The position numbers and the translations under genes are program-made. Positions 1-64,000 of a DNA stretch of 64,000 bases are shown here, in pieces. This DNA is from Methyloversatilis discipulorum. Lineage in GTDB: Bacteria; Pseudomonadota; Gammaproteobacteria; Burkholderiales; Rhodocyclaceae. Position 1 is the first letter of the stretch, and each line of letters begins with the position of its first letter. Below the pieces are notes generated by a model that was not told the origin of the DNA, did not search any database, and saw only the letters and a program-made list of their open reading frames with translations. The stretch spans positions 3,658,001 to 3,722,000 of the forward strand of contig NZ_ARVV01000001.1 in the NCBI RefSeq assembly GCF_000385375.1, given 5' to 3'.

Positions 1-2
1 AC

Positions 3-626
3 GACTGGTGGCGCCCGCACAAGCTCGCGCAGCAGGTTGCACTGCTCGACGCGGAACCCGACATCGGCTTCTGCTCGCACGCTACCGAACTGCAGTCGCC
101 GGAGGGCGTCAAGGTCGGCGAATGGGACGGCCCGCCGGATGCCGGGAACCTCGTGGCACGCATACTCGGCGGTCACTCGGCGGTGGCCGGCGGCGCGTCG
201 TCGGTAATGGTCAGGCGCGCGCTCCTCGAGCGCACCGGCGGCTTCGACGCCCGTCTGCGCGGCGCCGAAGACACCGATCAGTGGGTGCGCCTCGCCGCCG
301 CCGGCCGCTACGCCTGCCTGCCCGATCTGCAGGTCGTGGTGACGCGCAATCCCGGCAGCGTCAGCCGCAACCGCGAGGCGATGCGCCGCGGCGCCCTCGA
401 CTGCCTGGACAAGAACCGCGCGCTGCTGCCTGTGGCGCAGCAGTCCGCCTTCTGGCGCAGCTGCCGTGCCAGCGTGCTGGCCGACTATGCCAAGTGGCGC
501 TACCGCGACGGCGAGCGCGCGGCCGCGCTGCGCGATCTCGCACAGGCCTTCGCACTGGCACCGCTGGCGCGCGGCCGTCTCATCCTGTCACTGGCGCTGG
601 CCATGCTGACCGGCCGCCCGATCTGA
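3..626 (+). CDS. Glycosyltransferase family 2, C-terminal part (5' end outside window)
   Basis: The open frame enters from the left edge, so the start codon and the N-terminal donor-binding half are missing. The visible 207 residues open with a WWRPHKLAQQV-like stretch, which in GT2 enzymes follows the catalytic Asp motifs, and continue with a GGFDARLRGAEDTDQW segment typical of the GT2 acceptor region. It probably transfers a sugar to a lipid-linked polysaccharide intermediate at the cytoplasmic membrane. It lies 7 bp upstream of a second GT2 gene on the same strand. Family is fairly sure; substrate is unknown. Confidence 0.8.
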   Translation, partial: DWWRPHKLAQQVALLDAEPDIGFCSHATELQSPEGVKVGEWDGPPDAGNLVARILGGHSAVAGGASSVMVRRALLERTGGFDARLRGAEDTDQWVRLAAAGRYACLPDLQVVVTRNPGSVSRNREAMRRGALDCLDKNRALLPVAQQSAFWRSCRASVLADYAKWRYRDGERAAALRDLAQAFALAPLARGRLILSLALAMLTGRPI

Positions 627-633
627 CGCTGCC

Positions 634-1485
634 ATGCTGAGCGTCGTCATCCCGGCGCACAACGCGGCCCGCTGGATCGCCGATGCGGTCGCCAGCGTGC
701 AGGCCCAGCCGCTGTCGTCCGCACCCGACATCATCGTCGTCGCCAACCACTGCAGCGACAACACCTCGGACATCGCCCGCGCGGCCGGTGCCCGCGTCAT
801 CGACAGCCCGGCGCCCGGACCCGCCGCCGCACGCAATGCCGGCGTAGCCGCGGGCAGCGGCGAGTTCGTCGCCTTCCTCGACGCCGACGACCTGTGGCCG
901 GCCGACAGCCTGCCAGCGCGACTCGCGCTGCTGGAAGCGACGCCCGATGCGGCGATGGTGTTCGGCGACTGCCGCCAGTTCGACGACGCCGGCGACGGCA
1001 CGACTCGGCCACACGCACGGACGCTGTTCGAGCAGGGCGGTCTGGACACCAATTTCTTTGGCGACGCGGCGCGGGTGATCGATCCGCTCGACAAGCTGCT
1101 CGACGCCGACTTCGTCACTACCGGCAGCGTCGTGATGCGACGCCACGCCTTCGAGGCGCTCGGCGGTTTCGACAGCTCGCTCGCGCTGGTCGAGGATCTC
1201 GACCTGTGGCTGCGCTGCGCCGCACGTTTCCCGCTGCTGTGGCATCCGGGCCTGGCGCTGCTGCGCCGCCGTCATGACAGCAATCTGTCGCGCGACACCA
1301 CGGCGATGCAGTATGCCTATATCGACGTGCTTGGCCGCCTCGCGCAATGGCCGCAGGCACAGCATCTCAAGGCGCGCATCGATGCGCTGCGCCGGCGCGA
1401 ACTGCGCTCGCTGGCGCGACAATCCCTGTCCGCCGGTCACCCGCTGAGCGCGCTGCGTCAGTGGCTCAGGGCGGTATCGACATGA
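634..1485 (+). CDS. Glycosyltransferase family 2
   Basis: The 283-residue protein begins MLSVVIPAHN, the usual GT2 first beta strand. It has the nucleotide-binding NHCSDNT segment and a DXD-like LDADD motif near residue 88. A GGFDSSLALVEDLDLWLR segment matches the GT2 acceptor and general-base region. No membrane segments are evident, so it should act at the cytoplasmic face on lipid-linked sugar. Its stop overlaps the next start as ATGA, which indicates coupling. Donor and acceptor cannot be deduced. Confidence 0.88.
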   Translation: MLSVVIPAHNAARWIADAVASVQAQPLSSAPDIIVVANHCSDNTSDIARAAGARVIDSPAPGPAAARNAGVAAGSGEFVAFLDADDLWPADSLPARLALLEATPDAAMVFGDCRQFDDAGDGTTRPHARTLFEQGGLDTNFFGDAARVIDPLDKLLDADFVTTGSVVMRRHAFEALGGFDSSLALVEDLDLWLRCAARFPLLWHPGLALLRRRHDSNLSRDTTAMQYAYIDVLGRLAQWPQAQHLKARIDALRRRELRSLARQSLSAGHPLSALRQWLRAVST

Positions 1486-3107
1486 ACGCGACGGCGCACG
1501 GACGTTTCGATCCGCGCAGCGGCCAACTGACGCTGTCGCCGGAATGGTCCCGGCCGTCTGCGGCAGCGGCGGATCTGCATCTCGCCGGCGAACTGTTCCG
1601 CGGCCAGACGCTGAACGACCCGCTGCGTGACGGCGTCGCGCCGGACGCCGACGGCCGTTACGCGCTGGTCGCCTGCGACAGCGCACAACGTCGCCTGCTG
1701 CTGGCGCGCGACCCGGCCGGCTCGGTGTCACTGTTCTGGCACCGCGACGCGCAGGGCTGCCTGCATTTCGCCACCGGTCTCGACACCCTGCTCGCCCGGT
1801 TGCCGACCCGGCCCGGCATGTCGCCGCGCGGACTCGACGAGTTCCTGCGCTTTCTCGACATCGCTGCGCCGAACACGATTCATGACGGCGTCTATGCGCT
1901 CGAAGCGGGTGCGGCGCTGTTGTTCGACAGCGACGGCGTACGCGCGCTGCCGCATGCGACAGCGCCGCCTTTGCCGGCCAGCTACGACGCGGCCTGCGAC
2001 GACATCCACGACCGTCTGCTGGCCGCCATCGCTCGCCGGCTGGACGGCGCGCGCGCGCCGGCCACCTTCCTCAGCGGCGGCGTCGATTCGGCCCTGCTGT
2101 GTGCGCTGGCCCGGCACGGCGGTCACGCGATCGAAGCGTGGTCGGTCGGCTTCGACGACGCAACGCTGGACGAATCCGCCACCGCGGCGCGCATCGCCGA
2201 CCACCTCGGCCTGCGCCACCACGTGCTGCGCCCCGACTTCGACGCACTGGAAGCCGTGTTCGAGCGGGCGCACGCGCAGGCCGAACAGCCCTACTGCGAC
2301 CCCGCCGGCATGCCGACGCGGCTGCTGTACGAGGCATGCGCGCAGCAGTCCGACCGCGCGCTCGACGGCACCGGCGCCGAAGCACTGGCCGGACTGATGC
2401 CGGCGCGCTGGCGACGCATCGCCCACGATCACGTGGCCCGCGTCCCGGCGCCGCTGCGCCGCGCCATCGCCGGCACCGTGCAGGCACTGCCGCTGATCGA
2501 CGGCTACGCGCGGATGTTCCGCTTCGACGTGGCGCAGGACCTGTTCATCCGCTGGAACGGCTTCAACACCGCCGACATCGCCCGCCTGACCGGTCGCGCG
2601 GCTGATCTGTCCGGTACCCGCTTCTACCGCGAGCACGCGGCGCTGGCCGGCAGTTCGCATCTGCAGCGCCTGTCGGTGCTGCAGGGCGAGGCGCAGCCGG
2701 ACGACCGCATCCGTCAGGCCGCGCTGGCGACCGGCTTGCGTGTCGAGCACCCGTTCGGCGCCGCCGACGTCAGCCGCCTGCTGCAAGCGATGCCGGAGGC
2801 GTGGTGCTGGCAGGCAGGACGCGAAAAACGGCTGTTGCGCGACCTGCTGGCGCGGCACGTGCCCGAGGCGATCTGGGATACACCGAAGCGCGGCTTCAAT
2901 ATCGACCTCGTCGCGCTGCTGCGCGGCCACGACCATCGCATGGTGCGACGCCATCTGGGCGACGCGGGCGCCATCGAACGAACCGGCCTCGATCCGGCAG
3001 AAGTGGTCCGCTGGCGCGATCGCTTCATCGCCGGAGACGTAGGCGCCGCCCACCGCGTATGGGGGCTGATCAACCTCGCGGCGTGGCGGGCGCGGCACGA
3101 CAGCTGA
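1482..3107 (+). CDS. Asparagine synthase-like protein without the glutaminase cysteine
   Basis: This 541-residue protein carries the PP-loop ATP-pyrophosphatase signature SGGVDS at residues 198-203, as in class B asparagine synthetases. It begins MNATAHGRFD instead of Met-Cys-Gly, so it lacks the N-terminal Cys nucleophile needed to take ammonia from glutamine. The usual GDGGDE motif is degenerate (LDGTGAEA). I therefore expect amide or peptide-bond chemistry with another amine, or a non-catalytic role. The start at 1482 overlaps the previous stop; a longer in-frame start at 1347 would overlap that gene heavily. Such proteins recur in exosortase polysaccharide loci. Confidence 0.82.
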   Translation: MNATAHGRFDPRSGQLTLSPEWSRPSAAAADLHLAGELFRGQTLNDPLRDGVAPDADGRYALVACDSAQRRLLLARDPAGSVSLFWHRDAQGCLHFATGLDTLLARLPTRPGMSPRGLDEFLRFLDIAAPNTIHDGVYALEAGAALLFDSDGVRALPHATAPPLPASYDAACDDIHDRLLAAIARRLDGARAPATFLSGGVDSALLCALARHGGHAIEAWSVGFDDATLDESATAARIADHLGLRHHVLRPDFDALEAVFERAHAQAEQPYCDPAGMPTRLLYEACAQQSDRALDGTGAEALAGLMPARWRRIAHDHVARVPAPLRRAIAGTVQALPLIDGYARMFRFDVAQDLFIRWNGFNTADIARLTGRAADLSGTRFYREHAALAGSSHLQRLSVLQGEAQPDDRIRQAALATGLRVEHPFGAADVSRLLQAMPEAWCWQAGREKRLLRDLLARHVPEAIWDTPKRGFNIDLVALLRGHDHRMVRRHLGDAGAIERTGLDPAEVVRWRDRFIAGDVGAAHRVWGLINLAAWRARHDS

Positions 3108-3206
3108 CCGGGCGAACACCCTGCAGTGCGGCATCTTCCCTCGTCGCCGGGGCACAGGCTCGGCTACAGTAGGCGCCCATTACGCACCCGACCGCCTCCG
3201 GCCCGC

Positions 3207-4433
3207 ATGAGCCTGCACAGCGCATCGAGCACACCGTCCCAGCAGGACCTCACGCCCGCCAGTCTGGCTGCGGCGCGGCCGCTGCGCGTGCTCATGTACT
3301 CGACCTATTTCCCGCCCGAGTTCAGCGGCGCGGCGCAGCAGGCGCTGATGCTGGCGCGGCAGTTGCGGAGGATCGGCCATCATGTCGAATTCGTGACGGT
3401 ACGCTGGCGCGACCTGCCCGAGCACGACACGGTGGATGGCTTCCCGGTCACCCGCCTGTATGCCGGGCGCGGCGTGAAGCATCGCGAACTGCGGCTGTGG
3501 GCCAATCTGTGCGCCTATGTATGGCGCCGCCGCCACGAGTTCGACGTGCTGCACAGCCATGGCGCCTATTACACGAACGCCATCGTCGGTCCGCTGGCGC
3601 GTGCCGCCGGTCTGAAGTCCATCGTCAAGGCCAGTCTGGCCAACGACGATCTGCACGACATCGGCCGCACGCTGAGCGGTCGGCTGCACCGAGCGCTGCT
3701 GCGGCAGGTCGACGCCTGCGTCGCGATCAGCCGCGATCTGGTACGCGAATTCAACGACTGCGGACTGCCGGCCGAGCGCATTCACTATCTGCCGAACGGC
3801 GTCGACACCGCACTCTTTCACCCGGCCGACGCCGACGCCCGCACGGCGCTGCGCAGTGAGCTCGGGCTGCCGGCCGACGTGCCGGTGGCGCTGTACGCCG
3901 GTGTGATGGACGCGCGCAAGAACATCGAATGGCTGGCCACGCAGTGGGTGCAGCAGGACGCCTTCGGCACTGGCGCGCTGCTGGTCGCCGTCGGCCCGCA
4001 GAGCCGTGAGGACCCGAACGGCGAACTGATCGCCCGCCTCAACGCACTCGGCAGGCAGGCACCACAGCGTTTCATGCTGCGGCCGCGCAGTGCCGACGTC
4101 GAGCGCTATCTGCGCGCCGCCGACCTGCTGGTGCTGCCGTCGCATCGCGAAGGCCTGCCCAACGTGGTACTGGAAGCGATGGCCAGCGGCCTGCCCTGCG
4201 TCGCGGCCGACGTGAGCGGCACCCGCGATCTGGTGCAGCATGGCCGCACCGGTTACACCTATTCGCCGGATGATCCGCAGGCGCTGGCGCTGGCCGTCTG
4301 CAGCGGCCTGTCACCGGCCGGCCGCGCCTTGGGCGAGAACGGCCGGCGCATCGCCGAAGAGCAGTTCTCGCTTAACAGCGTCGCACAGGGATACAGCCGG
4401 CTGTATGACCGCCTGGTTGGAGCACAACGATGA
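3207..4433 (+). CDS. Glycosyltransferase family 4
   Basis: The 408-residue GT-B protein has an N-terminal MYSTYFPPEFSGAAQQ segment (the GT4 glycine-rich acceptor loop) and a C-terminal donor domain with HREGLPNVVLEAMASGLPC, containing the GT4 E-x7-E nucleotide-sugar motif. The chosen ATG at 3207 removes 27 low-complexity residues of the longer frame and sits in a normal position before the conserved core. It belongs to the plus-strand group of transferases and asparagine-synthase-like genes that runs towards the main exosortase operon. The sugar is unknown. Confidence 0.85.
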   Translation: MSLHSASSTPSQQDLTPASLAAARPLRVLMYSTYFPPEFSGAAQQALMLARQLRRIGHHVEFVTVRWRDLPEHDTVDGFPVTRLYAGRGVKHRELRLWANLCAYVWRRRHEFDVLHSHGAYYTNAIVGPLARAAGLKSIVKASLANDDLHDIGRTLSGRLHRALLRQVDACVAISRDLVREFNDCGLPAERIHYLPNGVDTALFHPADADARTALRSELGLPADVPVALYAGVMDARKNIEWLATQWVQQDAFGTGALLVAVGPQSREDPNGELIARLNALGRQAPQRFMLRPRSADVERYLRAADLLVLPSHREGLPNVVLEAMASGLPCVAADVSGTRDLVQHGRTGYTYSPDDPQALALAVCSGLSPAGRALGENGRRIAEEQFSLNSVAQGYSRLYDRLVGAQR

Positions 4434-4488
4434 AGACGTACCGCGCAAACGGCACCGGCGAGTGCGTCCGCACTGAAAAGGAAGAACG

Positions 4489-6357
4489 ATGAGCAAGATC
4501 TGCGGCTGGCTTGACGGCCCGAATCCGCCCAATGCACCGCTCGACGATCGCACCGGGCTGATCGGCAGCATGGCCGAGCGGCTGGGTGGTCTGTCCGATG
4601 CCGGCGTGCAGTTCCGTCTCGGCGGCCGCGCCGCGGTGGCGGTGCGCGCCCGTCCCGGCGATACGGAAGTGTGCAAGGACGGCGACCTGCTGCTGGCGCT
4701 GGCCGGCAAGCCGTCGTGGGCGGACGCCGACCTCGCCGCGCGCGCCGCGCACACTGGCATGGCGCAGTCCCTGCTGCAGGCCTGGCGCGAGCGCGGCCCG
4801 GCATTGCTCGAATCGCTGCACGGACGCTTCTCGCTCGCGCTGGTCGACGGCGCGCGGCACGAAGCATTGCTCGCCATCGATCGCGTCGGCGCGCAGGAGC
4901 TGTGCTACGCGCTGCGCGGCAGCACGCTGGTGTTCGGTGCAACGACCGACGCGGTGACGGCGCACCCGGCGGTGCGCCCGGCGATCGATCCGCAGTCGCT
5001 GTACGACTACCTCTACTGCCACATGGTGCCAGCACCGGCCACCATCTACCGCGACGTATTCAAGCTGCTGCCGGCGCAATACGTGCATCTGCGCGACGGC
5101 GCTCTGCGCACCGGCTTCTACTGGAGCATGCCCTACGCCGACGACACGCCCGACGACTACGCCCGCTACGCGGCGCAGTTCCGCGAACTGCTCGAAGCGT
5201 CGGTGCGCGACGCGACCACCCGCGACAGCGTCGGCGCCTTTCTCAGCGGCGGCACCGACAGTTCGACCGTCGCCGGCATGATGGCCCGTGTTGCCGGTCG
5301 AGGCCCAGACACCTATTCCATTGGCTTCGACGCCGACGGCTTCGACGAGATGGAATTTGCGCGCATCGCCGCCGGTCATTTCGGCTGCACCGCCCACGAG
5401 TACTACGTCACCCCGGCCGACGTTGCCGAAGCGATCCCGAAGATCGCCGCCATCTACGACGAACCCTTCGGCAACGCTTCGGCGGTGCCGACCTATTTCT
5501 GCGCCCGCATGGCGCGCGCCGACGGCCGCACGCTGATGCTGGCCGGCGACGGTGGCGACGAGATCTTCGGTGGCAATGCGCGCTATGCAGATCAGGAAGT
5601 GTTCGAGCGCTACGGCCGTGTGCCGGCGCCGCTGCGCGCGCTGCTGAATGGCGTGCTCGGCCATCTGCCCGACGCACTGGCGGTCGGCGTGCTGCGCAAG
5701 GGTCGCAACTACGTGCAGCGCGCGAGCATTCCGCTGCCGGACCGGATGGAAGTGTTCAACCACGTCGAACGCGAGGGCGCATCGCGCATCCTGCCCGAGC
5801 GGCTGCTGCGCGGCATCGACCCGGATCACCCGCGCGCGATCGCGCGCGAGGTATACGGCCGCACGCGCTCGCAGGCGATGGTCAACCGCATGATGCATCT
5901 GGACCTGAAGCAGACGCTGGCCGACAGCGATCTGCGCAAGGTGTCGCGCATGTGCGAACTGGCCGACATCGAGGTGCATTACCCGCTGCTCGACGAGCGG
6001 CTGCTGGACTTCTCGGCCATGCTGCCGGCCGACTACAAGGTGCGCAATGGCCAGCTGCGCTGGTTCTTCAAGGACGCACTGAAGGACTTCCTGCCGCAGG
6101 CGACGATCACCAAATCCAAGCACGGCTTCGGTCTGCCCTTCGGCCTGTGGATGCAGCAGGACCCGCAGCTCAGCCGCATGGCACACGACGCGCTGGACGC
6201 GCTGGCGCAGCGCGGCGTCGTGCAGCCCGCCTTCGTCAAGCATCTGCTGGAGCGCCACCGCAGCGAACACGCCTCCTACTATGGCGTGATGATCTGGGTG
6301 CTGATGATGCTCGAACACTGGCTGGCCGCGCATCCGAATGCGCGACTGGACGGGTGA
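4489..6357 (+). CDS. Asparagine synthase-related protein (amidotransferase-like)
   Basis: The 622-residue protein has both asparagine synthetase B halves. The synthetase half is intact, with SGGTDS at 253-258 and GDGGDE at 353-358. The N-terminus reads MSKICGW, so Cys is residue 5 rather than residue 2 and cannot become the N-terminal nucleophile by simple Met removal. It may use free ammonia or another amine, or have lost glutaminase activity. An AGGAAGA-like Shine-Dalgarno sequence precedes the ATG. Asparagine-synthase homologues are linked to floc formation in Zoogloea-type exopolysaccharide loci; the exact reaction here is inferred. Confidence 0.85.
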   Translation: MSKICGWLDGPNPPNAPLDDRTGLIGSMAERLGGLSDAGVQFRLGGRAAVAVRARPGDTEVCKDGDLLLALAGKPSWADADLAARAAHTGMAQSLLQAWRERGPALLESLHGRFSLALVDGARHEALLAIDRVGAQELCYALRGSTLVFGATTDAVTAHPAVRPAIDPQSLYDYLYCHMVPAPATIYRDVFKLLPAQYVHLRDGALRTGFYWSMPYADDTPDDYARYAAQFRELLEASVRDATTRDSVGAFLSGGTDSSTVAGMMARVAGRGPDTYSIGFDADGFDEMEFARIAAGHFGCTAHEYYVTPADVAEAIPKIAAIYDEPFGNASAVPTYFCARMARADGRTLMLAGDGGDEIFGGNARYADQEVFERYGRVPAPLRALLNGVLGHLPDALAVGVLRKGRNYVQRASIPLPDRMEVFNHVEREGASRILPERLLRGIDPDHPRAIAREVYGRTRSQAMVNRMMHLDLKQTLADSDLRKVSRMCELADIEVHYPLLDERLLDFSAMLPADYKVRNGQLRWFFKDALKDFLPQATITKSKHGFGLPFGLWMQQDPQLSRMAHDALDALAQRGVVQPAFVKHLLERHRSEHASYYGVMIWVLMMLEHWLAAHPNARLDG

Positions 6358-6361
6358 GGCG

Positions 6362-7528
6362 ATGAACACGCCCGACGCACGATTCCTGGTCATCACCGAA
6401 CTGTTCCAGCCCACCAAGGGCGGGACGGCGGTGTGGTTCGACGAGGTGTACCGCCGCATGGGCGGCGCCGGCACGCACATCCTGACCGCCGACGTGCCGG
6501 GTGCGGAAGAGCACGACCGCGCCAGCCCGAACACCATCCATCGTCTCGGGCTCAAGCGCTATCCGTGGCTGAGGCCGGAATCCCTTCCGGTCTATCTGGA
6601 GTTCTTCCTGAAGACGCTGAGCGTGGGCTGGCGTCATCCGGTCACCCAGATCCACGCTGGCCGCGTGCTGCCCGAAGGTCTGGTCGCCGTGCGCGCAGGC
6701 AGATTTCTGCGTCTGCCGGTCGTCATCTACGCGCACGGCGAGGAAATCACCACCTGGCGCCAGCCGCGTCGGGTCAAGGCGATGCGCGAGGCGTATTGCG
6801 GCGCGCAGCTGGTAATCGCCAACAGCGAATTCACCCGCGGTCTTCTGCTCGACATGGGCGTGCAGCCTGAACGTGTGGTCATCATCAATCCGGGTGTGGA
6901 CACCGAGCGCTTCCGCCCGGGGCTGGATGGCTCGAAGCTGCGCGCCTCGCTCGGCCTGAAGCCGGAAGCCAAACTCATCCTGTCGGTCGGCCGGCTGTCG
7001 CGGCGCAAGGGTTTCGACTACGTGATGCAGTCGGTGCCGGAACTGGTGCGCCGCGGGCTGGACGTGCATCACGCGGTGATCGGCAAGGGCGAGGACGCCG
7101 AGTATCTTGCCGGCATCCGCGCCGCGTCGGAAATGCCGGAACGCATCCACCTGCTCGGCGGCGTCAGCGCCGACGATCTGCCGCTGTGGTACGCGGCAAG
7201 CGATCTGTTCGCGATGCCCAACCGCGACATCGGTGCCGACACCGAAGGTTTCGGCATGGTCTATATCGAGGCGGCGGCCTGCGGCCGGACCTCGCTGACC
7301 GGCATGGCCGGCGGCACCGGCTCGGCCGTGCTCGACGGCGAAACCGGCCTGCGCTGCGACGGCAATTCACTGCCCGCGGTGACTGAAGCGCTGTTCACGC
7401 TGCTCGACCCGGCAACCGGCTTCGGTGCGGCCTGCGCCGCCCGTGCCGAAACGCGGGCACATCGGGATTTCTCTTGGGCGGCGGTGATGCGGCAGACGGT
7501 GGAACACACACGCGACCTGAAACGCTGA
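6362..7528 (+). CDS. Glycosyltransferase family 4
   Basis: This 388-residue GT-B enzyme starts MNTPDARFLVITELFQPTKGGTA. Its donor domain contains the SVGRLSRRKG strand and the EGFGMVYIEAAACG E-x7-E motif of GT4. The gene starts 4 bp after the previous stop, so it is probably translated with the asparagine-synthase-like gene. It is the last plus-strand gene before convergence with the TupA-type gene 14 bp away, and I see no clear terminator in that gap. It likely builds the exopolysaccharide repeat unit; specificity is unknown. Confidence 0.87.
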   Translation: MNTPDARFLVITELFQPTKGGTAVWFDEVYRRMGGAGTHILTADVPGAEEHDRASPNTIHRLGLKRYPWLRPESLPVYLEFFLKTLSVGWRHPVTQIHAGRVLPEGLVAVRAGRFLRLPVVIYAHGEEITTWRQPRRVKAMREAYCGAQLVIANSEFTRGLLLDMGVQPERVVIINPGVDTERFRPGLDGSKLRASLGLKPEAKLILSVGRLSRRKGFDYVMQSVPELVRRGLDVHHAVIGKGEDAEYLAGIRAASEMPERIHLLGGVSADDLPLWYAASDLFAMPNRDIGADTEGFGMVYIEAAACGRTSLTGMAGGTGSAVLDGETGLRCDGNSLPAVTEALFTLLDPATGFGAACAARAETRAHRDFSWAAVMRQTVEHTRDLKR

Positions 7529-7542
7529 TACCGAGCCGCTGA

Positions 7543-8406
7543 TCAGTTCGCCTGTTGCCAGAAGCGCCCGACGGTCAGGTCCCATTCGTCCGGACGGAAG
7601 CGCATGCGACCACCCAGCGGCGTGAAGGTCATTTCGCCGAAATAGACCTGTCCGTGCACGTTGTACAGATCGACGCGGACGAAATCGAAACCTTCGGCGA
7701 GACGGGCGCCGACTTCGAGCAGCCGGTCGAGATTGGCCGGGCGCGGCATGTCGAAGTCCTTCTGGTTGTCGCGGTAGCGGAAGGGCAGCAATGTCCAGTC
7801 GCGATCGTAGAAGGCGTTGATGCCATGCCGGCAGTCGTCGACCTGCACGAGCTGCGGCACGCCGTCAAAACACCACAGCTTGTAATCCAGAGGGCCGTTT
7901 TCCTGACCATCGTCGAGATAGGCCTCGATCACGACGCGCGGCTTGATCTTCGCGTAGTGATACTCGTGGTCGATCCAGTAGTAGTCCTTGCCCAGCCACT
8001 CCGTCAGCCGCGCGATGATTTCATCGCGGTCGAACGCGCCGTCGATCAGGATGTTGCCGCCGGAGCCATTGTTCGTCTTGATGACGCACTTCGGCGGCAG
8101 GCGGTCGAAAGGAATGCGCCGCGGGTCGGTGCCCGACCAGATCAGATCGACCAGATGAGCGTCGCCAACCTTCTCGCGCACATAGTCGCGCACCGCGAAC
8201 TTGTCGCTGAGGCGTGAATAGAGTGCATTGCCGCGCCTGTTCACGACCAGCATGCGCTGCAGCACCTTTTCGGTGAAGCGCTCGACGCGTGCCGGGTCGA
8301 ATGGGCGCCCGTGCACCTTCTGATAGCGCTTCATCAGTTGCGCTTCGCCGATCGCGCGTCTGTTCAGACGTCGGCGCAGGGTGCGCCAGGCCTCCATCAG
8401 ATCCAT
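7543..8406 (-). CDS. TupA-like ATP-grasp family protein
   Basis: This 287-residue protein resembles the ATP-grasp TupA family, named for the teichuronopeptide biosynthesis protein and found in polysaccharide clusters. Supporting segments are PPKCVIKTNNGSGGN (ATP-binding glycine-rich loop), VVIEAYL, and the metal-binding DFVRVDLYN and YFGEMTF stretches. ATP-grasp enzymes activate a carboxylate and couple it to an amine, so it may attach an amino acid or similar group to a sugar acid. The start at 8406 has a GGGAGT ribosome site and drops a short upstream extension. It is the 3'-most gene of the minus-strand operon. Confidence 0.8.
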   Translation of the reverse strand: MDLMEAWRTLRRRLNRRAIGEAQLMKRYQKVHGRPFDPARVERFTEKVLQRMLVVNRRGNALYSRLSDKFAVRDYVREKVGDAHLVDLIWSGTDPRRIPFDRLPPKCVIKTNNGSGGNILIDGAFDRDEIIARLTEWLGKDYYWIDHEYHYAKIKPRVVIEAYLDDGQENGPLDYKLWCFDGVPQLVQVDDCRHGINAFYDRDWTLLPFRYRDNQKDFDMPRPANLDRLLEVGARLAEGFDFVRVDLYNVHGQVYFGEMTFTPLGGRMRFRPDEWDLTVGRFWQQAN

Positions 8407-8422
8407 GCAGGGACTCCCGTTC

Positions 8423-9778
8423 TCAACCCGGAGCACCGGGCTGGGCCGGTTGCGGTTTCGGCTTCCAGGGCCACAGCCGTGGAATGCGGCCGCCGGCGAA
8501 CAGACCGGCCGGCCGCGCGCGAGCCCAGTCGGCGTCGGGCAGGCCCGAGATGCGCCGGCGGATCAGCCAGGTCGTGGCGACGACGATCACGATGAGGGTG
8601 TAGTAGTAATCGAAATAGGCCAGACCGAGGAAGAGGCCGGCGGTCGCGTAGGCGATGAGACTCACCTGGACCATGCGCATCATGTCCGCCACCCAGGCGA
8701 TGTCGGGCATCTTGCGCGCCCGGCGGGCGCTCCAGCCTGCACTGAGCCAGGTGCACAGCCCCAGGGCAAAGAACAGCCCGAGCCCGATGTAACCGTGTTC
8801 GCCCAGCACTTCGAACACGACGCTGTGAACGTCGCGCACGTTCGTCGGATCAGGTGCATACATCGCGAATACCTGTCGCTTCCAGCACTCGAAACCGCCG
8901 CCGAAGATGCGGTCGTTCGCCATGTTGAAGCTGGTCCACCAGGCGTTGACCCGCCCCTGTGCAGACTTGTCCTCCTCGTGCGTCTCGATCGTACCCATGC
9001 GGTCGTACCAGGACTGAGGCATGAAGTTGGCGATCGCGTAGCCGGTCACGGCCAGCAGGATGGCGGTTTGTATCTTCTTGCGACTGTTCAGCCAGATAAA
9101 GACCGTCATCGACGCCATGCCCAGCAGCGCGCCACGCGATTGCGTGCCGATCGCCGCAAAGGCGGTCAGCACCACCCAGGTGGTCAGGAAGGCCTTGAGC
9201 AGCGGATTGGCCGCCCGCGAACGCATGAAGTAGAGCAGCGGCACCGTCATCGCCAGCGCCAGACCGATCTCGTTATTGCCGCCGATGAAGGTGCCTTGCG
9301 GACCCTGCACGCGGAACACGCCGCCGCGCAGGATGGTGAAGATGCCGCCCTTGAAGCCGTAGAAGCCGATGGACGCTGCCGACACCCAGACCAGCGCCTC
9401 GATGCGGTCGAAACTGCGCATCATCATCAGGGCGACGAAAATCATCAGCTGGATCTTCAGCACCTTGTCCAACTGGATCTGCGCATCGGCCGGGTAGATC
9501 GCCTGCGTCGTCGTGATGCACATCCAGATGACGAACATCGCGAGAATGATGCTCTCCCGCGTCCAGATGATCTTCTTGATCTCTTTCGAGAACATCAGCG
9601 ACACCAGCGTGGTCAGCGCCACGATCATCGCGAACGGAAAGCTCAGCGAAAAACCATAGGCCAGCCGGTGCGGGTTCATCAGGCTGAGCCAAGTGAATAC
9701 AAGGATGCCTATCCACGGCGAGCGCAGGATGAAGGGCAGCATGCCGAATACGGCAATGGTGACGACGATGTCACGCAC
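8423..9778 (-). CDS. O-antigen ligase/polymerase-like membrane protein, exosortase A system
   Basis: The 451-residue protein has roughly ten hydrophobic segments and the large periplasmic loop typical of the Wzy/WaaL family. It matches the exosortase A-associated putative O-glycosylation ligase type in its N-terminus (MRDIVVTIAVFGMLPFILR), the LSLMNPHRL segment and the loop with FGGGFECW. It should polymerise repeat units or ligate polysaccharide to an acceptor in the periplasm, possibly to PEP-CTERM proteins, although that target is not proven. Translation begins at GTG. It lies 15 bp after the CapK-like gene. Confidence 0.88.
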   Translation of the reverse strand: MRDIVVTIAVFGMLPFILRSPWIGILVFTWLSLMNPHRLAYGFSLSFPFAMIVALTTLVSLMFSKEIKKIIWTRESIILAMFVIWMCITTTQAIYPADAQIQLDKVLKIQLMIFVALMMMRSFDRIEALVWVSAASIGFYGFKGGIFTILRGGVFRVQGPQGTFIGGNNEIGLALAMTVPLLYFMRSRAANPLLKAFLTTWVVLTAFAAIGTQSRGALLGMASMTVFIWLNSRKKIQTAILLAVTGYAIANFMPQSWYDRMGTIETHEEDKSAQGRVNAWWTSFNMANDRIFGGGFECWKRQVFAMYAPDPTNVRDVHSVVFEVLGEHGYIGLGLFFALGLCTWLSAGWSARRARKMPDIAWVADMMRMVQVSLIAYATAGLFLGLAYFDYYYTLIVIVVATTWLIRRRISGLPDADWARARPAGLFAGGRIPRLWPWKPKPQPAQPGAPG

Positions 9779-9793
9779 GGCGTGCCACCTCGA

Positions 9794-11155
9794 TCATGCA
9801 GCCACCTTGCTGACGACGTAGCGGAACTTGCCCGAGCCTTCGGCCGCGATCTGCGCGACGTGCTCGACCACGACCTCGACCGATTCGCCGAGCCGCGCCT
9901 TCATGCCGGCGCGGATGCGTGAATCGCCGTCGGCCGGGAAGCCGGGCTCGGTGACCACCTTGACGCGGGTGAGATCGAGACTTTCCTGCTCGATGCGGAA
10001 GCCGGCGACGCCGGGCATGTCGCGCACGATGTAGATCAAGGCCAGACCGTGCATCACCGTGCCGTCCCGGGCAACGATGAAGTCGGTACTGCGGCCCTGC
10101 ACTTCCTTCAGTACCGGCAGCGTGCGGCCGCAGGCACAGGGCGCATCGTCTGGCGCCGCCAGTACACCGACGTCGCCGGTGCGGTAGCGCACGAAGGGGA
10201 AATCACGGGTGGCCAGATGGGTGACGACAATCTCGCCGGACTCGCCCGGCGGCAGCACCCGACCTTCGCGGTCGACGATTTCTACGATGAGGTCCTCGGC
10301 CGTGATGTGCAGCGAGCCGGACGGACACTGGTGGGCGATGAAGCCCGCGTCACGCCCGCCGTAGCCGTTGGCCACCGGCGCGCCGAAACTCTGCTCGATC
10401 AGCGTGCGCTGGTGGTCGTACAGCCGCTCCGACGTGACGAACACCACCTTGATGCCGAGATCGTCCATGCGCACACCCTGTCGTTGCGCGTGGCGGGCGA
10501 TGTGGGCGAACGCCGACGGATAGCCGAACAGCATCCTCGGCCGCAGCGTGCGAATTTCGTCGATGAAGCCATCGACCTTCGCGTCGGACATTTCGAAAGC
10601 CGGCAGCAGCCGGGTACGCATCAGGCGATCGCGCAGCAGACGCACGCGGTCCTGCGCGCCCAGTTCGATCGGGCTGCCCCACAGCACGATTTCCGGGTCA
10701 CCGATATCGACGCCCCACCAGCGGGTGGCCCGCCATTTGGCGGCGACGTCGCGGCTGACGCGTTCGAGACCGATGTAGAAGATGAGCGGCACGCCGCTCG
10801 ACCCGCCGGTGTTGAAACGCGCCAGACCACGTGCGTCATCGGCCTTCAGCGCATCGGTGTGGGCGCGGATCAGCGGCTTGTCGAGGAAGGGCAGGCGCTG
10901 CAGATCGGTCAGGCTGGACATCGCAGCAGGATCGAAGCCGATGCGCGCGAACAGATCGCGGTAGTACGGAACGTGTGAAGCCGCATGCGTCAGCAGCGCG
11001 CGCAGCCGCTGCACGCGCAGCGCTTCCAGCCGCTCGCGCGGCCACCACTGGCTGTCCTCCATCGCACGCCGGTCAGCGACCGTGCTGTGCTTCTTCAGCC
11101 TTTCCTGCAGCGGAAAGACGAGGCCAGACACCAGACGGGTACGCAGATCAGGCAT
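9794..11155 (-). CDS. CapK/PaaK-like adenylate-forming ligase
   Basis: The 453-residue protein resembles phenylacetate-CoA ligase and CapK, with the phosphate-binding loop NTGGSSGVPLIFY and a C-terminal RTGDVG region. Four cysteine-poor domains end in an ACT-like tail. In capsule and exopolysaccharide loci such enzymes are thought to activate a carboxylic acid for transfer to the polymer. Its ATG at 11155 overlaps the sulfotransferase stop by 8 bp, so the two are coupled. A role in phenylacetate catabolism is unlikely given the neighbours, but the substrate is unknown. Confidence 0.8.
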   Translation of the reverse strand: MPDLRTRLVSGLVFPLQERLKKHSTVADRRAMEDSQWWPRERLEALRVQRLRALLTHAASHVPYYRDLFARIGFDPAAMSSLTDLQRLPFLDKPLIRAHTDALKADDARGLARFNTGGSSGVPLIFYIGLERVSRDVAAKWRATRWWGVDIGDPEIVLWGSPIELGAQDRVRLLRDRLMRTRLLPAFEMSDAKVDGFIDEIRTLRPRMLFGYPSAFAHIARHAQRQGVRMDDLGIKVVFVTSERLYDHQRTLIEQSFGAPVANGYGGRDAGFIAHQCPSGSLHITAEDLIVEIVDREGRVLPPGESGEIVVTHLATRDFPFVRYRTGDVGVLAAPDDAPCACGRTLPVLKEVQGRSTDFIVARDGTVMHGLALIYIVRDMPGVAGFRIEQESLDLTRVKVVTEPGFPADGDSRIRAGMKARLGESVEVVVEHVAQIAAEGSGKFRYVVSKVAA

Positions 11156-11978
11156 GCGTCCCCCGCACGGCGGCAAAGCGCGCCATCAGTTCGTCGCACA
11201 GCTGGGCAACAGCCGGTTCGACCGGCGGCGGCGCCTTCTTGCTGATCGAACTGGCGAACACCTTGCGCGTGATGAAGGGTGTGAACGGCAGGTCGATGAA
11301 GCGGAAGGCGGCTTCGCACTCCTCGACCGGACGGGTCACCAGCGATTCGTAGGACAGCAGCTTCACCCGCGGATTGCGGTCCAGCTTCATCTGGAAGAAC
11401 AGCAGGTTGCGGAAATACCAGATCAGCGCGGCAGCGGTCGCCTCATTCATGTCGGGACGCCACAGCTCCCGCACCAGACGCAGCGTGTCGTCCGACATGC
11501 CGCCGGCGAACCACTCGCCATCGGCCTTGCCGCGCACGATGCGGTCGATCTGCTGCGAAAAGCGGCCGAAGGACACCAGCGCGGAATTCACCGCGTCACG
11601 GTATTCGCGCACGATCCACAAGGCCTTCGACGGCTGGAACTCGCTCATCAGCGCCGGCAGGCGGTCGAGTTCGCACAGGCACTTGATGACGAAGTGCGGC
11701 GCGCGCGACTGCTCGACCAGCCGACGGATCGCCGGCAGCTCGCGCATCATGTAGTTGTCGAAGGCGCGCGGGTCGCGCTCGTGATAGACGTCGGTCAGCA
11801 TGCTGCGCTCGATCAGGTCCATCAGCATATTGGTGCCCGAACGCTGCATGCCGGCGACAAACACGTGACGGCGCGCGCCCGCTGCGCGCGGCAGGCGCTG
11901 CACGCACCACTTGGACGCAAGCAGGGTCCTGTACTCGATCTGCTCGCGCACGTGCGCCCATTTCGATGCTTCAGCCAA
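11148..11978 (-). CDS. Sulfotransferase family protein, probable TTG start
   Basis: The 276-residue protein has the 5'-phosphosulfate-binding loop GMQRSGTNML and the 3'-phosphate-binding segment WIVREYRDAVNSAL of PAPS-dependent sulfotransferases. The best start is TTG at 11978, because GGAGT stands 8 nt upstream and the codon overlaps the preceding stop by 8 bp. The longer ATG frame would read backwards into the preceding gene. Its position in the operon suggests sulfation of the exopolysaccharide or of a lipid carrier. The acceptor is not identifiable. Confidence 0.8.
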   Translation of the reverse strand: MAEASKWAHVREQIEYRTLLASKWCVQRLPRAAGARRHVFVAGMQRSGTNMLMDLIERSMLTDVYHERDPRAFDNYMMRELPAIRRLVEQSRAPHFVIKCLCELDRLPALMSEFQPSKALWIVREYRDAVNSALVSFGRFSQQIDRIVRGKADGEWFAGGMSDDTLRLVRELWRPDMNEATAAALIWYFRNLLFFQMKLDRNPRVKLLSYESLVTRPVEECEAAFRFIDLPFTPFITRKVFASSISKKAPPPVEPAVAQLCDELMARFAAVRGTHA

Positions 11979-13218
11979 CTCGTCTGACTCCTTCGTCGGT
12001 GGCGGCGACCGCTCCGCTGCGGTACAGCGCCCTGAACGCGGTGACCAGCGCGGCCACGCGTCCATCCCATTCATTGTCCCGCGCATAGGCCAGGATGGCA
12101 TCCCGGTCCCAGTCGCGCGCGAGCGCGGCGGACAGCGCGGTCTGCAACGCGGCCGCGTCGCCGAAGGGTACGACGGTACCCAGTTCGTCGCGACAGACGA
12201 CTTCGCGATTGCCGCCGACATCGGTCGTCACGACCGGCAGCCGGCAGGCCATCGCTTCGAGAAACACATTGGCCCAACCTTCATTGCGCGTCGCCAGTAC
12301 GAACACATCGGCCGCCGACAGCGGCTGCTTGAGCGCCTCCGGCGGCATCGTGCCGAGAAAGCGCACGCAGTCCTCCAGCCCGAGTTCGCGCACCTGTTGC
12401 CTGAGCTGCGGCCCCCAGTCACCTTCGGCGCTGGCGCCACCGATGACCAGCAACTGCAGCTTCGGCACTTCGCGGCGCAGCGCCGGCAGCAGCTCGATCA
12501 CACGGTGGAAGCCCTTGCGCTCGGTCAGGCCGCCGACGCTGATCAGCACCGTGGCGTCGGCCGGAATGCCCAGCGCGCGCCGCGCCTCGTCGCGGTCGAC
12601 CGGATGGAACTTGCGCGTATCGACGCCATTGCCCACCACCTGCAGCTTGTCGCGGGCAATGCCCAGACCGGCGGCGATGTCGGCCAGCGACGAAGAGACC
12701 GAAAACACGCGGTCGGCGCGTTCGAGCGCGGCGTGCAGGCGCGCGCGCAGCCCCGGCGTACGTGCGTGTCGGGTTTCGGTTCCGCGCAGCGTGATCGTGA
12801 ACGGCACGCGCAACCAGCGCGCCAGCAGACTGGCCGCATGACCATCGGGATACCCGAAGTGGGCGTCGAGCACATCCAGCTTCCCTTCGCGCCGCAGACG
12901 CGCCAGCGTGCCGCGCGCGCCGAGCGCCAGCAGCACGCCGTCGAGATTCTTGAACAGGCCGGGCACCGACAGGAAGCGCGGATGCAGCACCGTGACGCCC
13001 TGCTGCACCTCGACCCGCGGCACGTCGGGCCGGAAGTGCGGCCGGATCAGACGCAGCAGCGACTGGAACGGAAACCAGGGCACCGGCGCGACCACGGTCA
13101 GCGGCAGCTGTGCGCCTACGCGGAACATGCGCTCACGGATGAACACGCCCGCCTGCGGCTGCGCACTGTTCGGGAACAGCGTCGAGAATACGACGATGTG
13201 CGGCCCGTCCTGCGTCAT
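11971..13218 (-). CDS. Glycosyltransferase family 4
   Basis: This 415-residue GT-B enzyme begins MTQDGPHIVVFSTLFPNSAQP. It has the glycine-rich FGYPDGHAASLLA acceptor segment, SVGGLTERKGFHRV, and a donor-site NEGWANVFLEAMACRLP motif with the spaced Glu pair. The start overlaps the previous stop as ATGA and the end overlaps the sulfotransferase start, so it is tightly coupled on both sides. It probably adds one sugar of the exopolysaccharide repeat. The donor cannot be named. Confidence 0.88.
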   Translation of the reverse strand: MTQDGPHIVVFSTLFPNSAQPQAGVFIRERMFRVGAQLPLTVVAPVPWFPFQSLLRLIRPHFRPDVPRVEVQQGVTVLHPRFLSVPGLFKNLDGVLLALGARGTLARLRREGKLDVLDAHFGYPDGHAASLLARWLRVPFTITLRGTETRHARTPGLRARLHAALERADRVFSVSSSLADIAAGLGIARDKLQVVGNGVDTRKFHPVDRDEARRALGIPADATVLISVGGLTERKGFHRVIELLPALRREVPKLQLLVIGGASAEGDWGPQLRQQVRELGLEDCVRFLGTMPPEALKQPLSAADVFVLATRNEGWANVFLEAMACRLPVVTTDVGGNREVVCRDELGTVVPFGDAAALQTALSAALARDWDRDAILAYARDNEWDGRVAALVTAFRALYRSGAVAATDEGVRRVG

Positions 13219-14429
13219 GCAGCGGCACGGCCGGTCAGCCGGCCATAGACGTCGCGATAGCGCGCGACCGAGTTCGTCCAGTTGCGTTCGGTTTCGACAT
13301 AACGACGGCCCGCCTCACGCAACTGCGGCCAGCGGTCCTGCATGGACAGCAGACGCAGCACGCTGCGCGCCAGATCATCTGCGTCGCCGGCACGGAACAG
13401 CATGCCGGTCTCGCCGTCGCGGATCAGCTCCTTGTGACCGCCAACGTCGGACGCCACCAGCAGCAGGCCCTGGGCCATCGCTTCAAGCGGCTTGAGCGGC
13501 GTCACCAGATCGGTCAGACGCATCGAATGGCGCGGATAGACCAGCACGTCGACCAGGCTGTAGTAGCGCTGCACCTGGGCGTGCGGCACGCGACCGGTGA
13601 ATTTCACGTGGTCCTGCAGGCCGAGTTCCTGCGTCATCTTCTTCAGGTTCTCTTCCTGCGGACCACCGCCGGTCAGCAGCAGCGCGACATCCGGTGCCTG
13701 CTGAAGGATGGCCGGAAGCGCGCGCAGCAGCAGGTCCAGACCTTCGTAGGCGTAGAAGGAGCCGATGAAGCCGAGCACCCGCTTGCCGGTCAGACCCAGT
13801 TCGGCGCGCAGCGCATCGTCGCCGGGCACGCCGAAGGCGAAATTGTCGATGTCCACCGCGTTCGGGATGACGGTGATCTTCGACTCCGGCACGCCACGCG
13901 CGATCAGGTCACGCCGCAGGCCCTCGCAGATCGTCGTCACCGCATCGACCGTATGCACGGCGCGCGTTTCCATCGCGCGCGTCGCCCGGTAGCGCAGGCT
14001 GCCTTCGGTGGTAGTGCCGTGGTCGACCGCCGCGTCCTCCCAGAAAGCGCGGATTTCATAAACGACCGGAATATCCAGCCGGCGCCCGACCAGCAGCGCC
14101 GGAAAGGCATTCAGTACCGGCGAATGCGCGTGGATCACGTCCGGCTTCAGTTCAGTCGCCACCTCGAGCAGACGCTTTTCCAGCGCGCGCATCTGTGCGC
14201 GCTCGCGCAACACCGGCACACGGTCGATCGGGCCAGGCGTCCACGGCGTGCGGTGGAAGGTGAGGCCATCAACCTCCTCGACCAGCGGGCCGGGCGCGGT
14301 GTGCTTGACGCTGGTGACGTGGTGCGTGTCCCAGCCGAGCTTGCGCTGCTCGCGCAGGATGGCGGCGGTGCGGAAGGTGTAGCCGCTGTGCAGCGGAATC
14401 GAGTGATCCAGTACGTGCAGGATGCGCAT
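13215..14429 (-). CDS. Exosortase A-associated glycosyltransferase (GT4, Daro_2409-like)
   Basis: The 404-residue protein opens MRILHVLDHSIPLHSGYTFRT, an N-terminus characteristic of a GT4 subfamily found only with exosortase A. The donor-site region HSMRLTDLVTPLKPLEAMAQG is also conserved. The start at 14429 is chosen because 123 upstream residues of the open frame lack the family fold and read into the amidotransferase gene. Its stop shares ATGA with the following glycosyltransferase. It acts in the cytoplasm on the lipid-linked glycan. Confidence 0.9.
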   Translation of the reverse strand: MRILHVLDHSIPLHSGYTFRTAAILREQRKLGWDTHHVTSVKHTAPGPLVEEVDGLTFHRTPWTPGPIDRVPVLRERAQMRALEKRLLEVATELKPDVIHAHSPVLNAFPALLVGRRLDIPVVYEIRAFWEDAAVDHGTTTEGSLRYRATRAMETRAVHTVDAVTTICEGLRRDLIARGVPESKITVIPNAVDIDNFAFGVPGDDALRAELGLTGKRVLGFIGSFYAYEGLDLLLRALPAILQQAPDVALLLTGGGPQEENLKKMTQELGLQDHVKFTGRVPHAQVQRYYSLVDVLVYPRHSMRLTDLVTPLKPLEAMAQGLLLVASDVGGHKELIRDGETGMLFRAGDADDLARSVLRLLSMQDRWPQLREAGRRYVETERNWTNSVARYRDVYGRLTGRAAA

Positions 14430-14446
14430 CGGTATCGGTGTCTCTT

Positions 14447-16360
14447 TCAGGCGGCGGCACGGATGGCCGACGCTTCCTGGTTGCGCAGGAAGGCGTCGAA
14501 CATGAGCAGGGTCCACAGCGACGCGCTGTAGTCGCGCAGGCCGGACTGGTGCGCGTCGACCAGGTGTTCGAGATAGGGGCGGTTGAACCAGCCGGTGTCG
14601 GCCAGACGGCTGCCGAGCACGGCATCGCGCACGCGCTGTTTCAGCGGGCCACGGAACCAGCGTGCCAGCGGCACCGAAAAGCCCATCTTCGGCCGGTACA
14701 TGATGTCGTGCGGCAGATGCGGTTCGAGCGATTTCTTCAGCAGGTACTTGCCTTCCTGCCCGCGTATCTTCAGCGAGGCCGGCAGCGTGGCCACCCATTC
14801 GACCAGCGGATGGTCCATCAGCGGTTCACGCACTTCGAGCGAATGCGCCATGCTGGCGCGATCGACCTTGGTGTTGATGTCGCCGACCAGATAGGTGTTC
14901 AGATCGAGGTACTGCACCAGCGACAGCGGTTCGTCCGAGGTATGGCGCGCCGCGTGGCGGTGGAACACCTCGACCGCGTTGTAGCCACCGAGCGCCGCCT
15001 TCATCCGCGGGCTGAACAGCTGGGCGCGCATCGGGTCGCGCAGGATGGACACCGAGTGGAAATAGGCTTCCACCGAAGTGCGCGCCAGCGATTCGAAGGT
15101 GCTCTTGGCGCGGAACACACGCGGCGCCCAGTCGGCCTTTGGATAGATCTGACCCAGCGTACCGAACAGCGGCTTGCGCACGCCCAGCGGCAGGCGCGAA
15201 CGCAGGCGCTCTTCCATCAGGTGCATGCGGTAGCGGCGGTAGCCGCCGAAGCTTTCGTCGCCGCCGTCGCCGGACAGCGCCACGGTCACGTGCTTGCGCG
15301 CCAGCTGGCACACGCGGTAGGTCGGCAGCGCCGAACTGTCGGCATAGGGCTCGTCATACAGCCAGGCCAGCGTGTCGATCAGGTCGAAGTCGTCGGACGC
15401 GACCATTTCGACGCGGTGGTTGGTGCGGTAGCGGTCGGCCACCTGCTGTGCGAACTTCGATTCGTCGAAGGCCGGATCGTCGAAGGCGATCGCACAGGTG
15501 TTCACCGGCGTGTCGGAGGACTGCGCCATCATCGCGACCACCGCCGACGAATCGACGCCGCCGGACAGGAAGGCGCCCAGCGGCACTTCGGAAATCATGC
15601 GCAGGCTGACCGATTCGCGCAGCCGGCGTATCAGCTCCTCTTCAGCCTGCACCTCGTCGATCTGTTCGACCTGGCCGAAGTCGACGTCCCAGTAGCGGCG
15701 CGGCGCCGGCGGCGTCTCGCCGCGGCGGATGCGCAGGCTGTGTGCCGGTTCCAGCTTGAAGGCGTGGCGGTAGATGGTGCGCGGGTCAGCCACGTAGCCG
15801 AGCGCGAAATACTCTTCGACTGCCAGCGGATCGAGATCGAGGTTCAGGCCGCCGTGCGCGGTCAGCGCCTTCAGCTCGGAGCCGAAGATGAGCTGGCCGT
15901 CGGGCAGCAGCGAATAGAACAGCGGCTTCACACCGAGGCGGTCGCGCGCGAGGAAAAGCACGTCCTGATTGCGATCGAACAACGCGAACGCGAACATGCC
16001 GCGGAAACGCTCGACGCAGGCTTCGCCCCACTGCTCCCAGGCGTGCACGATCACTTCGGTGTCGCTGCGCGTGCGGAAGGTGTGGCCGAGCGCGGTCAGC
16101 TCCGGAATCAGCGACTGGAAGTTGTAGATCTCGCCGTTGAACACGACGATGACCGAACCGTCCTCGTTGGCCAGCGGCTGCTGACCGCTCGCCACGTCGA
16201 TGATGGACAGCCGGCGGTGACCGAGACCGACGCCGGGTTCGAGGTGCAGATCGCCCTCGTCCGGACCGCGGTGATGCTGCGCCTCGTTCATCCGGTGCAG
16301 CACGTCGCGACCTACATCACGCCGGTTGCGCGTGTCGAAAATGCCAACGAAACCGCACAT
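14447..16360 (-). CDS. Amidotransferase 1, exosortase A system-associated (AsnB-like)
   Basis: This 637-residue protein starts MCGFVGIFDT, so Cys2 is the expected glutaminase nucleophile. SGGVDS lies at residues 266-271, followed by a GDGGDE motif. It matches the asparagine-synthetase-like amidotransferase found beside exosortase A. It should release ammonia from glutamine and transfer it to a carboxylate, perhaps a uronic acid in the exopolysaccharide or a protein substrate; the true acceptor is unknown. The start at 16360 is fixed by the Met-Cys-Gly end. It is the only one of three homologues here with a complete active site. Confidence 0.93.
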   Translation of the reverse strand: MCGFVGIFDTRNRRDVGRDVLHRMNEAQHHRGPDEGDLHLEPGVGLGHRRLSIIDVASGQQPLANEDGSVIVVFNGEIYNFQSLIPELTALGHTFRTRSDTEVIVHAWEQWGEACVERFRGMFAFALFDRNQDVLFLARDRLGVKPLFYSLLPDGQLIFGSELKALTAHGGLNLDLDPLAVEEYFALGYVADPRTIYRHAFKLEPAHSLRIRRGETPPAPRRYWDVDFGQVEQIDEVQAEEELIRRLRESVSLRMISEVPLGAFLSGGVDSSAVVAMMAQSSDTPVNTCAIAFDDPAFDESKFAQQVADRYRTNHRVEMVASDDFDLIDTLAWLYDEPYADSSALPTYRVCQLARKHVTVALSGDGGDESFGGYRRYRMHLMEERLRSRLPLGVRKPLFGTLGQIYPKADWAPRVFRAKSTFESLARTSVEAYFHSVSILRDPMRAQLFSPRMKAALGGYNAVEVFHRHAARHTSDEPLSLVQYLDLNTYLVGDINTKVDRASMAHSLEVREPLMDHPLVEWVATLPASLKIRGQEGKYLLKKSLEPHLPHDIMYRPKMGFSVPLARWFRGPLKQRVRDAVLGSRLADTGWFNRPYLEHLVDAHQSGLRDYSASLWTLLMFDAFLRNQEASAIRAAA

Positions 16361-16373
16361 GCGGGAAATCCTG

Positions 16374-17522
16374 TCAGGTGGTGGAGCTGCCGGGGCGACC
16401 TTGCTTCGCGGACAGCGCAAGATAGGCGTCGCGATACGCGGCAACCATGGCTTCAATGCTAAAGGAGGCCTCGATTTTCTGCCGTGATGCACTTCCGTGC
16501 GCATCCCGCAGCGCCGCATCGGATGCGTATTCCTGCACGCAGGCCGACAGCGCCGCGACGTCGCCGGGCACGAACAGCCGACCGTTGATGCCGTCGTCCA
16601 CCAGTTCCGGCGTGCCGCCGACCGCAGTGGACACGATGGGCAGACCACAGGCCATCGCTTCGAGGATGGTGTTGGAAATGCCTTCGCCCAGCGAGGGCAG
16701 CACGAACAGGTCGAAGGCCTGCATCAGCTCCGGAATGTCCTTGCGCTCGCCAGTGAGCCAGGCGCGGTCGGCCACTCCGGCTTCGTCCAGCAGCGCCTGG
16801 CAGCCGGCGCGCTCGCCGCCGTCGCCGACGATGACCAGGCGCAGGCGCTCGCCACCCGGCTGCCGCGCAGCGTCGATGAAAGCGCGCACCAGGGTCGGGT
16901 AGTCCTTCACGCCGACCATGCGACCGACGCTGCCGATCACGAAGACGTCACCGCGAAAGGTCTCGGGCAAGACACTGCGTGAGGCATCGACACGCGGCCG
17001 GAAGCGCTGCTTGTCCACCCCGTTGTATATCTGCGTAACGCGCGCTGCATCGACGCCGATGGCTTCGCGCAGCCAGTTCTGCAGATCGCGACTGACCGTC
17101 AGATAGCGGTGGACGAAGGGACGCACCAGCCGGCGCAGCCGGTTGTAGCGCGTGTTGCTGCCGTCGAGGTCGAACACGTCGCGTCCGTGCTCGCCGTGGA
17201 TGCGCACCGGCACGCCGGCCAGCCAGCCGATCAGCACCGCTTCCAGCGCCGACAGATTGCGCGTGTGCAGGATGTCGGGACGCAGCGCACGCAGCATCTT
17301 CCACAGTCGCAGGTAGTGCGCCGGGTCCTTGCCCGGTGCCTTCTTCACGTCGTGGAAGGTGACCCTCCCGTCGCGGATGCGCTCGACGAAGTGCGAGTAG
17401 CCCTGCAGACAGACCACGTGGTGCTCGAAATCACCTGGCGGAAAGTTGTTGAACAGGTTCACCATCCCGTTCTCCATGCCGCCGGTGCCGAAATGATGCA
17501 CCACGTGAACGACCCGCTTCAC
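16374..17522 (-). CDS. XrtA/PEP-CTERM system glycosyltransferase (GT4)
   Basis: The 382-residue protein begins VKRVVHVVHHFGTGGMENG, the typical N-terminus of an exosortase-linked GT4 family, and contains LPSLGEGISNTILEAMACGLP in the donor domain. A GTG start at 17522 overlaps the exosortase stop as GTGA, so translation is coupled to the exosortase. An upstream frame extension reads into the exosortase gene and is rejected. It lies between exosortase and amidotransferase, the normal core order of this locus. Confidence 0.9.
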   Translation of the reverse strand: MKRVVHVVHHFGTGGMENGMVNLFNNFPPGDFEHHVVCLQGYSHFVERIRDGRVTFHDVKKAPGKDPAHYLRLWKMLRALRPDILHTRNLSALEAVLIGWLAGVPVRIHGEHGRDVFDLDGSNTRYNRLRRLVRPFVHRYLTVSRDLQNWLREAIGVDAARVTQIYNGVDKQRFRPRVDASRSVLPETFRGDVFVIGSVGRMVGVKDYPTLVRAFIDAARQPGGERLRLVIVGDGGERAGCQALLDEAGVADRAWLTGERKDIPELMQAFDLFVLPSLGEGISNTILEAMACGLPIVSTAVGGTPELVDDGINGRLFVPGDVAALSACVQEYASDAALRDAHGSASRQKIEASFSIEAMVAAYRDAYLALSAKQGRPGSSTT

Positions 17523-19057
17523 GGCGCAGTCGCCTTGCCCAGGTGCGGTTCGATCACGGCGGCGAATGCGGCCAGCCGCGCGCGCGCCGCCGGATCCTCG
17601 CCCTGCTGCGGCGTCCACAGCACCACGGCGTAGCCGCTGTCCTCGCCGTCGAGCAGCAAGGACCGGGCGAACATGAGCTTGGCGCGCACGCTGCTGACGG
17701 TGGGCTCACCGCCGACGACAAACCAGTCGTGAATCAGCAGGCGCAGCGCGGTCGAGCGCAGGCGCGTCTCGCGCACCGGGTGCGCCGACGTGTCGATCAC
17801 GCGCTCGCCGACGTTGGACCACGTGTCGTGCTCCTGCCGGATCATGAAGTTGCGCGAATTGATCAGTTCGGCGTCCTGTCGCTGGCGGCCGTACCAGGCC
17901 AGGTGAACGGCCACGACCTCGTCGCCGCGACGGTACTGCACGGAGCGCTCGCGGTCCGGGTTCTGGAAGGTGGGCCGCCAGTCGGTCAACGCCGGCCCGG
18001 CATCGAGCGCCCAGCCATCGCCCGGTTCGGCCGGCAGCGCCAGTTGCGGCGACGCCGGCAGTTCGCGCTGCGCCAGTTGCGCCGCGTAGAGCGGCGGCAG
18101 CAGCAGCACGAGCGCCGCTGCAGCCGCCGTCAGCGCGGTGCGCAGCATAGATACCGGCCGCAGCGCGACCGAGCCGGCGTCGGGCGCGACATCGTCGGCT
18201 TCCTTCTCCTGCCAGAACGAACCGACCCAGAACAGCAGCAGCATGATGACGCCGAAGAACACCCAGCCGTAGATGATGTGGTCAACACCAGTCGCCAGCT
18301 TCATGTCCGAATAGTGCGCGAGCAGCACGATCATCAACGCGCGGAAGCCGTTGGCAATGATGGGCACGACGAAGGACGCGACGATGAAGGCGGCGCGACG
18401 CCACAGCGTGCGATAGCTCAGGTAGGCGAACAGCGCGCCGACGGTCAGCGACGCGATCAGGTAACGCAGTCCGCTGCAGGCCTCGATCACCGACCAGCTG
18501 CCGGACGGCAGTTCGAAGAAGGTACCTTCGCGATAGACCGGGAAGCCGAGCAGTTGCAGCGACGCGACGGTGAAGTCGGCCGTGTAGTTCATCAGCGGCA
18601 CCATCAGGCCTTCGCCCATCGGTACGCCGAGGAAGAGGAAGGCCAGCGGGTAGGCGATGACCCAGGCGACACGCCAGCCGAGAACGGCGACGACCAGCGA
18701 CGGAATGCTGGCGACGAAGGCCAGCTGGCGCACCACCTGCACGCCGGCGACGTCGGCCACCAGCCAGCCAGCCAGCGACGCGGCCAGCGCAGCCAGCCCC
18801 CACGCGCTGGGTTGCGGCACGTGTGCCGCCAGCGCCGCCCGCTTGCGCCACACCAGCCAGAGGAAGATGGGCGGCACGATGAGGCCGTGCGCGAAGGTTT
18901 CCGATCGCCACCAGATCTCCGCCATCGATACGGCGGTACCCCAGTAGAGCCACAGCAGCAGTGCGAACAGCAGCAGGAATACCGGCCCGGCCGTCCGCCA
19001 GGACGCAGCACTGCGTCCGGTATCAGCCGCGGGCATGGAGGACGTCGGGTTGTACAT
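17519..19057 (-). CDS. xrtA: Exosortase A with C-terminal EpsI domain
   Basis: The 512-residue multi-pass protein carries the exosortase active site: Cys194 in EACSGLRYL, Arg239 in NGFRALMIV and His260 in DHIIYGW. It is predicted to cut PEP-CTERM proteins at the inner membrane and hand them to an acceptor. After about residue 310 a periplasmic EpsI-like domain (DUF3485) follows, the fusion normal for the XrtA type. The ATG at 19057 has GGAAG 8 nt upstream and overlaps the preceding gene by 35 bp; an internal ATG at 19036 lacks a ribosome site. A likely substrate is encoded at 34137-35150. Confidence 0.96.
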   Translation of the reverse strand: MYNPTSSMPAADTGRSAASWRTAGPVFLLLFALLLWLYWGTAVSMAEIWWRSETFAHGLIVPPIFLWLVWRKRAALAAHVPQPSAWGLAALAASLAGWLVADVAGVQVVRQLAFVASIPSLVVAVLGWRVAWVIAYPLAFLFLGVPMGEGLMVPLMNYTADFTVASLQLLGFPVYREGTFFELPSGSWSVIEACSGLRYLIASLTVGALFAYLSYRTLWRRAAFIVASFVVPIIANGFRALMIVLLAHYSDMKLATGVDHIIYGWVFFGVIMLLLFWVGSFWQEKEADDVAPDAGSVALRPVSMLRTALTAAAAALVLLLPPLYAAQLAQRELPASPQLALPAEPGDGWALDAGPALTDWRPTFQNPDRERSVQYRRGDEVVAVHLAWYGRQRQDAELINSRNFMIRQEHDTWSNVGERVIDTSAHPVRETRLRSTALRLLIHDWFVVGGEPTVSSVRAKLMFARSLLLDGEDSGYAVVLWTPQQGEDPAARARLAAFAAVIEPHLGKATAP

Positions 19058-20285
19058 CGGGTGTGCTTCCGTGTTGGGTTGAACGCGCCGGAGCAGGCGC
19101 ATCGAGCCAGGCATCGAGCGCAGCCAGAGCGCTGTCCCAGCGGTAGACCAGCTCGATCCGGGCACGCGCCGCCTGGCCGATCGCCTGCGCGTAAGCAGGA
19201 TCGAACAATGCCAGCACGCGCTCGGCGTAGCTGGCCGCGTCGGCGGCGAGGAAATCGCGCCCCGGCTGTGCGTCGAGGCTGGCCGACAGCGTATGCCAGA
19301 CGACCACCGGCCGCGCCAGCGCCATCGCTTCCAGCACCTTGTTCTGGATGCCGCGCGCGACGCGCAGCGGCGCCACCGCGCAGGCAGCGTGGGCGACCCA
19401 GGGGCGCACGTCGTCGACGCGGCCGGTCACCGTGACGAAGCCGGTCTTCTCCAGTTCGCGCACGGCAGGCGCCGGATTCATGCCGACGACGAAGAAATGC
19501 GCGGCCGGCTCGACGGCACGGATGCGCGGCATCACCTCGTTGGCGAACCAGCAGGCGGCGTCGATATTGGGCCAGTAGTCCATCGCACCGGTAAACACGA
19601 CCGGCTTCACGCCCGAGGCGTACGGGTTCGCGCCGGCGTTCGCCGGGTTGAAGAAGTCGACATCGACGCCATTGGGCAGCGCCTCGACGCGCCCCTTCAG
19701 CGTGGGCGCCAGCGATTCGAACAGCGCCACCTCGGCTGGCGTGACCAGCAGGCTGCGGTCGGCGGCGGCAACCACGCCCGCCTCGAAATCAAGCAGCGTG
19801 CGCGCTTCGCGCCGGTACAGCCAGGACATCGGCCACCGGTGGCGCGGCGCGTACTCGGACCACTTGGCCGAATCGACATCGACCAGATCGACGATGCGGT
19901 GCACCTGCGGATGGCGGTCGAGGTACTGCGCCATGGTCGAGCAGAACACGACCGCCTTCGTGATGCGGTGGCGGGCGATGGTGTCATCGACCCAGCGCTG
20001 CATCGCTGCCGACCGGTAGTAGACGACGCTGAGCGCTTCGCGGGTTGCCAGCGCGCGCAGCGACAGCAGCTTGCGGCTGCGCGGGGCGATGGTTTCGGTG
20101 TGCAGTTGCACGCACATCGCCGCCAGTTCGGGCAGGTGAGGCAGGTCGGCCGGGTCGTCGACGAAGGTGCCGACGTGCAGCGCATGGCGACGCGCCAGAT
20201 GCTTCAGCAGGTGGAAGGAGCGGATCTTGTCGCCCTTGTTGGGCGGAAAGGGCAGCCGATGGGCGAGGAAGAGCAGCGGCTCCAC
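19023..20285 (-). CDS. XrtA/PEP-CTERM system glycosyltransferase (GT4)
   Basis: The 420-residue protein begins VEPLLFLAHRLPFPPNKGDKIR, the hallmark N-terminus of a second exosortase-linked glycosyltransferase family. The C-terminal donor domain includes RGIQNKVLEAMALARPVV. A GTG start at 20285, 5 bp after the FemAB stop, is preferred over an ATG far upstream that would overlap that gene. Its 3' end overlaps the exosortase start. It presumably contributes one linkage of the exopolysaccharide. Confidence 0.9.
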   Translation of the reverse strand: MEPLLFLAHRLPFPPNKGDKIRSFHLLKHLARRHALHVGTFVDDPADLPHLPELAAMCVQLHTETIAPRSRKLLSLRALATREALSVVYYRSAAMQRWVDDTIARHRITKAVVFCSTMAQYLDRHPQVHRIVDLVDVDSAKWSEYAPRHRWPMSWLYRREARTLLDFEAGVVAAADRSLLVTPAEVALFESLAPTLKGRVEALPNGVDVDFFNPANAGANPYASGVKPVVFTGAMDYWPNIDAACWFANEVMPRIRAVEPAAHFFVVGMNPAPAVRELEKTGFVTVTGRVDDVRPWVAHAACAVAPLRVARGIQNKVLEAMALARPVVVWHTLSASLDAQPGRDFLAADAASYAERVLALFDPAYAQAIGQAARARIELVYRWDSALAALDAWLDAPAPARSTQHGSTPDVQPDVLHARG

Positions 20286-20290
20286 GCCGG

Positions 20291-21325
20291 TCAGCCCAGA
20301 TTGCGGACGATGAAGGGCCCGATCGTGTTCGCGAAGCTGCGCGGCATGCGGCGCCACACTTCGATCATCAGCCTGTACTTCGGGTTCGACGGGTTGTTGC
20401 GCGGCAGGCTGTCGCGCTTGTACAGGCAGTACTCGTAATGCAGCGGCGTCGGTTCGAAGCCCCAGTTCTTCTTGAACGAATAGGAACCGGTGCCCTGCTT
20501 GCTGCGACCGTAGTCGAACACGCGGATGCCGCGCTCGCAGGCGTGGCGCATCAGTTCCCAGTACTTGAAGTCGTTTGCCGCGAGGTCGCGCGCCGCCACC
20601 GCGTCGCCGGCGTAGTAGGGCAGGATTTCGTCTCGGAAATAGAAGCTCATGACGCTGCTGAGCAGCGCGCCGTCCGGCCCTTCGACCGTCATGACCGAAC
20701 AGCGCTCGCCGAAGGTGCGGCGCAGCGTGTCGAAATAGCGGCGCGACATCGCCGGCGTGCCGTGGCGATGCACGTTGTCCGAATACAGCTCGAAGAAACG
20801 GCTGTTGTCGGCGTCGAACACCGCCTTCAGGCCGTTGTTGATGCCCTTGCGCACCATCGCGCGCTGCTTGCGCGGGATGGCTTTCATGTTCTCTTCGACG
20901 TCCGGCGAAATCTGCTTGCGGAAGGTGACGTACAGGTCTTCGGTCGGCCAGTCGGAATGGCGCGCCTCGACGTTGCGGAATTCGAGGTGATCGACGCCGA
21001 GCGACTGCGCGATGCGCTGCGCTTCCGTTTCGAGCGCCAGCGCCGCTTCGTCGTCATCCGCCGCGACACCGCCATAGACCCCGAAGGGCAGCGATACCAG
21101 CGAGTGGCCGAACAGCCGGCTCTTCACCTGGGCCAGCGGCAGCACGCCGCAGATGCGACCGCCACGCTCAGCCAGCAGGTAGTGCGTCGCGTGACCGAAC
21201 ACGTCGCGCATGATGTCGCGCCACTCGAACAAGTGAAAGAAGCTTGCCGTCGGGCAGGCTTCGACGAAGGCATTCCAGTTCGCGCGATCGGCGTCGGCCG
21301 GGGCGCGTACGGTGACTGCAGTCAT
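20291..21325 (-). CDS. FemAB-like protein, XrtA/PEP-CTERM system-associated
   Basis: This 344-residue protein resembles the FemAB/GNAT-fold aminoacyltransferases found in exosortase A loci. Key segments are FFHLFEWRDIMRDVFGH, the SLPFGVYGGVAA stretch and KNWGFEPTPLHYEY near the end. FemAB relatives add amino acids or acyl groups to cell-wall or glycan acceptors, so it may decorate the polymer. The start at 21325 excludes 23 non-conserved residues. It sits 10 bp downstream of the deacetylase gene. Confidence 0.9.
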   Translation of the reverse strand: MTAVTVRAPADADRANWNAFVEACPTASFFHLFEWRDIMRDVFGHATHYLLAERGGRICGVLPLAQVKSRLFGHSLVSLPFGVYGGVAADDDEAALALETEAQRIAQSLGVDHLEFRNVEARHSDWPTEDLYVTFRKQISPDVEENMKAIPRKQRAMVRKGINNGLKAVFDADNSRFFELYSDNVHRHGTPAMSRRYFDTLRRTFGERCSVMTVEGPDGALLSSVMSFYFRDEILPYYAGDAVAARDLAANDFKYWELMRHACERGIRVFDYGRSKQGTGSYSFKKNWGFEPTPLHYEYCLYKRDSLPRNNPSNPKYRLMIEVWRRMPRSFANTIGPFIVRNLG

Positions 21326-21335
21326 GAATTCCGCC

Positions 21336-22190
21336 TCAGGCCGCACGGGCGATCTCCGGAAACACTTCGTCCATCCGGCCCCAGCGGAAATCACGCATCA
21401 GGCGGGCAAGACGGCCTTCGGTGCGGTGCAGGTTGATGTAGTGGCGGAAGCGCGACTTGGCATCGACGCCCTGCACGCGCGGCTGGTCGGCGTCGATTTC
21501 CCACGGATGGCAGTAGAACATCGCCGGCTTGCCGTCGCGCTTGTTCACCTGGCTCAGCAGCCAGCGCGAGGTGGCATAGGGCAGCAGGCGGAAGTAGCCG
21601 CCGCCGCCGGCCGGCAGGTTGCGGCTGCCCATGCGCACGGTGGTGACCGGCACTTCCATCAGACCGTCGCGCGACGCGAACGGGAAACGCGGCGCGTCCG
21701 GCATGCCGTAGTGGTCGTGCTTGACCGGATAGATGCTGGAGCTGTAGCGGTAGCCCGCCTGCGCGACGCAGTCGAGCGCCCACGGATTGGTGTGGCCGAT
21801 CGAGAAACTGGGCGCACGGTAGCCGCGCACTTCGACACCGGTGATGTCTTCCAGCACCTTCTTGGCGCGCGTGATGTCATCGAGAAATTCGGCCGGCGAC
21901 TGTTCGGTCGCACGCAGATGGGCGGTGCCGTGGCTGGCAATCTCGTGCCCGGCAGCGGCGATGCGCCTGACCATGTCCGGATGACGCTCGGCGATCCAGC
22001 CCAGCGTGAAAAAGGTGGCCCGGTTACCGCTGTCAGCCAGCAGCGCAAGGATGCGCTCGACATTGCGCTCGACGCGGCATTCGATCGAATCCCAGCGGCT
22101 GCGCTCGATATAGGGCGCCAGCGCCGACACCTGGAAGTAATCCTCGACGTCGACGGTAAAGGCGTTGCGGATATCGGTCCGGGCGCTCAT
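21336..22190 (-). CDS. XrtA system polysaccharide deacetylase
   Basis: The 284-residue NodB-fold enzyme contains FTVDVEDYF (Asp14 and Asp17, catalytic and metal-binding) and SHGTAH (His87 and His91, metal ligands), with RGYRAPSFS as the third family motif. It should remove N-acetyl groups from the exopolysaccharide or its precursor. It has no clear signal peptide, so deacetylation may occur before export. The ATG at 22190 starts 1 nt after the WecB stop. Together with WecB it suggests N-acetylhexosamines in the polymer. Confidence 0.92.
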   Translation of the reverse strand: MSARTDIRNAFTVDVEDYFQVSALAPYIERSRWDSIECRVERNVERILALLADSGNRATFFTLGWIAERHPDMVRRIAAAGHEIASHGTAHLRATEQSPAEFLDDITRAKKVLEDITGVEVRGYRAPSFSIGHTNPWALDCVAQAGYRYSSSIYPVKHDHYGMPDAPRFPFASRDGLMEVPVTTVRMGSRNLPAGGGGYFRLLPYATSRWLLSQVNKRDGKPAMFYCHPWEIDADQPRVQGVDAKSRFRHYINLHRTEGRLARLMRDFRWGRMDEVFPEIARAA

Positions 22191-22191
22191 G

Positions 22192-23340
22192 TCAGTGCGT
22201 GCTCCGCTGCAGCAGCCAGTCGTGCAGGTCGGCGGCGATGCGCTGGGCGGCATTGCCGTCCCAGTATTCGGGCACGCGACCGCGCTTGCCGCCGGTGGCG
22301 AGGATGTCGTCGAGGCTGCGCACGAACAGCGCCTCGTCGGCGCCGATGACGGTGTTCGTGCCCTGCTCCACCGTGATCGGCCGCTCGGTGTTCTCGCGCA
22401 AGGTCAGGCAGGGCACCGACAGCGCCGTCGTCTCTTCCTGCAGACCGCCGGAGTCGGTGATCATGACGGTCGCACCACTCATCAGGCCGAGCATTTCGAG
22501 ATAGCCGAGCGGCGGCAGCAATGCGATGCGCGGATTGTCGAGCAGCGCACCGAGGCCGAACTTCTCCAGATTGCCGCGCGTGCGCGGATGGATCGCGAAC
22601 AGCAGCGGCAGCCGTGCCGCCGCCTGCGTCAGCATCGCGGCCAGACGCTTCAGTTGTTCGGGATCGTCCACATTGCTCGGACGATGCAGCGTCACGACAC
22701 CGTAGCGGCCGTCGGCGATCAGCGCCGGGTCGATGTCGTGCTCGGCCAGCGTCTTCGCCGGCGGCACCGCCAGCGCGCGGCTGGACAGCAGCGAATCGAT
22801 CATCACGTTGCCGGCGAAATGCACCCACGAGGCGTCGACGCCTTCGCCAGTCAGATTGCCAAGCGCGCTGCGCTCGGTCGTGTACAGACGGTCGGAAATG
22901 CGATCGACGAGGATGCGGTTGATTTCCTCCGGCATCGCGCGGTCGCCGCTGCGCAGGCCGGCTTCGACATGCACCACCGGCACGTGCTTTTTCACCGCGA
23001 CCAGCGCGCAGGCCAGCGTCGAATTGACGTCGCCCACGACCAGCACGCAGGACGGCTTGAGTTCATCGACCAGCGGTTCGAAGCGTTTCATGATCTCGGC
23101 GGTCTGCACCGCGTGCGTACCGGAGCCGACTTCGAGATTGTGGTGTGGCGTCGGCAGACGAAGCCCGCTGAACAGTCGCTCGTTCATCGCGTGATCGTAG
23201 TGCTGGCCGGTATGCACCAGCACCCACGGAATCGTCGGCACGTGCTCGTCGAAGGCGCGCAGGATGGGCGCCATCTTCATGTAGTTCGGCCGCGCCCCGA
23301 CGACGCACAGCACCGGAGCGATCACCTGGGCAGCGCTCAT
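22192..23340 (-). CDS. wecB: UDP-N-acetylglucosamine 2-epimerase (non-hydrolysing)
   Basis: The 382-residue protein has the GT-B-like epimerase fold signatures VVGARPNYMKMAP, HTGQHYD, HVEAGLRSGDRAMPEEINR and a late TDSGGLQEE motif. It converts UDP-GlcNAc to UDP-ManNAc in the cytoplasm. This implies ManNAc or a derived uronic acid in the exported polysaccharide. It overlaps the upstream ATPase stop as ATGA and is followed 1 nt later by the deacetylase. Length and motifs are full. Confidence 0.94.
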   Translation of the reverse strand: MSAAQVIAPVLCVVGARPNYMKMAPILRAFDEHVPTIPWVLVHTGQHYDHAMNERLFSGLRLPTPHHNLEVGSGTHAVQTAEIMKRFEPLVDELKPSCVLVVGDVNSTLACALVAVKKHVPVVHVEAGLRSGDRAMPEEINRILVDRISDRLYTTERSALGNLTGEGVDASWVHFAGNVMIDSLLSSRALAVPPAKTLAEHDIDPALIADGRYGVVTLHRPSNVDDPEQLKRLAAMLTQAAARLPLLFAIHPRTRGNLEKFGLGALLDNPRIALLPPLGYLEMLGLMSGATVMITDSGGLQEETTALSVPCLTLRENTERPITVEQGTNTVIGADEALFVRSLDDILATGGKRGRVPEYWDGNAAQRIAADLHDWLLQRSTH

Positions 23341-24455
23341 TCCGCCTCCTTGTCCGCCTGCTCGGTCGAGCGCTCGGCGATTTCATACAGCAGGGCCAGT
23401 GTCTGTTCGAGCGTGCGCTCCATCCGTGACAGGCGTTCTTCGAGATTGCCCGCCTGATGCGCGTTCACGTAGTCGCGCACCCGCTGCGCCGAGTCGGCGT
23501 CGAGTCGGAACTGCGACATGTCGAGATCGAACAGCGCCGGCGAACCGCGCAGCCCGGCGCCGTTGAAAGCGGCGTGCGCCGCCGTGTCGGACGGCATCGG
23601 GCCGTCCGGCCGCTTGGCCATCGCGGCGGCAGCCGCGGCGTCGCCCGCTTCGTCCTTGATCTCGCTTACCACGCCGGCGACGTCCTGCGCAGTGAAGGCG
23701 GTTGCTCCGCCGAGGAAGCCGGCCAGCATCAGGCGGTCACACAAGGTGTTGATGCGCCGCGGCACGCCCTCGGTCGCCTTGAAGATCGCTTCGTGCGCGC
23801 CGGCCTGGAAAGCCGGGGACCCGCGCCAGCCGACGTGCTTCAGGCGGTGCTCGATATAGGCCTCGGTTTCGGCCGCGTCCATCGGCCCGAGGTGGTAGGA
23901 CGCGATAACCCGCTGACGCAGCTGCTCCATGTGCGGGCTCTGCATCGTTTCACGGAATTCCGGCTGACCGACCAGGAAGCTCTGCAGCAACGCGTGCTCG
24001 CCGAGCTGGAAGTTCGACAGCATGCGCAGTTCCTCGACCGCGCGCGGTGTCAGGTTCTGCGCCTCATCGACGATGAGCAGTGCGCGCTTGCCGGCAGCGG
24101 TCAGCGACAGCAGGAACATTTCGATCGACAGCAGCAGGTCGGCTTTCTTCAGCTGCTTGTTCGGCAGGCCGAAGGCGGCAGCGACCAGTCGCAGCGTGTC
24201 TTCGGCGTCGAGGTGGGTGCTGACCAGCTGCGCCGCCACCACCTTCTTCGAATCAAGCTTCTGCAGCAGGCTGCGCACCAGCGTGGTCTTGCCGGCGCCG
24301 ATCTCGCCGGTGATGACGATGAAGCCTTCGCTCTGATGCAGACCGTACTCGAGGTAGGCGAGCGCGCGCCGGTGGCCCTTGCTGCCGAAGAAGAACGACG
24401 GATCGGGATTGAGCTGGAAAGGCTTGCCGGAAAGACCGTAGAAAGACTCGTACAT
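23337..24455 (-). CDS. XrtA/PEP-CTERM system-associated AAA ATPase (ExeA-like)
   Basis: The 372-residue protein starts MYESFYGLSGKPFQLNPDP, typical of ExeA/GspA-type ATPases. It carries Walker A GEIGAGKTT near residues 50-58 and Walker B LLIVDEAQ. The C-terminal 100 residues are Ala-rich with an acidic tail. In exosortase loci this ATPase accompanies the Wzz and tyrosine-kinase genes; its exact job, perhaps assembly of the secretion complex, is not known. Its stop is coupled to wecB. Confidence 0.92.
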   Translation of the reverse strand: MYESFYGLSGKPFQLNPDPSFFFGSKGHRRALAYLEYGLHQSEGFIVITGEIGAGKTTLVRSLLQKLDSKKVVAAQLVSTHLDAEDTLRLVAAAFGLPNKQLKKADLLLSIEMFLLSLTAAGKRALLIVDEAQNLTPRAVEELRMLSNFQLGEHALLQSFLVGQPEFRETMQSPHMEQLRQRVIASYHLGPMDAAETEAYIEHRLKHVGWRGSPAFQAGAHEAIFKATEGVPRRINTLCDRLMLAGFLGGATAFTAQDVAGVVSEIKDEAGDAAAAAAMAKRPDGPMPSDTAAHAAFNGAGLRGSPALFDLDMSQFRLDADSAQRVRDYVNAHQAGNLEERLSRMERTLEQTLALLYEIAERSTEQADKEAE

Positions 24456-24537
24456 GGATCTCGATCGTTGGGTACCCGCCCCTCAGGGCTTCGGTGGCGC
24501 TGCACGGTTCGGCAGCCTGCGCATCACGGCGCCCGCG

Positions 24538-26040
24538 TCAGAAGAAGCGCGTACTCACCGTGGCGATCAGTGCATTTTCGTCTACATCGCCGGCGGCGAC
24601 TGTGCCACGCATCATGCGCAGACCAATGGAGCCGCTGGTGTAGGCACCGAGCGCCGTGGAATAAGTCGCATTGAAGACGTTGCGCTCGGTCGTCGTGCGG
24701 GAGGTCACACGACCACTGGTGTCGAAAGAGTTCAGCGAAAAGTTCAGCGAGCTGACTGGCGAGAGCCGGTGCGACAGACCGATGGTCCAGCCCTTCTGGA
24801 CAATGACCGAAGCCTCGGCAAAATCGCCGACCAGGGATCCGCCGACGGAGCCGATTCCGCTGTCGTTGGTCGACTGGTACATCGTGAACGACAGCGTGTT
24901 GCGGGCACCGGTATGCACCACGCCGAGCGACCAGCGCGAGCGCCGGTATTCGCGGTCGGTCAGGATGGGCGAATCGAGCGAACCGTAGCCCGGGATACGC
25001 CCGGCCAGCGCATCTGCACGGATCGCATCACGCCGCTCTTCCGGATCGGCGATGCTCGCGTAGGGCTCGACGAAGGCCAGCGTCTCGTACAGATCTTCCA
25101 GACCCGAACCTTCGAGCAAGGTGTCGATCCGGCTCACGATGTTGCGCGTGTAGGCCGCGTTGAAAGCTGTCCTGGGCAGACGATGCGACAGCTTGTAGTT
25201 GGCGGTACTGCCGTACGGCCGCTCGTCGTAATCAAGCGACAGAGCCGTGCGCTGCGACGGACGCCAGTCCAGGCCGCCGCCATAGGTGGCGCCGTCCCGC
25301 CGATTGCCTATCGTCGACTTTTCGTAGCCGTAGCGGCCGGTCAGTTCGATCTGGACATCCGGTTTGTAGATCAGCGAACCGACGATGCTCTCACGTTCGC
25401 TGTTGTTGGCATTGCCCGAGTCGGTCACGCGCGAACTGAGCACGCCCTTCCAGCTCAGCGTCGCCGGAGCGCCCTGCAGTGTGCCGGAGAACGTACGGGT
25501 GGTCAGTGCGCCCTCGCGGCGCGACGATTCACTGCGCGCGATGGTGTAGCTGGATTTCCATGTCGCGATGTCGCCGAGCCGGACCGTGCCGCGCATCGAC
25601 GGCGACAGCGAGAACACCCGCGTCTCGGTCGAATCGCCCAGCGTGCTGTTCAGCAGGTTGGGCTGGGCGTTGAACACCGATCGCCGACGCTGCGTCTGAC
25701 TCGCCTTGGCGTCGAGGAAGAAGAGGTCGTCGACGACCTCGAACGACCCGTTCGCGCTCATGTTGTTCGCGATGCGCGACGGGAAGGTGTCGTCCGCGTA
25801 ATACATCATCCGCGGCGAGTAATTGGCATTGAGCTTCAGGCGCGGACTGCTGCGTCGCAGATCGACGGTCGGCGTGACTTCGGTCAGCACGTCGCTCGAC
25901 GGCGCAACCGGCGAGAAGTTGATGTTGTCGGACACGATCATCTGTACCGACGCGCTGGTCGACAGGCGCCAGCCTTCGGCATGCGCCGAACCGAAACCGC
26001 TGGCGATGCCCAGGATGGCCAGGGAGATCGGGCGAAGCAT
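24538..26040 (-). CDS. XrtA-associated outer-membrane beta-barrel protein (TIGR03016-like)
   Basis: The 500-residue protein has a signal peptide (MLRPISLAILGIASGFGSAHA) followed by alternating polar and aromatic strands and a C-terminal Phe-Phe, as expected for an outer-membrane barrel. It matches the hypothetical barrel conserved between the tyrosine kinase and ATPase genes in exosortase A loci, so it may form or accompany the polysaccharide exit pore. The ATG at 26040 has AGGA 6 nt upstream; an ATG at 26058 directly after the kinase stop is an alternative that weakens the signal peptide. Confidence 0.88.
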   Translation of the reverse strand: MLRPISLAILGIASGFGSAHAEGWRLSTSASVQMIVSDNINFSPVAPSSDVLTEVTPTVDLRRSSPRLKLNANYSPRMMYYADDTFPSRIANNMSANGSFEVVDDLFFLDAKASQTQRRRSVFNAQPNLLNSTLGDSTETRVFSLSPSMRGTVRLGDIATWKSSYTIARSESSRREGALTTRTFSGTLQGAPATLSWKGVLSSRVTDSGNANNSERESIVGSLIYKPDVQIELTGRYGYEKSTIGNRRDGATYGGGLDWRPSQRTALSLDYDERPYGSTANYKLSHRLPRTAFNAAYTRNIVSRIDTLLEGSGLEDLYETLAFVEPYASIADPEERRDAIRADALAGRIPGYGSLDSPILTDREYRRSRWSLGVVHTGARNTLSFTMYQSTNDSGIGSVGGSLVGDFAEASVIVQKGWTIGLSHRLSPVSSLNFSLNSFDTSGRVTSRTTTERNVFNATYSTALGAYTSGSIGLRMMRGTVAAGDVDENALIATVSTRFF

Positions 26041-26058
26041 CGGTCGTCCTGTCCTCAT

Positions 26059-27045
26059 TCAACCCGCCTTGGCCGCGTCGCGATAACCGGTTTCGGAGCC
26101 GTAGCCGTAACCGTAACCGTAGTAACCGTAGTAGCCATCGGTACGGGCATAGCGCGCCTTGTTCAACACCAGCATCTTGACCGGGCAGCCCTGTACCTTG
26201 GCCAGCGCCTGCTTCACCATCGCGTGCGTGGTGCGCCCGGCCTCGACCACCATGACCAGTTGCCCCATCGATTGCGCAAGCACCGGCGCCTCGGTGGTCA
26301 CCATCAGCGGCGGCGAATCGAAAATGATGATGCGGTCCGGATAGCGGTGCGCCAGTTCGACCAGCAGCGAACGCATCGCACCGCTGGCCAGCAGTTCGGT
26401 CGCGTTCTTGTGCGGCATGCCTGCCGGCAGCAGCGTGAGCTTCTCGACATTGGTACGGAGCAGCACGTCGGGCAGACCGACATCCTCGTCGAGCAGCACG
26501 TCCATCAGGCCCTTAGCGGGCGGCAGACCGAGCAGGTTCAGGATGGAGGGGCGCGCCACGTCGGCATCGACCAGCAGGACACGGTTGTCCAGTTCCATCG
26601 CGATGCTCATCGCGAGGTTGATCGAATTGAAGCTCTTGCCCTCACCCGGCACCGAACTGGTCACCATGATGAGGTTGCCGTTATCGACCGGCGCTGCACC
26701 CTTGCCGTGGGCGTTGGCCAGAATGGGGCGCTTGATCACGCGGAATTCTTCGGCGATCTGCGAACGCGGCGCCGACGGCACGACCAGACCCATCCCGTCG
26801 AGCCGCGCCAGATCGAGTTCGACGTAGCGGGATGAATCAATGGACGTTCCGCTCGCCACCTGCACCGGCGCGGCGACTTCACCCGCCGGCGGTACGGCGG
26901 CGACAGGTACCGCCGCAGGAGCGGGCGCGAGAACAGGCGCAGCCGCTGGCGGCGCCTCGGGCGCCGCTGCCGGTTCCTCGCCGATATCGACGCCCGCCCG
27001 CTTCAGGTGGGCCATTCGTTCGATTGCTTGTTCGATGATGCTCAT
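26059..27045 (-). CDS. XrtA-associated tyrosine autokinase (Wzc/CapB type)
   Basis: The 328-residue cytoplasmic BY-kinase has Walker A SSVPGEGKSF, Walker A' LLVDADVARP and Walker B IIFDSPP. The C-terminus holds a cluster of about eight tyrosines (DGYYGYYGYGYGYG), the expected autophosphorylation tail. An Ala/Pro-rich linker fills residues about 20-75. It should work with the adjacent Wzz-like protein to control chain length and export. It lies 9 bp after the chain-length gene. Confidence 0.94.
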   Translation of the reverse strand: MSIIEQAIERMAHLKRAGVDIGEEPAAAPEAPPAAAPVLAPAPAAVPVAAVPPAGEVAAPVQVASGTSIDSSRYVELDLARLDGMGLVVPSAPRSQIAEEFRVIKRPILANAHGKGAAPVDNGNLIMVTSSVPGEGKSFNSINLAMSIAMELDNRVLLVDADVARPSILNLLGLPPAKGLMDVLLDEDVGLPDVLLRTNVEKLTLLPAGMPHKNATELLASGAMRSLLVELAHRYPDRIIIFDSPPLMVTTEAPVLAQSMGQLVMVVEAGRTTHAMVKQALAKVQGCPVKMLVLNKARYARTDGYYGYYGYGYGYGSETGYRDAAKAG

Positions 27046-27054
27046 GATCTATCC

Positions 27055-28674
27055 TCAGGCGCTGCGCATCACGAGCGACACGAAAGCCAGCATCGCCACA
27101 TAGGCGGCCACCAGCCCGCCAAGACCGCCGAAGAACACGACGCTGCGGCGACGCTCGTAACGCTTGCGCTCGTTCGCGAGCAGCATGGACACCGAACCCA
27201 GCACCGGTACGCCGGCCACCTCGGCCAGCATCCGGCCGTCGTGGAACACCGGTCGCAGTTGCGATACGGCGAACGATGCTGCACCACCGACGACGATGGC
27301 CGCAGCCAGCACGACGGTCAGCAGGATGAGCCGGTTGGGCGCCGCCGGCTTGGGATCGACACGCGGCGGCTCGATCAGACGGAATTCCGCCACGCCGGTC
27401 GCGTCCATCTCTTCCGAAATCGAGGCCGATTCGCGGCGCGATACCAGGTTGTTGTAATTGGTCCGATGCACCTCGTAGTCGCGGTTGAGCTGGCTGAACT
27501 CCGCTTCCAGTTCCGGCACCAGTCGCGACGACTGCTTCAATGCGTCGAGACGCGTCTGATACTCGCCGACCCGCGCGCTCAGCGAGGCAACCGAGGCCTC
27601 GGCCGAAGCCAGTGCGACCTTGATCTGCTGGTAGACCGGATTGGGCATCTGCGCACCGCCGGTCGCCGCGGGCTTCGCTTCGGGCTTGGCGTCCGCCGGC
27701 TTGCTTGCGGCCTCCTTGGCCGCTTCGGCCGCGTGCTTTTCGATGATCTGCTTGCGCTCATCCTCGAGATTGCGGATGCGCGCGCGCAGTTGAAGAATGT
27801 CCGGGTGCTTGTCGGTGTAGCGCTGCAGCAGGCCTTCGACCTCGTTCTTCATGCCGGAGATGCGCATGTCGATCTCGGCGGTCGACGGGCCACCCGGGCC
27901 GGAGGGCGCGAAGGTCATGGCCGAATTGTCGGCACTGATGGTCGGTTCCTCGCCCAGCAGCTGGCGCTTCAGCGCATCCCGCGAATTGGTCGCCTCACGC
28001 AGGTCGAGCTGCGCCTGATTGAGCTGGGCCTGCACCTCGCCCAGGCTGCCGAAGTAGTCCTTCTGTCCGCCGCCCGGTCGCTCGAGGTTCTTGAGCTTGA
28101 ACTCCTTCAGCCGGTTTTCCGCCTCCAGAAGCTTGGCCTCGTAGGCCTTGATCTGCTCTTCGATGAACTTGCGCGCCTGGTCCGCATCCTGTCGCTTGCT
28201 GCCGAGGCCGGATTCGACGAACAGTGTCACCATGGCCTGCACCACCTTCTGCGCCCGCGCCGGCTTCTGATCGCGATAGGACACGATGTAGAGGTTGTCG
28301 CGGCCGGAACTGGTGAGCTTCACGCTGGCAATCAGATCGTCGATCAGCTTTTCGCGTTCGGTCTTGGTCTTGGCCTCCAGATCGAGGTCAGCCATGCGGA
28401 TCAGCTTCTCGATGTTCGGCCGGCTGATCAGCGTGCGGCTCAGCATGTTGATCTGCTGGTCGAGATTGGGCTGAACGGCGAGGCCTGACATCAGCGGACG
28501 CAGGATGGACTGGGTGTCGACATAGATCTTCGCCGACGCCTGGTACTGGTCCGGCAGCACGAGCACCACGCCCATGCCGATGATGCCGACCACCCAGGCG
28601 ACCAGCAGCCCTATCCAGCGATAGCCCCACGCCGACCTGAGATAGCCAGAAAACTGGCGCAGAAAATCATCCAC
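27055..28674 (-). CDS. XrtA-associated polysaccharide chain-length determinant (Wzz type)
   Basis: The 539-residue protein has a transmembrane segment at about residues 20-40, a long coiled-coil periplasmic middle and a second pair of membrane helices at the C-terminus, with the PPRVDPKPAAPNR proline motif before them. This is the PCP co-polymerase plan. It differs from Wzc by lacking a fused kinase, which is encoded next door. Translation starts at GTG; the nearby ATG at 28670 is out of frame. An Ala/Lys/Pro-rich insert near residues 315-340 looks like a flexible linker. Confidence 0.93.
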   Translation of the reverse strand: MDDFLRQFSGYLRSAWGYRWIGLLVAWVVGIIGMGVVLVLPDQYQASAKIYVDTQSILRPLMSGLAVQPNLDQQINMLSRTLISRPNIEKLIRMADLDLEAKTKTEREKLIDDLIASVKLTSSGRDNLYIVSYRDQKPARAQKVVQAMVTLFVESGLGSKRQDADQARKFIEEQIKAYEAKLLEAENRLKEFKLKNLERPGGGQKDYFGSLGEVQAQLNQAQLDLREATNSRDALKRQLLGEEPTISADNSAMTFAPSGPGGPSTAEIDMRISGMKNEVEGLLQRYTDKHPDILQLRARIRNLEDERKQIIEKHAAEAAKEAASKPADAKPEAKPAATGGAQMPNPVYQQIKVALASAEASVASLSARVGEYQTRLDALKQSSRLVPELEAEFSQLNRDYEVHRTNYNNLVSRRESASISEEMDATGVAEFRLIEPPRVDPKPAAPNRLILLTVVLAAAIVVGGAASFAVSQLRPVFHDGRMLAEVAGVPVLGSVSMLLANERKRYERRRSVVFFGGLGGLVAAYVAMLAFVSLVMRSA

Positions 28675-28716
28675 AGCTACACGATCCTTCCGGCGGACGC
28701 CTCATGACTGAGCTGC

Positions 28717-29343
28717 TCAGAACCAGCTCTGCGGAATGATGAGAATGTCACCCGGCTTGACGTCGACATTGGCCGTCACGTCGCCGCGGCGGACCAGGTC
28801 CTTCAGGCGCACGTTGTACTGCTTGTCGCCCTCGGAGGTCCGCAGGATGGTGGCCGCGTTGCCGTCGGCGAATTCGGTAATGCCGCCAACCGCGATCATC
28901 ACGTCGAGCAGCGTCATCTTCTGCTTGTAGGCCAGCGCCTGCGGCTTGGCCGCCTCGCCGATCACGCGGATCTGCTCGCTGTAGGGACCGATGCCGCCGG
29001 CGACGATGACCGTCACGATGGGGTCACGGATGTACTTCGACAGCACCTGCTCGATCTCTCGCGCCAGCGTCGTGGGATCGCGGCCGGCAGCCGGCAGATC
29101 CTCGAACAGGGTGCCGGTGATCTTGCCGTCCGGGCGGATGGTGACCGTGGACGAGATTTCGGGATTGCGCCAGACGACGATGTTCACCGAGTCACCGGGG
29201 CCCAGGATGTAGTTGTAGTCGTCGCTGTAAGCCTGAGTCGGCGCGGCCGGATAGGGCGACGACGAGCAGGCCGTGAAGGCAAGCGGCACGAGCAGCAGCG
29301 CAAGCACGCGCAGTGCGGACATCAGACGGTCAGAACTCAACAT
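28717..29343 (-). CDS. XrtA system exopolysaccharide export lipoprotein (Wza/EpsA-like)
   Basis: The 208-residue protein has a lipoprotein signal ending LAFTAC and then a Poly_export domain beginning DYNYILGPGDSVNIVVW, followed by SLBB-like repeats. It should form the outer-membrane export channel with its lipid anchor. GGAGG stands just upstream of the ATG at 29343. This is the first gene of the minus-strand operon, so a promoter should lie in the 84 bp before it, although none is obvious. Its short length is usual for the XrtA type. Confidence 0.93.
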   Translation of the reverse strand: MLSSDRLMSALRVLALLLVPLAFTACSSSPYPAAPTQAYSDDYNYILGPGDSVNIVVWRNPEISSTVTIRPDGKITGTLFEDLPAAGRDPTTLAREIEQVLSKYIRDPIVTVIVAGGIGPYSEQIRVIGEAAKPQALAYKQKMTLLDVMIAVGGITEFADGNAATILRTSEGDKQYNVRLKDLVRRGDVTANVDVKPGDILIIPQSWF

Positions 29344-29427
29344 TGCATCCTCCACAGGACAGCAGCCAGACAAGCCGCGAATCATAGCCAACGCATCCGG
29401 ACGCGCGCTCTAATGCGTCACGACCGG

Positions 29428-30639
29428 TCAGATGTTGTACCGCAACGCATCGACGATGGGCGTACGCGAAACCTTGCGTGCCGGCAGCAAGGCCGCCACC
29501 ACGGTCGCGCCCAATCCCACCGTGAAGGCCAGCAGCACGGTTTCGGGCAGCACACGTATCGACGCCGTGTACCCCACGTTCGAGTTCGGCGGCGGCGGCA
29601 TCGGAATGCCCACCTCGCTGATCGCCAGCGCGACGAGCACCCCCAACACCACGCCGATCGCCGCGCCGGTCAGACCAAGCAGGGCATTTTCGGCGAGCAC
29701 GAGCCGGAATACGTATCCTCGCGAATTTCCGAGCGCCATCAGCGTTCCGAATTCACCGACGCGCTCGAAGACACTCATGTTTACAGTATTGAAGACGCTC
29801 AGCAGCACCATGATCAGCACGATCCATTGCAGCACGCCGAACTGGGTGCGGTAGAGCTCCACGGTCTTCGAATAGAAATCCGAAAGCTGCACCCAGTCGC
29901 GGATGTCGAATCCCAGCGACGCCAGCTTGGGCACCAGCAGATCCTTCACCCGCCAGGTGTCCGCTGTCCGGTGCAGCAGCAGCACGATGGCGTTGGAACC
30001 ATCGCGCGCAACCAGATTTCGAGCCGCCGCGATGGGAATCCTTACGGCACGGGCGTCGAAATCTTTCGAAAAGCTCTGGAAAACCCCGACCACCGCAAAT
30101 TCCGTCGTGTTCAATGCGCCGTCGGCAGTGTTCATGATCAGCGTGACGGTGTCGCCCGGCGCCAGTGCCAGGGCCTTGGCGACGCCATCGCCGATCAGGA
30201 TGCCGCCGGTGTCGCTGTCGCGCAGTGCCCGGCCAGCGGTGATCCGGACGAAGGTGCCGAGCCGGTTTTCCTTGTCCGGCTCCACACCCTCGCCCATGAC
30301 CGCCCAGTCCGCCTTGCCGTTGTTCAGCAGGCCAGTGAAATTGACGCGCTGCAGCACCGCATCCGCCTCCGGCATGCGGGCAGCAAACTCGGCGACCTTG
30401 TCGGCGTCGTCGATCATGAACTTCTCGGGCGAACGCGCACCCTGCTCGTAGAAGCCGCTGCGGAAGACCTGCACGTGGCCGAGCTGGCTGTGTATGGTCG
30501 CTTCGCCCAGCTGCGTCAGCACATCGGCGACGAAGCCGCCGCTCAGTATCAGTCCGGCAACGCCAAAGACGATGGCGGCCAGAGTCATCGCTGTCCGCGA
30601 TTTCTGCCGGAGGATGTTGCGGAGCGCGAGCTTGAACAT
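29428..30639 (-). CDS. ABC transporter permease, FtsX/LolE/MacB type (second of pair)
   Basis: The 403-residue protein begins MFKLALRNILRQKSRTAMTL, with one N-terminal membrane helix, a periplasmic MacB_PCD-like domain and three C-terminal helices carrying the FtsX motif (FGTLMALGNSRG). This layout is shared by LolC/LolE and MacB, which extract substrates from the outer leaflet instead of passing them through a channel. It lies 5 bp after a paralogous permease. No ATPase is adjacent; the nearest suitable one is at 39005-39757. Substrate may be a lipid or lipoprotein. Confidence 0.88.
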   Translation of the reverse strand: MFKLALRNILRQKSRTAMTLAAIVFGVAGLILSGGFVADVLTQLGEATIHSQLGHVQVFRSGFYEQGARSPEKFMIDDADKVAEFAARMPEADAVLQRVNFTGLLNNGKADWAVMGEGVEPDKENRLGTFVRITAGRALRDSDTGGILIGDGVAKALALAPGDTVTLIMNTADGALNTTEFAVVGVFQSFSKDFDARAVRIPIAAARNLVARDGSNAIVLLLHRTADTWRVKDLLVPKLASLGFDIRDWVQLSDFYSKTVELYRTQFGVLQWIVLIMVLLSVFNTVNMSVFERVGEFGTLMALGNSRGYVFRLVLAENALLGLTGAAIGVVLGVLVALAISEVGIPMPPPPNSNVGYTASIRVLPETVLLAFTVGLGATVVAALLPARKVSRTPIVDALRYNI

Positions 30640-30644
30640 GGCGT

Positions 30645-31874
30645 TCAGCGACTCTGCCGCAGTGCGTCGACGATATTCATGCGCGACGCTCGCCAGGCGG
30701 GGTAAAGACTGGACACGAAGGCACTGACCACGGCAATCGCCAGTGCCTTGGCGACGATGCCGAAAGTCAGGCGGATCTCGCCGTCGAACCCCTGCTCCAT
30801 GCCGGGCGGCGGCGGCAGCGGAATGCCGACCGCCGAGATGGCCAGCGCCAGCGCACAACCGATGACCACCCCGAGCCCGCCGCCGACCAGACCGAGCATC
30901 ACGCCCTCCGACATGAAGATGCGCCGTATGCGCGCCCGCGTCAGGCCCAGCGCCATGCAGGTGCCGATCTCGCTGACGCGCTCCATCACGCTCATCGACA
31001 GCGTGTTGGAAATGCTGAGCACGATGATCATCAGAATGATGAACTGCACGACATTGACCTGGCTGGCAAACAGATCGCGCGTCTTGTTGTAGAAGTCGGA
31101 CAGGCGATACCAGGGCACCAGTTCGAAGTTCGCGGCCGGCAGCACCTTGCCCAGTTCGGCCAGCTTGGCGTCGGTCTTGTCGGTGTCGTCGAGCAGCACC
31201 AGCCACTGCTGCGCGCCATTCACCCGCACCAGTTGCTGCGCCAGCGCCAGCGGCATGCGCAGCGCCGAATCATCGTATTCCTTGCTGACGGAGATGAAGA
31301 TGCCGACGACCGGCGCCTCGACCGCATTGACGTTGCCGGCGGCGGTCGTCGTCATCAGCACCACGGTGTCGCCGACATTGACGCCCAGGTTGGCCGCCAG
31401 TCCCCGCCCCATGATCATTTCGTTGACGCCGTCGGGCGACAGATTGCGCCCGCGCGATATCGTGACCGAACTCGACAGCACTGCCTCCGCCTTTGCAGAG
31501 ACGCCCTGGCCGAGGAAGGCCAGCGTGTTGTCGCCCTTGCTCGCGAGCCCGTTGAAGCTGAGTCGTGGCGCCACGACCTTGACGCCTGCGCCCTGCTCGA
31601 CCTTGCGCTGCGCTGCGTCCTCACCATCGATGACGAAACCGAAGGGATCGGAGGTGCCCCGTTCCACATACCCCGGTCGAACCACCTGGACGTGGCCAAG
31701 CTGCGACTTGATGGTGGATTCGCGCATGCCCTCCATCAGCCACTCGATGAACCCGGCTGACAGAATCATCGCAATCACGCCGAAGCTCACCGCGCCAATG
31801 GCAATCAGCGTGCGTCGCCCCTGGCGGAGCACGCTGCGCATCGCAAGCCAAAGGTCGAGCAGCCAAAACTTCAT
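30645..31874 (-). CDS. ABC transporter permease, FtsX/LolC/MacB type (first of pair)
   Basis: The 409-residue protein has the same plan as its downstream neighbour: N-terminal helix (RRTLIAIGAVSFGVIAMIL), large periplasmic domain and three C-terminal helices with IGTCMALGLTRARI. The two share segments such as STIKSQLGHVQV and HSQLGHVQV, so they are ancient paralogues that probably form a heterodimer like LolCE. The gene faces away from the ThiF gene across a 110-bp divergent gap that should hold both promoters. Confidence 0.88.
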   Translation of the reverse strand: MKFWLLDLWLAMRSVLRQGRRTLIAIGAVSFGVIAMILSAGFIEWLMEGMRESTIKSQLGHVQVVRPGYVERGTSDPFGFVIDGEDAAQRKVEQGAGVKVVAPRLSFNGLASKGDNTLAFLGQGVSAKAEAVLSSSVTISRGRNLSPDGVNEMIMGRGLAANLGVNVGDTVVLMTTTAAGNVNAVEAPVVGIFISVSKEYDDSALRMPLALAQQLVRVNGAQQWLVLLDDTDKTDAKLAELGKVLPAANFELVPWYRLSDFYNKTRDLFASQVNVVQFIILMIIVLSISNTLSMSVMERVSEIGTCMALGLTRARIRRIFMSEGVMLGLVGGGLGVVIGCALALAISAVGIPLPPPPGMEQGFDGEIRLTFGIVAKALAIAVVSAFVSSLYPAWRASRMNIVDALRQSR

Positions 31875-31984
31875 GCGAATTCAAGACTTCAGATGCTAAG
31901 GTATTGCCAGCATAACAGTTTTTACCTCACCATCCGATGTCCCGGAAGCGTGCCCCGCAGCCAACGGACATACAAGGCGACGCC

Positions 31985-32860
31985 ATGAGCTCTGCTTTCA
32001 ATTACGACGAGGCCTTCAGCCGCAACCTCGGCTGGTTCACCGAGGCCGAACAGGCCAGACTTCGGCGCAGCACGGTCGCCATCGCCGGCCTCGGCGGCGT
32101 CGGCGGCGCCCACCTGCTGACGCTGGCCCGGCTCGGCATCGGACGATTCCGTATCGCCGATTTCGATACCTTCGGTGTACACAACTTCAACCGGCAGGTC
32201 GGGGCCATGATGAGCACGGTCGACCGGCCCAAGATAGAGGTACTGGCCGAACAGGCGCGCGACATCAATCCCGAGGCCGACATAACGTGCTTTCCGGAAG
32301 GCGTGTCGCCGGAGCAGCCGGACGCCTTCCTGCAGGGCTGCGATGTCTATGTAGACGGCCTCGATTTCTTCGCCTTCTCCGCCCGCAGGTCCACCTTCGC
32401 AGCCTGCCATCGCCTGGGTATCCCGGCAGTGACGGCAGCCCCGCTCGGGATGGGCACCGGATTGCTCGTGTTTTCGCCGCGCGGCATGACTTTCGAGGAC
32501 TACTTCCAGCTGGAAGGCCACGACGAGACCGAACAGGCGCTGCGATTCCTGGTCGGTCTGGCGCCTGCCGGACTGCATCGCCCCTATCTGGTCGAGCCCT
32601 GGCGCATCGATCTCGCGGCGCGCAAAGGCCCGTCGACGATGATCGGGTGCAATCTGTGCGCCGGCGTTGCCGCCGCTGAAACGGTCAAGCTTCTGCTCGG
32701 CCGCGGCGAAGTCCGGGCAGCGCCTTGGGCACTGCAGTTCGACGCCTACCGCAACCGGATGGTGCGCACCTGGCGCCCCGGCGGAAACCGGCACCCGCTG
32801 CAGCGGCTCATCCTTGCGCTCGGTCGGCGCCAGTTGCTGAAACAGATCAACGCGCGCTGA
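31985..32860 (+). CDS. ThiF/MoeB-type E1-like adenylyltransferase
   Basis: The 291-residue Rossmann protein has the nucleotide loop GLGGVG at 35-40, the E1 arginine motif NFNRQ at 67-71, and the acidic DGLD with Arg134-Arg135. It lacks the two CxxC zinc pairs of MoeB, retaining only Cys222 and Cys225. ThiF-type enzymes activate a carboxylate with ATP; targets include ubiquitin-like proteins, peptides or small acids. No ubiquitin-like protein, JAB protease or sulfurtransferase is adjacent. It precedes a nitroreductase-like gene by 24 bp, recalling the fused Rv1355c-type arrangement. The start at 31985 gives a compact N-terminus. Confidence 0.9.
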   Translation: MSSAFNYDEAFSRNLGWFTEAEQARLRRSTVAIAGLGGVGGAHLLTLARLGIGRFRIADFDTFGVHNFNRQVGAMMSTVDRPKIEVLAEQARDINPEADITCFPEGVSPEQPDAFLQGCDVYVDGLDFFAFSARRSTFAACHRLGIPAVTAAPLGMGTGLLVFSPRGMTFEDYFQLEGHDETEQALRFLVGLAPAGLHRPYLVEPWRIDLAARKGPSTMIGCNLCAGVAAAETVKLLLGRGEVRAAPWALQFDAYRNRMVRTWRPGGNRHPLQRLILALGRRQLLKQINAR

Positions 32861-32884
32861 ACACGCCGCCCACCGGAGAACCGA

Positions 32885-33955
32885 ATGCCCACGATAGACA
32901 AGATCCTCGACCTCGCACGCTGGGCGCCGAGCGGCGACAACACCCAGATCTGGCGTTTCGAGGTGCTCGCCGACGATCACGTGCGGGTGCACGGTTTCGA
33001 CACCCGGCACTGGTGCGTCTATGACCTTGAGGGGCACGCCAGCCAGATTGCGGTCGGCGCGATGCTGGAAACACTGTCCATTGCAGCAACTGCCCACGGC
33101 CTTCGCGCCGATATCGTTCGTCGGCCGGACACGCCGGACACTCATCTGCAGTTCGACATCAAGCTGGTCGCCGACCCGTCAGTCACACCCGACCCGCTGC
33201 TCCCGTGCATAACGACGCGCTCGGTGCAGCGCCGTGCGATGGGCAGCCGACCGTTGACGGACGAGGAGCGGCAAGCGCTCGAAGCAGCCGTGCTTCCCTA
33301 CCGCATCGTCTGGTTTGGCGCATTCCGGGATCGGCTGCGCATCGCCAAGCTGAATTTCGACAGCGCGCAGATCCGCCTGACCATTCCGGAAGCCTTCCAG
33401 ACCCACAGCCGCGTGATCGAGTGGGGCGCACGTTTCAGCGAGGACCGCATCCCCGAAGCAGCTGTCGGCGTCGACCCGCTCACCGGCAAGCTGATGCGTT
33501 TCGTCATGGCAAGCTGGAGTCGCGTCGAATTCTTTAACAGGTGGCTCTTCGGCACTTTCGCACCGCGGCTGCAACTCGATCTGATTCCGGGCATCGCCTG
33601 CTCGGCGCACGTCTTCATGATCGCCCCGACGCGCCCAGACCGCATCGACGATCACATCGCAACGGGCCGTGCCATGCAACGGCTCTGGCTGACGGTAGAA
33701 AAGCTGGGGCTCCAGTCACAGCCCGAGATGACGCCGCTCATCTTCAACCAGTACGCGCGGGCCGGGCGGCGATTCACGCAGAACGGCGACGCACTCGCCC
33801 GCGCCGACGATCTGGCGCAAAGGCTGGGCAGCCTGCTGCCGGGAGAGGACGTCGGACGAGCGGTCTGGGCGTGCCGCGTCGGACGCAGCCGAAACATCCC
33901 CGGCCGCTCATTGCGCCTGCCTCTTGAACGACTGCAGAACCAGGAAGAGTCTTGA
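32885..33955 (+). CDS. Nitroreductase-fold flavoprotein paired with ThiF
   Basis: The 356-residue protein starts with the FMN-binding ARWAPSGDNTQIW motif of the nitroreductase family, and has a second half (residues about 195-345) with WLTVEKLGLQSQPE, also typical. It is longer than ordinary 200-residue nitroreductases and resembles the C-terminal half of ThiF-nitroreductase fusions. It may oxidise or reduce the product of the neighbouring E1-like enzyme, as such enzymes do in azoline/azole pathways, but no peptide precursor is visible. Co-transcription with the ThiF gene is likely. Confidence 0.85.
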   Translation: MPTIDKILDLARWAPSGDNTQIWRFEVLADDHVRVHGFDTRHWCVYDLEGHASQIAVGAMLETLSIAATAHGLRADIVRRPDTPDTHLQFDIKLVADPSVTPDPLLPCITTRSVQRRAMGSRPLTDEERQALEAAVLPYRIVWFGAFRDRLRIAKLNFDSAQIRLTIPEAFQTHSRVIEWGARFSEDRIPEAAVGVDPLTGKLMRFVMASWSRVEFFNRWLFGTFAPRLQLDLIPGIACSAHVFMIAPTRPDRIDDHIATGRAMQRLWLTVEKLGLQSQPEMTPLIFNQYARAGRRFTQNGDALARADDLAQRLGSLLPGEDVGRAVWACRVGRSRNIPGRSLRLPLERLQNQEES

Positions 33956-34074
33956 AGCAGGACTGTCGGTGGACTTTACACGCGGCAGCAGAGCGCATCC
34001 GCCGACCGCCAGAAACCAGCCAGACACAGATTTTTTTGTTTTAAATTCAAAGAGCTAAAACACCACACAAAAAC

Positions 34075-34090
34075 TGGCCCGCCGATTGCT
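34075..34090 (+). promoter_or_regulatory. Sigma-54 promoter of the PEP-CTERM gene
   Basis: TGGCCCGCCGATTGCT fits the -24/-12 consensus with the invariant GG and GC exactly 10 nt apart. Transcription should begin near 34101, about 36 nt before the start codon. PEP-CTERM genes are known to be under RpoN with the PrsK/PrsR pair in related floc formers; neither regulator is in this window. The region just upstream is AT-rich, unlike its surroundings. Confidence 0.75.
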
Positions 34091-34136
34091 TATAGCCAAC
34101 CGTGGTTCTCCCAAGCCAACAAACGGAGTCAATGAA

Positions 34137-35150
34137 ATGATCAAGTTCAAGCAAATTGCAGTTGCAGTGGCACTGGCAGGCACTTTCGCTGCCGCGCACG
34201 CTGCGCCGGTTTCGATCACCACGCCGAACGGCAACGTGAATGGCATCACCGCCTTCGACTGGGCACCGTCCCCGGTTCTGGCGCAAGGCGGCAACCAAGC
34301 CTTCGTCAACTTCATCAACAACCCCGCTGGTGGCACCGTTGAAGGCCTGAACGGTGGCATGGGTTACGGTTTCAACGTGTTCTCGCAAGGCCGTCTGGCC
34401 GTGCTGCAGGGCGGCACCGGTGCCGCTGTGAGCGGCCTGTACAACGGTTCGGGCAGCACTGCCGGCAAGTACGAAATCACCTTCGAACTGGCCTACCAGG
34501 AAGTCGTGACCACCGCCGTGAGCGTGCCGGGCGCCAACATCGCCGTGTTCGACTTCGCCAAGGTCCAGACCAACAACTACTTCCGTGTTTACGTGAAGGA
34601 TCTGGATTCCGACGCAGCCGCCAACTACGCAGCCGGCACCGGCTTCAACACCGGCACGCTGGTGTTCGACGGCACGATCGCTCCGGGCGGTGCTGGTTCG
34701 GTGTCGAACTTCAATGCCAACACCGGCGCCCTGGGCACGGTCGGCAGCGATGGTCAGCCGCTCAACGGCACTTCGCCGCTGTCCGGTACGCCGTCGGTGA
34801 CGGGTTCGGGCGCCACGCCGGAATTCGACCTGCTGACCGTTCTGCCGAACTTCATCGACACGGATTTCTGGAATGAAGAGCTGATCTCCTTCCTGGTGAC
34901 CAACATCAGCCAGAACCTGCCGTTCCAGTCGGTTGATCCGTCGGCCATCATCGCCGGTGAAGTGCCGAACATCGGTGCAGTGAATGGCGGTACGGTCTGC
35001 GGCCCGACGGGTTGCGTTGCAGCCGGCCCGGACATCATCTTCCAGACCGACTTCAACGGTCCGGTGCAAGGCATCCCCGAGCCGGGCACGCTGGCTCTGG
35101 CCGGTCTGGCACTCGGTGGTCTGGCTCTGGCCCGCCGCCGCAAGGCCTGA
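34137..35150 (+). CDS. PEP-CTERM sorting domain protein (exosortase substrate)
   Basis: The 337-residue protein has a signal peptide (MIKFKQIAVAVALAGTFAAAHA), a Gly/Asn/Thr-rich secreted body with one close Cys pair (VCGPTGC), and a C-terminal sorting signal: PEP at 314-316, a hydrophobic helix and RRRKA. Exosortase A should cleave it at the PEP motif. A GGAG ribosome site stands 8 nt upstream, a sigma-54 promoter before that, and a strong terminator follows, so it looks monocistronic and highly expressed. Its function is unknown; related proteins aid floc formation. Confidence 0.95.
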   Translation: MIKFKQIAVAVALAGTFAAAHAAPVSITTPNGNVNGITAFDWAPSPVLAQGGNQAFVNFINNPAGGTVEGLNGGMGYGFNVFSQGRLAVLQGGTGAAVSGLYNGSGSTAGKYEITFELAYQEVVTTAVSVPGANIAVFDFAKVQTNNYFRVYVKDLDSDAAANYAAGTGFNTGTLVFDGTIAPGGAGSVSNFNANTGALGTVGSDGQPLNGTSPLSGTPSVTGSGATPEFDLLTVLPNFIDTDFWNEELISFLVTNISQNLPFQSVDPSAIIAGEVPNIGAVNGGTVCGPTGCVAAGPDIIFQTDFNGPVQGIPEPGTLALAGLALGGLALARRRKA

Positions 35151-35172
35151 TTCAGGTAGTCGAAGCAGCATG

Positions 35173-35204
35173 AAAAACGGGAGCGAAAGCTCCCGTTTTT
35201 CTTT
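35173..35204 (+). terminator. Rho-independent terminator after PEP-CTERM gene
   Basis: A perfect 12-bp stem (35173-35184 with 35189-35200) closes on a GAAA tetraloop and ends in a T run. Because the stem begins with five A residues it could also terminate the opposite strand, where a glycosyltransferase gene ends at 35257. Confidence 0.93.
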
Positions 35205-35256
35205 TGTGCGTTCGAAATCGCACGTTCCGAACCCGTTATTGCCCAGCCAGCCCGCT

Positions 35257-36459
35257 CTATGCCGATGCAACCAGCGCGTTCAGAATCGAGCGGGTATTGA
35301 AACTGGCGAAGTCCTGCTGGACCGCCTCGGCAGCTCGCCTGAAGTCCGCAGCTTCATCCCCGACCATGCGCCTGAGTGCGGTCCGCAGCTGTTCGTAGCT
35401 CACGTTGCCCGCACGCAATGAAATCCCCGCACCGGCATCGACCACACGCGACATGGTGAGGAACTGATCCATGTTCGAACACAGACCGATGACCGGCGTG
35501 CCGGTCGACAAGGCCTGATAGACCGTCGCACTTCCGCCATTGCAGATGACGAAATCTGCGCGCGCAGCGGCTTCGAGCCCCGGCAGATAATCGGCAACGA
35601 AACAATGCGGTCCGGGCGAAGCCACGTCCGAGCGCCCCGCCGTAGCCGTCATCGCATTGACCTGCACATCGGCCAGCGCGCGAAATACCTCCGGCAGCAG
35701 ATCGACCCGCCCGGTGGAACCCAGCGTGACATAGGCAAGCGGCCCGGACGGCATCGACGTCCACCAGTCCGGCAGCGGCATCGAGGGCGACCAGATGATG
35801 GGCCCGATGAAATGGTGGTTGGGCGGACAGTCCGGACGCACCGGCACCAGACCCGGCGTGTCGGCGTAAAGCGTCAGATCGCCGTCGGTGTAGGCATGGC
35901 GCACATCGGGAAAGCCGCTCAAGCCGTGCTTTCTGCGTACCGCGTTGAGCGGCCCGGCGTGCAGTCGGAAGGCGAGCGGCTGCGCCAGCCGGAAAATCGG
36001 CTCTGCCAGCGCGGGTCCGAGCACACGGGTCAGAGTGATGTCCGGCAAGGGAAAGCGAGAATGCGCCGACCACGGGCTCCAGTGTGCATTGCAGAGCGCG
36101 AAGTAAGGGATGCCGACCAGGCGCGCCGACACGCTCAGCGACAGACGGAAGTCGCCGATGACCACATCGGGACGTTCGCGCTGCAGCAACGCGATGTCGG
36201 CCTCGACATAGCGCTCGAGCTCGGTGCGGGTATAGAGCGGTGCGCCGGCAGCGAGGCGATCGAGAAAGAGCTTGGCCGGAATGCTCTCCAGCCCCAGCCT
36301 GCGAAGATCCGTTCCGCGGAAGCACAGATCGAAGGCCGGTGCGGACGCGACCGACACCTCATGATGCGCCGCAAGACCCGATGCCAGCACGACGGGCCGG
36401 GCGACATGCGCGAGGGATACCGCCTCCGCCGCGAACAGAACGCGGCGGCGGGTCGACAT
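35257..36459 (-). CDS. UGT/MGT-like glycosyltransferase (GT1 family)
   Basis: The 400-residue GT-B protein has an N-terminal AEAVSLAHVARPVVLAS segment and a C-terminal UDP-glycosyltransferase signature, with FVADYLPGLEAAARADFVICNGG followed by LSTGTPVIGL. GT1 enzymes usually glycosylate small hydrophobic acceptors rather than growing polysaccharides. Its ATG overlaps the epimerase stop by one base (TGATG), so sugar nucleotide epimerisation and transfer are probably coupled. The acceptor could be the N-acyl amino acid made by the nearby synthase; this is a guess. Confidence 0.83.
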   Translation of the reverse strand: MSTRRRVLFAAEAVSLAHVARPVVLASGLAAHHEVSVASAPAFDLCFRGTDLRRLGLESIPAKLFLDRLAAGAPLYTRTELERYVEADIALLQRERPDVVIGDFRLSLSVSARLVGIPYFALCNAHWSPWSAHSRFPLPDITLTRVLGPALAEPIFRLAQPLAFRLHAGPLNAVRRKHGLSGFPDVRHAYTDGDLTLYADTPGLVPVRPDCPPNHHFIGPIIWSPSMPLPDWWTSMPSGPLAYVTLGSTGRVDLLPEVFRALADVQVNAMTATAGRSDVASPGPHCFVADYLPGLEAAARADFVICNGGSATVYQALSTGTPVIGLCSNMDQFLTMSRVVDAGAGISLRAGNVSYEQLRTALRRMVGDEAADFRRAAEAVQQDFASFNTRSILNALVASA

Positions 36460-37592
36460 CAGGCGCCCCCGGCGCGACCGAACAGGCCGAAGCGCGTCAG
36501 TTCGGCGACGGTCTGCTGATAGCGATCCTCCGATGGCTGCCCGCCCGCCCAAGCGGCGAACTCCGCCATGCCCTGATCAAGCGTACGCGCCGGCTCGTAA
36601 CCGAGCACTGCGCGCGAGTGCGCCAGATCGGCAACGCACCCGAAGATGTCGCCGACACGGAACTCGCCCTTGTCCTCCATCGTTACCGGCTTGCCGACTG
36701 CACGTGCGAGCGCGTTGGCGATGTCGGCGATCGTGCTCGCCTCGCCGGCGCCGACATTGAAGACGGAGCCCGGCGCCACGTCGGCGACCAGCGCACGCAT
36801 ATTCGCCGCAACCACGTCGGACACATGCACGAAATCGCGCACCGGCAGGCCGCCCTCGTACACCGAGATCGGCTGACCGGCGCAGATGCGCGAATAGAAG
36901 ATCGATACCACGCCGGTGTAGGGATTCTTCAGCGACTGACGCGAGCCGAAAACGTTGAAGTAACGCAGCACGACCGCCGGAATACCGAACGTGTTCGCCG
37001 CGTAGCGCACGTAATCTTCCTGATGCTTCTTGGTGATCGCATAGACCGAGAACGGCTCTGACACCTTGTCTTCCGGCGTCGGTACCGCGTCGAGATCATC
37101 GCCGCAAACCGGGCAGGGCATCGCGAACTTGCCCGCCTGCAGGCGCTCGCGCGAGCGAGCACCCGGAAACTGGGCGCCGTGCTCACGGCAGACATAGGCA
37201 CCCTCGCCGTAGATCGCACGCGACGAAGACAGCACCAGCCGCTTCAGCACATGGCCACCCTTTACGATGCCCTCGATCAGGGTGGTCGTACCCAGCCCAT
37301 TGACCCGCGCGTAATGGGTCATGTCGTACATGCTCTGGCCAACGCCGGTCAGCGCAGCGAAGTGGTAGACCGAGTCGATGCCGTCGAGCGCGCGCGCGAC
37401 GTCGTCGGCATTGCAGACGTCACCGACCTGCAGTTCCACCTCAGGCGCGAGATAGGCCGGCCGTTGGCGGCTTTCGCCATGTATCTGCGGATCGAGAATG
37501 TCCAGCGCACGCACGCTGTGGCCGGCGGCCAGCAGCGCGTCCGCCGTGTGTGAGCCGATGAAGCCGGCACCGCCCGTGATCAGCACTCGCAT
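36459..37592 (-). CDS. NAD-dependent nucleotide-sugar epimerase, dTDP-rhamnose 4-epimerase-like
   Basis: The 377-residue extended SDR protein has GGAGFIGSH near the N-terminus and the catalytic Tyr-Lys in YAITKKHQED. An inserted Cys-bearing segment (CREHG and CPVCGDDLD, followed by PTPEDK) before the active Tyr resembles the insertion in dTDP-L-rhamnose 4-epimerases. It should interconvert a nucleotide sugar in the cytoplasm. Coupling to the GT1 gene suggests it supplies that enzyme. UDP-sugar epimerase activity is an alternative. Confidence 0.8.
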   Translation of the reverse strand: MRVLITGGAGFIGSHTADALLAAGHSVRALDILDPQIHGESRQRPAYLAPEVELQVGDVCNADDVARALDGIDSVYHFAALTGVGQSMYDMTHYARVNGLGTTTLIEGIVKGGHVLKRLVLSSSRAIYGEGAYVCREHGAQFPGARSRERLQAGKFAMPCPVCGDDLDAVPTPEDKVSEPFSVYAITKKHQEDYVRYAANTFGIPAVVLRYFNVFGSRQSLKNPYTGVVSIFYSRICAGQPISVYEGGLPVRDFVHVSDVVAANMRALVADVAPGSVFNVGAGEASTIADIANALARAVGKPVTMEDKGEFRVGDIFGCVADLAHSRAVLGYEPARTLDQGMAEFAAWAGGQPSEDRYQQTVAELTRFGLFGRAGGA

Positions 37593-37610
37593 GTGGCACC
37601 TCCGCCCGAA

Positions 37611-39008
37611 TCAGAAGGAGTAGCGCAGCTCGCCGTAGTAGCGGTCCGAGTTGCCGAAACGCCCGAAATAGCCATTGGAATTGCCGCCGAACAGATCCGC
37701 ACCGAACTGCGCGCGCCAGTTGGACTGCACGCGCCAGATCAGCTTGGGGCGGAACATGTAGTCGTTGCGTACCAGCGACTGCACCCACAGCAGTTCGCCT
37801 TCGAGCCGCTCGTCGAACTTGTGGTTGTACAGCACCGCCATGCCGTTCTCGCGCCGGCTCGCCAGCAGGTCTGGCGCCTTGTCCATGTGGGCGCGCTCGA
37901 AGTACTGGAGATTGAGCCGCGACTCCGACATGAAGGGAATATCGATGCCGATCGCGTAATCGACCATGTCCTGACGGACCAGTCCGTCGGGCCGTGCCGA
38001 CAGCGGCGACACAGGGAGGTAGCGATCGTAGGTCAGCACCGCTTCGGCCTTCAGCAGAAAGCTGCCGAAGTCCTTGGTCAGCGTTGCACCATACTGATGA
38101 ATCCAGTCGTGTCGCGGCGTGTAGACCACCGCAGTCGGGGCGACGAATCGACGACTGAAGGTCGGATTCACGTCCAGGCTACGGTAGTAGAAGGCAGCCA
38201 GATCCCAGCCCTGTACCAGGGTACCGACTCGGAGGCCGTAGTTCGAGTTGCTCAGCTTGCGATCCGGTCGCACCTGCGCGTCATAGGTCGCGCTGATGCC
38301 CTGCAGGTCGGGTTGCGTCAGGTAGAAATCGCCGCCGAAGCGGCCGATGTTGTCGACGCTCACGTAGGGCACCCAGATCAGCTCGGCGCGCCAGTCGTTC
38401 TTGAAGTACTCGGCGCGTGCCGCCCACTGCGGGATGCGCTGCTGGTCGAATTCCTGCGTGAAGAATTCGCGCATGTCACGCGCCGACACCACGTCGGCGA
38501 AGAACAGGCCGACCATTTCGCCCCACACGATGTGCTGGCGACCAAGGCGCAGTTCGACGTCGCCGACCGGCATGTCGAGATAGACCTCGCGCCACGCAAA
38601 TTCGCTGCGCCGGTCGTCCCGTACCGCGGCCGGGTAGAAGTCGCTCTCCCAACCGTAGGCAAAGTCGTAATCGACGCGGCCCACGGCCTTCCACTTGATG
38701 CCCTGACCGAAACTGCCGCTGCGGCCGAGTTCGTTGCGCCAGCGCGCCTTCGACCAGTGGCTGTCGCCAGCCACCGTACGCGCCAGTTCGAATTGGCTGA
38801 AGCCGCGCCAGCCCGACATCGACGACGAGGCCTCCTCATCGGCCTTCGGCTTGCCCTGCGCATCGCTGGCTGCTTCGGGCGCCGGTTCGACGAACAGGTC
38901 ATCGAGCGGATCGGCCGCCAGCGCGGGCCGGGCAACGAGCAGGATTGCCAGCGTCAGCGCTGCCAGGGGCAGGCGGCGCAAGGCGGAAAGTAAATCGAAG
39001 TGCGTCAT
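37611..39008 (-). CDS. DUF1302-like outer-membrane protein
   Basis: The 465-residue protein has a signal peptide ending ARPALA, a short acidic/Pro-rich linker and about 400 residues of aromatic-rich beta strands ending LRYSF, the C-terminal Phe expected of a barrel. Segments such as LRLGRQHIVWGEMVGLFFADVVSARDMREF resemble DUF1302 proteins. The ATG at 39008 overlaps the ATPase stop as ATGA, so it is likely the outer-membrane component for that transporter. It could alternatively be a general hydrophobe porin. Confidence 0.82.
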   Translation of the reverse strand: MTHFDLLSALRRLPLAALTLAILLVARPALAADPLDDLFVEPAPEAASDAQGKPKADEEASSSMSGWRGFSQFELARTVAGDSHWSKARWRNELGRSGSFGQGIKWKAVGRVDYDFAYGWESDFYPAAVRDDRRSEFAWREVYLDMPVGDVELRLGRQHIVWGEMVGLFFADVVSARDMREFFTQEFDQQRIPQWAARAEYFKNDWRAELIWVPYVSVDNIGRFGGDFYLTQPDLQGISATYDAQVRPDRKLSNSNYGLRVGTLVQGWDLAAFYYRSLDVNPTFSRRFVAPTAVVYTPRHDWIHQYGATLTKDFGSFLLKAEAVLTYDRYLPVSPLSARPDGLVRQDMVDYAIGIDIPFMSESRLNLQYFERAHMDKAPDLLASRRENGMAVLYNHKFDERLEGELLWVQSLVRNDYMFRPKLIWRVQSNWRAQFGADLFGGNSNGYFGRFGNSDRYYGELRYSF

Positions 39009-39757
39009 GAAGCAGCCTGCAGAGTGGCGGATTTCGGGGGTTTGACGTAGGCCCATTCACCCGGTGATTTCTGTACGCCGAGCGCGGTCAGTTCGCCGTC
39101 CTCGATGCGTACCAGACGGTCGGCCATCGACATCACGCGCTTGTCGTGAGTGGAGAAGATGAAAGTGGTCTTCATCGTGCGGTTGATCTCGCGCATCAGC
39201 TCGAGTATCGAATCGCCGGTCTTTCGGTCGAGGTTGGCGGTCGGCTCGTCGGCCAGCACGATTGCCGGCTGCACCGCCAGCGCACGGGCAATCGCCACAC
39301 GCTGGCGCTGTCCACCTGACAACTGGTTGGGTCGATGATGCATCTTCGGGCCCAGGCCGACGATGTCGAGAAAGTACTTCACCCGCTTCGCGCGCTCGTC
39401 CCTGCTGACCTCCGGCAACTGCAGCAGCGGATACTCGACGTTCTCGTAGGCCGACAGGACCGGCAGCAGATTGAAGGTCTGGAAGATGAAACCGATGGTG
39501 CGCGCGCGCAGACTGGCCAGTTCGTCCGGCGTCTGCCCCGACACGTCCTGACCGTTGATCAGGATCTGCCCCGAAGTCGGTGTATCGATGCAACCGATCA
39601 GGTTCAGCAGGGTCGACTTGCCACTGCCGGAGGGGCCGGCAATGGCAATGAACACGCCGTCCTCGATATCCAGCGTGATATTCTTCAACGCATTGACCTG
39701 CTGTCCGCCGAGCATGTAGCTGCGGCTCACATTCCGGATCTGGACGACGTTGTTCAT
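39005..39757 (-). CDS. ABC transporter ATPase, LolD/MacB type
   Basis: The 250-residue ATPase has Walker A GPSGSGKST (41-49), the signature LSGGQ (146-150) and Walker B VLADEP (167-172). It belongs to the LolD/MacB branch, which pairs with FtsX-type permeases. No permease is adjacent; the pair at 29428-31874 is the obvious partner. The start MNNVVQI at 39757 discards 56 upstream codons that overlap the divergent LolA-like gene. The C-terminal tail after residue 225 is slightly extended. Confidence 0.93.
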   Translation of the reverse strand: MNNVVQIRNVSRSYMLGGQQVNALKNITLDIEDGVFIAIAGPSGSGKSTLLNLIGCIDTPTSGQILINGQDVSGQTPDELASLRARTIGFIFQTFNLLPVLSAYENVEYPLLQLPEVSRDERAKRVKYFLDIVGLGPKMHHRPNQLSGGQRQRVAIARALAVQPAIVLADEPTANLDRKTGDSILELMREINRTMKTTFIFSTHDKRVMSMADRLVRIEDGELTALGVQKSPGEWAYVKPPKSATLQAAS

Positions 39758-39810
39758 CAGGAAGCCCGGTTCAGAAGACGGGTCATGCGCCCGGTGCTGG
39801 AGACAAAAAA

Positions 39811-40623
39811 ATGAATGTTCCGAACACCCCGCTCGGCGTGCGCGAAGCCACCACCACCGGCCCATCGTCGCACCGGCGCAAGACGTTCGCGCGGATCCTT
39901 GCAACTGTTGCAGCTCTTGCGGCACCGTTCTGCATCGCGCCGTCCGCCTTTGCCCAAGATGCCGCGAGTATACTTGAAAAGGCCGACACCATCCGCTTCC
40001 CGCGGGAGCCCTTCCAGGTCGAGGTCAGCGTCACCTCGACCACGTCCAGCGGCGAAGAATTCCGCAAGTACCGCATCCTGTCCAAGGGCAACGAGAACAC
40101 CATCGTGCAGACGGTCGAGCCGGCTTCCGAGCGCGGCCAGATACTGTTGATGAAGGCGCGCGACCTGTGGGTGTTCCTGCCCACCGTGTCGCAGCCGGTA
40201 CGCCTTTCGCTGGCCCAGCGTCTGACCGGCCAGGTCGCCAACGGTGACCTGGCTCGCGCCAACTTCTCGGGCGACTACACGCCCAAGCTGCTGCGCACCG
40301 AGAAGCTCGATGGTCATGACCACCACGTGCTCGAACTGACGGCGGTCGATCGCGGCGTCACCTACTCGCGCGTGCTGCTCTGGGTGCGCACATCGAACAA
40401 CGCACCTCACAAGGCCGAGTTCTATTCCCTGTCGGACAAGCTGCTGAAGACCTGCATCTATGATGAATACAAGACGCTGGGCGGCAAACTCCGCCCGACC
40501 CGTCTGGTCATGCAGGACGCACTGAAACAGGGCGAACAATCGACGCTCGAGTACGCGTCGATGCAGTTGCGCGACATACCCGACAAGGTGTTCGACAAGG
40601 AATACCTGAAGAAACTACAGTAA
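39811..40623 (+). CDS. LolA-like outer-membrane lipoprotein-sorting protein
   Basis: The 270-residue periplasmic protein has a signal sequence ending APSAFAQD and then a LolA-like half-barrel (PF17131-type), seen in MKARDLWVFLPTVSQPVRLS and LRPTRLVMQDALK. It should carry a hydrophobic cargo from an FtsX-type ABC extractor to the outer membrane. It is divergent from the ATPase across 53 bp with GGAG 8 nt before its ATG. It probably shares a transcript with the following acyltransferase gene. Confidence 0.87.
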   Translation: MNVPNTPLGVREATTTGPSSHRRKTFARILATVAALAAPFCIAPSAFAQDAASILEKADTIRFPREPFQVEVSVTSTTSSGEEFRKYRILSKGNENTIVQTVEPASERGQILLMKARDLWVFLPTVSQPVRLSLAQRLTGQVANGDLARANFSGDYTPKLLRTEKLDGHDHHVLELTAVDRGVTYSRVLLWVRTSNNAPHKAEFYSLSDKLLKTCIYDEYKTLGGKLRPTRLVMQDALKQGEQSTLEYASMQLRDIPDKVFDKEYLKKLQ

Positions 40624-40683
40624 AGGTCAGCAGGCCACGCACGCGGGATGCACCCGCGGCGTCATACACGGTCGGACAACATC

Positions 40684-41436
40684 ATGTTTCTGCTTGAAGT
40701 CGGAAACCTCAAGGAAAACTTCGCCAAGTACTTCGCGGTGGAAGCCGCGGTCGATGAGGCGATGAAGCACGAGGTCTATCGTGTCCGGCACGCAGTGTAC
40801 TGCCAGGAACTCGGCTACGAAGCCACCAACCCCGACCTCGAGGAGACCGACAGCTTCGACGCGCACGCGCTGCAGATCGCGTTGCGCGCCCAGGCAAGTG
40901 GCCGCATCGTCGGCTGTGTGCGGCTGGTGCAGACAGACCCGGACGACCTCGCGAAACCACTCCCGTTCGAACATCTTTGCGAAACGGCAATCGACCGGAG
41001 CATCATCGACCCGGCCCGCGTCGACCGCCGGCGCATGGTGGAGATCTCCCGCCTCGCTGTACTGTCGGACTACCGCAAGCGTAAGGGCGACAGCAGCGGT
41101 CCGATCGCCATTTCGGAAGAGGACATGGGAACGCGGGACCAGCCCCGCTTCCCCTACATCCCGGTCGGCCTCTACCTCGGCCTGCTTGCCGCCGCGGAGT
41201 TGCACGACATCGAACATCTTTTCACGCTGACCGAGGCGCGCCTCGCCCGGCATCTGAGTGCGCTGGGCTTCCGCATCCACCTGATCGGCCAGGCGGTGGA
41301 GCACCGCGGCAAGCGCGTGCCGTCGGTCATCTACCGTAAGGAACTGATGGCACATCTGCCGCCGTTCATGCAGCCGCTGTACGACCAGTTGCTCGAGGAG
41401 ATGCGCGGAAAATACAGGGCGCGGAACGCCGCATGA
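40684..41436 (+). CDS. PEP-CTERM/exosortase-associated N-acyl amino acid synthase
   Basis: The 250-residue GNAT-fold protein matches the exosortase-associated acyltransferase family: VYRVRHAVYCQELGYE (the LuxI-like substrate segment), GRIVGCVRLVQ, and a VEISRLAVLSDYRKRK stretch. Members have been reported to make long-chain N-acyl amino acids from acyl-ACP. Genetic linkage to exosortase loci is established; the product's role is not. I prefer the ATG at 40684 with GGA 7 nt upstream over the ATG at 40648. A strong terminator follows. Confidence 0.9.
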   Translation: MFLLEVGNLKENFAKYFAVEAAVDEAMKHEVYRVRHAVYCQELGYEATNPDLEETDSFDAHALQIALRAQASGRIVGCVRLVQTDPDDLAKPLPFEHLCETAIDRSIIDPARVDRRRMVEISRLAVLSDYRKRKGDSSGPIAISEEDMGTRDQPRFPYIPVGLYLGLLAAAELHDIEHLFTLTEARLARHLSALGFRIHLIGQAVEHRGKRVPSVIYRKELMAHLPPFMQPLYDQLLEEMRGKYRARNAA

Positions 41437-41461
41437 GCGCGTAACGTTTCCGGAGGGAGAA

Positions 41462-41493
41462 AAACAAAAAGGGCCGTCAGGCCCTTTTTGTTT
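41462..41493 (+). terminator. Rho-independent terminator
   Basis: A perfect 14-bp stem (41462-41475 with 41480-41493) closes on a GTCA loop; the 3' arm contains a run of five T and ends GTTT. It follows the acyltransferase stop by about 25 nt. The A-rich 5' arm makes it symmetric, so it may also act on minus-strand transcripts leaving tRNA-Phe. Confidence 0.92.
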
Positions 41494-41519
41494 GCGCGCA
41501 GAGAGCGCGTCTTGAATTC

Positions 41520-41595
41520 TGGTGGCCAAGGGCGGAATCGAACCACCGACACGCGGATTTTCAATCCGCTGCTCTACCAACTGAGCTACTTGGCC
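41520..41595 (-). tRNA. tRNA-Phe (anticodon GAA), CCA encoded
   Basis: The minus strand folds into a 76-nt cloverleaf: acceptor stem GGCCAAG paired with CTTGGCC, D-arm with AGCTCAGTTGGTAGAGC, anticodon loop TTGAAAA giving GAA, and T-arm with GGTTCGATTCC. It ends in discriminator A and an encoded CCA. Length and layout match bacterial tRNA-Phe. Confidence 0.98.
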
Positions 41596-41650
41596 AAAGA
41601 GCCAGCGATATTAGTATCTGATCGCGTTTCTGTCAAAGGTTTTGCGTCGA

Positions 41651-41962
41651 TCATTGCGCGCGCAGCATCGTTTCGGCAACCAGCGATATCTTGGCGATGA
41701 TGAGCACGAGTTCAATCAGCAACAAGCCGAGGAAAGCCACGAAAGGCAGGTGGCGGTCAGGCACGAAGCGCGGCGTGACGTAACGGAACAGACGGAAAAC
41801 GCGTGCGCCGACCTGATTGAATGCGCCGTAGATCAGGTTGCCGTGACGACGGCTGCCTGCGAGCAGGTAAAGCGCCGCCTGACCGATCAGCGTCAGCAGC
41901 ACGATTTCGTTGAGCCCCTTCAGGACGACGACGGCGCGCAGTCCGATATCCAGCGTGTCCAT
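41651..41962 (-). CDS. Small membrane protein of unknown function
   Basis: This 103-residue protein has three hydrophobic stretches at about 12-35, 73-90 and 85-100, separated by a basic loop (SRRHGNLIYGAFNQ and FRLFRYVTPRFVPDRHLPF). I do not recognise a named family beyond a general resemblance to short conserved proteobacterial membrane proteins. It begins 8 bp after the sensor kinase stop, so it is likely the third gene of the two-component operon and may be a regulated or accessory membrane factor. Confidence 0.7.
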   Translation of the reverse strand: MDTLDIGLRAVVVLKGLNEIVLLTLIGQAALYLLAGSRRHGNLIYGAFNQVGARVFRLFRYVTPRFVPDRHLPFVAFLGLLLIELVLIIAKISLVAETMLRAQ

Positions 41963-41970
41963 GCCTGCCC

Positions 41971-43449
41971 TCAGACCGGCCACGGCAGCGCCGCGACGTC
42001 GTTCGGCACCGGTTCCACCACGCGCGGAAAGGACACGCGCACGATAAGCCCGCCATTGCCGGGCGCATCGAGCAGTTCGACCTCCGCGCGGTGCAGTTCC
42101 GCGATCTCGCGCACGATGGGCAGGCCAAGCCCGGAGCCCTCGACCTGCGTGCCGAGCACGCGATAGAAGCGCTCGAACACCCGTTGCCTGTCCTCGACCG
42201 GAATGCCGGGGCCGGTGTCCTCGATTTCCAGGATGGCGCGGATATCCGCCTTCAGTCGCACGGTGACAACCCCGCCGTAGGACGTGTACTTGATCGCGTT
42301 GTCGATCAGGTTCTTGAACATTTCGCCGAGCAGGACCGGATTGGCGTCGACGTGCAGCGCGACGTGCGCCCGCTCGAAGCCCAGGTCGATATGACGCCTG
42401 CGCGCCGCCGGCACCCAGTCGGCAATCAGCGATTCGAACAGCGCGTTCAGTTCCACCCGTTCGATCGCATGCACTTTCTCCGTGCTCGCTTCGGCGCGCG
42501 CCAGCGCGAGGAGCTGATTGATCAGGTGCCCTGCGCCAGTGGCGCTGACCAGTATCTGCTCCATGCAGGCACGGATCTGTGCCGGATCGTTTTCGAGCAG
42601 CGCCAGTTCTGCCTGGCTCTTCAGCCCGGTCAGCGGGGTGCGCATCTGGTGCGCAGCGTCGGCGATGAAGCGCTGCTGTGCAGCGAGATTCACCTCCAGC
42701 CGCAGCATCATGTCGTTCAACGCGTTGATCAGCGGACGCAGTTCTTCCGGTACGCGACGCACGTCGATCGGTGACAGGTCGGTCGGCCGCCGCTTCTCGA
42801 TCACCGCCTGCAGCCGCTTCAACGGCCACAGCCCGCGGCCCAGACCGAAATAGACCAGCACGACGGCGATCGGAATGATGACGAACTGCGGCAGCAGCAC
42901 ACCGGACAGGATGCGCGAGGTCAGTGCTTCGCGCTTGTTCAGCGTCTCGGCCACCTGCACCGTCACGTAGGAACCGGGAATCGTGGTGACCGGCTGGAAC
43001 ATGTAGGCGATGCGCACGTCCTCGTTATTCACGCGGCCGCCGCGGAAATAGAGCTCGCCCGGCTTCCACGGCTTGTCGTCCGGTACGTCCGGCACTTCGC
43101 TGTCACCGGCCAGCAATTCGCCGGCACCGCCGAGCACCTGGTAGTAGATAATGTCTTCGCCGTCGATATGGAACAGATCGCGCATCTGCGGCGGCTTGAC
43201 GAAGATGGCGCCGACCGGCGTGAAACGCACCTGCCGGCTCAGTTCGTAGACGCTGTCGCCGAGCACCTTGTCATAGGGCGCGTGCGCGATGTCGTCCGCC
43301 ACGTTGTGGATGATGGCGATGCTGATCGGCCACACGAACATCAGCGGCGCGAGCATCCAGTCGAGGATTTCGCCGAACAGCGAGTTGTACTCACCAGTCC
43401 TTTCGCCGGATTTACCGCGACGGTTCTTCAGCTTGTCACGCGACGGCAT
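41971..43449 (-). CDS. Sensor histidine kinase, QseC/TctE type
   Basis: The 492-residue kinase has a membrane helix at about 33-52, a periplasmic 2CSK_N-like sensor domain to about 180, a second helix at 182-205, a HAMP-like linker, His267 in DAAHQMRTPLTGL as phosphorylation site, an N box (NLIDNAIKY) and G boxes (DTGPGIP, GSGLGLP). It phosphorylates the regulator encoded just upstream, whose stop it overlaps by 14 bp. The signal may be a carboxylate or metal as in the Tct/Qse relatives; this is inferred. Confidence 0.92.
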   Translation of the reverse strand: MPSRDKLKNRRGKSGERTGEYNSLFGEILDWMLAPLMFVWPISIAIIHNVADDIAHAPYDKVLGDSVYELSRQVRFTPVGAIFVKPPQMRDLFHIDGEDIIYYQVLGGAGELLAGDSEVPDVPDDKPWKPGELYFRGGRVNNEDVRIAYMFQPVTTIPGSYVTVQVAETLNKREALTSRILSGVLLPQFVIIPIAVVLVYFGLGRGLWPLKRLQAVIEKRRPTDLSPIDVRRVPEELRPLINALNDMMLRLEVNLAAQQRFIADAAHQMRTPLTGLKSQAELALLENDPAQIRACMEQILVSATGAGHLINQLLALARAEASTEKVHAIERVELNALFESLIADWVPAARRRHIDLGFERAHVALHVDANPVLLGEMFKNLIDNAIKYTSYGGVVTVRLKADIRAILEIEDTGPGIPVEDRQRVFERFYRVLGTQVEGSGLGLPIVREIAELHRAEVELLDAPGNGGLIVRVSFPRVVEPVPNDVAALPWPV

Positions 43450-44110
43450 CCGGTCTTTCCAGGCAGTAGCCCAGGCCGCGCAGCGTCACGATGCGCAGGC
43501 CGCTGTGCTCGATCTTCTTGCGCAGCCTGTGAACATAGACCTCGATGGCGTTGTTGCTCACCTCTTCGCCCCAGCCGCACAGATGGTCGACCAGCTGTTC
43601 CTTGTTGACCAGCCGGCCGGCGCGCAGCAGCAGCACCTCCAGCAACGCGGTCTCGCGCGCCGACAGTTCGATCGCCTGGCCATTGACGCTGGCCACGTGA
43701 TCCGTCTGATCGTAGGCGAGGCTGCCGATCTCGATGCGGGTGGGCATGCCGGTGCCGCGCCGCGTCAGCGCGCGCACGCGCGCCTCGAGCTCGGGCAGTG
43801 CGAAAGGTTTGCACATGTAGTCGTCGGCGCCGGCATCGAGCCCGCGCACGCGGTCGTCGATGCCGTCCTGCGCGGTCAGTATCAGTACCGGCGTCGTGCA
43901 CTTGCGCGCGCGCATGCGCTTGATCACCTCGATGCCGGACAGCTTGGGCAGGCCGATGTCGATGATGGCCAGATCGAAGCCCTGTCCATGCAGCGCCGCA
44001 TCGGCTTCACCGCCGGTGGCCACGCTGTCCACCGCGTAACCGGCGCGGCGCAAGGCGCGCACCACCGCATCGGAAATGACCGGATCGTCCTCGGCAAGCA
44101 GGATATGCAT
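43436..44110 (-). CDS. OmpR-family response regulator, QseB/TctD type
   Basis: The 224-residue regulator has a receiver domain with Asp51 as phospho-acceptor in IIDIGLP and Lys101 in CKPF. The C-terminal winged helix includes LSARETALLEVLL and VYVHRLRKKIEHSGL. It should bind a direct repeat; a CTTACA pair stands about 90 bp upstream. It is first in an operon with the kinase and a small membrane protein. Confidence 0.94.
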   Translation of the reverse strand: MHILLAEDDPVISDAVVRALRRAGYAVDSVATGGEADAALHGQGFDLAIIDIGLPKLSGIEVIKRMRARKCTTPVLILTAQDGIDDRVRGLDAGADDYMCKPFALPELEARVRALTRRGTGMPTRIEIGSLAYDQTDHVASVNGQAIELSARETALLEVLLLRAGRLVNKEQLVDHLCGWGEEVSNNAIEVYVHRLRKKIEHSGLRIVTLRGLGYCLERPDAVA

Positions 44111-44199
44111 AGCAAATCAGCCTTGCGGCCGCCTCCTCCATGAACGTCTTCTGCGTTCGCATTCGGGTTCGGGGTTTGAATAACCCCACCGGACACCAG

Positions 44200-44216
44200 T
44201 GTAAGGGAGATGTAAG
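44200..44216 (-). promoter_or_regulatory. Candidate response-regulator box (CTTACA direct repeat)
   Basis: On the minus strand CTTACA occurs twice with a 5-nt spacer, an 11-bp period typical of OmpR/PmrA/QseB-type dimers. It lies about 90 bp upstream of the regulator start, so autoregulation is plausible. This is inferred from spacing alone. Confidence 0.45.
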
Positions 44217-44412
44217 CGCTCAAGAATAGTCTGCGCAGCGCTGTTCTTCTTTTGGTCCTCGGGGGCAAACCGGTCAGTCCGGCGCGCCCCGGGGAGCACC
44301 CTTCCCCTGCACGGGGTGCTCCCCACCCATTTTTCGGGCGTCAGTCCGAATCGCTCCCTCAGTTGTACTCGTTGCGCCGTCGCACATCCGTCGCGACTGC
44401 AGCCCGTGGACG
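44217..44412. other. Intergenic stretch between regulator gene and groEL terminator
   Basis: Part of a 382-bp gap without a credible gene. It holds a perfect 11-bp inverted repeat, GGGGAGCACCC at 44291-44301 with its complement at 44314-44324 around a 12-nt loop. On the plus strand a TTTTT run follows six nt later, so it could end a plus-strand transcript, but no plus-strand gene precedes it. I see nothing else. Confidence 0.5.
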
Positions 44413-44441
44413 AAAAAAGCCCGCACCGAAGTGCGGGCTTT
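44413..44441 (-). terminator. Rho-independent terminator of groESL
   Basis: On the minus strand an 11-bp stem (AAAGCCCGCAC) closes on a stable TTCG tetraloop and is followed by a T run. It lies about 50 nt after the groEL stop. Confidence 0.93.
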
Positions 44442-44492
44442 CCGTGGTCTGGCAGACCGGGCCCGATCGCCTCTCGGCGACCGGAGCGGACA

Positions 44493-46157
<1,665 letters not shown>

Positions 46158-46183
46158 TCAGAAATTCAGAGCAAAGGAGGCGA

Positions 46184-46474
46184 TCAGGCCTCGACCACGC
46201 CCATGATGTCTTCTTCACGCATGACGAGGAATTCCTCGCCTTCGACCTTGACCGACTGACCGGAATACTTGCCGAACAGCACGCGGTCGCCAGCCTTGAC
46301 GGCCATCGGGCGAACCTTGCCGTCGTCCAGGATCTTGCCGGCGCCGACGGCGATGACCTCACCTTGATCCGGCTTTTCTGCGGCTGCATCGGGAATCACG
46401 ATGCCCGAAGCGGTCTTGCGCTCTTCTTCCAGACGCTTGACCAGCACGCGGTCGTGCAACGGACGGATTTTCAT
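46184..46474 (-). CDS. groES: 10 kDa co-chaperonin GroES
   Basis: The 96-residue co-chaperonin begins [18 protein letters not shown] and contains the mobile loop [12 protein letters not shown] and [11 protein letters not shown]. It caps the GroEL ring as a heptamer. It is first in the operon, about 85 bp downstream of the CIRCE operator. Confidence 0.99.
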
Positions 46475-46558
46475 GCAATGACTCCTTGAGATTGAAGGCG
46501 CGAACCAGTCGCGACGTTTGACGATATTCGGGGCGAAGCGACACAGCGCACCGCCGTG

Positions 46559-46585
46559 TTAGCACTCACTGCCAACGAGTGCTAA
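46559..46585 (-). promoter_or_regulatory. CIRCE operator (HrcA binding site)
   Basis: The arms TTAGCACTC and GAGTGCTAA are a perfect 9-9-9 CIRCE inverted repeat. HrcA binding here represses groESL until heat or misfolded protein titrates the repressor. hrcA itself is not in the window. Confidence 0.97.
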
Positions 46586-46613
46586 TAGTAGTGGCGGGAT
46601 GTTTCGATTTCAA
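46585..46613 (-). promoter_or_regulatory. groESL promoter
   Basis: On the minus strand TTGAAA and TACTAT are separated by exactly 17 nt, a good sigma-70 promoter. The -35 region also reads CTTGAAA, the sigma-32 heat-shock -35 element. The -10 box abuts CIRCE, so HrcA would cover the start site. Confidence 0.75.
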
Positions 46614-46639
46614 GAGCGCGCGGACAATGACCGGCCGGA

Positions 46640-48328
46640 TCAGCCGTCGGCCGTCTGTATCTGTTCGCTGACCAGGCGGTTGCGGCCGGCGCGTTTGGCC
46701 TCGTAGAGCATGGCGTCGGCGAGGCGGACGGCTGCGTCCTCGTCCTCGTGATCGGGCTGAGCCATGGCAAGGCCTATGCTCATCGTGACGACGCCGACCG
46801 CAGCAGTGGGGGACGCTTCAACTGCTCGCCGGATCTTCTCGCCGACGCGACAGGCGTCGTCCACAGAGGTGGCGGGCAGCAGCAGCAGAAACTCCTCGCC
46901 GCCGAAGCGGGCGACGAAATCGCTCTCCCGCAGCGCCGCCTTGAGCACCGCCGCGACGTGGCGCAACACCGCGTCGCCGGCCGGATGGCCATGACTGTCG
47001 TTGATACGCTTGAAGTGATCGATGTCGGCCACCAGCACCGCGTAGCCCTTGCGCGACCGCCGCATGCGGACGAATTCGTCGCGCAGGCGTTCGTTCGCCG
47101 CCAGCCGGTTGGGCAGACCGGTCAGCGCGTCGCGCCGCGCCTGATCGCGCAGTTCGTCGTTCAGCCGCGCCAGTTCGGCGGTGCGCTCGGCCACCTTGTG
47201 TTCGAGGTCGCGGTTGCTCGCCTCCAGCGCCTCGCGACGATGTATCAGGGTTGCCGCCATGCCGCGCAGCGCGTCGACGAGATGGCGCAGTTCGACCGAT
47301 CCGGCCCCCACTTCGAGCGTGACACCCTCGTCGCCCTTCTCGATCCGGCGCGCCAGCGTCGCCAGCCGCTCCAGCGGCTGGCTCAGTCGCGACGCCACCA
47401 CCCACGACAGCAGCAGCAGGATGGCCACCGCGAGCAGCGCAAACCCCAGCACCACCTTGCGCAGCGCCACCACGTCTTCCATCACGCGGTCGAGCGGCTG
47501 GCGGATGACGACCTGCCAGCCCAGCGGACTGGTCTGGATGATCTCGCGCACCGGTGCCATCGAGGTTACGTAGGCGGTGGTGCTCGACCAGTTGTCGATG
47601 AAGAAACCCGGACGCGTCGGGCGACCGCTCGGTTGCGGCACGGCGAGTCGACTGTCCTCCGGATAGATCACGTCGCCCTGCCCGTTGACGATGAGGATGT
47701 CCATGCCCACGCGCTCGGCGTTGCTCGGCCGCAGGACCTGCAGTACGGAGCCTGCCCAGTCCCAATGCACATGAGCGGCCAGCACACCGCGCAACTGCCC
47801 GTCCTCCCCGGACACCGGCACCGCGATGTCGATGAATCGCATCGGGCCCGCGCCTTTCTTCGGCAGCAGCTTGGCCAGCAGCAAGGCTTCATGCAGGTCG
47901 CCGATGAACACCCCGTCGAGCCCGCCCGCAAACCACGGCCTCTGCGACACGTTCTGCCCGAGCAGCAGATCGTGTGTGGCCGCCTGCACCACGCCGTCGA
48001 GGTCGGCAACGCCGATCCACGAATACTGCGGGTAGGATTTCTGCAGCCGCTCCAGGCTGCCGCGGAAGGCGCTGTCATCCAGCGGCTCGCGACGGAACAG
48101 TCGGGTGTCGGACAGCAGTTCGATCTCGCGGCGGCGCTCGTTCAGGCTTTCGGCCAGGACCGCGGACATTGCCGTCGCCAGTTCGTGTATCGCGTGGCCA
48201 CGCTCGTTCAGCAACTGCTCCGCATAGACGTGGTTGATGTACAGATAGGCCGGAAGACCCACGATCAGCGCCAGGCCGCCGCACAGCAGCGCAAGGCGGT
48301 TACGGAAACTGCCGGGCATCAACGTCAT
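46640..48328 (-). CDS. Diguanylate cyclase with periplasmic Cache-type sensor
   Basis: The 562-residue protein has a membrane helix at about 10-32, a double-Cache-like periplasmic domain to about 285, a second helix near 290-312, a HAMP domain, a coiled coil and a GGDEF domain. The active site GGEEF is at 476-480 and an intact inhibitory RxxD site (RESD) lies five residues earlier, so it should make c-di-GMP with product feedback. c-di-GMP commonly drives exopolysaccharide production, which may link it to the locus at the left, but no direct tie is visible. Confidence 0.94.
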   Translation of the reverse strand: MTLMPGSFRNRLALLCGGLALIVGLPAYLYINHVYAEQLLNERGHAIHELATAMSAVLAESLNERRREIELLSDTRLFRREPLDDSAFRGSLERLQKSYPQYSWIGVADLDGVVQAATHDLLLGQNVSQRPWFAGGLDGVFIGDLHEALLLAKLLPKKGAGPMRFIDIAVPVSGEDGQLRGVLAAHVHWDWAGSVLQVLRPSNAERVGMDILIVNGQGDVIYPEDSRLAVPQPSGRPTRPGFFIDNWSSTTAYVTSMAPVREIIQTSPLGWQVVIRQPLDRVMEDVVALRKVVLGFALLAVAILLLLSWVVASRLSQPLERLATLARRIEKGDEGVTLEVGAGSVELRHLVDALRGMAATLIHRREALEASNRDLEHKVAERTAELARLNDELRDQARRDALTGLPNRLAANERLRDEFVRMRRSRKGYAVLVADIDHFKRINDSHGHPAGDAVLRHVAAVLKAALRESDFVARFGGEEFLLLLPATSVDDACRVGEKIRRAVEASPTAAVGVVTMSIGLAMAQPDHEDEDAAVRLADAMLYEAKRAGRNRLVSEQIQTADG

Positions 48329-48473
48329 CGGACTCGCTGTCTTGTACGTGCGGGAACCGAAACGATACGCGAACCGCTACGCGCACCCAAATGCACGATG
48401 GCGGACACCGGCGGCAGCCGACTCGCAATACACTCCCGACACACTTGGACTACGAACCTGACGGAGCATCCGC

Positions 48474-49418
48474 ATGACCTCCCATCTCGAATCGCTGAAG
48501 CGGCATTCCATCGTCGTCGCCGACACCGGCGACATCGAATCCATCGCCCGCCTCAAGCCGCAGGATGCGACCACCAACCCGTCCCTGCTGCTGAAGTCGG
48601 CGCAGGACACCCGCTACCGGCCGCTGCTCGATACGGCGCTGGCGCAGGCGAAGGCCGCCGGTGAAGACCTGTCGGGCGCGATCGACCGGCTGTTCGTCGC
48701 CTTCGGCTGCGAAATCCTGAAGCACGTGCCCGGGCGGGTATCGACCGAAGTCGATCCGCGTCTCAGCTTCGACAGCGAAGCCAGCATCGCCAAGGCGCGC
48801 CACCTGATCGCACTGTACGAGGCGGCCGGCATCTCGCGCAGCCGTGTGCTGATCAAGGTCGCCAGCACCTGGGAAGGCATACGCGCGGCGGAAAAGCTCG
48901 AACGCGACGGCATCCACTGCAACCTGACGCTGCTGTTCGGCATGGCCCAGGCCATTGCCTGCGCCGACGCCGGCGTCACGCTGATCTCGCCTTTCGTCGG
49001 CCGCATCTACGACTGGTACTGCGCGCAGCAGAAGGTGACGGACATTCCGCTGGAGCAGGATCCGGGCGTCGCTTCGGTCACCCGCATATATAACTACTAC
49101 AAGCAGCACGGCTACCACACCGAAGTGATGGGCGCGAGCTTCCGCAAGGTGGGTCAGGTCGAGGCGCTGGCCGGCTGCGACCTGCTCACCATCGCCCCCG
49201 ACCTGCTGGACCAGATGGCCGCCCTGCCGGGCGAACTGGAGCGCCGGCTCGACCCGACCCGCACCACGCCGGCAGAGCGCGTCACGCTCGACGAACGTGC
49301 CTACCGCTGGCTGCACAACGAGGACGCGATGGCGGTGGAGAAGCTGTCGGACGGCATCCGCCGCTTCGACGTGGACGCGCGCAAGCTCGACGCCTTTGTT
49401 GCCGGCCTGATGCAATGA
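48474..49418 (+). CDS. tal: Transaldolase (class I)
   Basis: The 314-residue protein begins [20 protein letters not shown] and contains the phase-signature [14 protein letters not shown]. The Schiff-base Lys lies in [11 protein letters not shown]. It moves dihydroxyacetone units between sugar phosphates in the non-oxidative pentose phosphate pathway. It shares ATGA with the DUF1289 gene. Length matches the TalB type. Confidence 0.97.
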
Positions 49419-49639
49419 GCGAACAGCCGCCGGCCGACGAGCCGGACACGCCCTGCGTCGCCATCTGCAGCACATTGTTCGACGAGGTGTGCCGCGGCTG
49501 CGGCCGCACCGTCATGGAAGTGGCGAACTGGGTATTCATGACGGCGGAAGAGAAGCGTGCGGTATGGACGCGGATACGCGCCGAGGGCTATCCCCGGCGC
49601 GACATCCAAGGCCTGACCGACCGGCCTGAGCGGCGATAG
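49415..49639 (+). CDS. DUF1289 domain protein
   Basis: The 74-residue protein has the Cys-rich DUF1289 core, [19 protein letters not shown], followed by [19 protein letters not shown]. Four conserved Cys may bind a metal or Fe-S cluster; the function is unknown. It starts inside the transaldolase stop codon, so it is coupled to it. Its stop codon lies in the loop of a hairpin shared with the opposing dioxygenase gene. Confidence 0.88.
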
Positions 49640-49651
49640 CGACCGCTCAGG
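49625..49651. terminator. Shared stem-loop between convergent genes
   Basis: CCTGAGCGG (49625-49633) pairs perfectly with 49643-49651 around a 9-nt loop. The DUF1289 stop is in the loop and the dioxygenase stop in the right arm. There is no T run, so it may serve as a 3'-end stabiliser or weak bidirectional terminator. Confidence 0.5.
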
Positions 49652-50573
49652 TGTGCACGTTCAGGAAGGCCTCGTTCAGCTTGCGGTCGTGATAGAAGAT
49701 CGCGCGCCCGAGGTCTTCCACCATCCAGGTAATGACCGGCTTGTCCGGATAATGGATGTAGCCACCGGCGAACACCTCGTTGCGGTTGCCCGACGGGTCG
49801 AAGAAGTAGATCGTCGCGCCGCGCGTGATGCCGTGCCGCGTCGGCCCGATGTCCAGCGACACGTCGTTCTTCGAGATCAGGTCGGCCGCCCTGAGCACGT
49901 CGTTCCAAGTGTCGAGGATGAAGGAGCAGTGGTGGAACTTGCCCTTCTCCGGATTGCGGATGAAGGCGATGTCGTGCGGCTTGGTCGAGCAGGTCAGGAA
50001 CACGCCCACCATCAGATCGCCGGCCATCACCTGCTCGGCGATCCTGAAGCCCAGCACCTCGGTGAACAGCTTCACCACGCCATCGACGTCGTCGCCGTAC
50101 AGCAGGCAGTGGTCGAAGCGGGTCGGCTGCATGCCGATCAGGCCATCGGGCCAGGGGTCCGGATTCACGTCCGGCAGGCCGTTGCCCACCTTGTCCTTGC
50201 TCGCGAACAGTTCGATCGCGTGCCCGGTCGGCACCGTGAAGCGGAAGCGCCGGCCGGTATGCAGATGTTCGCCGGCCGGTATCCATTGCAGGTCGGTCGC
50301 CAGACGGCTGCCTTCGACCGCCGCCGCCAGACTGTCCAGCGTCGCCTCGCTGTCCACACGGAAGCCCATGTAGTCCATGCCCGGCGCATCCGCCTTGCGC
50401 AGCACCACGCTGTGGTGGTCGTGTTCATCCCAGGCCTTGAAGTACACGCGACCTTGCGCATCGCGCCCGGTCTCGATCAGGCCCAGTACCTGTCCGTAGT
50501 GTTTCACCGCCGCTTCCAGATCCGTCACCCTCAGGGCGACATGACCCGGACGCAGCACGCCGGTCATCGGCAT
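49647..50573 (-). CDS. Catechol 2,3-dioxygenase, extradiol type I (DmpB/XylE-like)
   Basis: The 308-residue two-domain vicinal-oxygen-chelate enzyme has metal ligands His155 ([10 protein letters not shown]), His214 or 215 (KFHHCSF) and Glu266 ([10 protein letters not shown]). It cleaves catechol or a methylcatechol beside the diol to 2-hydroxymuconic semialdehyde using Fe(II). Close segments such as [10 protein letters not shown] and [12 protein letters not shown] match DmpB. The ATG at 50573 has GGAGG 8 nt upstream. It is transcribed alone from a sigma-54 promoter, opposite the DmpR-like activator. Confidence 0.95.
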
Positions 50574-50600
50574 ATCTCCATCCTCCATCCGTTTATCGTG

Positions 50601-50619
50601 GCCCGGCTCGTGACCGGGC
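50601..50619 (-). other. GC hairpin in the dioxygenase 5' leader
   Basis: GCCCGG and CCGGGC arms (50601-50606, 50614-50619) with a 7-nt loop lie at the predicted transcript start and about 30 nt before the start codon. Similar hairpins precede other genes of the catabolic set. Confidence 0.5.
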
Positions 50620-50629
50620 ACCCAGCCAG

Positions 50630-50645
50630 TGCAATCGCCGTACCA
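50630..50645 (-). promoter_or_regulatory. Sigma-54 promoter of catechol 2,3-dioxygenase
   Basis: The minus strand reads TGGTACGGCGATTGCA, one mismatch from TGGCACG-N4-TTGCA, with GG and GC exactly 10 nt apart. Transcription should start near 50618, giving a leader of about 45 nt. The divergent activator gene encodes a protein with the GAFTGA loop needed for sigma-54. Confidence 0.85.
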
Positions 50646-50721
50646 GTCGGGCGGTCAAACGCAAGCCACTGTTCCTTCGAAGATTCATAAAAAATCTCGA
50701 CATTTTTCAGCCGTGCTTTCA

Positions 50722-50736
50722 TGATTTGGCGAAACC
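50722..50736. promoter_or_regulatory. Candidate activator binding site upstream of dioxygenase promoter
   Basis: TGATTTGGCGAAACC matches 11 of 15 positions of the dyad GGATTTGTGAAATCC found before the reductase promoter. It lies about 105-118 bp upstream of the predicted start, a usual distance for DmpR/XylR sites. A second imperfect dyad, GATT/AATC, lies at 50682-50696. Confidence 0.35.
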
Positions 50737-50791
50737 GGGCTGTCGGCCGATGCCGCATTTCCGGCAGCTTCCCTCACGAACGGATTCCGTC

Positions 50792-52513
50792 ATGCCCCGC
50801 ACACCGCACGGCCCGCTGACCGCCATCACCGACGCCATCGACGACCGCACGCTGGCAAAGAACGTCCACTTCGCGCCTGACAGTGGCCACATCCTGCTGT
50901 TCGGACAGCGCATGCTGCTGATGCATGGCGCTTCGGTGGCCACGCTGCGCCACGAACTGGTCGAGCGGCTGGGACTGGATCGCACCCGTGAACTGTTCAC
51001 CCGCATCGGTTACCAGCAGGGCGTGGACGACGCGCGCTGCCTGCGCGAAGCCGAGGGCGGCGACCTGACACGCACGCTGGCGCTCGGCCCGCGGCTGCGC
51101 GAGATCGAAGGCTTCGTGCGCAACCAGGCTGTGGATCGCATGCAGTTCAATACCGACAGCGGCGAGTTCTGGGGCGATTACTACTGGCAGTCATCGTGGG
51201 AGGCGGAGGCGCATCTGCAGCACTTCGGCATCAGTGGTTCGCCCGCCTGCTGGATGATGACCGGCTATGCCAGCGGCTTCACGACGACGATGATGGGTCG
51301 TCCCATCCTGTGGCGCGAACTGGAATGCGTGGCCATGGGCCACGCGCGCTGCCGCGTGATCGGCCGGCCGCTGGAGGAGTGCGAGGACAGCGCCGACGAC
51401 CTGAGCTTCCTGCGCATCGAGGACTTCGTGTCGGCGCCGCGCGGACGCCAGTCACCGGCCGATACCCCTGCGACGGCGAGCCTGCCCGATCTGGTCGGTG
51501 CCTCGGCCGGCTTCAACGCGGTCGCTCATCTGATACGCCGCGTCGCGCCGACCGACGCCACCGTGCTGTTCCTCGGCGAGAGCGGCGTCGGCAAGGAACG
51601 CTTCTCGAAAACCCTGCACGCCATCGGCCCGCGCGCGAACGGCCCCTTCATCGGCGTGAACTGCGCCGCCATCCCGGCCGAACTGGTGGAGGCCGAACTG
51701 TTCGGCGTCGAGCGCGGCGCCTTCACCGGCGCGCACGCCTCGCGACCGGGCAAGTTCGAGCGTGCGCACGGCGGCACCCTCTTCCTCGACGAAATCAGCA
51801 GCCTGCCGATGCCTGCCCAGGGCAAGCTGCTGCGTGCCCTGCAGGAAGGCGAGGTCGAGCGCGTCGGCGACACCCGCGTGCGGCCGGTGGACGTGCGCAT
51901 CGTCGCCGCCGCCAACCGCGATCTGCGGGCCGAAGTGGCGGCCGGGCGCTTCCGCGAAGACCTGTTCTTCCGGCTCAACGTGTTCCCGATCGAGATACCG
52001 CCGCTGCGCGAACGGCGCGAGGACATCGCGCTGATGCTCAACGTGTTCGTCGAACGCTATGCAAAGCGCTTCCGCAAGCACATCGCCGGCCTCACCCAGC
52101 GCGCGGCCGAAGCACTGTGGGCCTACGACTGGCCGGGCAATGTGCGCGAACTGGAGAACATCGTCGAGCGTGCGGTCATCCTCGCCGACGACGGCGGCAA
52201 CCTCGACGTGCAGCATCTCTTTTCCGGCGGCGAGCGGCTGACCCAACCGATGTTCAACCTGTCGGCCGGCGGCCGCCTCACGCGCGCCGCCGATGCGTCG
52301 GCGCCATCGACCGGCGCGCCGCCGGACGGCATTGATGCGCACATCGCCTCGCTGGTCGACGCTGGTCTTCGCTTCGACGAACTCGAACAGCGCCTGCTCG
52401 ACCACGCGATGACGCGCACCGGCGGCAATCTGTCGGCAGCCGCCCGCCTGCTCGGGTTGAGGCGGGGGCAGTTCGAATACCGCGCGAAGAAGCGGGAAGC
52501 AGGGGCTGGCTGA
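50792..52513 (+). CDS. Sigma-54-dependent aromatic-responsive activator (XylR/DmpR family)
   Basis: The 573-residue activator has an XylR_N domain (residues about 25-125), a V4R effector domain (about 140-200, with ACWMMTGYASGF and CVAMGHARCRVIG), a short B linker, an AAA domain with Walker A GESGVGKE (262-269) and GAFTGA (309-314), and a C-terminal Fis-type HTH (NLSAAARLLGLRRGQF). Aromatic effector binding should relieve repression of the ATPase. It probably drives the dioxygenase gene and the reductase-oxygenase operon. The ATG at 50792 fits family length; an ATG at 50726 is possible. Confidence 0.94.
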   Translation: MPRTPHGPLTAITDAIDDRTLAKNVHFAPDSGHILLFGQRMLLMHGASVATLRHELVERLGLDRTRELFTRIGYQQGVDDARCLREAEGGDLTRTLALGPRLREIEGFVRNQAVDRMQFNTDSGEFWGDYYWQSSWEAEAHLQHFGISGSPACWMMTGYASGFTTTMMGRPILWRELECVAMGHARCRVIGRPLEECEDSADDLSFLRIEDFVSAPRGRQSPADTPATASLPDLVGASAGFNAVAHLIRRVAPTDATVLFLGESGVGKERFSKTLHAIGPRANGPFIGVNCAAIPAELVEAELFGVERGAFTGAHASRPGKFERAHGGTLFLDEISSLPMPAQGKLLRALQEGEVERVGDTRVRPVDVRIVAAANRDLRAEVAAGRFREDLFFRLNVFPIEIPPLRERREDIALMLNVFVERYAKRFRKHIAGLTQRAAEALWAYDWPGNVRELENIVERAVILADDGGNLDVQHLFSGGERLTQPMFNLSAGGRLTRAADASAPSTGAPPDGIDAHIASLVDAGLRFDELEQRLLDHAMTRTGGNLSAAARLLGLRRGQFEYRAKKREAGAG

Positions 52514-52542
52514 TGCCGCGCCGATGGTCGAGCAGGCTCGGC

Positions 52543-52570
52543 TCTTGCGGGAGCGACCTCTGGTCGTGAT
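52543..52570 (+). repeat. REP-like palindromic unit 1
   Basis: CTTGCGGGAGCGACC followed by an imperfect inverted half (TGGTCGTGATG) resembles bacterial REP elements with the GGGAGCG head. It is the most divergent of three units in this gap. Confidence 0.55.
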
Positions 52571-52608
52571 GCAGCATCAACGGGCCGCCGGCTTCGCTTC
52601 AGGCCGCC

Positions 52609-52637
52609 ATTGCGAGCAAGCTCGCTCCAACAAAAGC
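52609..52637 (-). repeat. REP-like palindromic unit 2
   Basis: On the minus strand the unit reads GCTTTTGTTGGAGCG then AGCTTGCTCGC, almost the Pseudomonas-type REP consensus with a GAGC-AAGCTT-GCTC dyad. It is inverted relative to units 1 and 3. Confidence 0.7.
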
Positions 52638-52667
52638 CTGGCCGCGGCGGCTGATCCTGCACATTTC

Positions 52668-52700
52668 TGTGGGAGCGCCCTTGGCCGCGACAGGGCTGTC
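52668..52700 (+). repeat. REP-like palindromic unit 3
   Basis: TCTGTGGGAGCGCCCTTGG followed by CCGCGACAGGGC has the TGTGGGAGCG head and a cropped inverted tail. It stands about 20 bp beyond the end of the DedA-rhodanese gene and may sit at its mRNA 3' end. Confidence 0.65.
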
Positions 52701-52718
52701 GCGAACCGTGGCTTCGTT

Positions 52719-53696
52719 TCAAAGGCTGCTGTCGCCAGCAAGCGCGCGGCCGTCAGACAGCGCTGATGATGCCCCCATCACTTCCACCCGATACCCCGCC
52801 GCCTGCCATCCTTCTATCCCGCCGCGCAGCGGTCGGGCATGGCGCAGGCCGGCCGCGTGCAGCTTCAGTGCCGCGCGCACCGCCGACACGTCGTTCGGGC
52901 AGGCGCAGTAGGTCACCAGCACGCCGTCCTTCGGCAGCCGGTGCGCGTGTGCGTCGATCTGTTCCAGCGTGATGCTCAGCGCGCCGGGAATGCGCACCGG
53001 CTCGGCATCGACGATGAGGCCAGAGCGCACATCGACCACCGTGACCGCGTCGCCGCGGTCGAGCATGGCCAGCAGTTCTTCCGGCGCCAGTCGCTCCGAC
53101 TGCAGCTGACGCAGCGCCCGACGACGCTCGATCCAGCGCCAGCCGATGTAGAGCGCCAACAGCACGCCGACAAGGGCCGCTGCGTAGGCACCCAGTTCGG
53201 CCAAAGCATCGAGCACCGCCTCGATCTGCGTCGCGAACAGCAGGCCGATCACCAGCGCGGCGCCCGCCCACAGCACGGCGCCAGCAGTGTTGAACAGCAT
53301 GAAGGCCGACGGCCGCATGCCCAGCGCGCCAGCCAGCGGCGGCGCAATCGTCGACAGCCCCGGCACGAACTTGGCGATCACCAGCGTCGCGATGCCGTAG
53401 CGGGTGAAGGTGGATTCGCTCTGCCGCACGCAGGTATCGGGCGACAGCGAAATGCGGCACAGCAGACGCAGCACGCGGTGGCCCTGCAGTCTGCCGGCGA
53501 CGTACCACGCAAGGTCGCCGAGCGAGGACGCGGCCACCGCCACCAGCAATGCGAACACGCCGTACATCGGCTCGTCGACCACCCGCGCACCGGCCAGCAT
53601 CACCAGCGGCATCGCCGGTATCGGCAGGCCCAGCTGTTCCGCCAGCACCACCAGGAAAATCAGCCACAGCCCGTACTGGGCCAGCAATTCGGTCAC
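52719..53696 (-). CDS. DedA-family membrane protein fused to a rhodanese domain
   Basis: The 325-residue protein has a DedA/VTT domain (residues about 1-200, five or six hydrophobic segments, with GLPIPAMPLVMLAG, AKFVPGLSTIAPPLAG) and a C-terminal rhodanese domain (about 207-310) with VVDVRSG and the active-site loop TYCACPND holding the catalytic Cys. DedA proteins act as lipid-carrier or phospholipid scramblase-like factors and rhodaneses move sulfane sulfur; why they are joined is unclear. It starts at GTG. Confidence 0.9.
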   Translation of the reverse strand: MTELLAQYGLWLIFLVVLAEQLGLPIPAMPLVMLAGARVVDEPMYGVFALLVAVAASSLGDLAWYVAGRLQGHRVLRLLCRISLSPDTCVRQSESTFTRYGIATLVIAKFVPGLSTIAPPLAGALGMRPSAFMLFNTAGAVLWAGAALVIGLLFATQIEAVLDALAELGAYAAALVGVLLALYIGWRWIERRRALRQLQSERLAPEELLAMLDRGDAVTVVDVRSGLIVDAEPVRIPGALSITLEQIDAHAHRLPKDGVLVTYCACPNDVSAVRAALKLHAAGLRHARPLRGGIEGWQAAGYRVEVMGASSALSDGRALAGDSSL

Positions 53697-53714
53697 GCTC
53701 TTCTCCGGAATGAA

Positions 53715-53754
53715 TTTCGGCCGTCACGATGACACGGATTCGTGACGGCCGAAA
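53715..53754 (-). terminator. Long inverted repeat after the Rieske oxygenase gene
   Basis: A perfect 15-bp stem (53715-53729 with 53740-53754) around a 10-nt loop lies between the oxygenase stop and the DedA start. The minus-strand tail is only AT-rich, so it may be a weak terminator for the oxygenase operon, or an operator for the DedA gene. Confidence 0.55.
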
Positions 53755-53819
53755 AGTCGTTCCAGACAGATGAGGACGATCGCCGGTGATTTCCAGCACG
53801 TCGTCACGGGGCGCCCGCG

Positions 53820-54902
53820 TCAGCCCACCGCGCGCAGCGTGCCCTTGCGTTCGGCCTCGATCAGCTTCTTCAGCAGCTTGCGCACGCGCACCGCGGCGAT
53901 GTCGTTGCTCATCAACACCGGGTTCAGCGAGAAGAAATCGGTGGTGCCCATCTCGTCCTGCGTCGCCTGGATGACCGGGCCGTCCTCGTTCTCGAAGGCG
54001 GCGTGCATGGCCCGGATCTTCATCGCGTTGTATTCGGCGTTGTCGACGTCGTGGTTGCGCCGGGTCGCAAAGTAGTAATGCGTGCGGGTGGCCGATTCCG
54101 GTGTGCAGGTGTGCAGGTCGTACTGACCGGTGCAGTGATCGAGATCCAGCGGCCCCTCGCCCTGAATGGCGCCGACCGACAGCTGGATGTTGGCCGGCGG
54201 GGTCCAGGTGATGTCGAAGAAGTGGCGGGCGGGCGCGGCAGGATCCGGCAGGAAGTTCGCGAAGATGAGCATGGCCGGCTGCTGGCTCCACTCCCAGCGG
54301 GCGTTCACGCTGCCCGCGCCCTCCTTCACCGCCGGCACCAGCGGCGACAGCTGTCCGCGGGTGCTGATGATTTCGCTGTGCACGTGGTCGATGTGGCTCA
54401 GGTCCATCACGTTGTCGATGATGAGTTCGTAGTTCACGTCCATGCGCATATAGGTGTGCGCCAGCGCGGTCGAGGGCCCGTCGTCGAGCGGGCCGAAGTC
54501 CGGCAGCTTCGCCGGGTCGGCCAGTGCGGCCTCGCCCATCCAGATCCACACGAAGCCGTACCTCTCCAGCAGCGGAAAGCTGCGCACCTTCGCCGCCTTC
54601 GGGATCAGACCGTTGCCGTGCGGGTTGTGCGTGCAGGCGCCGCTGCAGTCGAAACGCAGCGCGTGATAGGCACACACGACCTCGTCGCCGATGCGCTTGC
54701 CCAGGTGCAGCGGCGCGAAGCGATGCGGGCAGCGGTCGTGCAGCGCGACCGGCACGCCATCCGCCTTGCGGTAGATGAGCACCGAGGTGTCGAGTATCCG
54801 GCGGTGGAACATGCCCTCCGCCGGCACCTCGCTCGACAGCGCGGCGACGTACCAGCAGTCCGTCAGGAATTCGACCTTCTTTTCCAGTGCTTTCGTTTCC
54901 AT
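53820..54902 (-). CDS. Rieske non-heme iron oxygenase, VanA-like
   Basis: The 360-residue oxygenase has Rieske ligands Cys58, His60, Cys77 and His80 and a mononuclear iron site with Asp167, His170 and His175 in DLSHIDHVH. The family includes vanillate O-demethylase and related aryl demethylases and dioxygenases. It receives electrons from the reductase encoded 73 bp upstream. Given the meta-cleavage neighbours it likely converts an aromatic acid or ether to a catechol, but the substrate is not evident. A strong GGAGGAGA ribosome site precedes it. Confidence 0.92.
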   Translation of the reverse strand: METKALEKKVEFLTDCWYVAALSSEVPAEGMFHRRILDTSVLIYRKADGVPVALHDRCPHRFAPLHLGKRIGDEVVCAYHALRFDCSGACTHNPHGNGLIPKAAKVRSFPLLERYGFVWIWMGEAALADPAKLPDFGPLDDGPSTALAHTYMRMDVNYELIIDNVMDLSHIDHVHSEIISTRGQLSPLVPAVKEGAGSVNARWEWSQQPAMLIFANFLPDPAAPARHFFDITWTPPANIQLSVGAIQGEGPLDLDHCTGQYDLHTCTPESATRTHYYFATRRNHDVDNAEYNAMKIRAMHAAFENEDGPVIQATQDEMGTTDFFSLNPVLMSNDIAAVRVRKLLKKLIEAERKGTLRAVG

Positions 54903-54931
54903 TCTGTTGTCTCCTCCGTCTTGTCGTGATG

Positions 54932-54951
54932 CGCCCGGCGGACACCGGGCG
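54932..54951 (-). other. GC hairpin before the oxygenase gene
   Basis: CGCCCGG and CCGGGCG arms with a 6-nt loop lie 30 nt before the oxygenase ATG, inside the operon. It may set mRNA stability or the ratio of reductase to oxygenase. Confidence 0.5.
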
Positions 54952-54975
54952 GTCCTGCAGGCCGGCTGGCTCCGG

Positions 54976-55938
54976 TCACAGATCGAGCACCAGCACAGCT
55001 GATTTCGAGCGCGAGCAGCACGGCGTGAAGCAGTCGTTTGCCGCTCTCTCCGCGTCGCTGAAGTACATGTCGCGGTGATCCGGTTCGCCAGCCAGCACGC
55101 GCGTCACGCAGGTGCCGCAGATGCCCTGTTCGCAGGACAGCGGCACTTCGACGTCGTGAGCGGCCAGTGCCGCCGCCACGGTCTGCCCGGCGGCCACCGG
55201 CACGACGCGGCCGCTGCGCGCGAGCTGCACGGCGAAGGCCTGGTCGCCGCTGCGCGCGCCGTCGGTCGCGGCGAAAGATTCGGCGTGGATGTTCGCGTCG
55301 GCCCAGCCGGCCGCGCGGGCGCTGTCGATCACGTGGTCCATGAAACCCGTCGGCCCGCATACGTACAGGTGCGTGTCGGCCGAGGACGCGGCCAGCACGG
55401 CCGCGGCATCAAGCTTCTGCCGCGCATCGCCGTCGTCGAAATGCAGGCGCACGCGGTCGGCCCAGGGTGCATCGCGCAGCCGGTCGAGGAAGGCGGCGCG
55501 CGCCGGCGAGCGGGCGCAGTAGTGCAAGGTAAAGTCGGAGCGGCCGTGCGCCAGCTGCTGCGCCATCGCCAGCATCGGCGTGATGCCGATGCCACCGGCG
55601 AACAGCAGCGAACGGCGCGCCGGCAGCAGCGCGAACAGGTTGCGCGGTACACCGATGCGGATGTGCATGCCGGCGTGCAGGTCGTCGTGCGCGCTGCGCG
55701 AGCCGCCGCGGCCGGTCGCTTCGCGCAGCACGCCCAGTTCGTACTGCCGCGCCTGCGCCGGGTCGCCGAGCAGCGAGTACTGGCGCACCAGGCCATTCGG
55801 CAGTTCGACGTCGATGTGGGCACCGGCCGCGAAGGCCGGCAGCGGCGTACCGGCCGGCGATTCGAGCACGATGTGGACGATGTCGTCGGCGACCCGCGCG
55901 TGGCGGGTGACGACGACCGGGATGTTCGGCGCGCTCAT
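54976..55938 (-). CDS. Phthalate-dioxygenase-reductase family ferredoxin reductase, VanB-like
   Basis: The 320-residue reductase has an FMN-binding RQYS (52-55), NAD-binding LFAGGIGITPM (about 107-117) and a C-terminal plant-type 2Fe-2S domain with Cys269, Cys274, Cys277 and Cys307. It transfers electrons from NADH to the Rieske oxygenase. It is first in a two-gene operon from a sigma-54 promoter. The ATG at 55938 removes 121 upstream codons that cross the promoter. Confidence 0.93.
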   Translation of the reverse strand: MSAPNIPVVVTRHARVADDIVHIVLESPAGTPLPAFAAGAHIDVELPNGLVRQYSLLGDPAQARQYELGVLREATGRGGSRSAHDDLHAGMHIRIGVPRNLFALLPARRSLLFAGGIGITPMLAMAQQLAHGRSDFTLHYCARSPARAAFLDRLRDAPWADRVRLHFDDGDARQKLDAAAVLAASSADTHLYVCGPTGFMDHVIDSARAAGWADANIHAESFAATDGARSGDQAFAVQLARSGRVVPVAAGQTVAAALAAHDVEVPLSCEQGICGTCVTRVLAGEPDHRDMYFSDAERAANDCFTPCCSRSKSAVLVLDL

Positions 55939-56053
55939 GTGCGGGCACCTTCGGCATGGGCGCGCGACCAAAGCGCGGCGCGGGGACTGTGCTGCATTCT
56001 TCCTCCGGATGTTCTTGTCGTGCGCGGCCGTCAGGCCACGCCGACTCCGGTTT

Positions 56054-56069
56054 TGCAACGAGCGTGCCA
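56054..56069 (-). promoter_or_regulatory. Sigma-54 promoter of the reductase-oxygenase operon
   Basis: The minus strand reads TGGCACGCTCGTTGCA, an exact match to TGGCACG-N4-TTGCA. The start should fall near 56042, about 104 nt before the reductase ATG. The nearest activator is the DmpR-like protein 4-5 kb away, which presumably acts on this site too. Confidence 0.9.
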
Positions 56070-56146
56070 AGCTCATCCTGCAGCGCAAGCCATTGATTCG
56101 ATGTCGATTACAAATATCAGCGCGGCATTCACCGCGCACTCCGGAC

Positions 56147-56195
56147 GGCACTTCCGGATTTGTGAAATCCGCATTTCCGCATATGGAGAAGTGCC
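56147..56195. promoter_or_regulatory. Nested palindrome, candidate upstream activating sequence
   Basis: An outer inverted repeat GGCACTTC (56147-56154) and GAAGTGCC (56188-56195) encloses a perfect dyad CGGATTT-GTG-AAATCCG (56155-56171). It lies about 105-155 bp upstream of the predicted sigma-54 start, the usual place for XylR/DmpR-type sites. The 406-bp gap (55939-56344) otherwise holds only the promoter, leader and a terminator. Confidence 0.45.
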
Positions 56196-56228
56196 GCGGC
56201 ACCACGACAGACGCACGCGACAGCGGCG

Positions 56229-56268
56229 AAAAAAAGCCCCGCCGCGGGGGGTACCGGGGCGGGGTGCT
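56229..56268 (-). terminator. Rho-independent terminator after the DUF1329 gene
   Basis: On the minus strand CCCCGCC and GGCGGGG form a stem around a 14-nt loop, followed by CTTTTTTT. It separates the transport operon from the reductase-oxygenase promoter. Confidence 0.85.
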
Positions 56269-56344
56269 TCCCGACGAGCGGGAACGAGGAGTACTGCTCA
56301 CATCATCGTTGGCGTCACGCGGACAGGCGTGACGGGGGCGGGCT

Positions 56345-57646
56345 TCAGTTGCCGCCGCGCATGTTCTGCACCTGGAACAGGTTGGCCGGGCTCAGCTTGG
56401 GATCGACCTTGCCCTTGAACTGGCCGGTCGTGCAGTGCTTGGCCTGCACGTCCACCATCGAGAAGGAGTCGTCGAGCGCAACACCGGTGCCCTTGTTGAT
56501 CGGCAGGTGGAAGTCCGGGTGCGCCTTGCCGATGGTCCAGCTCTTCCACAGCTCGCCCTTGCGGTCGTACACCAGCGTGCGCGACGCGCCATAGACCTGC
56601 GCGTCGAAATGCATGATGCGCTTGCCGACCGGGTGGTTGCTGTTGACCGGCACCGCCTCGACGACGTGCACCTTGCGCAACTGCCAGGTGATGTCGGGGA
56701 AGCATTCGCCCTGACCGGTGAAGCTCACGTACTTGTAGCCGTCCTCTTCCTTGAATTCGTCCGACAGCTTCATGTCATTGTGCTTGTAGTAGGGCATCAG
56801 CAGGTTCTTCGTGCCGACGAACTTCCACTGCATGTCGGACACCCGGCTCTCATACCCCTCGAAGTCCTCGATCATCAGGTCGGAGCCGAGGAAGGAGTCG
56901 GTCACCTGGCCTGCCGCCAGGCGGCGCACGCGACGCTGGAAGCCGAGGTAGAGGTAGGCGTCGTCGAACTTGGTGTCGTCTTCGTACTTCTGTATCAGCA
57001 GCTGGGTGTTCTTCAGATCCTGCGGTTCCAGCACCTGGGCGTAGATGGCGCGGTAGAGATTGGCCGCGTTAGGCGATACCTCGGGCGTCGGCGCGTGGTC
57101 GGTGCGGTGCTTGAAGTTCAGGAAGAAGAAATTGAACTTCAGCGTCCGTTCGAGCTGGCCGGTCGTCATGTTGCGGTACTTCCAGTAGAACGGGTGGATG
57201 GCGGCGTTGTCGCCCCAGTTCGCGCCGTACTTGAAGTTCCACGCCACCTTTTCGCCGGCGCGCGGGTCGGAGGTGCTGGGCTCTTCCGGGAAAGGCCGGC
57301 CACCGGCAAAGCCTTCGATCTCGCCGGTCTTGGCCCCAAGCTTTGTCTTGTTCAGGTTCTTCCGGGTCGCCTCGACGTAGCCCTTGGGGTTGGGGAAGCT
57401 CAGCGTTTCACCAACCTTGATCTGGTACCAGCCGTTCTTCACCACCATGTACATGCCGGCGTCCAGCGCGTCCTTGAACTGGTCGACGTTGTCCTTGTTG
57501 ATGGTCATGCCGGCACTGAGACCGGGGAAGGTCGGGAAGCCCTTCTTGTAAGGCTCGAAGGCGGTTTCGACATCGGCTTCGCTGGCGGCGAAGGCCTGGG
57601 TGCACAGTCCGGCTGCGAGCAGGCCGGCGGCGATCAGTTTGTTCAT
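56345..57646 (-). CDS. DUF1329 periplasmic protein (LolA-like fold)
   Basis: The 433-residue protein has a signal peptide (MNKLIAAGLLAAGLCTQAFA) and a DUF1329 body, with segments such as FYWKYRNMTTGQLER and WQLRKVHVVEAVPV. From memory of domain databases, DUF1329 is grouped with LolA/LolB-type folds that bind lipids or other hydrophobes. It regularly occurs with DUF1302, YCF48-like and RND genes, all present here in one operon. It could shuttle a hydrophobic substrate across the periplasm. A terminator follows. Confidence 0.9.
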   Translation of the reverse strand: MNKLIAAGLLAAGLCTQAFAASEADVETAFEPYKKGFPTFPGLSAGMTINKDNVDQFKDALDAGMYMVVKNGWYQIKVGETLSFPNPKGYVEATRKNLNKTKLGAKTGEIEGFAGGRPFPEEPSTSDPRAGEKVAWNFKYGANWGDNAAIHPFYWKYRNMTTGQLERTLKFNFFFLNFKHRTDHAPTPEVSPNAANLYRAIYAQVLEPQDLKNTQLLIQKYEDDTKFDDAYLYLGFQRRVRRLAAGQVTDSFLGSDLMIEDFEGYESRVSDMQWKFVGTKNLLMPYYKHNDMKLSDEFKEEDGYKYVSFTGQGECFPDITWQLRKVHVVEAVPVNSNHPVGKRIMHFDAQVYGASRTLVYDRKGELWKSWTIGKAHPDFHLPINKGTGVALDDSFSMVDVQAKHCTTGQFKGKVDPKLSPANLFQVQNMRGGN

Positions 57647-57665
57647 TGCGTGCGTCTCCTGTGAA

Positions 57666-57685
57666 GCCGGGGCGCACGCCCCGGC
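57666..57685 (-). other. GC hairpin before the DUF1329 gene
   Basis: GCCGGGGC and GCCCCGGC form a perfect 8-bp stem with a GTGC/GCAC loop, 20 nt before the start codon and just after the DUF1302 stop. It fits the series of hairpins in this catabolic island. Confidence 0.5.
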
Positions 57686-57699
57686 ACTGCGGTGGAAGG

Positions 57700-59697
57700 T
57701 CAGAACTTGTAGCGAAGGGTTGCGTAGATCTCGTCCTCGGCCCACGCGGCACCGATCGGGCCGGCGCGGAAGCGGCCGAGAGGTTCGAGGCCGGCGAGGC
57801 CGCGCGAGAAGGCCTGGGTCGGATCGCCGCCGTAATTGCCCGAGGTGAAGGGCGGCCACGGATTGCAGGCGCGGCAGTCGTCGTACTTGTAGCGATCGTT
57901 GTCACTGCCCAGTTTCACGTTGGCGCCGATGGCGAACTTCAGGTTGTCGCTGAGCAGCCATTCGACCTGCGGAGCGGCCACCGTCGCCTGCGCGCGGAAG
58001 TCATGCGCGAAGATGATCTGCGGGCTCAGACGGTCGTTCTTCAGGAAGGCCTTGATCAGCAGCGTGCCGATCACGTTGTCCTCCCAGTCCGGGATGCCGA
58101 TGCGGCCGCCCATCGGGCCGCGTTGGTCGTCGTGGTTGAAGATGTGCTGGTAGAACAGCTGACCGGAAATGAGCGTCGTGCGACGCGGATTGATGAAGGG
58201 GATGAAGGTCGGCCGGTCGACACCGATGACCGCACGGAACACGTTGTTCTTCGAGTAAAGCTCCGGCTTGGACGTGTTGGCGAATTCCTCGCCGTCGGTC
58301 AGCGCCGCCTCGACGCGCACCGCCGCGTTGGCAGCTTCCCACTCGAAGTCCATCGAACCGCCGATCAGGTTCACTCGCGGGAAGTGCATGTCGAACGAGA
58401 TCAGGTAGGGCCAAGAGTCACGGAACTCGCCGGTGAAACCGTTGGTGCCGCGGCGCCCACCGCGCAGGCTTGGGAGCTGCGAGCGGTAGGTCAGTGCGTT
58501 CAGCGAGAAGGACAGACCGCTCTGGGTCACGCCTTCGTACTTCACGCCCAGTTGCGTGTTCTTCAGCTTCCAGCCCGGCAGATGCACGTCGGCCAGACCG
58601 ATCTGGCCGGGGCCGAAGTCTGTCGCGAGATAGGAGCCAGGCACGCCCGGAATGTTGGCGAAGTTGGCCACCGTGCCGCCGTTGTCCCACAGGTTCTTCA
58701 TGCCACGGAAGAAGCAGCCGGCGTCGAGGATGACGTTGGCCGTGCCGCACTGGCCGAGGTTGTTGGCGCGGAACTGGTCGAAGTTCCACACCACCTGCAG
58801 GTTGCGCTCCTGCATGGTTTCACTGCCGCCCATGCGGTACTCGGCCTGGACCATCCACATCGGAATGCGGATGTCTTCCAGCTCGTCATAGATGTTGTTT
58901 CGCGAGTAATCGACCGGGTTGATCACGTCGAGCACGCGGAACAGGTCGGTGCGGCCCCACACCACCTGCTGCTTGCCGATCTTGAGGAAGATCGAGCGCT
59001 GATCATCGAGCGCGAAGGTCTTCTTCACATAGGCTTCGCGGATGAAATCCAGACGCGAATTGAACTCGGGTGACTCCAGTTCCGACCGCTTCTTGTCGCC
59101 ATAGCCACCGAAGTCGGTACAACCGCGGCTGTCGTAGTCGCAGGGACGCACCGGCACGCCGAAGGCGGCTCCGCCCTCCACATCGTGCCAGCGATCGCCG
59201 AGCACGCGCAGGCCGTCGTTCGGGTTGCGGTTCAGATCGAAGCCGAAGGAGGGCGTGTCGATCAGGCCGTTGTCACCGACCACGCCCTGACCGTGCGGCG
59301 TCGAGCGCGTGCCACCGAAGGCGCCGGCCGGATCGGTGGTGTCCAGGTTAATGGCGCCGCCGGCCTCCTTGCCGTATTGGTCGTCGTTGATGCGATAGAC
59401 GCCGTCGAAGGTGCCCCGCAGCACGCCATGGAACTCCCAGCCGTTGCCGAGCGCCTTGTCCGCCTCGATCTGCAGCGTGTTGCGGAACTTCGAAAGACCG
59501 ACAGTGCGGTTGGTGTTGTCCTTGCCGCGAAAACGGGTGTCGTTCTCGTAATAGACGTCGACCTTCCACTTGTCCTGGCTGCTGCCCAGGTCCGGCAGGT
59601 TGTCCTGCGCCATCGCGTTCAGTGCGGCGAGTGCGCACAGTGCCCCTCCCAGCCCGACACGGGCCGCGAGGTGGCTCCTCTTCTTGTATGTGTCCAC
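57700..59697 (-). CDS. DUF1302 outer-membrane protein
   Basis: The 665-residue protein has a signal peptide ending ALNAMAQ and a long DUF1302 barrel ending ATLRYKF. Characteristic stretches include DQRSIFLKIGKQQVVWGRTDLFRVLDVINPVDYSRN. It should be the outer-membrane part of the DUF1329/RND set and might admit or export hydrophobic aromatics. Several Cys occur, including CDYDSRGC and CRAC. Translation begins at GTG behind GGAGGAGG. Confidence 0.9.
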   Translation of the reverse strand: MDTYKKRSHLAARVGLGGALCALAALNAMAQDNLPDLGSSQDKWKVDVYYENDTRFRGKDNTNRTVGLSKFRNTLQIEADKALGNGWEFHGVLRGTFDGVYRINDDQYGKEAGGAINLDTTDPAGAFGGTRSTPHGQGVVGDNGLIDTPSFGFDLNRNPNDGLRVLGDRWHDVEGGAAFGVPVRPCDYDSRGCTDFGGYGDKKRSELESPEFNSRLDFIREAYVKKTFALDDQRSIFLKIGKQQVVWGRTDLFRVLDVINPVDYSRNNIYDELEDIRIPMWMVQAEYRMGGSETMQERNLQVVWNFDQFRANNLGQCGTANVILDAGCFFRGMKNLWDNGGTVANFANIPGVPGSYLATDFGPGQIGLADVHLPGWKLKNTQLGVKYEGVTQSGLSFSLNALTYRSQLPSLRGGRRGTNGFTGEFRDSWPYLISFDMHFPRVNLIGGSMDFEWEAANAAVRVEAALTDGEEFANTSKPELYSKNNVFRAVIGVDRPTFIPFINPRRTTLISGQLFYQHIFNHDDQRGPMGGRIGIPDWEDNVIGTLLIKAFLKNDRLSPQIIFAHDFRAQATVAAPQVEWLLSDNLKFAIGANVKLGSDNDRYKYDDCRACNPWPPFTSGNYGGDPTQAFSRGLAGLEPLGRFRAGPIGAAWAEDEIYATLRYKF

Positions 59698-59750
59698 CTT
59701 GTCCTCCTCCTGTTTGTCCTGCTATCGCACTGCTGACTCTCTCTGTTGTG

Positions 59751-59776
59751 GCCGGGCGGACGGACACCCGCCCGGC
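59751..59776 (-). other. GC hairpin between RND and DUF1302 genes
   Basis: GCCGGGCG and CGCCCGGC pair over 8 bp with a 10-nt loop, 54 nt before the DUF1302 start. There is no T run, so processing or stabilisation is likelier than termination. Confidence 0.45.
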
Positions 59777-59792
59777 GGATTGAAGCTATCGG

Positions 59793-62213
59793 TCAGGCCG
59801 CCGCGCGGGCGACCTCGCGCGGCGCGTCGTCCTCTTCCAGCACACCGTCCTCGTCGTAGTGGGTGGCAACCACGAAGTGCGGGCGGAACACCACGCACCA
59901 GGCAGGCACGATGAGCATCGCGGCCAGCGCATTGACGACCAGCATGAAGGACAGCAGGACAGCGGCATCCGACTGGAAGCGCAGGTCGGACATGAAGATC
60001 CACATGACGACACCGGCGATCAGCGTCGCGGCGGTGAAGGACACGGCGTAGCCTGTGGTGGCGACCGCATTGACGACGGCGCGATGGATGTTGCGGGTGA
60101 CCGCCATTTCCTCGCGGATGCGGTCCATGAAGTACACCGCGTAGTCGATGCCGACGCCGACGCCGACCGCGATCACCGGCACCGTGTTCACGCTGATGCC
60201 GATGTCGGCCCAGCCCATGTAGGCATAGGTCATGACGGTGGCGAACAGCATGGGCAGCACCATCAGCCAGCCGGCGTGCAGCGACTGGTAGTAGGCCATC
60301 ACCAGGAGAAAGGCCAGCAGCATCACCGCCGGAATGATGATCATGTGGTCGGTGTGCAGCGCCTGGTTGGCCGCTGCGGTGACGCCGATGATGCCGCCGC
60401 CCAGTTCTATCTTCAGGCCGGGCACCTCGGCCTCGATGCGCGCCTTGCCCTCTTCGGCGAGCGCGACCACCCGGTTGATGGTTTCCGCCTGGTGGTCCTT
60501 GTAGAAGAACACCATGTTGGCTTCGTTCTCGTCCGGGTTGATGTACTCCTTCAGCGCCCCCGGAATCGGGCTGGACGCCATATAGGCGAACATCAGGCCG
60601 CCCACCTCGTCGGCGTTGTCCGGTATCTGCGCCCAGCGCGGATCGTCGTTGTGAGTGAGCTGGTTCACCACGCGCACCACGCCCGGCAACGCACGCGCGC
60701 CGCCCAGCGTCGGGTCGGACAGCATGTGCGCCTGGAAGCGCTCGATCGCGTGCATCACCTCGGGCCGCTTGATGCCGCCCTTCTCTTCGGTACGGGCGAC
60801 GATGTGCAGCTCTTCCGAGCCGGGGAACAGCGTGTTGATGGCCGCCGTCGACACGTTGTAGTCGTGGTCGCGGTTGAGCAGCGGACTGCCGGGTTCGGAC
60901 TCGCCGAGCTGCACCTTGGCCACGTACCAGCTGCCGACGACGACGCAGGCCAGCGACGCGAACAGGATGGCGCGCGCGCCACCGTCAGTGCCGCCGGTAC
61001 GCGCCATCGCGTTGCCGAGGAAGTTGCGCACGCCCTCGTTGGCGTTCTCCATCGTCTTCGGCTGCGGCAGCACGGTCAGTGCCAGCGGCACCATGAAGTG
61101 CACCGTGAAGATGACCGAGAAACCCCAGAAGCCGGCGGCCAGGCCGAGCTTGTAGTTGAAGGGCGCGGCACCCAGCACCAGCACCGCGATGCCCACCGCG
61201 TCGACGATGATGGCCAGAGAACCAGGGCGGAACAGCGCATCCAGCGCGTTTCGCGCGGCCTGCTTGCCGTTCTTCACGATGGCCAGTTCCTCGTAGTAGC
61301 GCACCACCAGTTGCACGCCGTGCGAAGTGGCGCGGGCGGCGATCAGGAAGGGAATGGGCAGCGACAGCGGTTCGAGGTTGATGCCGGCCATGGCCATGAA
61401 GCCCAGGCCCCAGATCGACGACAGCGCAATGCCCAGCAGCGGCAGCGCGATGCCATAGAGGCGGCGGAAATACACGATCAGCAGCGTTGCCAGCAGCGCC
61501 AGCGTCCATGCCAGGATCTGCACGATCTGGTCGAGGTAGGTATAGACCCAGCCGGTCAGCACCGGATTGCCGGTCACGTGCACCTTGTGGCCGTCGCGCG
61601 CCAGCGTGTCGCGCACCTTCTGCAGCGCGGCGAAGGTTTCGACGTAGTCGAGCTCGCTCTCGTTGAGCTGCGCCTTGATCAGCGCCGCCTTGAAATCCGG
61701 CGACACCATCAGACCGAACAGGTTGGGATTGGCGATGACGTCGCGCTGCATCTGCGCGAGCTCGTCGGCCGAGTAGTTCTTCGCCGGGTCGTAGTAGGGC
61801 TGCGACACGAAGCTGCCCTCGGGGCTGAGGAACACCTTGCGCGCGGTGCGGTGGGTCAGCGAGGACACCAGGTTGTGGTTCACGCTGGGCAGGTTGTCCA
61901 CGCCCTGCGTGGCTTCATGCACAAGTTTCAGCGTGTCGTTGTTGAAGATCGTGCCCTGCTCGACCTCGATCGCCATCACGATCATGTTGGCGCCGCCGAA
62001 GTTCTCCTTGATGCGGTTGTAGGTCTGGATGTAGCTGTGCTCCTGCGGCAGCAGGTCGGAGAAATCCGAATAGATGCGCAGCTTGGGCAGCGCCGCGGCG
62101 AAAGCCAGCGTTGCCAGGAAGATCAGGCTGAGCACGATCTTCGGGTTGGCGAAGATCCACTCTTCGGCCTTGTGCAGCGAGTGGGTGATGGACTTGCGGA
62201 TCGGGGCGATCAT
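59793..62213 (-). CDS. RND/MMPL-family transporter
   Basis: The 806-residue protein has the two-fold RND plan: a helix at about 25-43, a large periplasmic domain, five to six helices to about 400, then a second periplasmic domain and helices. A VGVGIDYAVYFMDRIREE motif in the second half is the MMPL/SSD signature. It is a single-chain HpnN/MMPL-like transporter, not a tripartite AcrB pump. It overlaps the YCF48 gene stop as ATGA. It likely moves lipids or hydrophobic aromatics in concert with DUF1329 and DUF1302. Confidence 0.92.
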   Translation of the reverse strand: MIAPIRKSITHSLHKAEEWIFANPKIVLSLIFLATLAFAAALPKLRIYSDFSDLLPQEHSYIQTYNRIKENFGGANMIVMAIEVEQGTIFNNDTLKLVHEATQGVDNLPSVNHNLVSSLTHRTARKVFLSPEGSFVSQPYYDPAKNYSADELAQMQRDVIANPNLFGLMVSPDFKAALIKAQLNESELDYVETFAALQKVRDTLARDGHKVHVTGNPVLTGWVYTYLDQIVQILAWTLALLATLLIVYFRRLYGIALPLLGIALSSIWGLGFMAMAGINLEPLSLPIPFLIAARATSHGVQLVVRYYEELAIVKNGKQAARNALDALFRPGSLAIIVDAVGIAVLVLGAAPFNYKLGLAAGFWGFSVIFTVHFMVPLALTVLPQPKTMENANEGVRNFLGNAMARTGGTDGGARAILFASLACVVVGSWYVAKVQLGESEPGSPLLNRDHDYNVSTAAINTLFPGSEELHIVARTEEKGGIKRPEVMHAIERFQAHMLSDPTLGGARALPGVVRVVNQLTHNDDPRWAQIPDNADEVGGLMFAYMASSPIPGALKEYINPDENEANMVFFYKDHQAETINRVVALAEEGKARIEAEVPGLKIELGGGIIGVTAAANQALHTDHMIIIPAVMLLAFLLVMAYYQSLHAGWLMVLPMLFATVMTYAYMGWADIGISVNTVPVIAVGVGVGIDYAVYFMDRIREEMAVTRNIHRAVVNAVATTGYAVSFTAATLIAGVVMWIFMSDLRFQSDAAVLLSFMLVVNALAAMLIVPAWCVVFRPHFVVATHYDEDGVLEEDDAPREVARAAA

Positions 62214-63189
62214 TTCGCGGCTCCGGTTTTGGATGAGCCACCGTCGGCGACGGCACGCAGCAGGCCGCCAGGCCCGCCGATCAGAAGGGTGTTGTTCGCG
62301 GCGACCGAGGTGCCGGCCGCGAGCGGGACCGGCCGGGCGTCCGGGTAGGCCACGGCCACCCATTCCTCGCCCTGCAGACGCACCACCGCGCCACCGGCGC
62401 CGACCGCGTGCGGTGCGCCGGCGTGCATGAAGATGCGATACAGCGGTGCGCCGGCGCGATTCAGCTGCGGCGTCCAGGTCAGGCCGCCGTCGGTGGTGTG
62501 CACCACCTGCCCGGCCAGCCCGCTGACCCAGCCTTCGCTGGCCGACACGAACAGCGCCGCGTACGGGTAGAACTCCTCGGGCAGCGCACCACGCTTGGCC
62601 CAGGTCTGACCGCCGTCCGTCGTGACCACCACTGTGCCGAACTCGCCAGTGGCGAATCCGTTCAGTTCGTCGACCATCTCACCGTGGTGATCTGCAGGTC
62701 TTCCTGCAGGTCGGTCTTGACCCAGCTCTTGCCCTGGTCATCGCTGCGCACGATGAGCGCGCCGGTGCCGGCGACCCACCAGCGGCCCTGACGGTCGCAG
62801 TGCACGGCCAGCGCGGTGTGCGGTGCTTCCAGCGGCTGCGCGGTCCAGGCGGACAGCTGGGCGTCGGCCGTCCACAGCTTCCGGTAGAAATCGATGGCGA
62901 TGAAGCGGCCGTCCGGGCACACGTCCATGCCGGTGATCGACGACGGCCCGGCGATGGGCTGCCGAGTCCAGCTGCGGCCGCCGTCTGAAGACACCAGCAC
63001 CGCGCCGCTGCGGGTGCCGGCCGCGACCTTCTCGCCGTGCGCGGCCAGCGCCTGGATGGCGTCGTAACGCTGTACCGGCTTCTGCGCCTCGGCGCGCGCG
63101 GCCGACAGGTCGGGGGCCTGGGTGCAGCCTGTTGCGAACGGGGCGAGCGCAGCGCAGACGGCCAGCGCCCTGAATCCGTGATGGTTCAT
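62210..63189 (-). pseudogene. YCF48/BNR-like beta-propeller lipoprotein gene, frameshifted
   Basis: Two overlapping frames encode one propeller. The 5' part (63189-62662) has a lipoprotein signal ending FATGC and repeats with SSDGGRSWTR and SDDQGKSWVK; the 3' part (62677-62210) continues with TTDGGQTWAK and TTDGGLTWTP. The break is near GTGAGATGG, about 62675-62682, where one missing base would restore MVDELNGFATGEFGTV directly after LQITTVR. It is a genuine frameshift, a sequencing error or, less likely, two separately started chains. YCF48-like proteins usually aid assembly of membrane complexes. Confidence 0.8.
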
Positions 63190-63205
63190 GTATTTCTCCT
63201 CCTTG

Positions 63206-63223
63206 CCCGGCTCTGCGGCCGGG
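63206..63223 (-). other. GC hairpin before the YCF48 gene
   Basis: CCCGG and CCGGG arms with an 8-nt loop stand 17 nt before the start codon, between it and the tautomerase stop. It has the same core as the other hairpins in the island. Confidence 0.4.
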
Positions 63224-63257
63224 TCGTCGATGGGCTAAGTCGTTTGGCGGTGCGCGG

Positions 63258-63449
63258 CTAGCGCCCGAGGTCCTTGGCGCTGACGCCGCCTATGCCCCAG
63301 TGGGACTTCGGCACCTCGACGATCATCACGCGCACCGCTTCACGCGGTGCGCCGACCGCCTCTACCAGCGCCTGCGTCACCTTCTCGATCACGGCGCGCT
63401 TCTGGTCCTCGGTCCGGCCCTCGATCAGGTTGATCTGTGCGAATGGCAT
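63258..63449 (-). CDS. 4-oxalocrotonate tautomerase family enzyme
   Basis: The 63-residue protein begins Met-Pro, so Pro1 would be the catalytic base after Met removal. MPFAQINLIEGRTEDQKR and the central Arg39-bearing segment match XylH/DmpI. It interconverts 2-hydroxymuconate and 2-oxo-3-hexenedioate in the dehydrogenase branch of catechol meta-cleavage. It lies 29 bp after the decarboxylase gene, the classical order dmpH-dmpI. Confidence 0.93.
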   Translation of the reverse strand: MPFAQINLIEGRTEDQKRAVIEKVTQALVEAVGAPREAVRVMIVEVPKSHWGIGGVSAKDLGR

Positions 63450-63478
63450 GGTTCGTTTCTCCTGATTGCGAAGGGCGG

Positions 63479-64000
63479 TCAGACGAATCGGACGCTGGTC
63501 GAACCGAGCGACTGGATGCGCAGGCTGACGCTGTCGCCGGCCGCCACCGCGACCGCCTCGGTGATGCCGCCGGACAGGATGAGCGTGCCGGCCGGGATCT
63601 CCTCGCCGCGCCGGCCCAGCATGTTGGCCAGCATCGCGATCGCCGCCGCCGGGTGGCCGAGCACTGCTGCACCGGCGCCGAGCGCCACCGGCTGCCCGTT
63701 CTTTTCCAGCACGACGCCCAGTGTGCGCAGGTCCAGACCTTCGACCGGCGTGGCGGTACCGCCGACCACGAAGCGCGACGACGAGCAGTTGTCGGCGACC
63801 ACGCTCTTCAGGTCGAACTTGAAGTCGCGGTAGCGCGAATCGATGATTTCGATCGCCGGCACCACGAAGTCGGTGGCAGCGAGCACCGCGGCGATGTGGC
63901 AGCCCGGGCCCCGCAGCGGCGCCTTGGTGACGAAGGCGATCTCCGGCTCGACCTTGGGGTGGATGAGCTTCTTGGTGTCGATGTCGCCGCCGTCGGCGAC
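63479..64000 (-). CDS. 4-oxalocrotonate decarboxylase (DmpH/XylI-like), 5' end outside window
   Basis: The frame runs from the right edge for 173 residues to its stop. KLIHPKVEPEIAFVTKAPL, FKFDLKSVVADNCSSSRF and VDLRTLGVVLEKNGQP match DmpH over their length; the related hydratase DmpE fits less well. The visible Glu and Asp residues of the metal site (PEIAF, EIIDSRY) are kept. It decarboxylates 2-oxo-3-hexenedioate with Mg2+. More meta-pathway genes probably lie beyond the edge. Confidence 0.9.
   Translation of the reverse strand, partial: VADGGDIDTKKLIHPKVEPEIAFVTKAPLRGPGCHIAAVLAATDFVVPAIEIIDSRYRDFKFDLKSVVADNCSSSRFVVGGTATPVEGLDLRTLGVVLEKNGQPVALGAGAAVLGHPAAAIAMLANMLGRRGEEIPAGTLILSGGITEAVAVAAGDSVSLRIQSLGSTSVRFV

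Follow-up and report, generated by a model that had tools for sequence, protein, structure and literature searches.

The gene set described here lies within a 64-kb window, the whole stretch of DNA that was analysed, and is bordered by an XrtA-type exopolysaccharide cluster with an exosortase. Every gene named in an earlier, sequence-only reading was found on a credible open reading frame by the codon model and by Pfam and NCBIfam matches; start codons within the longest reading frames were picked from the translations. Two permeases of the FtsX/LolC-E type with PF12704 and PF02687-type matches are encoded on the reverse strand (permease 2 at 29428..30645; permease 1, of 409 aa, at 30645..31874). 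The forward strand then carries a ThiF/E1-like enzyme of 307 aa (31937..32860), a predicted N-acyl-amino-acid cyclase which scores 468 bits against NF006077/PRK08223 (cut-off 266), and a nitroreductase-fold flavoprotein of the Acg type with 356 aa (32885..33955), a predicted desaturase. The gene after it, which had been missed in the earlier list, encodes on the same strand a PEP-CTERM surface protein with a signal peptide (PF07589; ATG at 34137, stop at 35150), and it is the sole PEP-CTERM reading frame recognized by a pattern search of the 64 kb. On the reverse strand a GT1 glycosyltransferase (MGT/CalG1-like; 35257..36459) has its start overlapping the stop of an NAD-dependent sugar epimerase/dehydratase (PF01370; 36459..37592), and a DUF1302 outer-membrane beta-barrel-like protein with C-terminal Phe (PF06980; 37611..39008) has its start overlapping the stop of a LolD-like ABC ATPase (PF00005; 39005..39757). 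The set ends on the forward strand with a LolA-like periplasmic carrier (PF17131; 39811..40623) and a PEP-CTERM/exosortase-associated acyltransferase of the N-acyl amino acid synthase type (40648..41436), with a TIGR03694 score of 225.9 bits at a cut-off of 111.95. From the neighbouring cluster, the gene of an XrtA-system exopolysaccharide export protein (28717..29391, reverse strand; TIGR03027, 229 bits) adjoins the set, and the exosortase (EpsH plus DUF3485, PF09721 and PF11984) is encoded at 17519..19165, also on the reverse strand. The genome of the window (G000, 4.25 Mb) has three exosortase matches and 62 matches to TIGR02595 at E <= 0.01. A close relative is the Methyloversatilis locus L099, the ThiF protein of which is 98% identical.

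The structure model of the acyltransferase resembled AHL synthases and FeeM by fold comparison (VIA-align, with chains preselected by Foldseek only); it was at least as near to the AHL synthases as to FeeM. Its residues R47, E66, D71, R92 and E132, which we take to be the LuxI/FeeM catalytic set, were invariant in the alignments A2 and A4. An ordinary acetyltransferase was considered as well and rejected, since the TIGR03694 score and the closest folds disagree with it. The nucleotide site of the ThiF protein was intact: the GxGGxG motif (G51/G53/G54/G56), D77, R86, K99 and D143, presumably the adenylation site, were invariant among the 12 sequences of alignment A1. The adjoining flavin protein had the Acg fold by structure comparison, and it scored 95.6 bits with the Rv1355c-type and 118.6 bits with the Rv3131-type model, both below cut-off. 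According to the available parts of PMC12856293, an Asp of a ThiF homologue was required for cyclisation and the Acg fold served as the model for the TrzS desaturase. By analogy, the most likely role of the ThiF protein would be the cyclisation of an N-acyl amino acid.

Additionally, the three enzyme types were found joined in single proteins: FeeM, ThiF and nitroreductase domains occurred together in 8 of 42 long ThiF proteins, and the six fusions that were scanned all had the domain order FeeM-ThiF-nitroreductase. One fusion (P0160) scored above the PRK14852 cut-off (1798 against 1337), while P0163 and P0170 were below it, and in P0168 an RND/MMPL-type exporter was fused to ThiF. Acyltransferase and ThiF genes were at most 11 kb apart in all 15 genomes which carried both. 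The grouping of acyltransferase, ThiF and nitroreductase proposed in the sequence-only reading was thereby upheld, and the sequence data support that the three may work in one pathway. The possibility that ThiF and the nitroreductase are a peptide-modifying pair for azole RiPPs was discarded, as Pfam matched no YcaO in the set and the fusions with FeeM indicate small lipids instead.

The co-occurrence of the genes was followed in a sample of 143 genomes across the class. ThiF of this type was present in 17 of them, the acyltransferase in 15 of these 17 (p = 8e-13) and an exosortase in 16 (p = 9e-9). The absences were also considerable: 8 of the 23 acyltransferase genomes were without this ThiF type and 7 of them without an exosortase (present in 16), 28 of 44 exosortase genomes were without this ThiF, and 12 of 17 ThiF genomes were without the transporter module described below, so acyltransferase, ThiF, exosortase and module cannot be generally required by one another. 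A second collection consisted of 80 ThiF loci, chosen as the top-scoring hits of a single ThiF alignment, with many Oxalobacteraceae among them and falling into 21 clusters at 75% identity. When the acyltransferase was missing from the flank, TIGR03694 was above cut-off nowhere in the genome in 37 of 40 cases. The pathway was in doubt on this account until a FeeM-type synthase was found with a strong match in 26 of the 32 such genomes that the search took in (the 37 less L118, L149, L161, L169 and L173), the other 6 having no strong match; in 20 of the 26 it was located within 15 kb of an exosortase. A search of 200 genomes of the phylum with the NF011425 profile gave no protein above cut-off. 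In one genome (G061) a 1379-aa open frame surrounds one acyltransferase.

The core had been put forward as an undescribed system, and this part of the claim did not hold, because it matches published pathways in which an N-acyl amino acid synthase, an ATP-dependent ThiF cyclase and a flavin desaturase lead to acyl-oxazolones or N-acyl-dehydro-amino acids (available parts of PMC10404671, PMC12856293 and PMC12479983). Among these, OxzAB, TyzABC and TrzAS combine, as separate or fused proteins, a synthase, a ThiF cyclase and an FMN desaturase (PMC10404671 and PMC12856293, as far as available; OxzAB as described there). In contrast to these, the set in the window adds a Lol-type transporter, a GT1 and a PEP-CTERM gene, its proteins score below the Rv1355c-family cut-off, and the word exosortase is in neither PMC10404671 nor PMC12856293. 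The clusters of thalassotalic acid, kyonggic acid and stieleriacine use the synthase, ThiF and nitroreductase for N-acyl-2,3-dehydrotyrosines, and those who described stieleriacine report no oxazolones for three families of related compounds (PMC12479983, in its available parts), a point against the explanation favoured below; the terms exosortase, PEP-CTERM, export, glycosyl, Lol and ABC transporter, however, are all absent from PMC12479983. The stieleriacine cluster of S. maiorica does contain a PEP-CTERM gene, Mal15_37300 (PMC7293339, available parts), and synthase genes near exosortase systems were described by Craig, Cherry and Brady in 2011 (as cited in the available parts of PMC4897644 and PMC7293339). 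Our literature search, which covered open-licence papers only and is no proof of absence, found no paper with PEP-CTERM, nitroreductase and ThiF together; nor did it find, among the same papers, one with any four of PEP-CTERM, exosortase, acyltransferase, LolA and ThiF. The core lipid chemistry is thus already known, and what is new is its pairing with the exosortase/PEP-CTERM system and with a transporter of its own.

Strong matches to the DUF1302 protein and to the FtsX permease were found in the same 6 of the 143 genomes, with LolD- and LolA-like genes alongside (the score thresholds for DUF1302, permease 1 and GT1 were chosen after inspection of the score gaps). Five of these six genomes had ThiF, five had the acyltransferase, each had at least one of the two, and all six had an exosortase; the carrier set and the outer-membrane barrel were found near the ThiF or synthase genes. 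The GT1 had strong matches in 4 of the 143 genomes, all four with ThiF and with the module. In the sequence-only reading, a lack of co-occurrence beyond close relatives was to count against the proposal; the core, the transporter set and the GT1 did co-occur across the sample, and the proposal is not contradicted in this respect. The epimerase, which had been included in the same set, is lineage-specific, being present in 4 of 80 ThiF loci, 3 of them from Methyloversatilis. A glycosylated product is a guess. The transporter is similar to the LolCDE-LolA system of lipoprotein sorting in having a permease pair nearest to LolF/LolE/LolC (the best solved relatives of permease 1), a LolD-type ATPase and a LolA-fold carrier. 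It differs in that the permeases score only 130.5 (permease 1) and 105.4 bits (permease 2) against the lolCE model TIGR02212, below its cut-off of 362.45, the carrier belongs to PF17131, a DUF1302 barrel is added, and strong matches are confined to 6 of 143 genomes. The neighbourhood also gives a context to the solved, still unassigned LolA-like protein NE2245 (3BUU), with which the carrier aligns at 313 bits.

A PEP-CTERM gene was located within 3 kb downstream of ThiF in 53 of the 80 loci and upstream in none, and in 27 none was found within that downstream distance; the pattern gave at least two likely false matches (one in L149, still counted among the 53, and another within the pair of L127). 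At 75% identity 13 of 21 ThiF clusters had such a gene, and the density of PEP-CTERM genes was 0.158/kb within 1.5 kb of ThiF versus 0.011/kb beyond 4.5 kb. These neighbours made up 19 sequence groups. In the even sample one genome (G107) had the PEP-CTERM gene upstream and two (G066 and G061) had none nearby. Furthermore, sigma-54-like sites preceded 36 of 63 PEP-CTERM genes of the ThiF loci (counted at any distance from ThiF in the 80 loci, provided that a start could be recognised and the upstream sequence ran to 200 bases or more) versus 3 of 342 others, the latter being placed by the start of the profile match and not by the true start codon. In the window such a sequence with one mismatch lies 5' of the PEP-CTERM gene (34075..34090, forward strand). 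The window has 4 such matches in total versus 2.3 expected, so sigma-54 control is argued from the 36 of 63 genes, and the promoter here is putative. The combination recalls the RpoN-dependent PepA flocculation proteins, such as the Aquincola pepA involved in floc formation (available parts of PMC9850573), although the protein of the window reaches 40 bits with the flocculation PepA model NF033554, the cut-off of which is 80.

What recurs is thus a combination of lipid biosynthesis of known chemistry, export of the Lol type and a PEP-CTERM gene behind a sigma-54-like promoter. It gives a context to families annotated just as 'hypothetical protein' (PRK08223, PRK14851, PRK14852). The gene group probably makes an unusual lipid, a ring-closed or dehydrated acyl-amino acid, and brings it to the outer membrane. 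The explanation we favour, and hold to be reasonably though by no means firmly probable, is that the genes form a lipid pathway in the service of an exosortase/PEP-CTERM surface (flocculation) system, to which some genomes add a dedicated Lol-type delivery to the outer membrane. The acyltransferase would acylate the amine of a (probably aromatic) amino acid with a long chain; the ThiF protein with ATP would activate the free carboxylate, so that ring closure with the amide oxygen could yield an acyl-oxazolone; and the FMN protein would desaturate the ring product, after which ring opening may lead to an N-acyl-dehydro-amino acid. These three steps are modelled on homologous enzymes of biochemically shown function. 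Where present, the GT1 might put a sugar on a hydroxyl, and the lipid might be extracted from the inner membrane by the two FtsX permeases and their LolD-like ATPase, handed to the LolA-like carrier and brought by it to the outer membrane, for reception or exposure by the DUF1302 barrel. There the lipid might act with the polysaccharide exported by the XrtA system and with a PepA-like PEP-CTERM protein under sigma-54 control to hold the matrix to the cell. For the sugar, the transport and the matrix role we infer from gene content, from the neighbourhood and from published mutant phenotypes in other bacteria; in Methylomonas LW13 disruption of the synthase abolished the polysaccharide band. 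Against this, two unrelated Methylomonas mutants gave the same phenotype.

It could also be supposed that the product is of the thalassotalic acid, kyonggic acid or stieleriacine type, a small molecule secreted or displayed at the surface as a surfactant, antibiotic or signal, and that the exosortase link reflects shared biofilm regulation only. The producers of those compounds carry the same three enzyme types (PMC12479983, available parts), stieleriacines alter the composition of biofilms (available parts of PMC7293339), and the module is absent from 12 of 17 ThiF genomes. We regard this as rather unlikely: in the six module genomes a carrier set and an outer-membrane barrel stand close to synthase or ThiF, and the PEP-CTERM gene lies directly downstream far above background.

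A bolder and distinctly unlikely proposal makes the lipid the acceptor or anchor of the exosortase, with PEP-CTERM proteins cut and joined to it directly or through opening of the oxazolone ring with an amine, and with the Lol-type machine carrying the anchored protein as Lol systems carry lipoproteins. In its favour, exosortase is tracked more closely by ThiF (16 of 17) than by the acyltransferase (16 of 23), a PEP-CTERM gene follows the ThiF-nitroreductase pair in 53 of 80 loci, and the permease is nearest to LolF/LolE/LolC by sequence; moreover, archaeosortase offers a precedent, as its substrates carry a lipid anchor and depend on genes of lipid synthesis, one of them first spotted by synteny (PMC7157517, available parts). 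On the other hand, this ThiF is absent from 28 of 44 exosortase genomes, mycobacteria have a working pathway of this type (available parts of PMC10404671), an N-acyl dehydro-amino acid has no predicted free amine, and the PEP-CTERM neighbours are diverse. The full form, in which the exosortase of these Gram-negative bacteria anchors PEP-CTERM proteins on a dedicated lipid that the set derives from an acyl-oxazolone, and FtsX, LolD, LolA and DUF1302 are a second Lol system moving the anchored proteins to the outer membrane, is slightly more doubtful still. If true, it would be a bacterial route of C-terminal lipid anchoring like that of the archaeosortase.

That the lipid pathway and the tail of the XrtA exopolysaccharide locus are mere chance neighbours gathered near a variable surface locus is very improbable: the lineage-specific epimerase and the presence of the XrtA export gene in only 20 of 80 ThiF loci speak for it, but the genes of the set keep together, in varying order, also at loci whose flanks have no XrtA export gene (L117, L121 and L145, for example), and with the fusion proteins and the co-occurrence counts this makes chance adjacency unlikely for acyltransferase, ThiF, nitroreductase, FtsX pair, LolD, LolA, DUF1302 and GT1.

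The synthase, the E1-like enzyme ThiF and the nitroreductase-fold flavoprotein (NR), often accompanied by a PEP-CTERM gene, form a real system conserved as a set, and the Lol-type module and the glycosyltransferase GT1 join this set in a subset only. The codon model and Pfam/NCBIfam profiles recovered, with the families claimed, all the genes which the sequence-only reading had named at 29428..41436 of the window, part of a 4.25-Mb single-contig genome that is closely related to Methyloversatilis. They stand in two divergent blocks: FtsX2-FtsX1 (-) against ThiF-NR-PEP-CTERM (+) with a gap of 62 bases, and GT1-epimerase-DUF1302-LolD (-) against LolA-acyltransferase (+) with a gap of 53 bases; the PEP-CTERM gene (34137-35150) was absent from the earlier set. 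A tRNA-Phe gene (41520-41595, -), a possible integration point, lies directly past the acyltransferase gene, and according to profile matches an XrtA exopolysaccharide cluster with exosortase adjoins the set on its other side. The suggestion that the system is undescribed has to be withdrawn as regards its chemistry, which is of an already known kind, and the synthase-exosortase link has been published (Craig 2011, as cited in PMC4897644 and PMC7293339). In the open-licence literature searched, no paper was found that deals with the ThiF/NR-exosortase profile, with the sigma-54 PEP-CTERM gene downstream of it or with a dedicated Lol-type module.

All searches, with TIGR03694 (acyltransferase), NF006077 (ThiF), the DUF1302 protein, FtsX1, exosortase and GT1, covered one and the same even sample, 143 genomes from the class. 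The acyltransferase exceeded its cut-off in 23 genomes and ThiF in 17, and exosortase was present in 44 at E <= 1e-10. The genes co-occurred: 15/17 ThiF genomes had the acyltransferase (p 7.7e-13) and 4/4 GT1 genomes the transporter module (p 9e-7); exosortase accompanied ThiF in 16/17 (p 9.2e-9) and the acyltransferase in 16/23 (p 3e-5; Fisher tests throughout, own genome counted, kinship ignored). In all 15 genomes having both, acyltransferase and ThiF were at most 11 kb apart on one contig. Against this, ThiF was not found in 8 of the 23 acyltransferase genomes of this sample, two genomes (G066, G070) carry ThiF without acyltransferase, and G091 carries the module without ThiF, at least 13 kb from its acyltransferase.

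Of at least 573 ThiF loci in an alignment scan, the best 80 were examined within about 10 kb (own profiles, E <= 1e-6, weak matches included). NR flanked 68, the acyltransferase 40, GT1 38 (a tally swollen by Janthinobacterium, Duganella and Rugamonas), FtsX1 and FtsX2 29 each, LolD 28 (several merely generic ABC matches), the XrtA export protein 20, LolA and DUF1302 15 each, and the epimerase 4. The set was retained even though gene order was shuffled (e.g. L109, L134, L145, L167); since L145 is a contig of the sampled genome G021, the two samples overlap. Among the 40 genomes with an acyltransferase-free locus in these best 80, TIGR03694 exceeded its cut-off elsewhere in 3 and exosortase was present in 34. 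The FeeM-type synthase, of another family, was sought in 32 of the remaining 37 genomes, in which TIGR03694 stays below its cut-off; the match was strong in 26 (140-193 bits) and weak in 3, and none was found in 3 of the 32. By coordinates, it lay within 15 kb of exosortase on one contig in 20 of the 26. Several loci (e.g. L033, L034, L040, L044, L095) hold paired acyltransferase genes, tandem or divergent, of unequal score, which suggests two substrates or a heteromer. The second GNAT-type acyltransferase of the own genome (G000:C1:4226293-4226643; PF13444 strong, TIGR03694 weak) is perhaps, at a guess, an ornithine-lipid type enzyme.

PEP-CTERM ORFs, found by their C-terminal signal pattern, concentrated beside ThiF-NR in the best 80 of at least 573 loci: 37 lay within 1.5 kb (0.158 per kb), one of them a false hit within the pair itself. 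Between 1.5 and 3 kb there were 19 (0.085 per kb), between 3 and 4.5 kb 4, and farther out 7 (0.011 per kb), the genome background being 62 matches in 4.25 Mb. With a stricter pattern the gene stood within 3 kb downstream in 53/80 of these loci and within 3 kb upstream in 0/80; when ThiF is clustered at 75% identity, 13 of the 21 clusters have it downstream. In 16 ThiF loci fetched from the even 143-genome sample and the window (n=17), the ORF was within 1.3 kb of ThiF in 10 (9 downstream, 1 upstream, G107) and 6.6-11.3 kb away in 3; the contig stops downstream of ThiF in G139 and G098, and no such ORF was found in G066 and G061. The PEP-CTERM neighbours sort into 19 groups, so the common element is the sorting signal and not one domain. 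A sigma-54-like site preceded 36/63 PEP-CTERM genes within 300 bases versus 3/342 other genes of the set (Fisher p 9e-31, kinship ignored); an exact consensus match also occurs at 56054-56069 (-), within the ORF 54976-56301. Aquincola pepA, with a role in floc formation, has an RpoN-dependent promoter of the same form (PMC9850573). In Stieleria maiorica (Planctomycetota) the stieleriacine cluster includes the PEP-CTERM gene Mal15_37300, numbered next to the oxidoreductase Mal15_37310 (PMC7293339). Disruption of the exosortase-system synthase in Methylomonas LW13 abolished a polysaccharide band and gradient growth, which complementation restored; as two further mutants behaved alike, the effect is not specific to the synthase (PMC11072679).

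The protein queries left gaps in score. The DUF1302 query reached at least 269 bits in 6/143 genomes (next 134) and FtsX1 at least 396 in 6/143 (next 193); both sets of six are identical, and in each genome the five transporter genes lie mutually within about 13 kb. GT1 reached at least 322 bits in 4/143 (next genome 95), inside the locus in G000 and G021 and on a separate contig in G081 and G070; a second copy in G021 scored 123 bits. The best solved relatives of FtsX1 are LolF, LolE and LolC, but both permeases fall below the lolCE cut-off, and therefore the module is named Lol-type and not LolCDE; its transport direction and cargo are inferred. The LolA-like protein (39811-40623) is closely related (313 bits) to NE2245 (3BUU), a solved LolA-superfamily protein deposited as uncharacterised and, by its tag, presumably from Nitrosomonas europaea; the present gene set may lend NE2245 a function. 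The DUF1302 protein ends with Phe, as do many outer-membrane barrels.

The adjacency of mmpL9 and tyz (PMC10404671) and an RND/MMPL-type exporter fused to a ThiF domain (P0168, a single member that could be an artefact) are in keeping with an exporter being required for lipids of this kind. Further domain orders among long ThiF proteins (P0155, P0157, P0158, P0164) are NR-ThiF, methyltransferase-NR-ThiF and ThiF-NR-NR. The XrtA system is also represented by a PrsT-type TPR protein in L152, L160, L165 (TIGR02917, 610 bits), L168 and others; members of its sequence cluster occur in 19 of the loci fetched. Within 10 kb of ThiF-NR, and in many cases together with GT1 and PEP-CTERM genes, L096 and L145 (one contig), L105, L114, L116, L125, L131, L155, L160, L162, L168, L171 and L177 share an acyltransferase-like protein of 231 aa with hexapeptide repeats, which does not belong to the window genes scanned.
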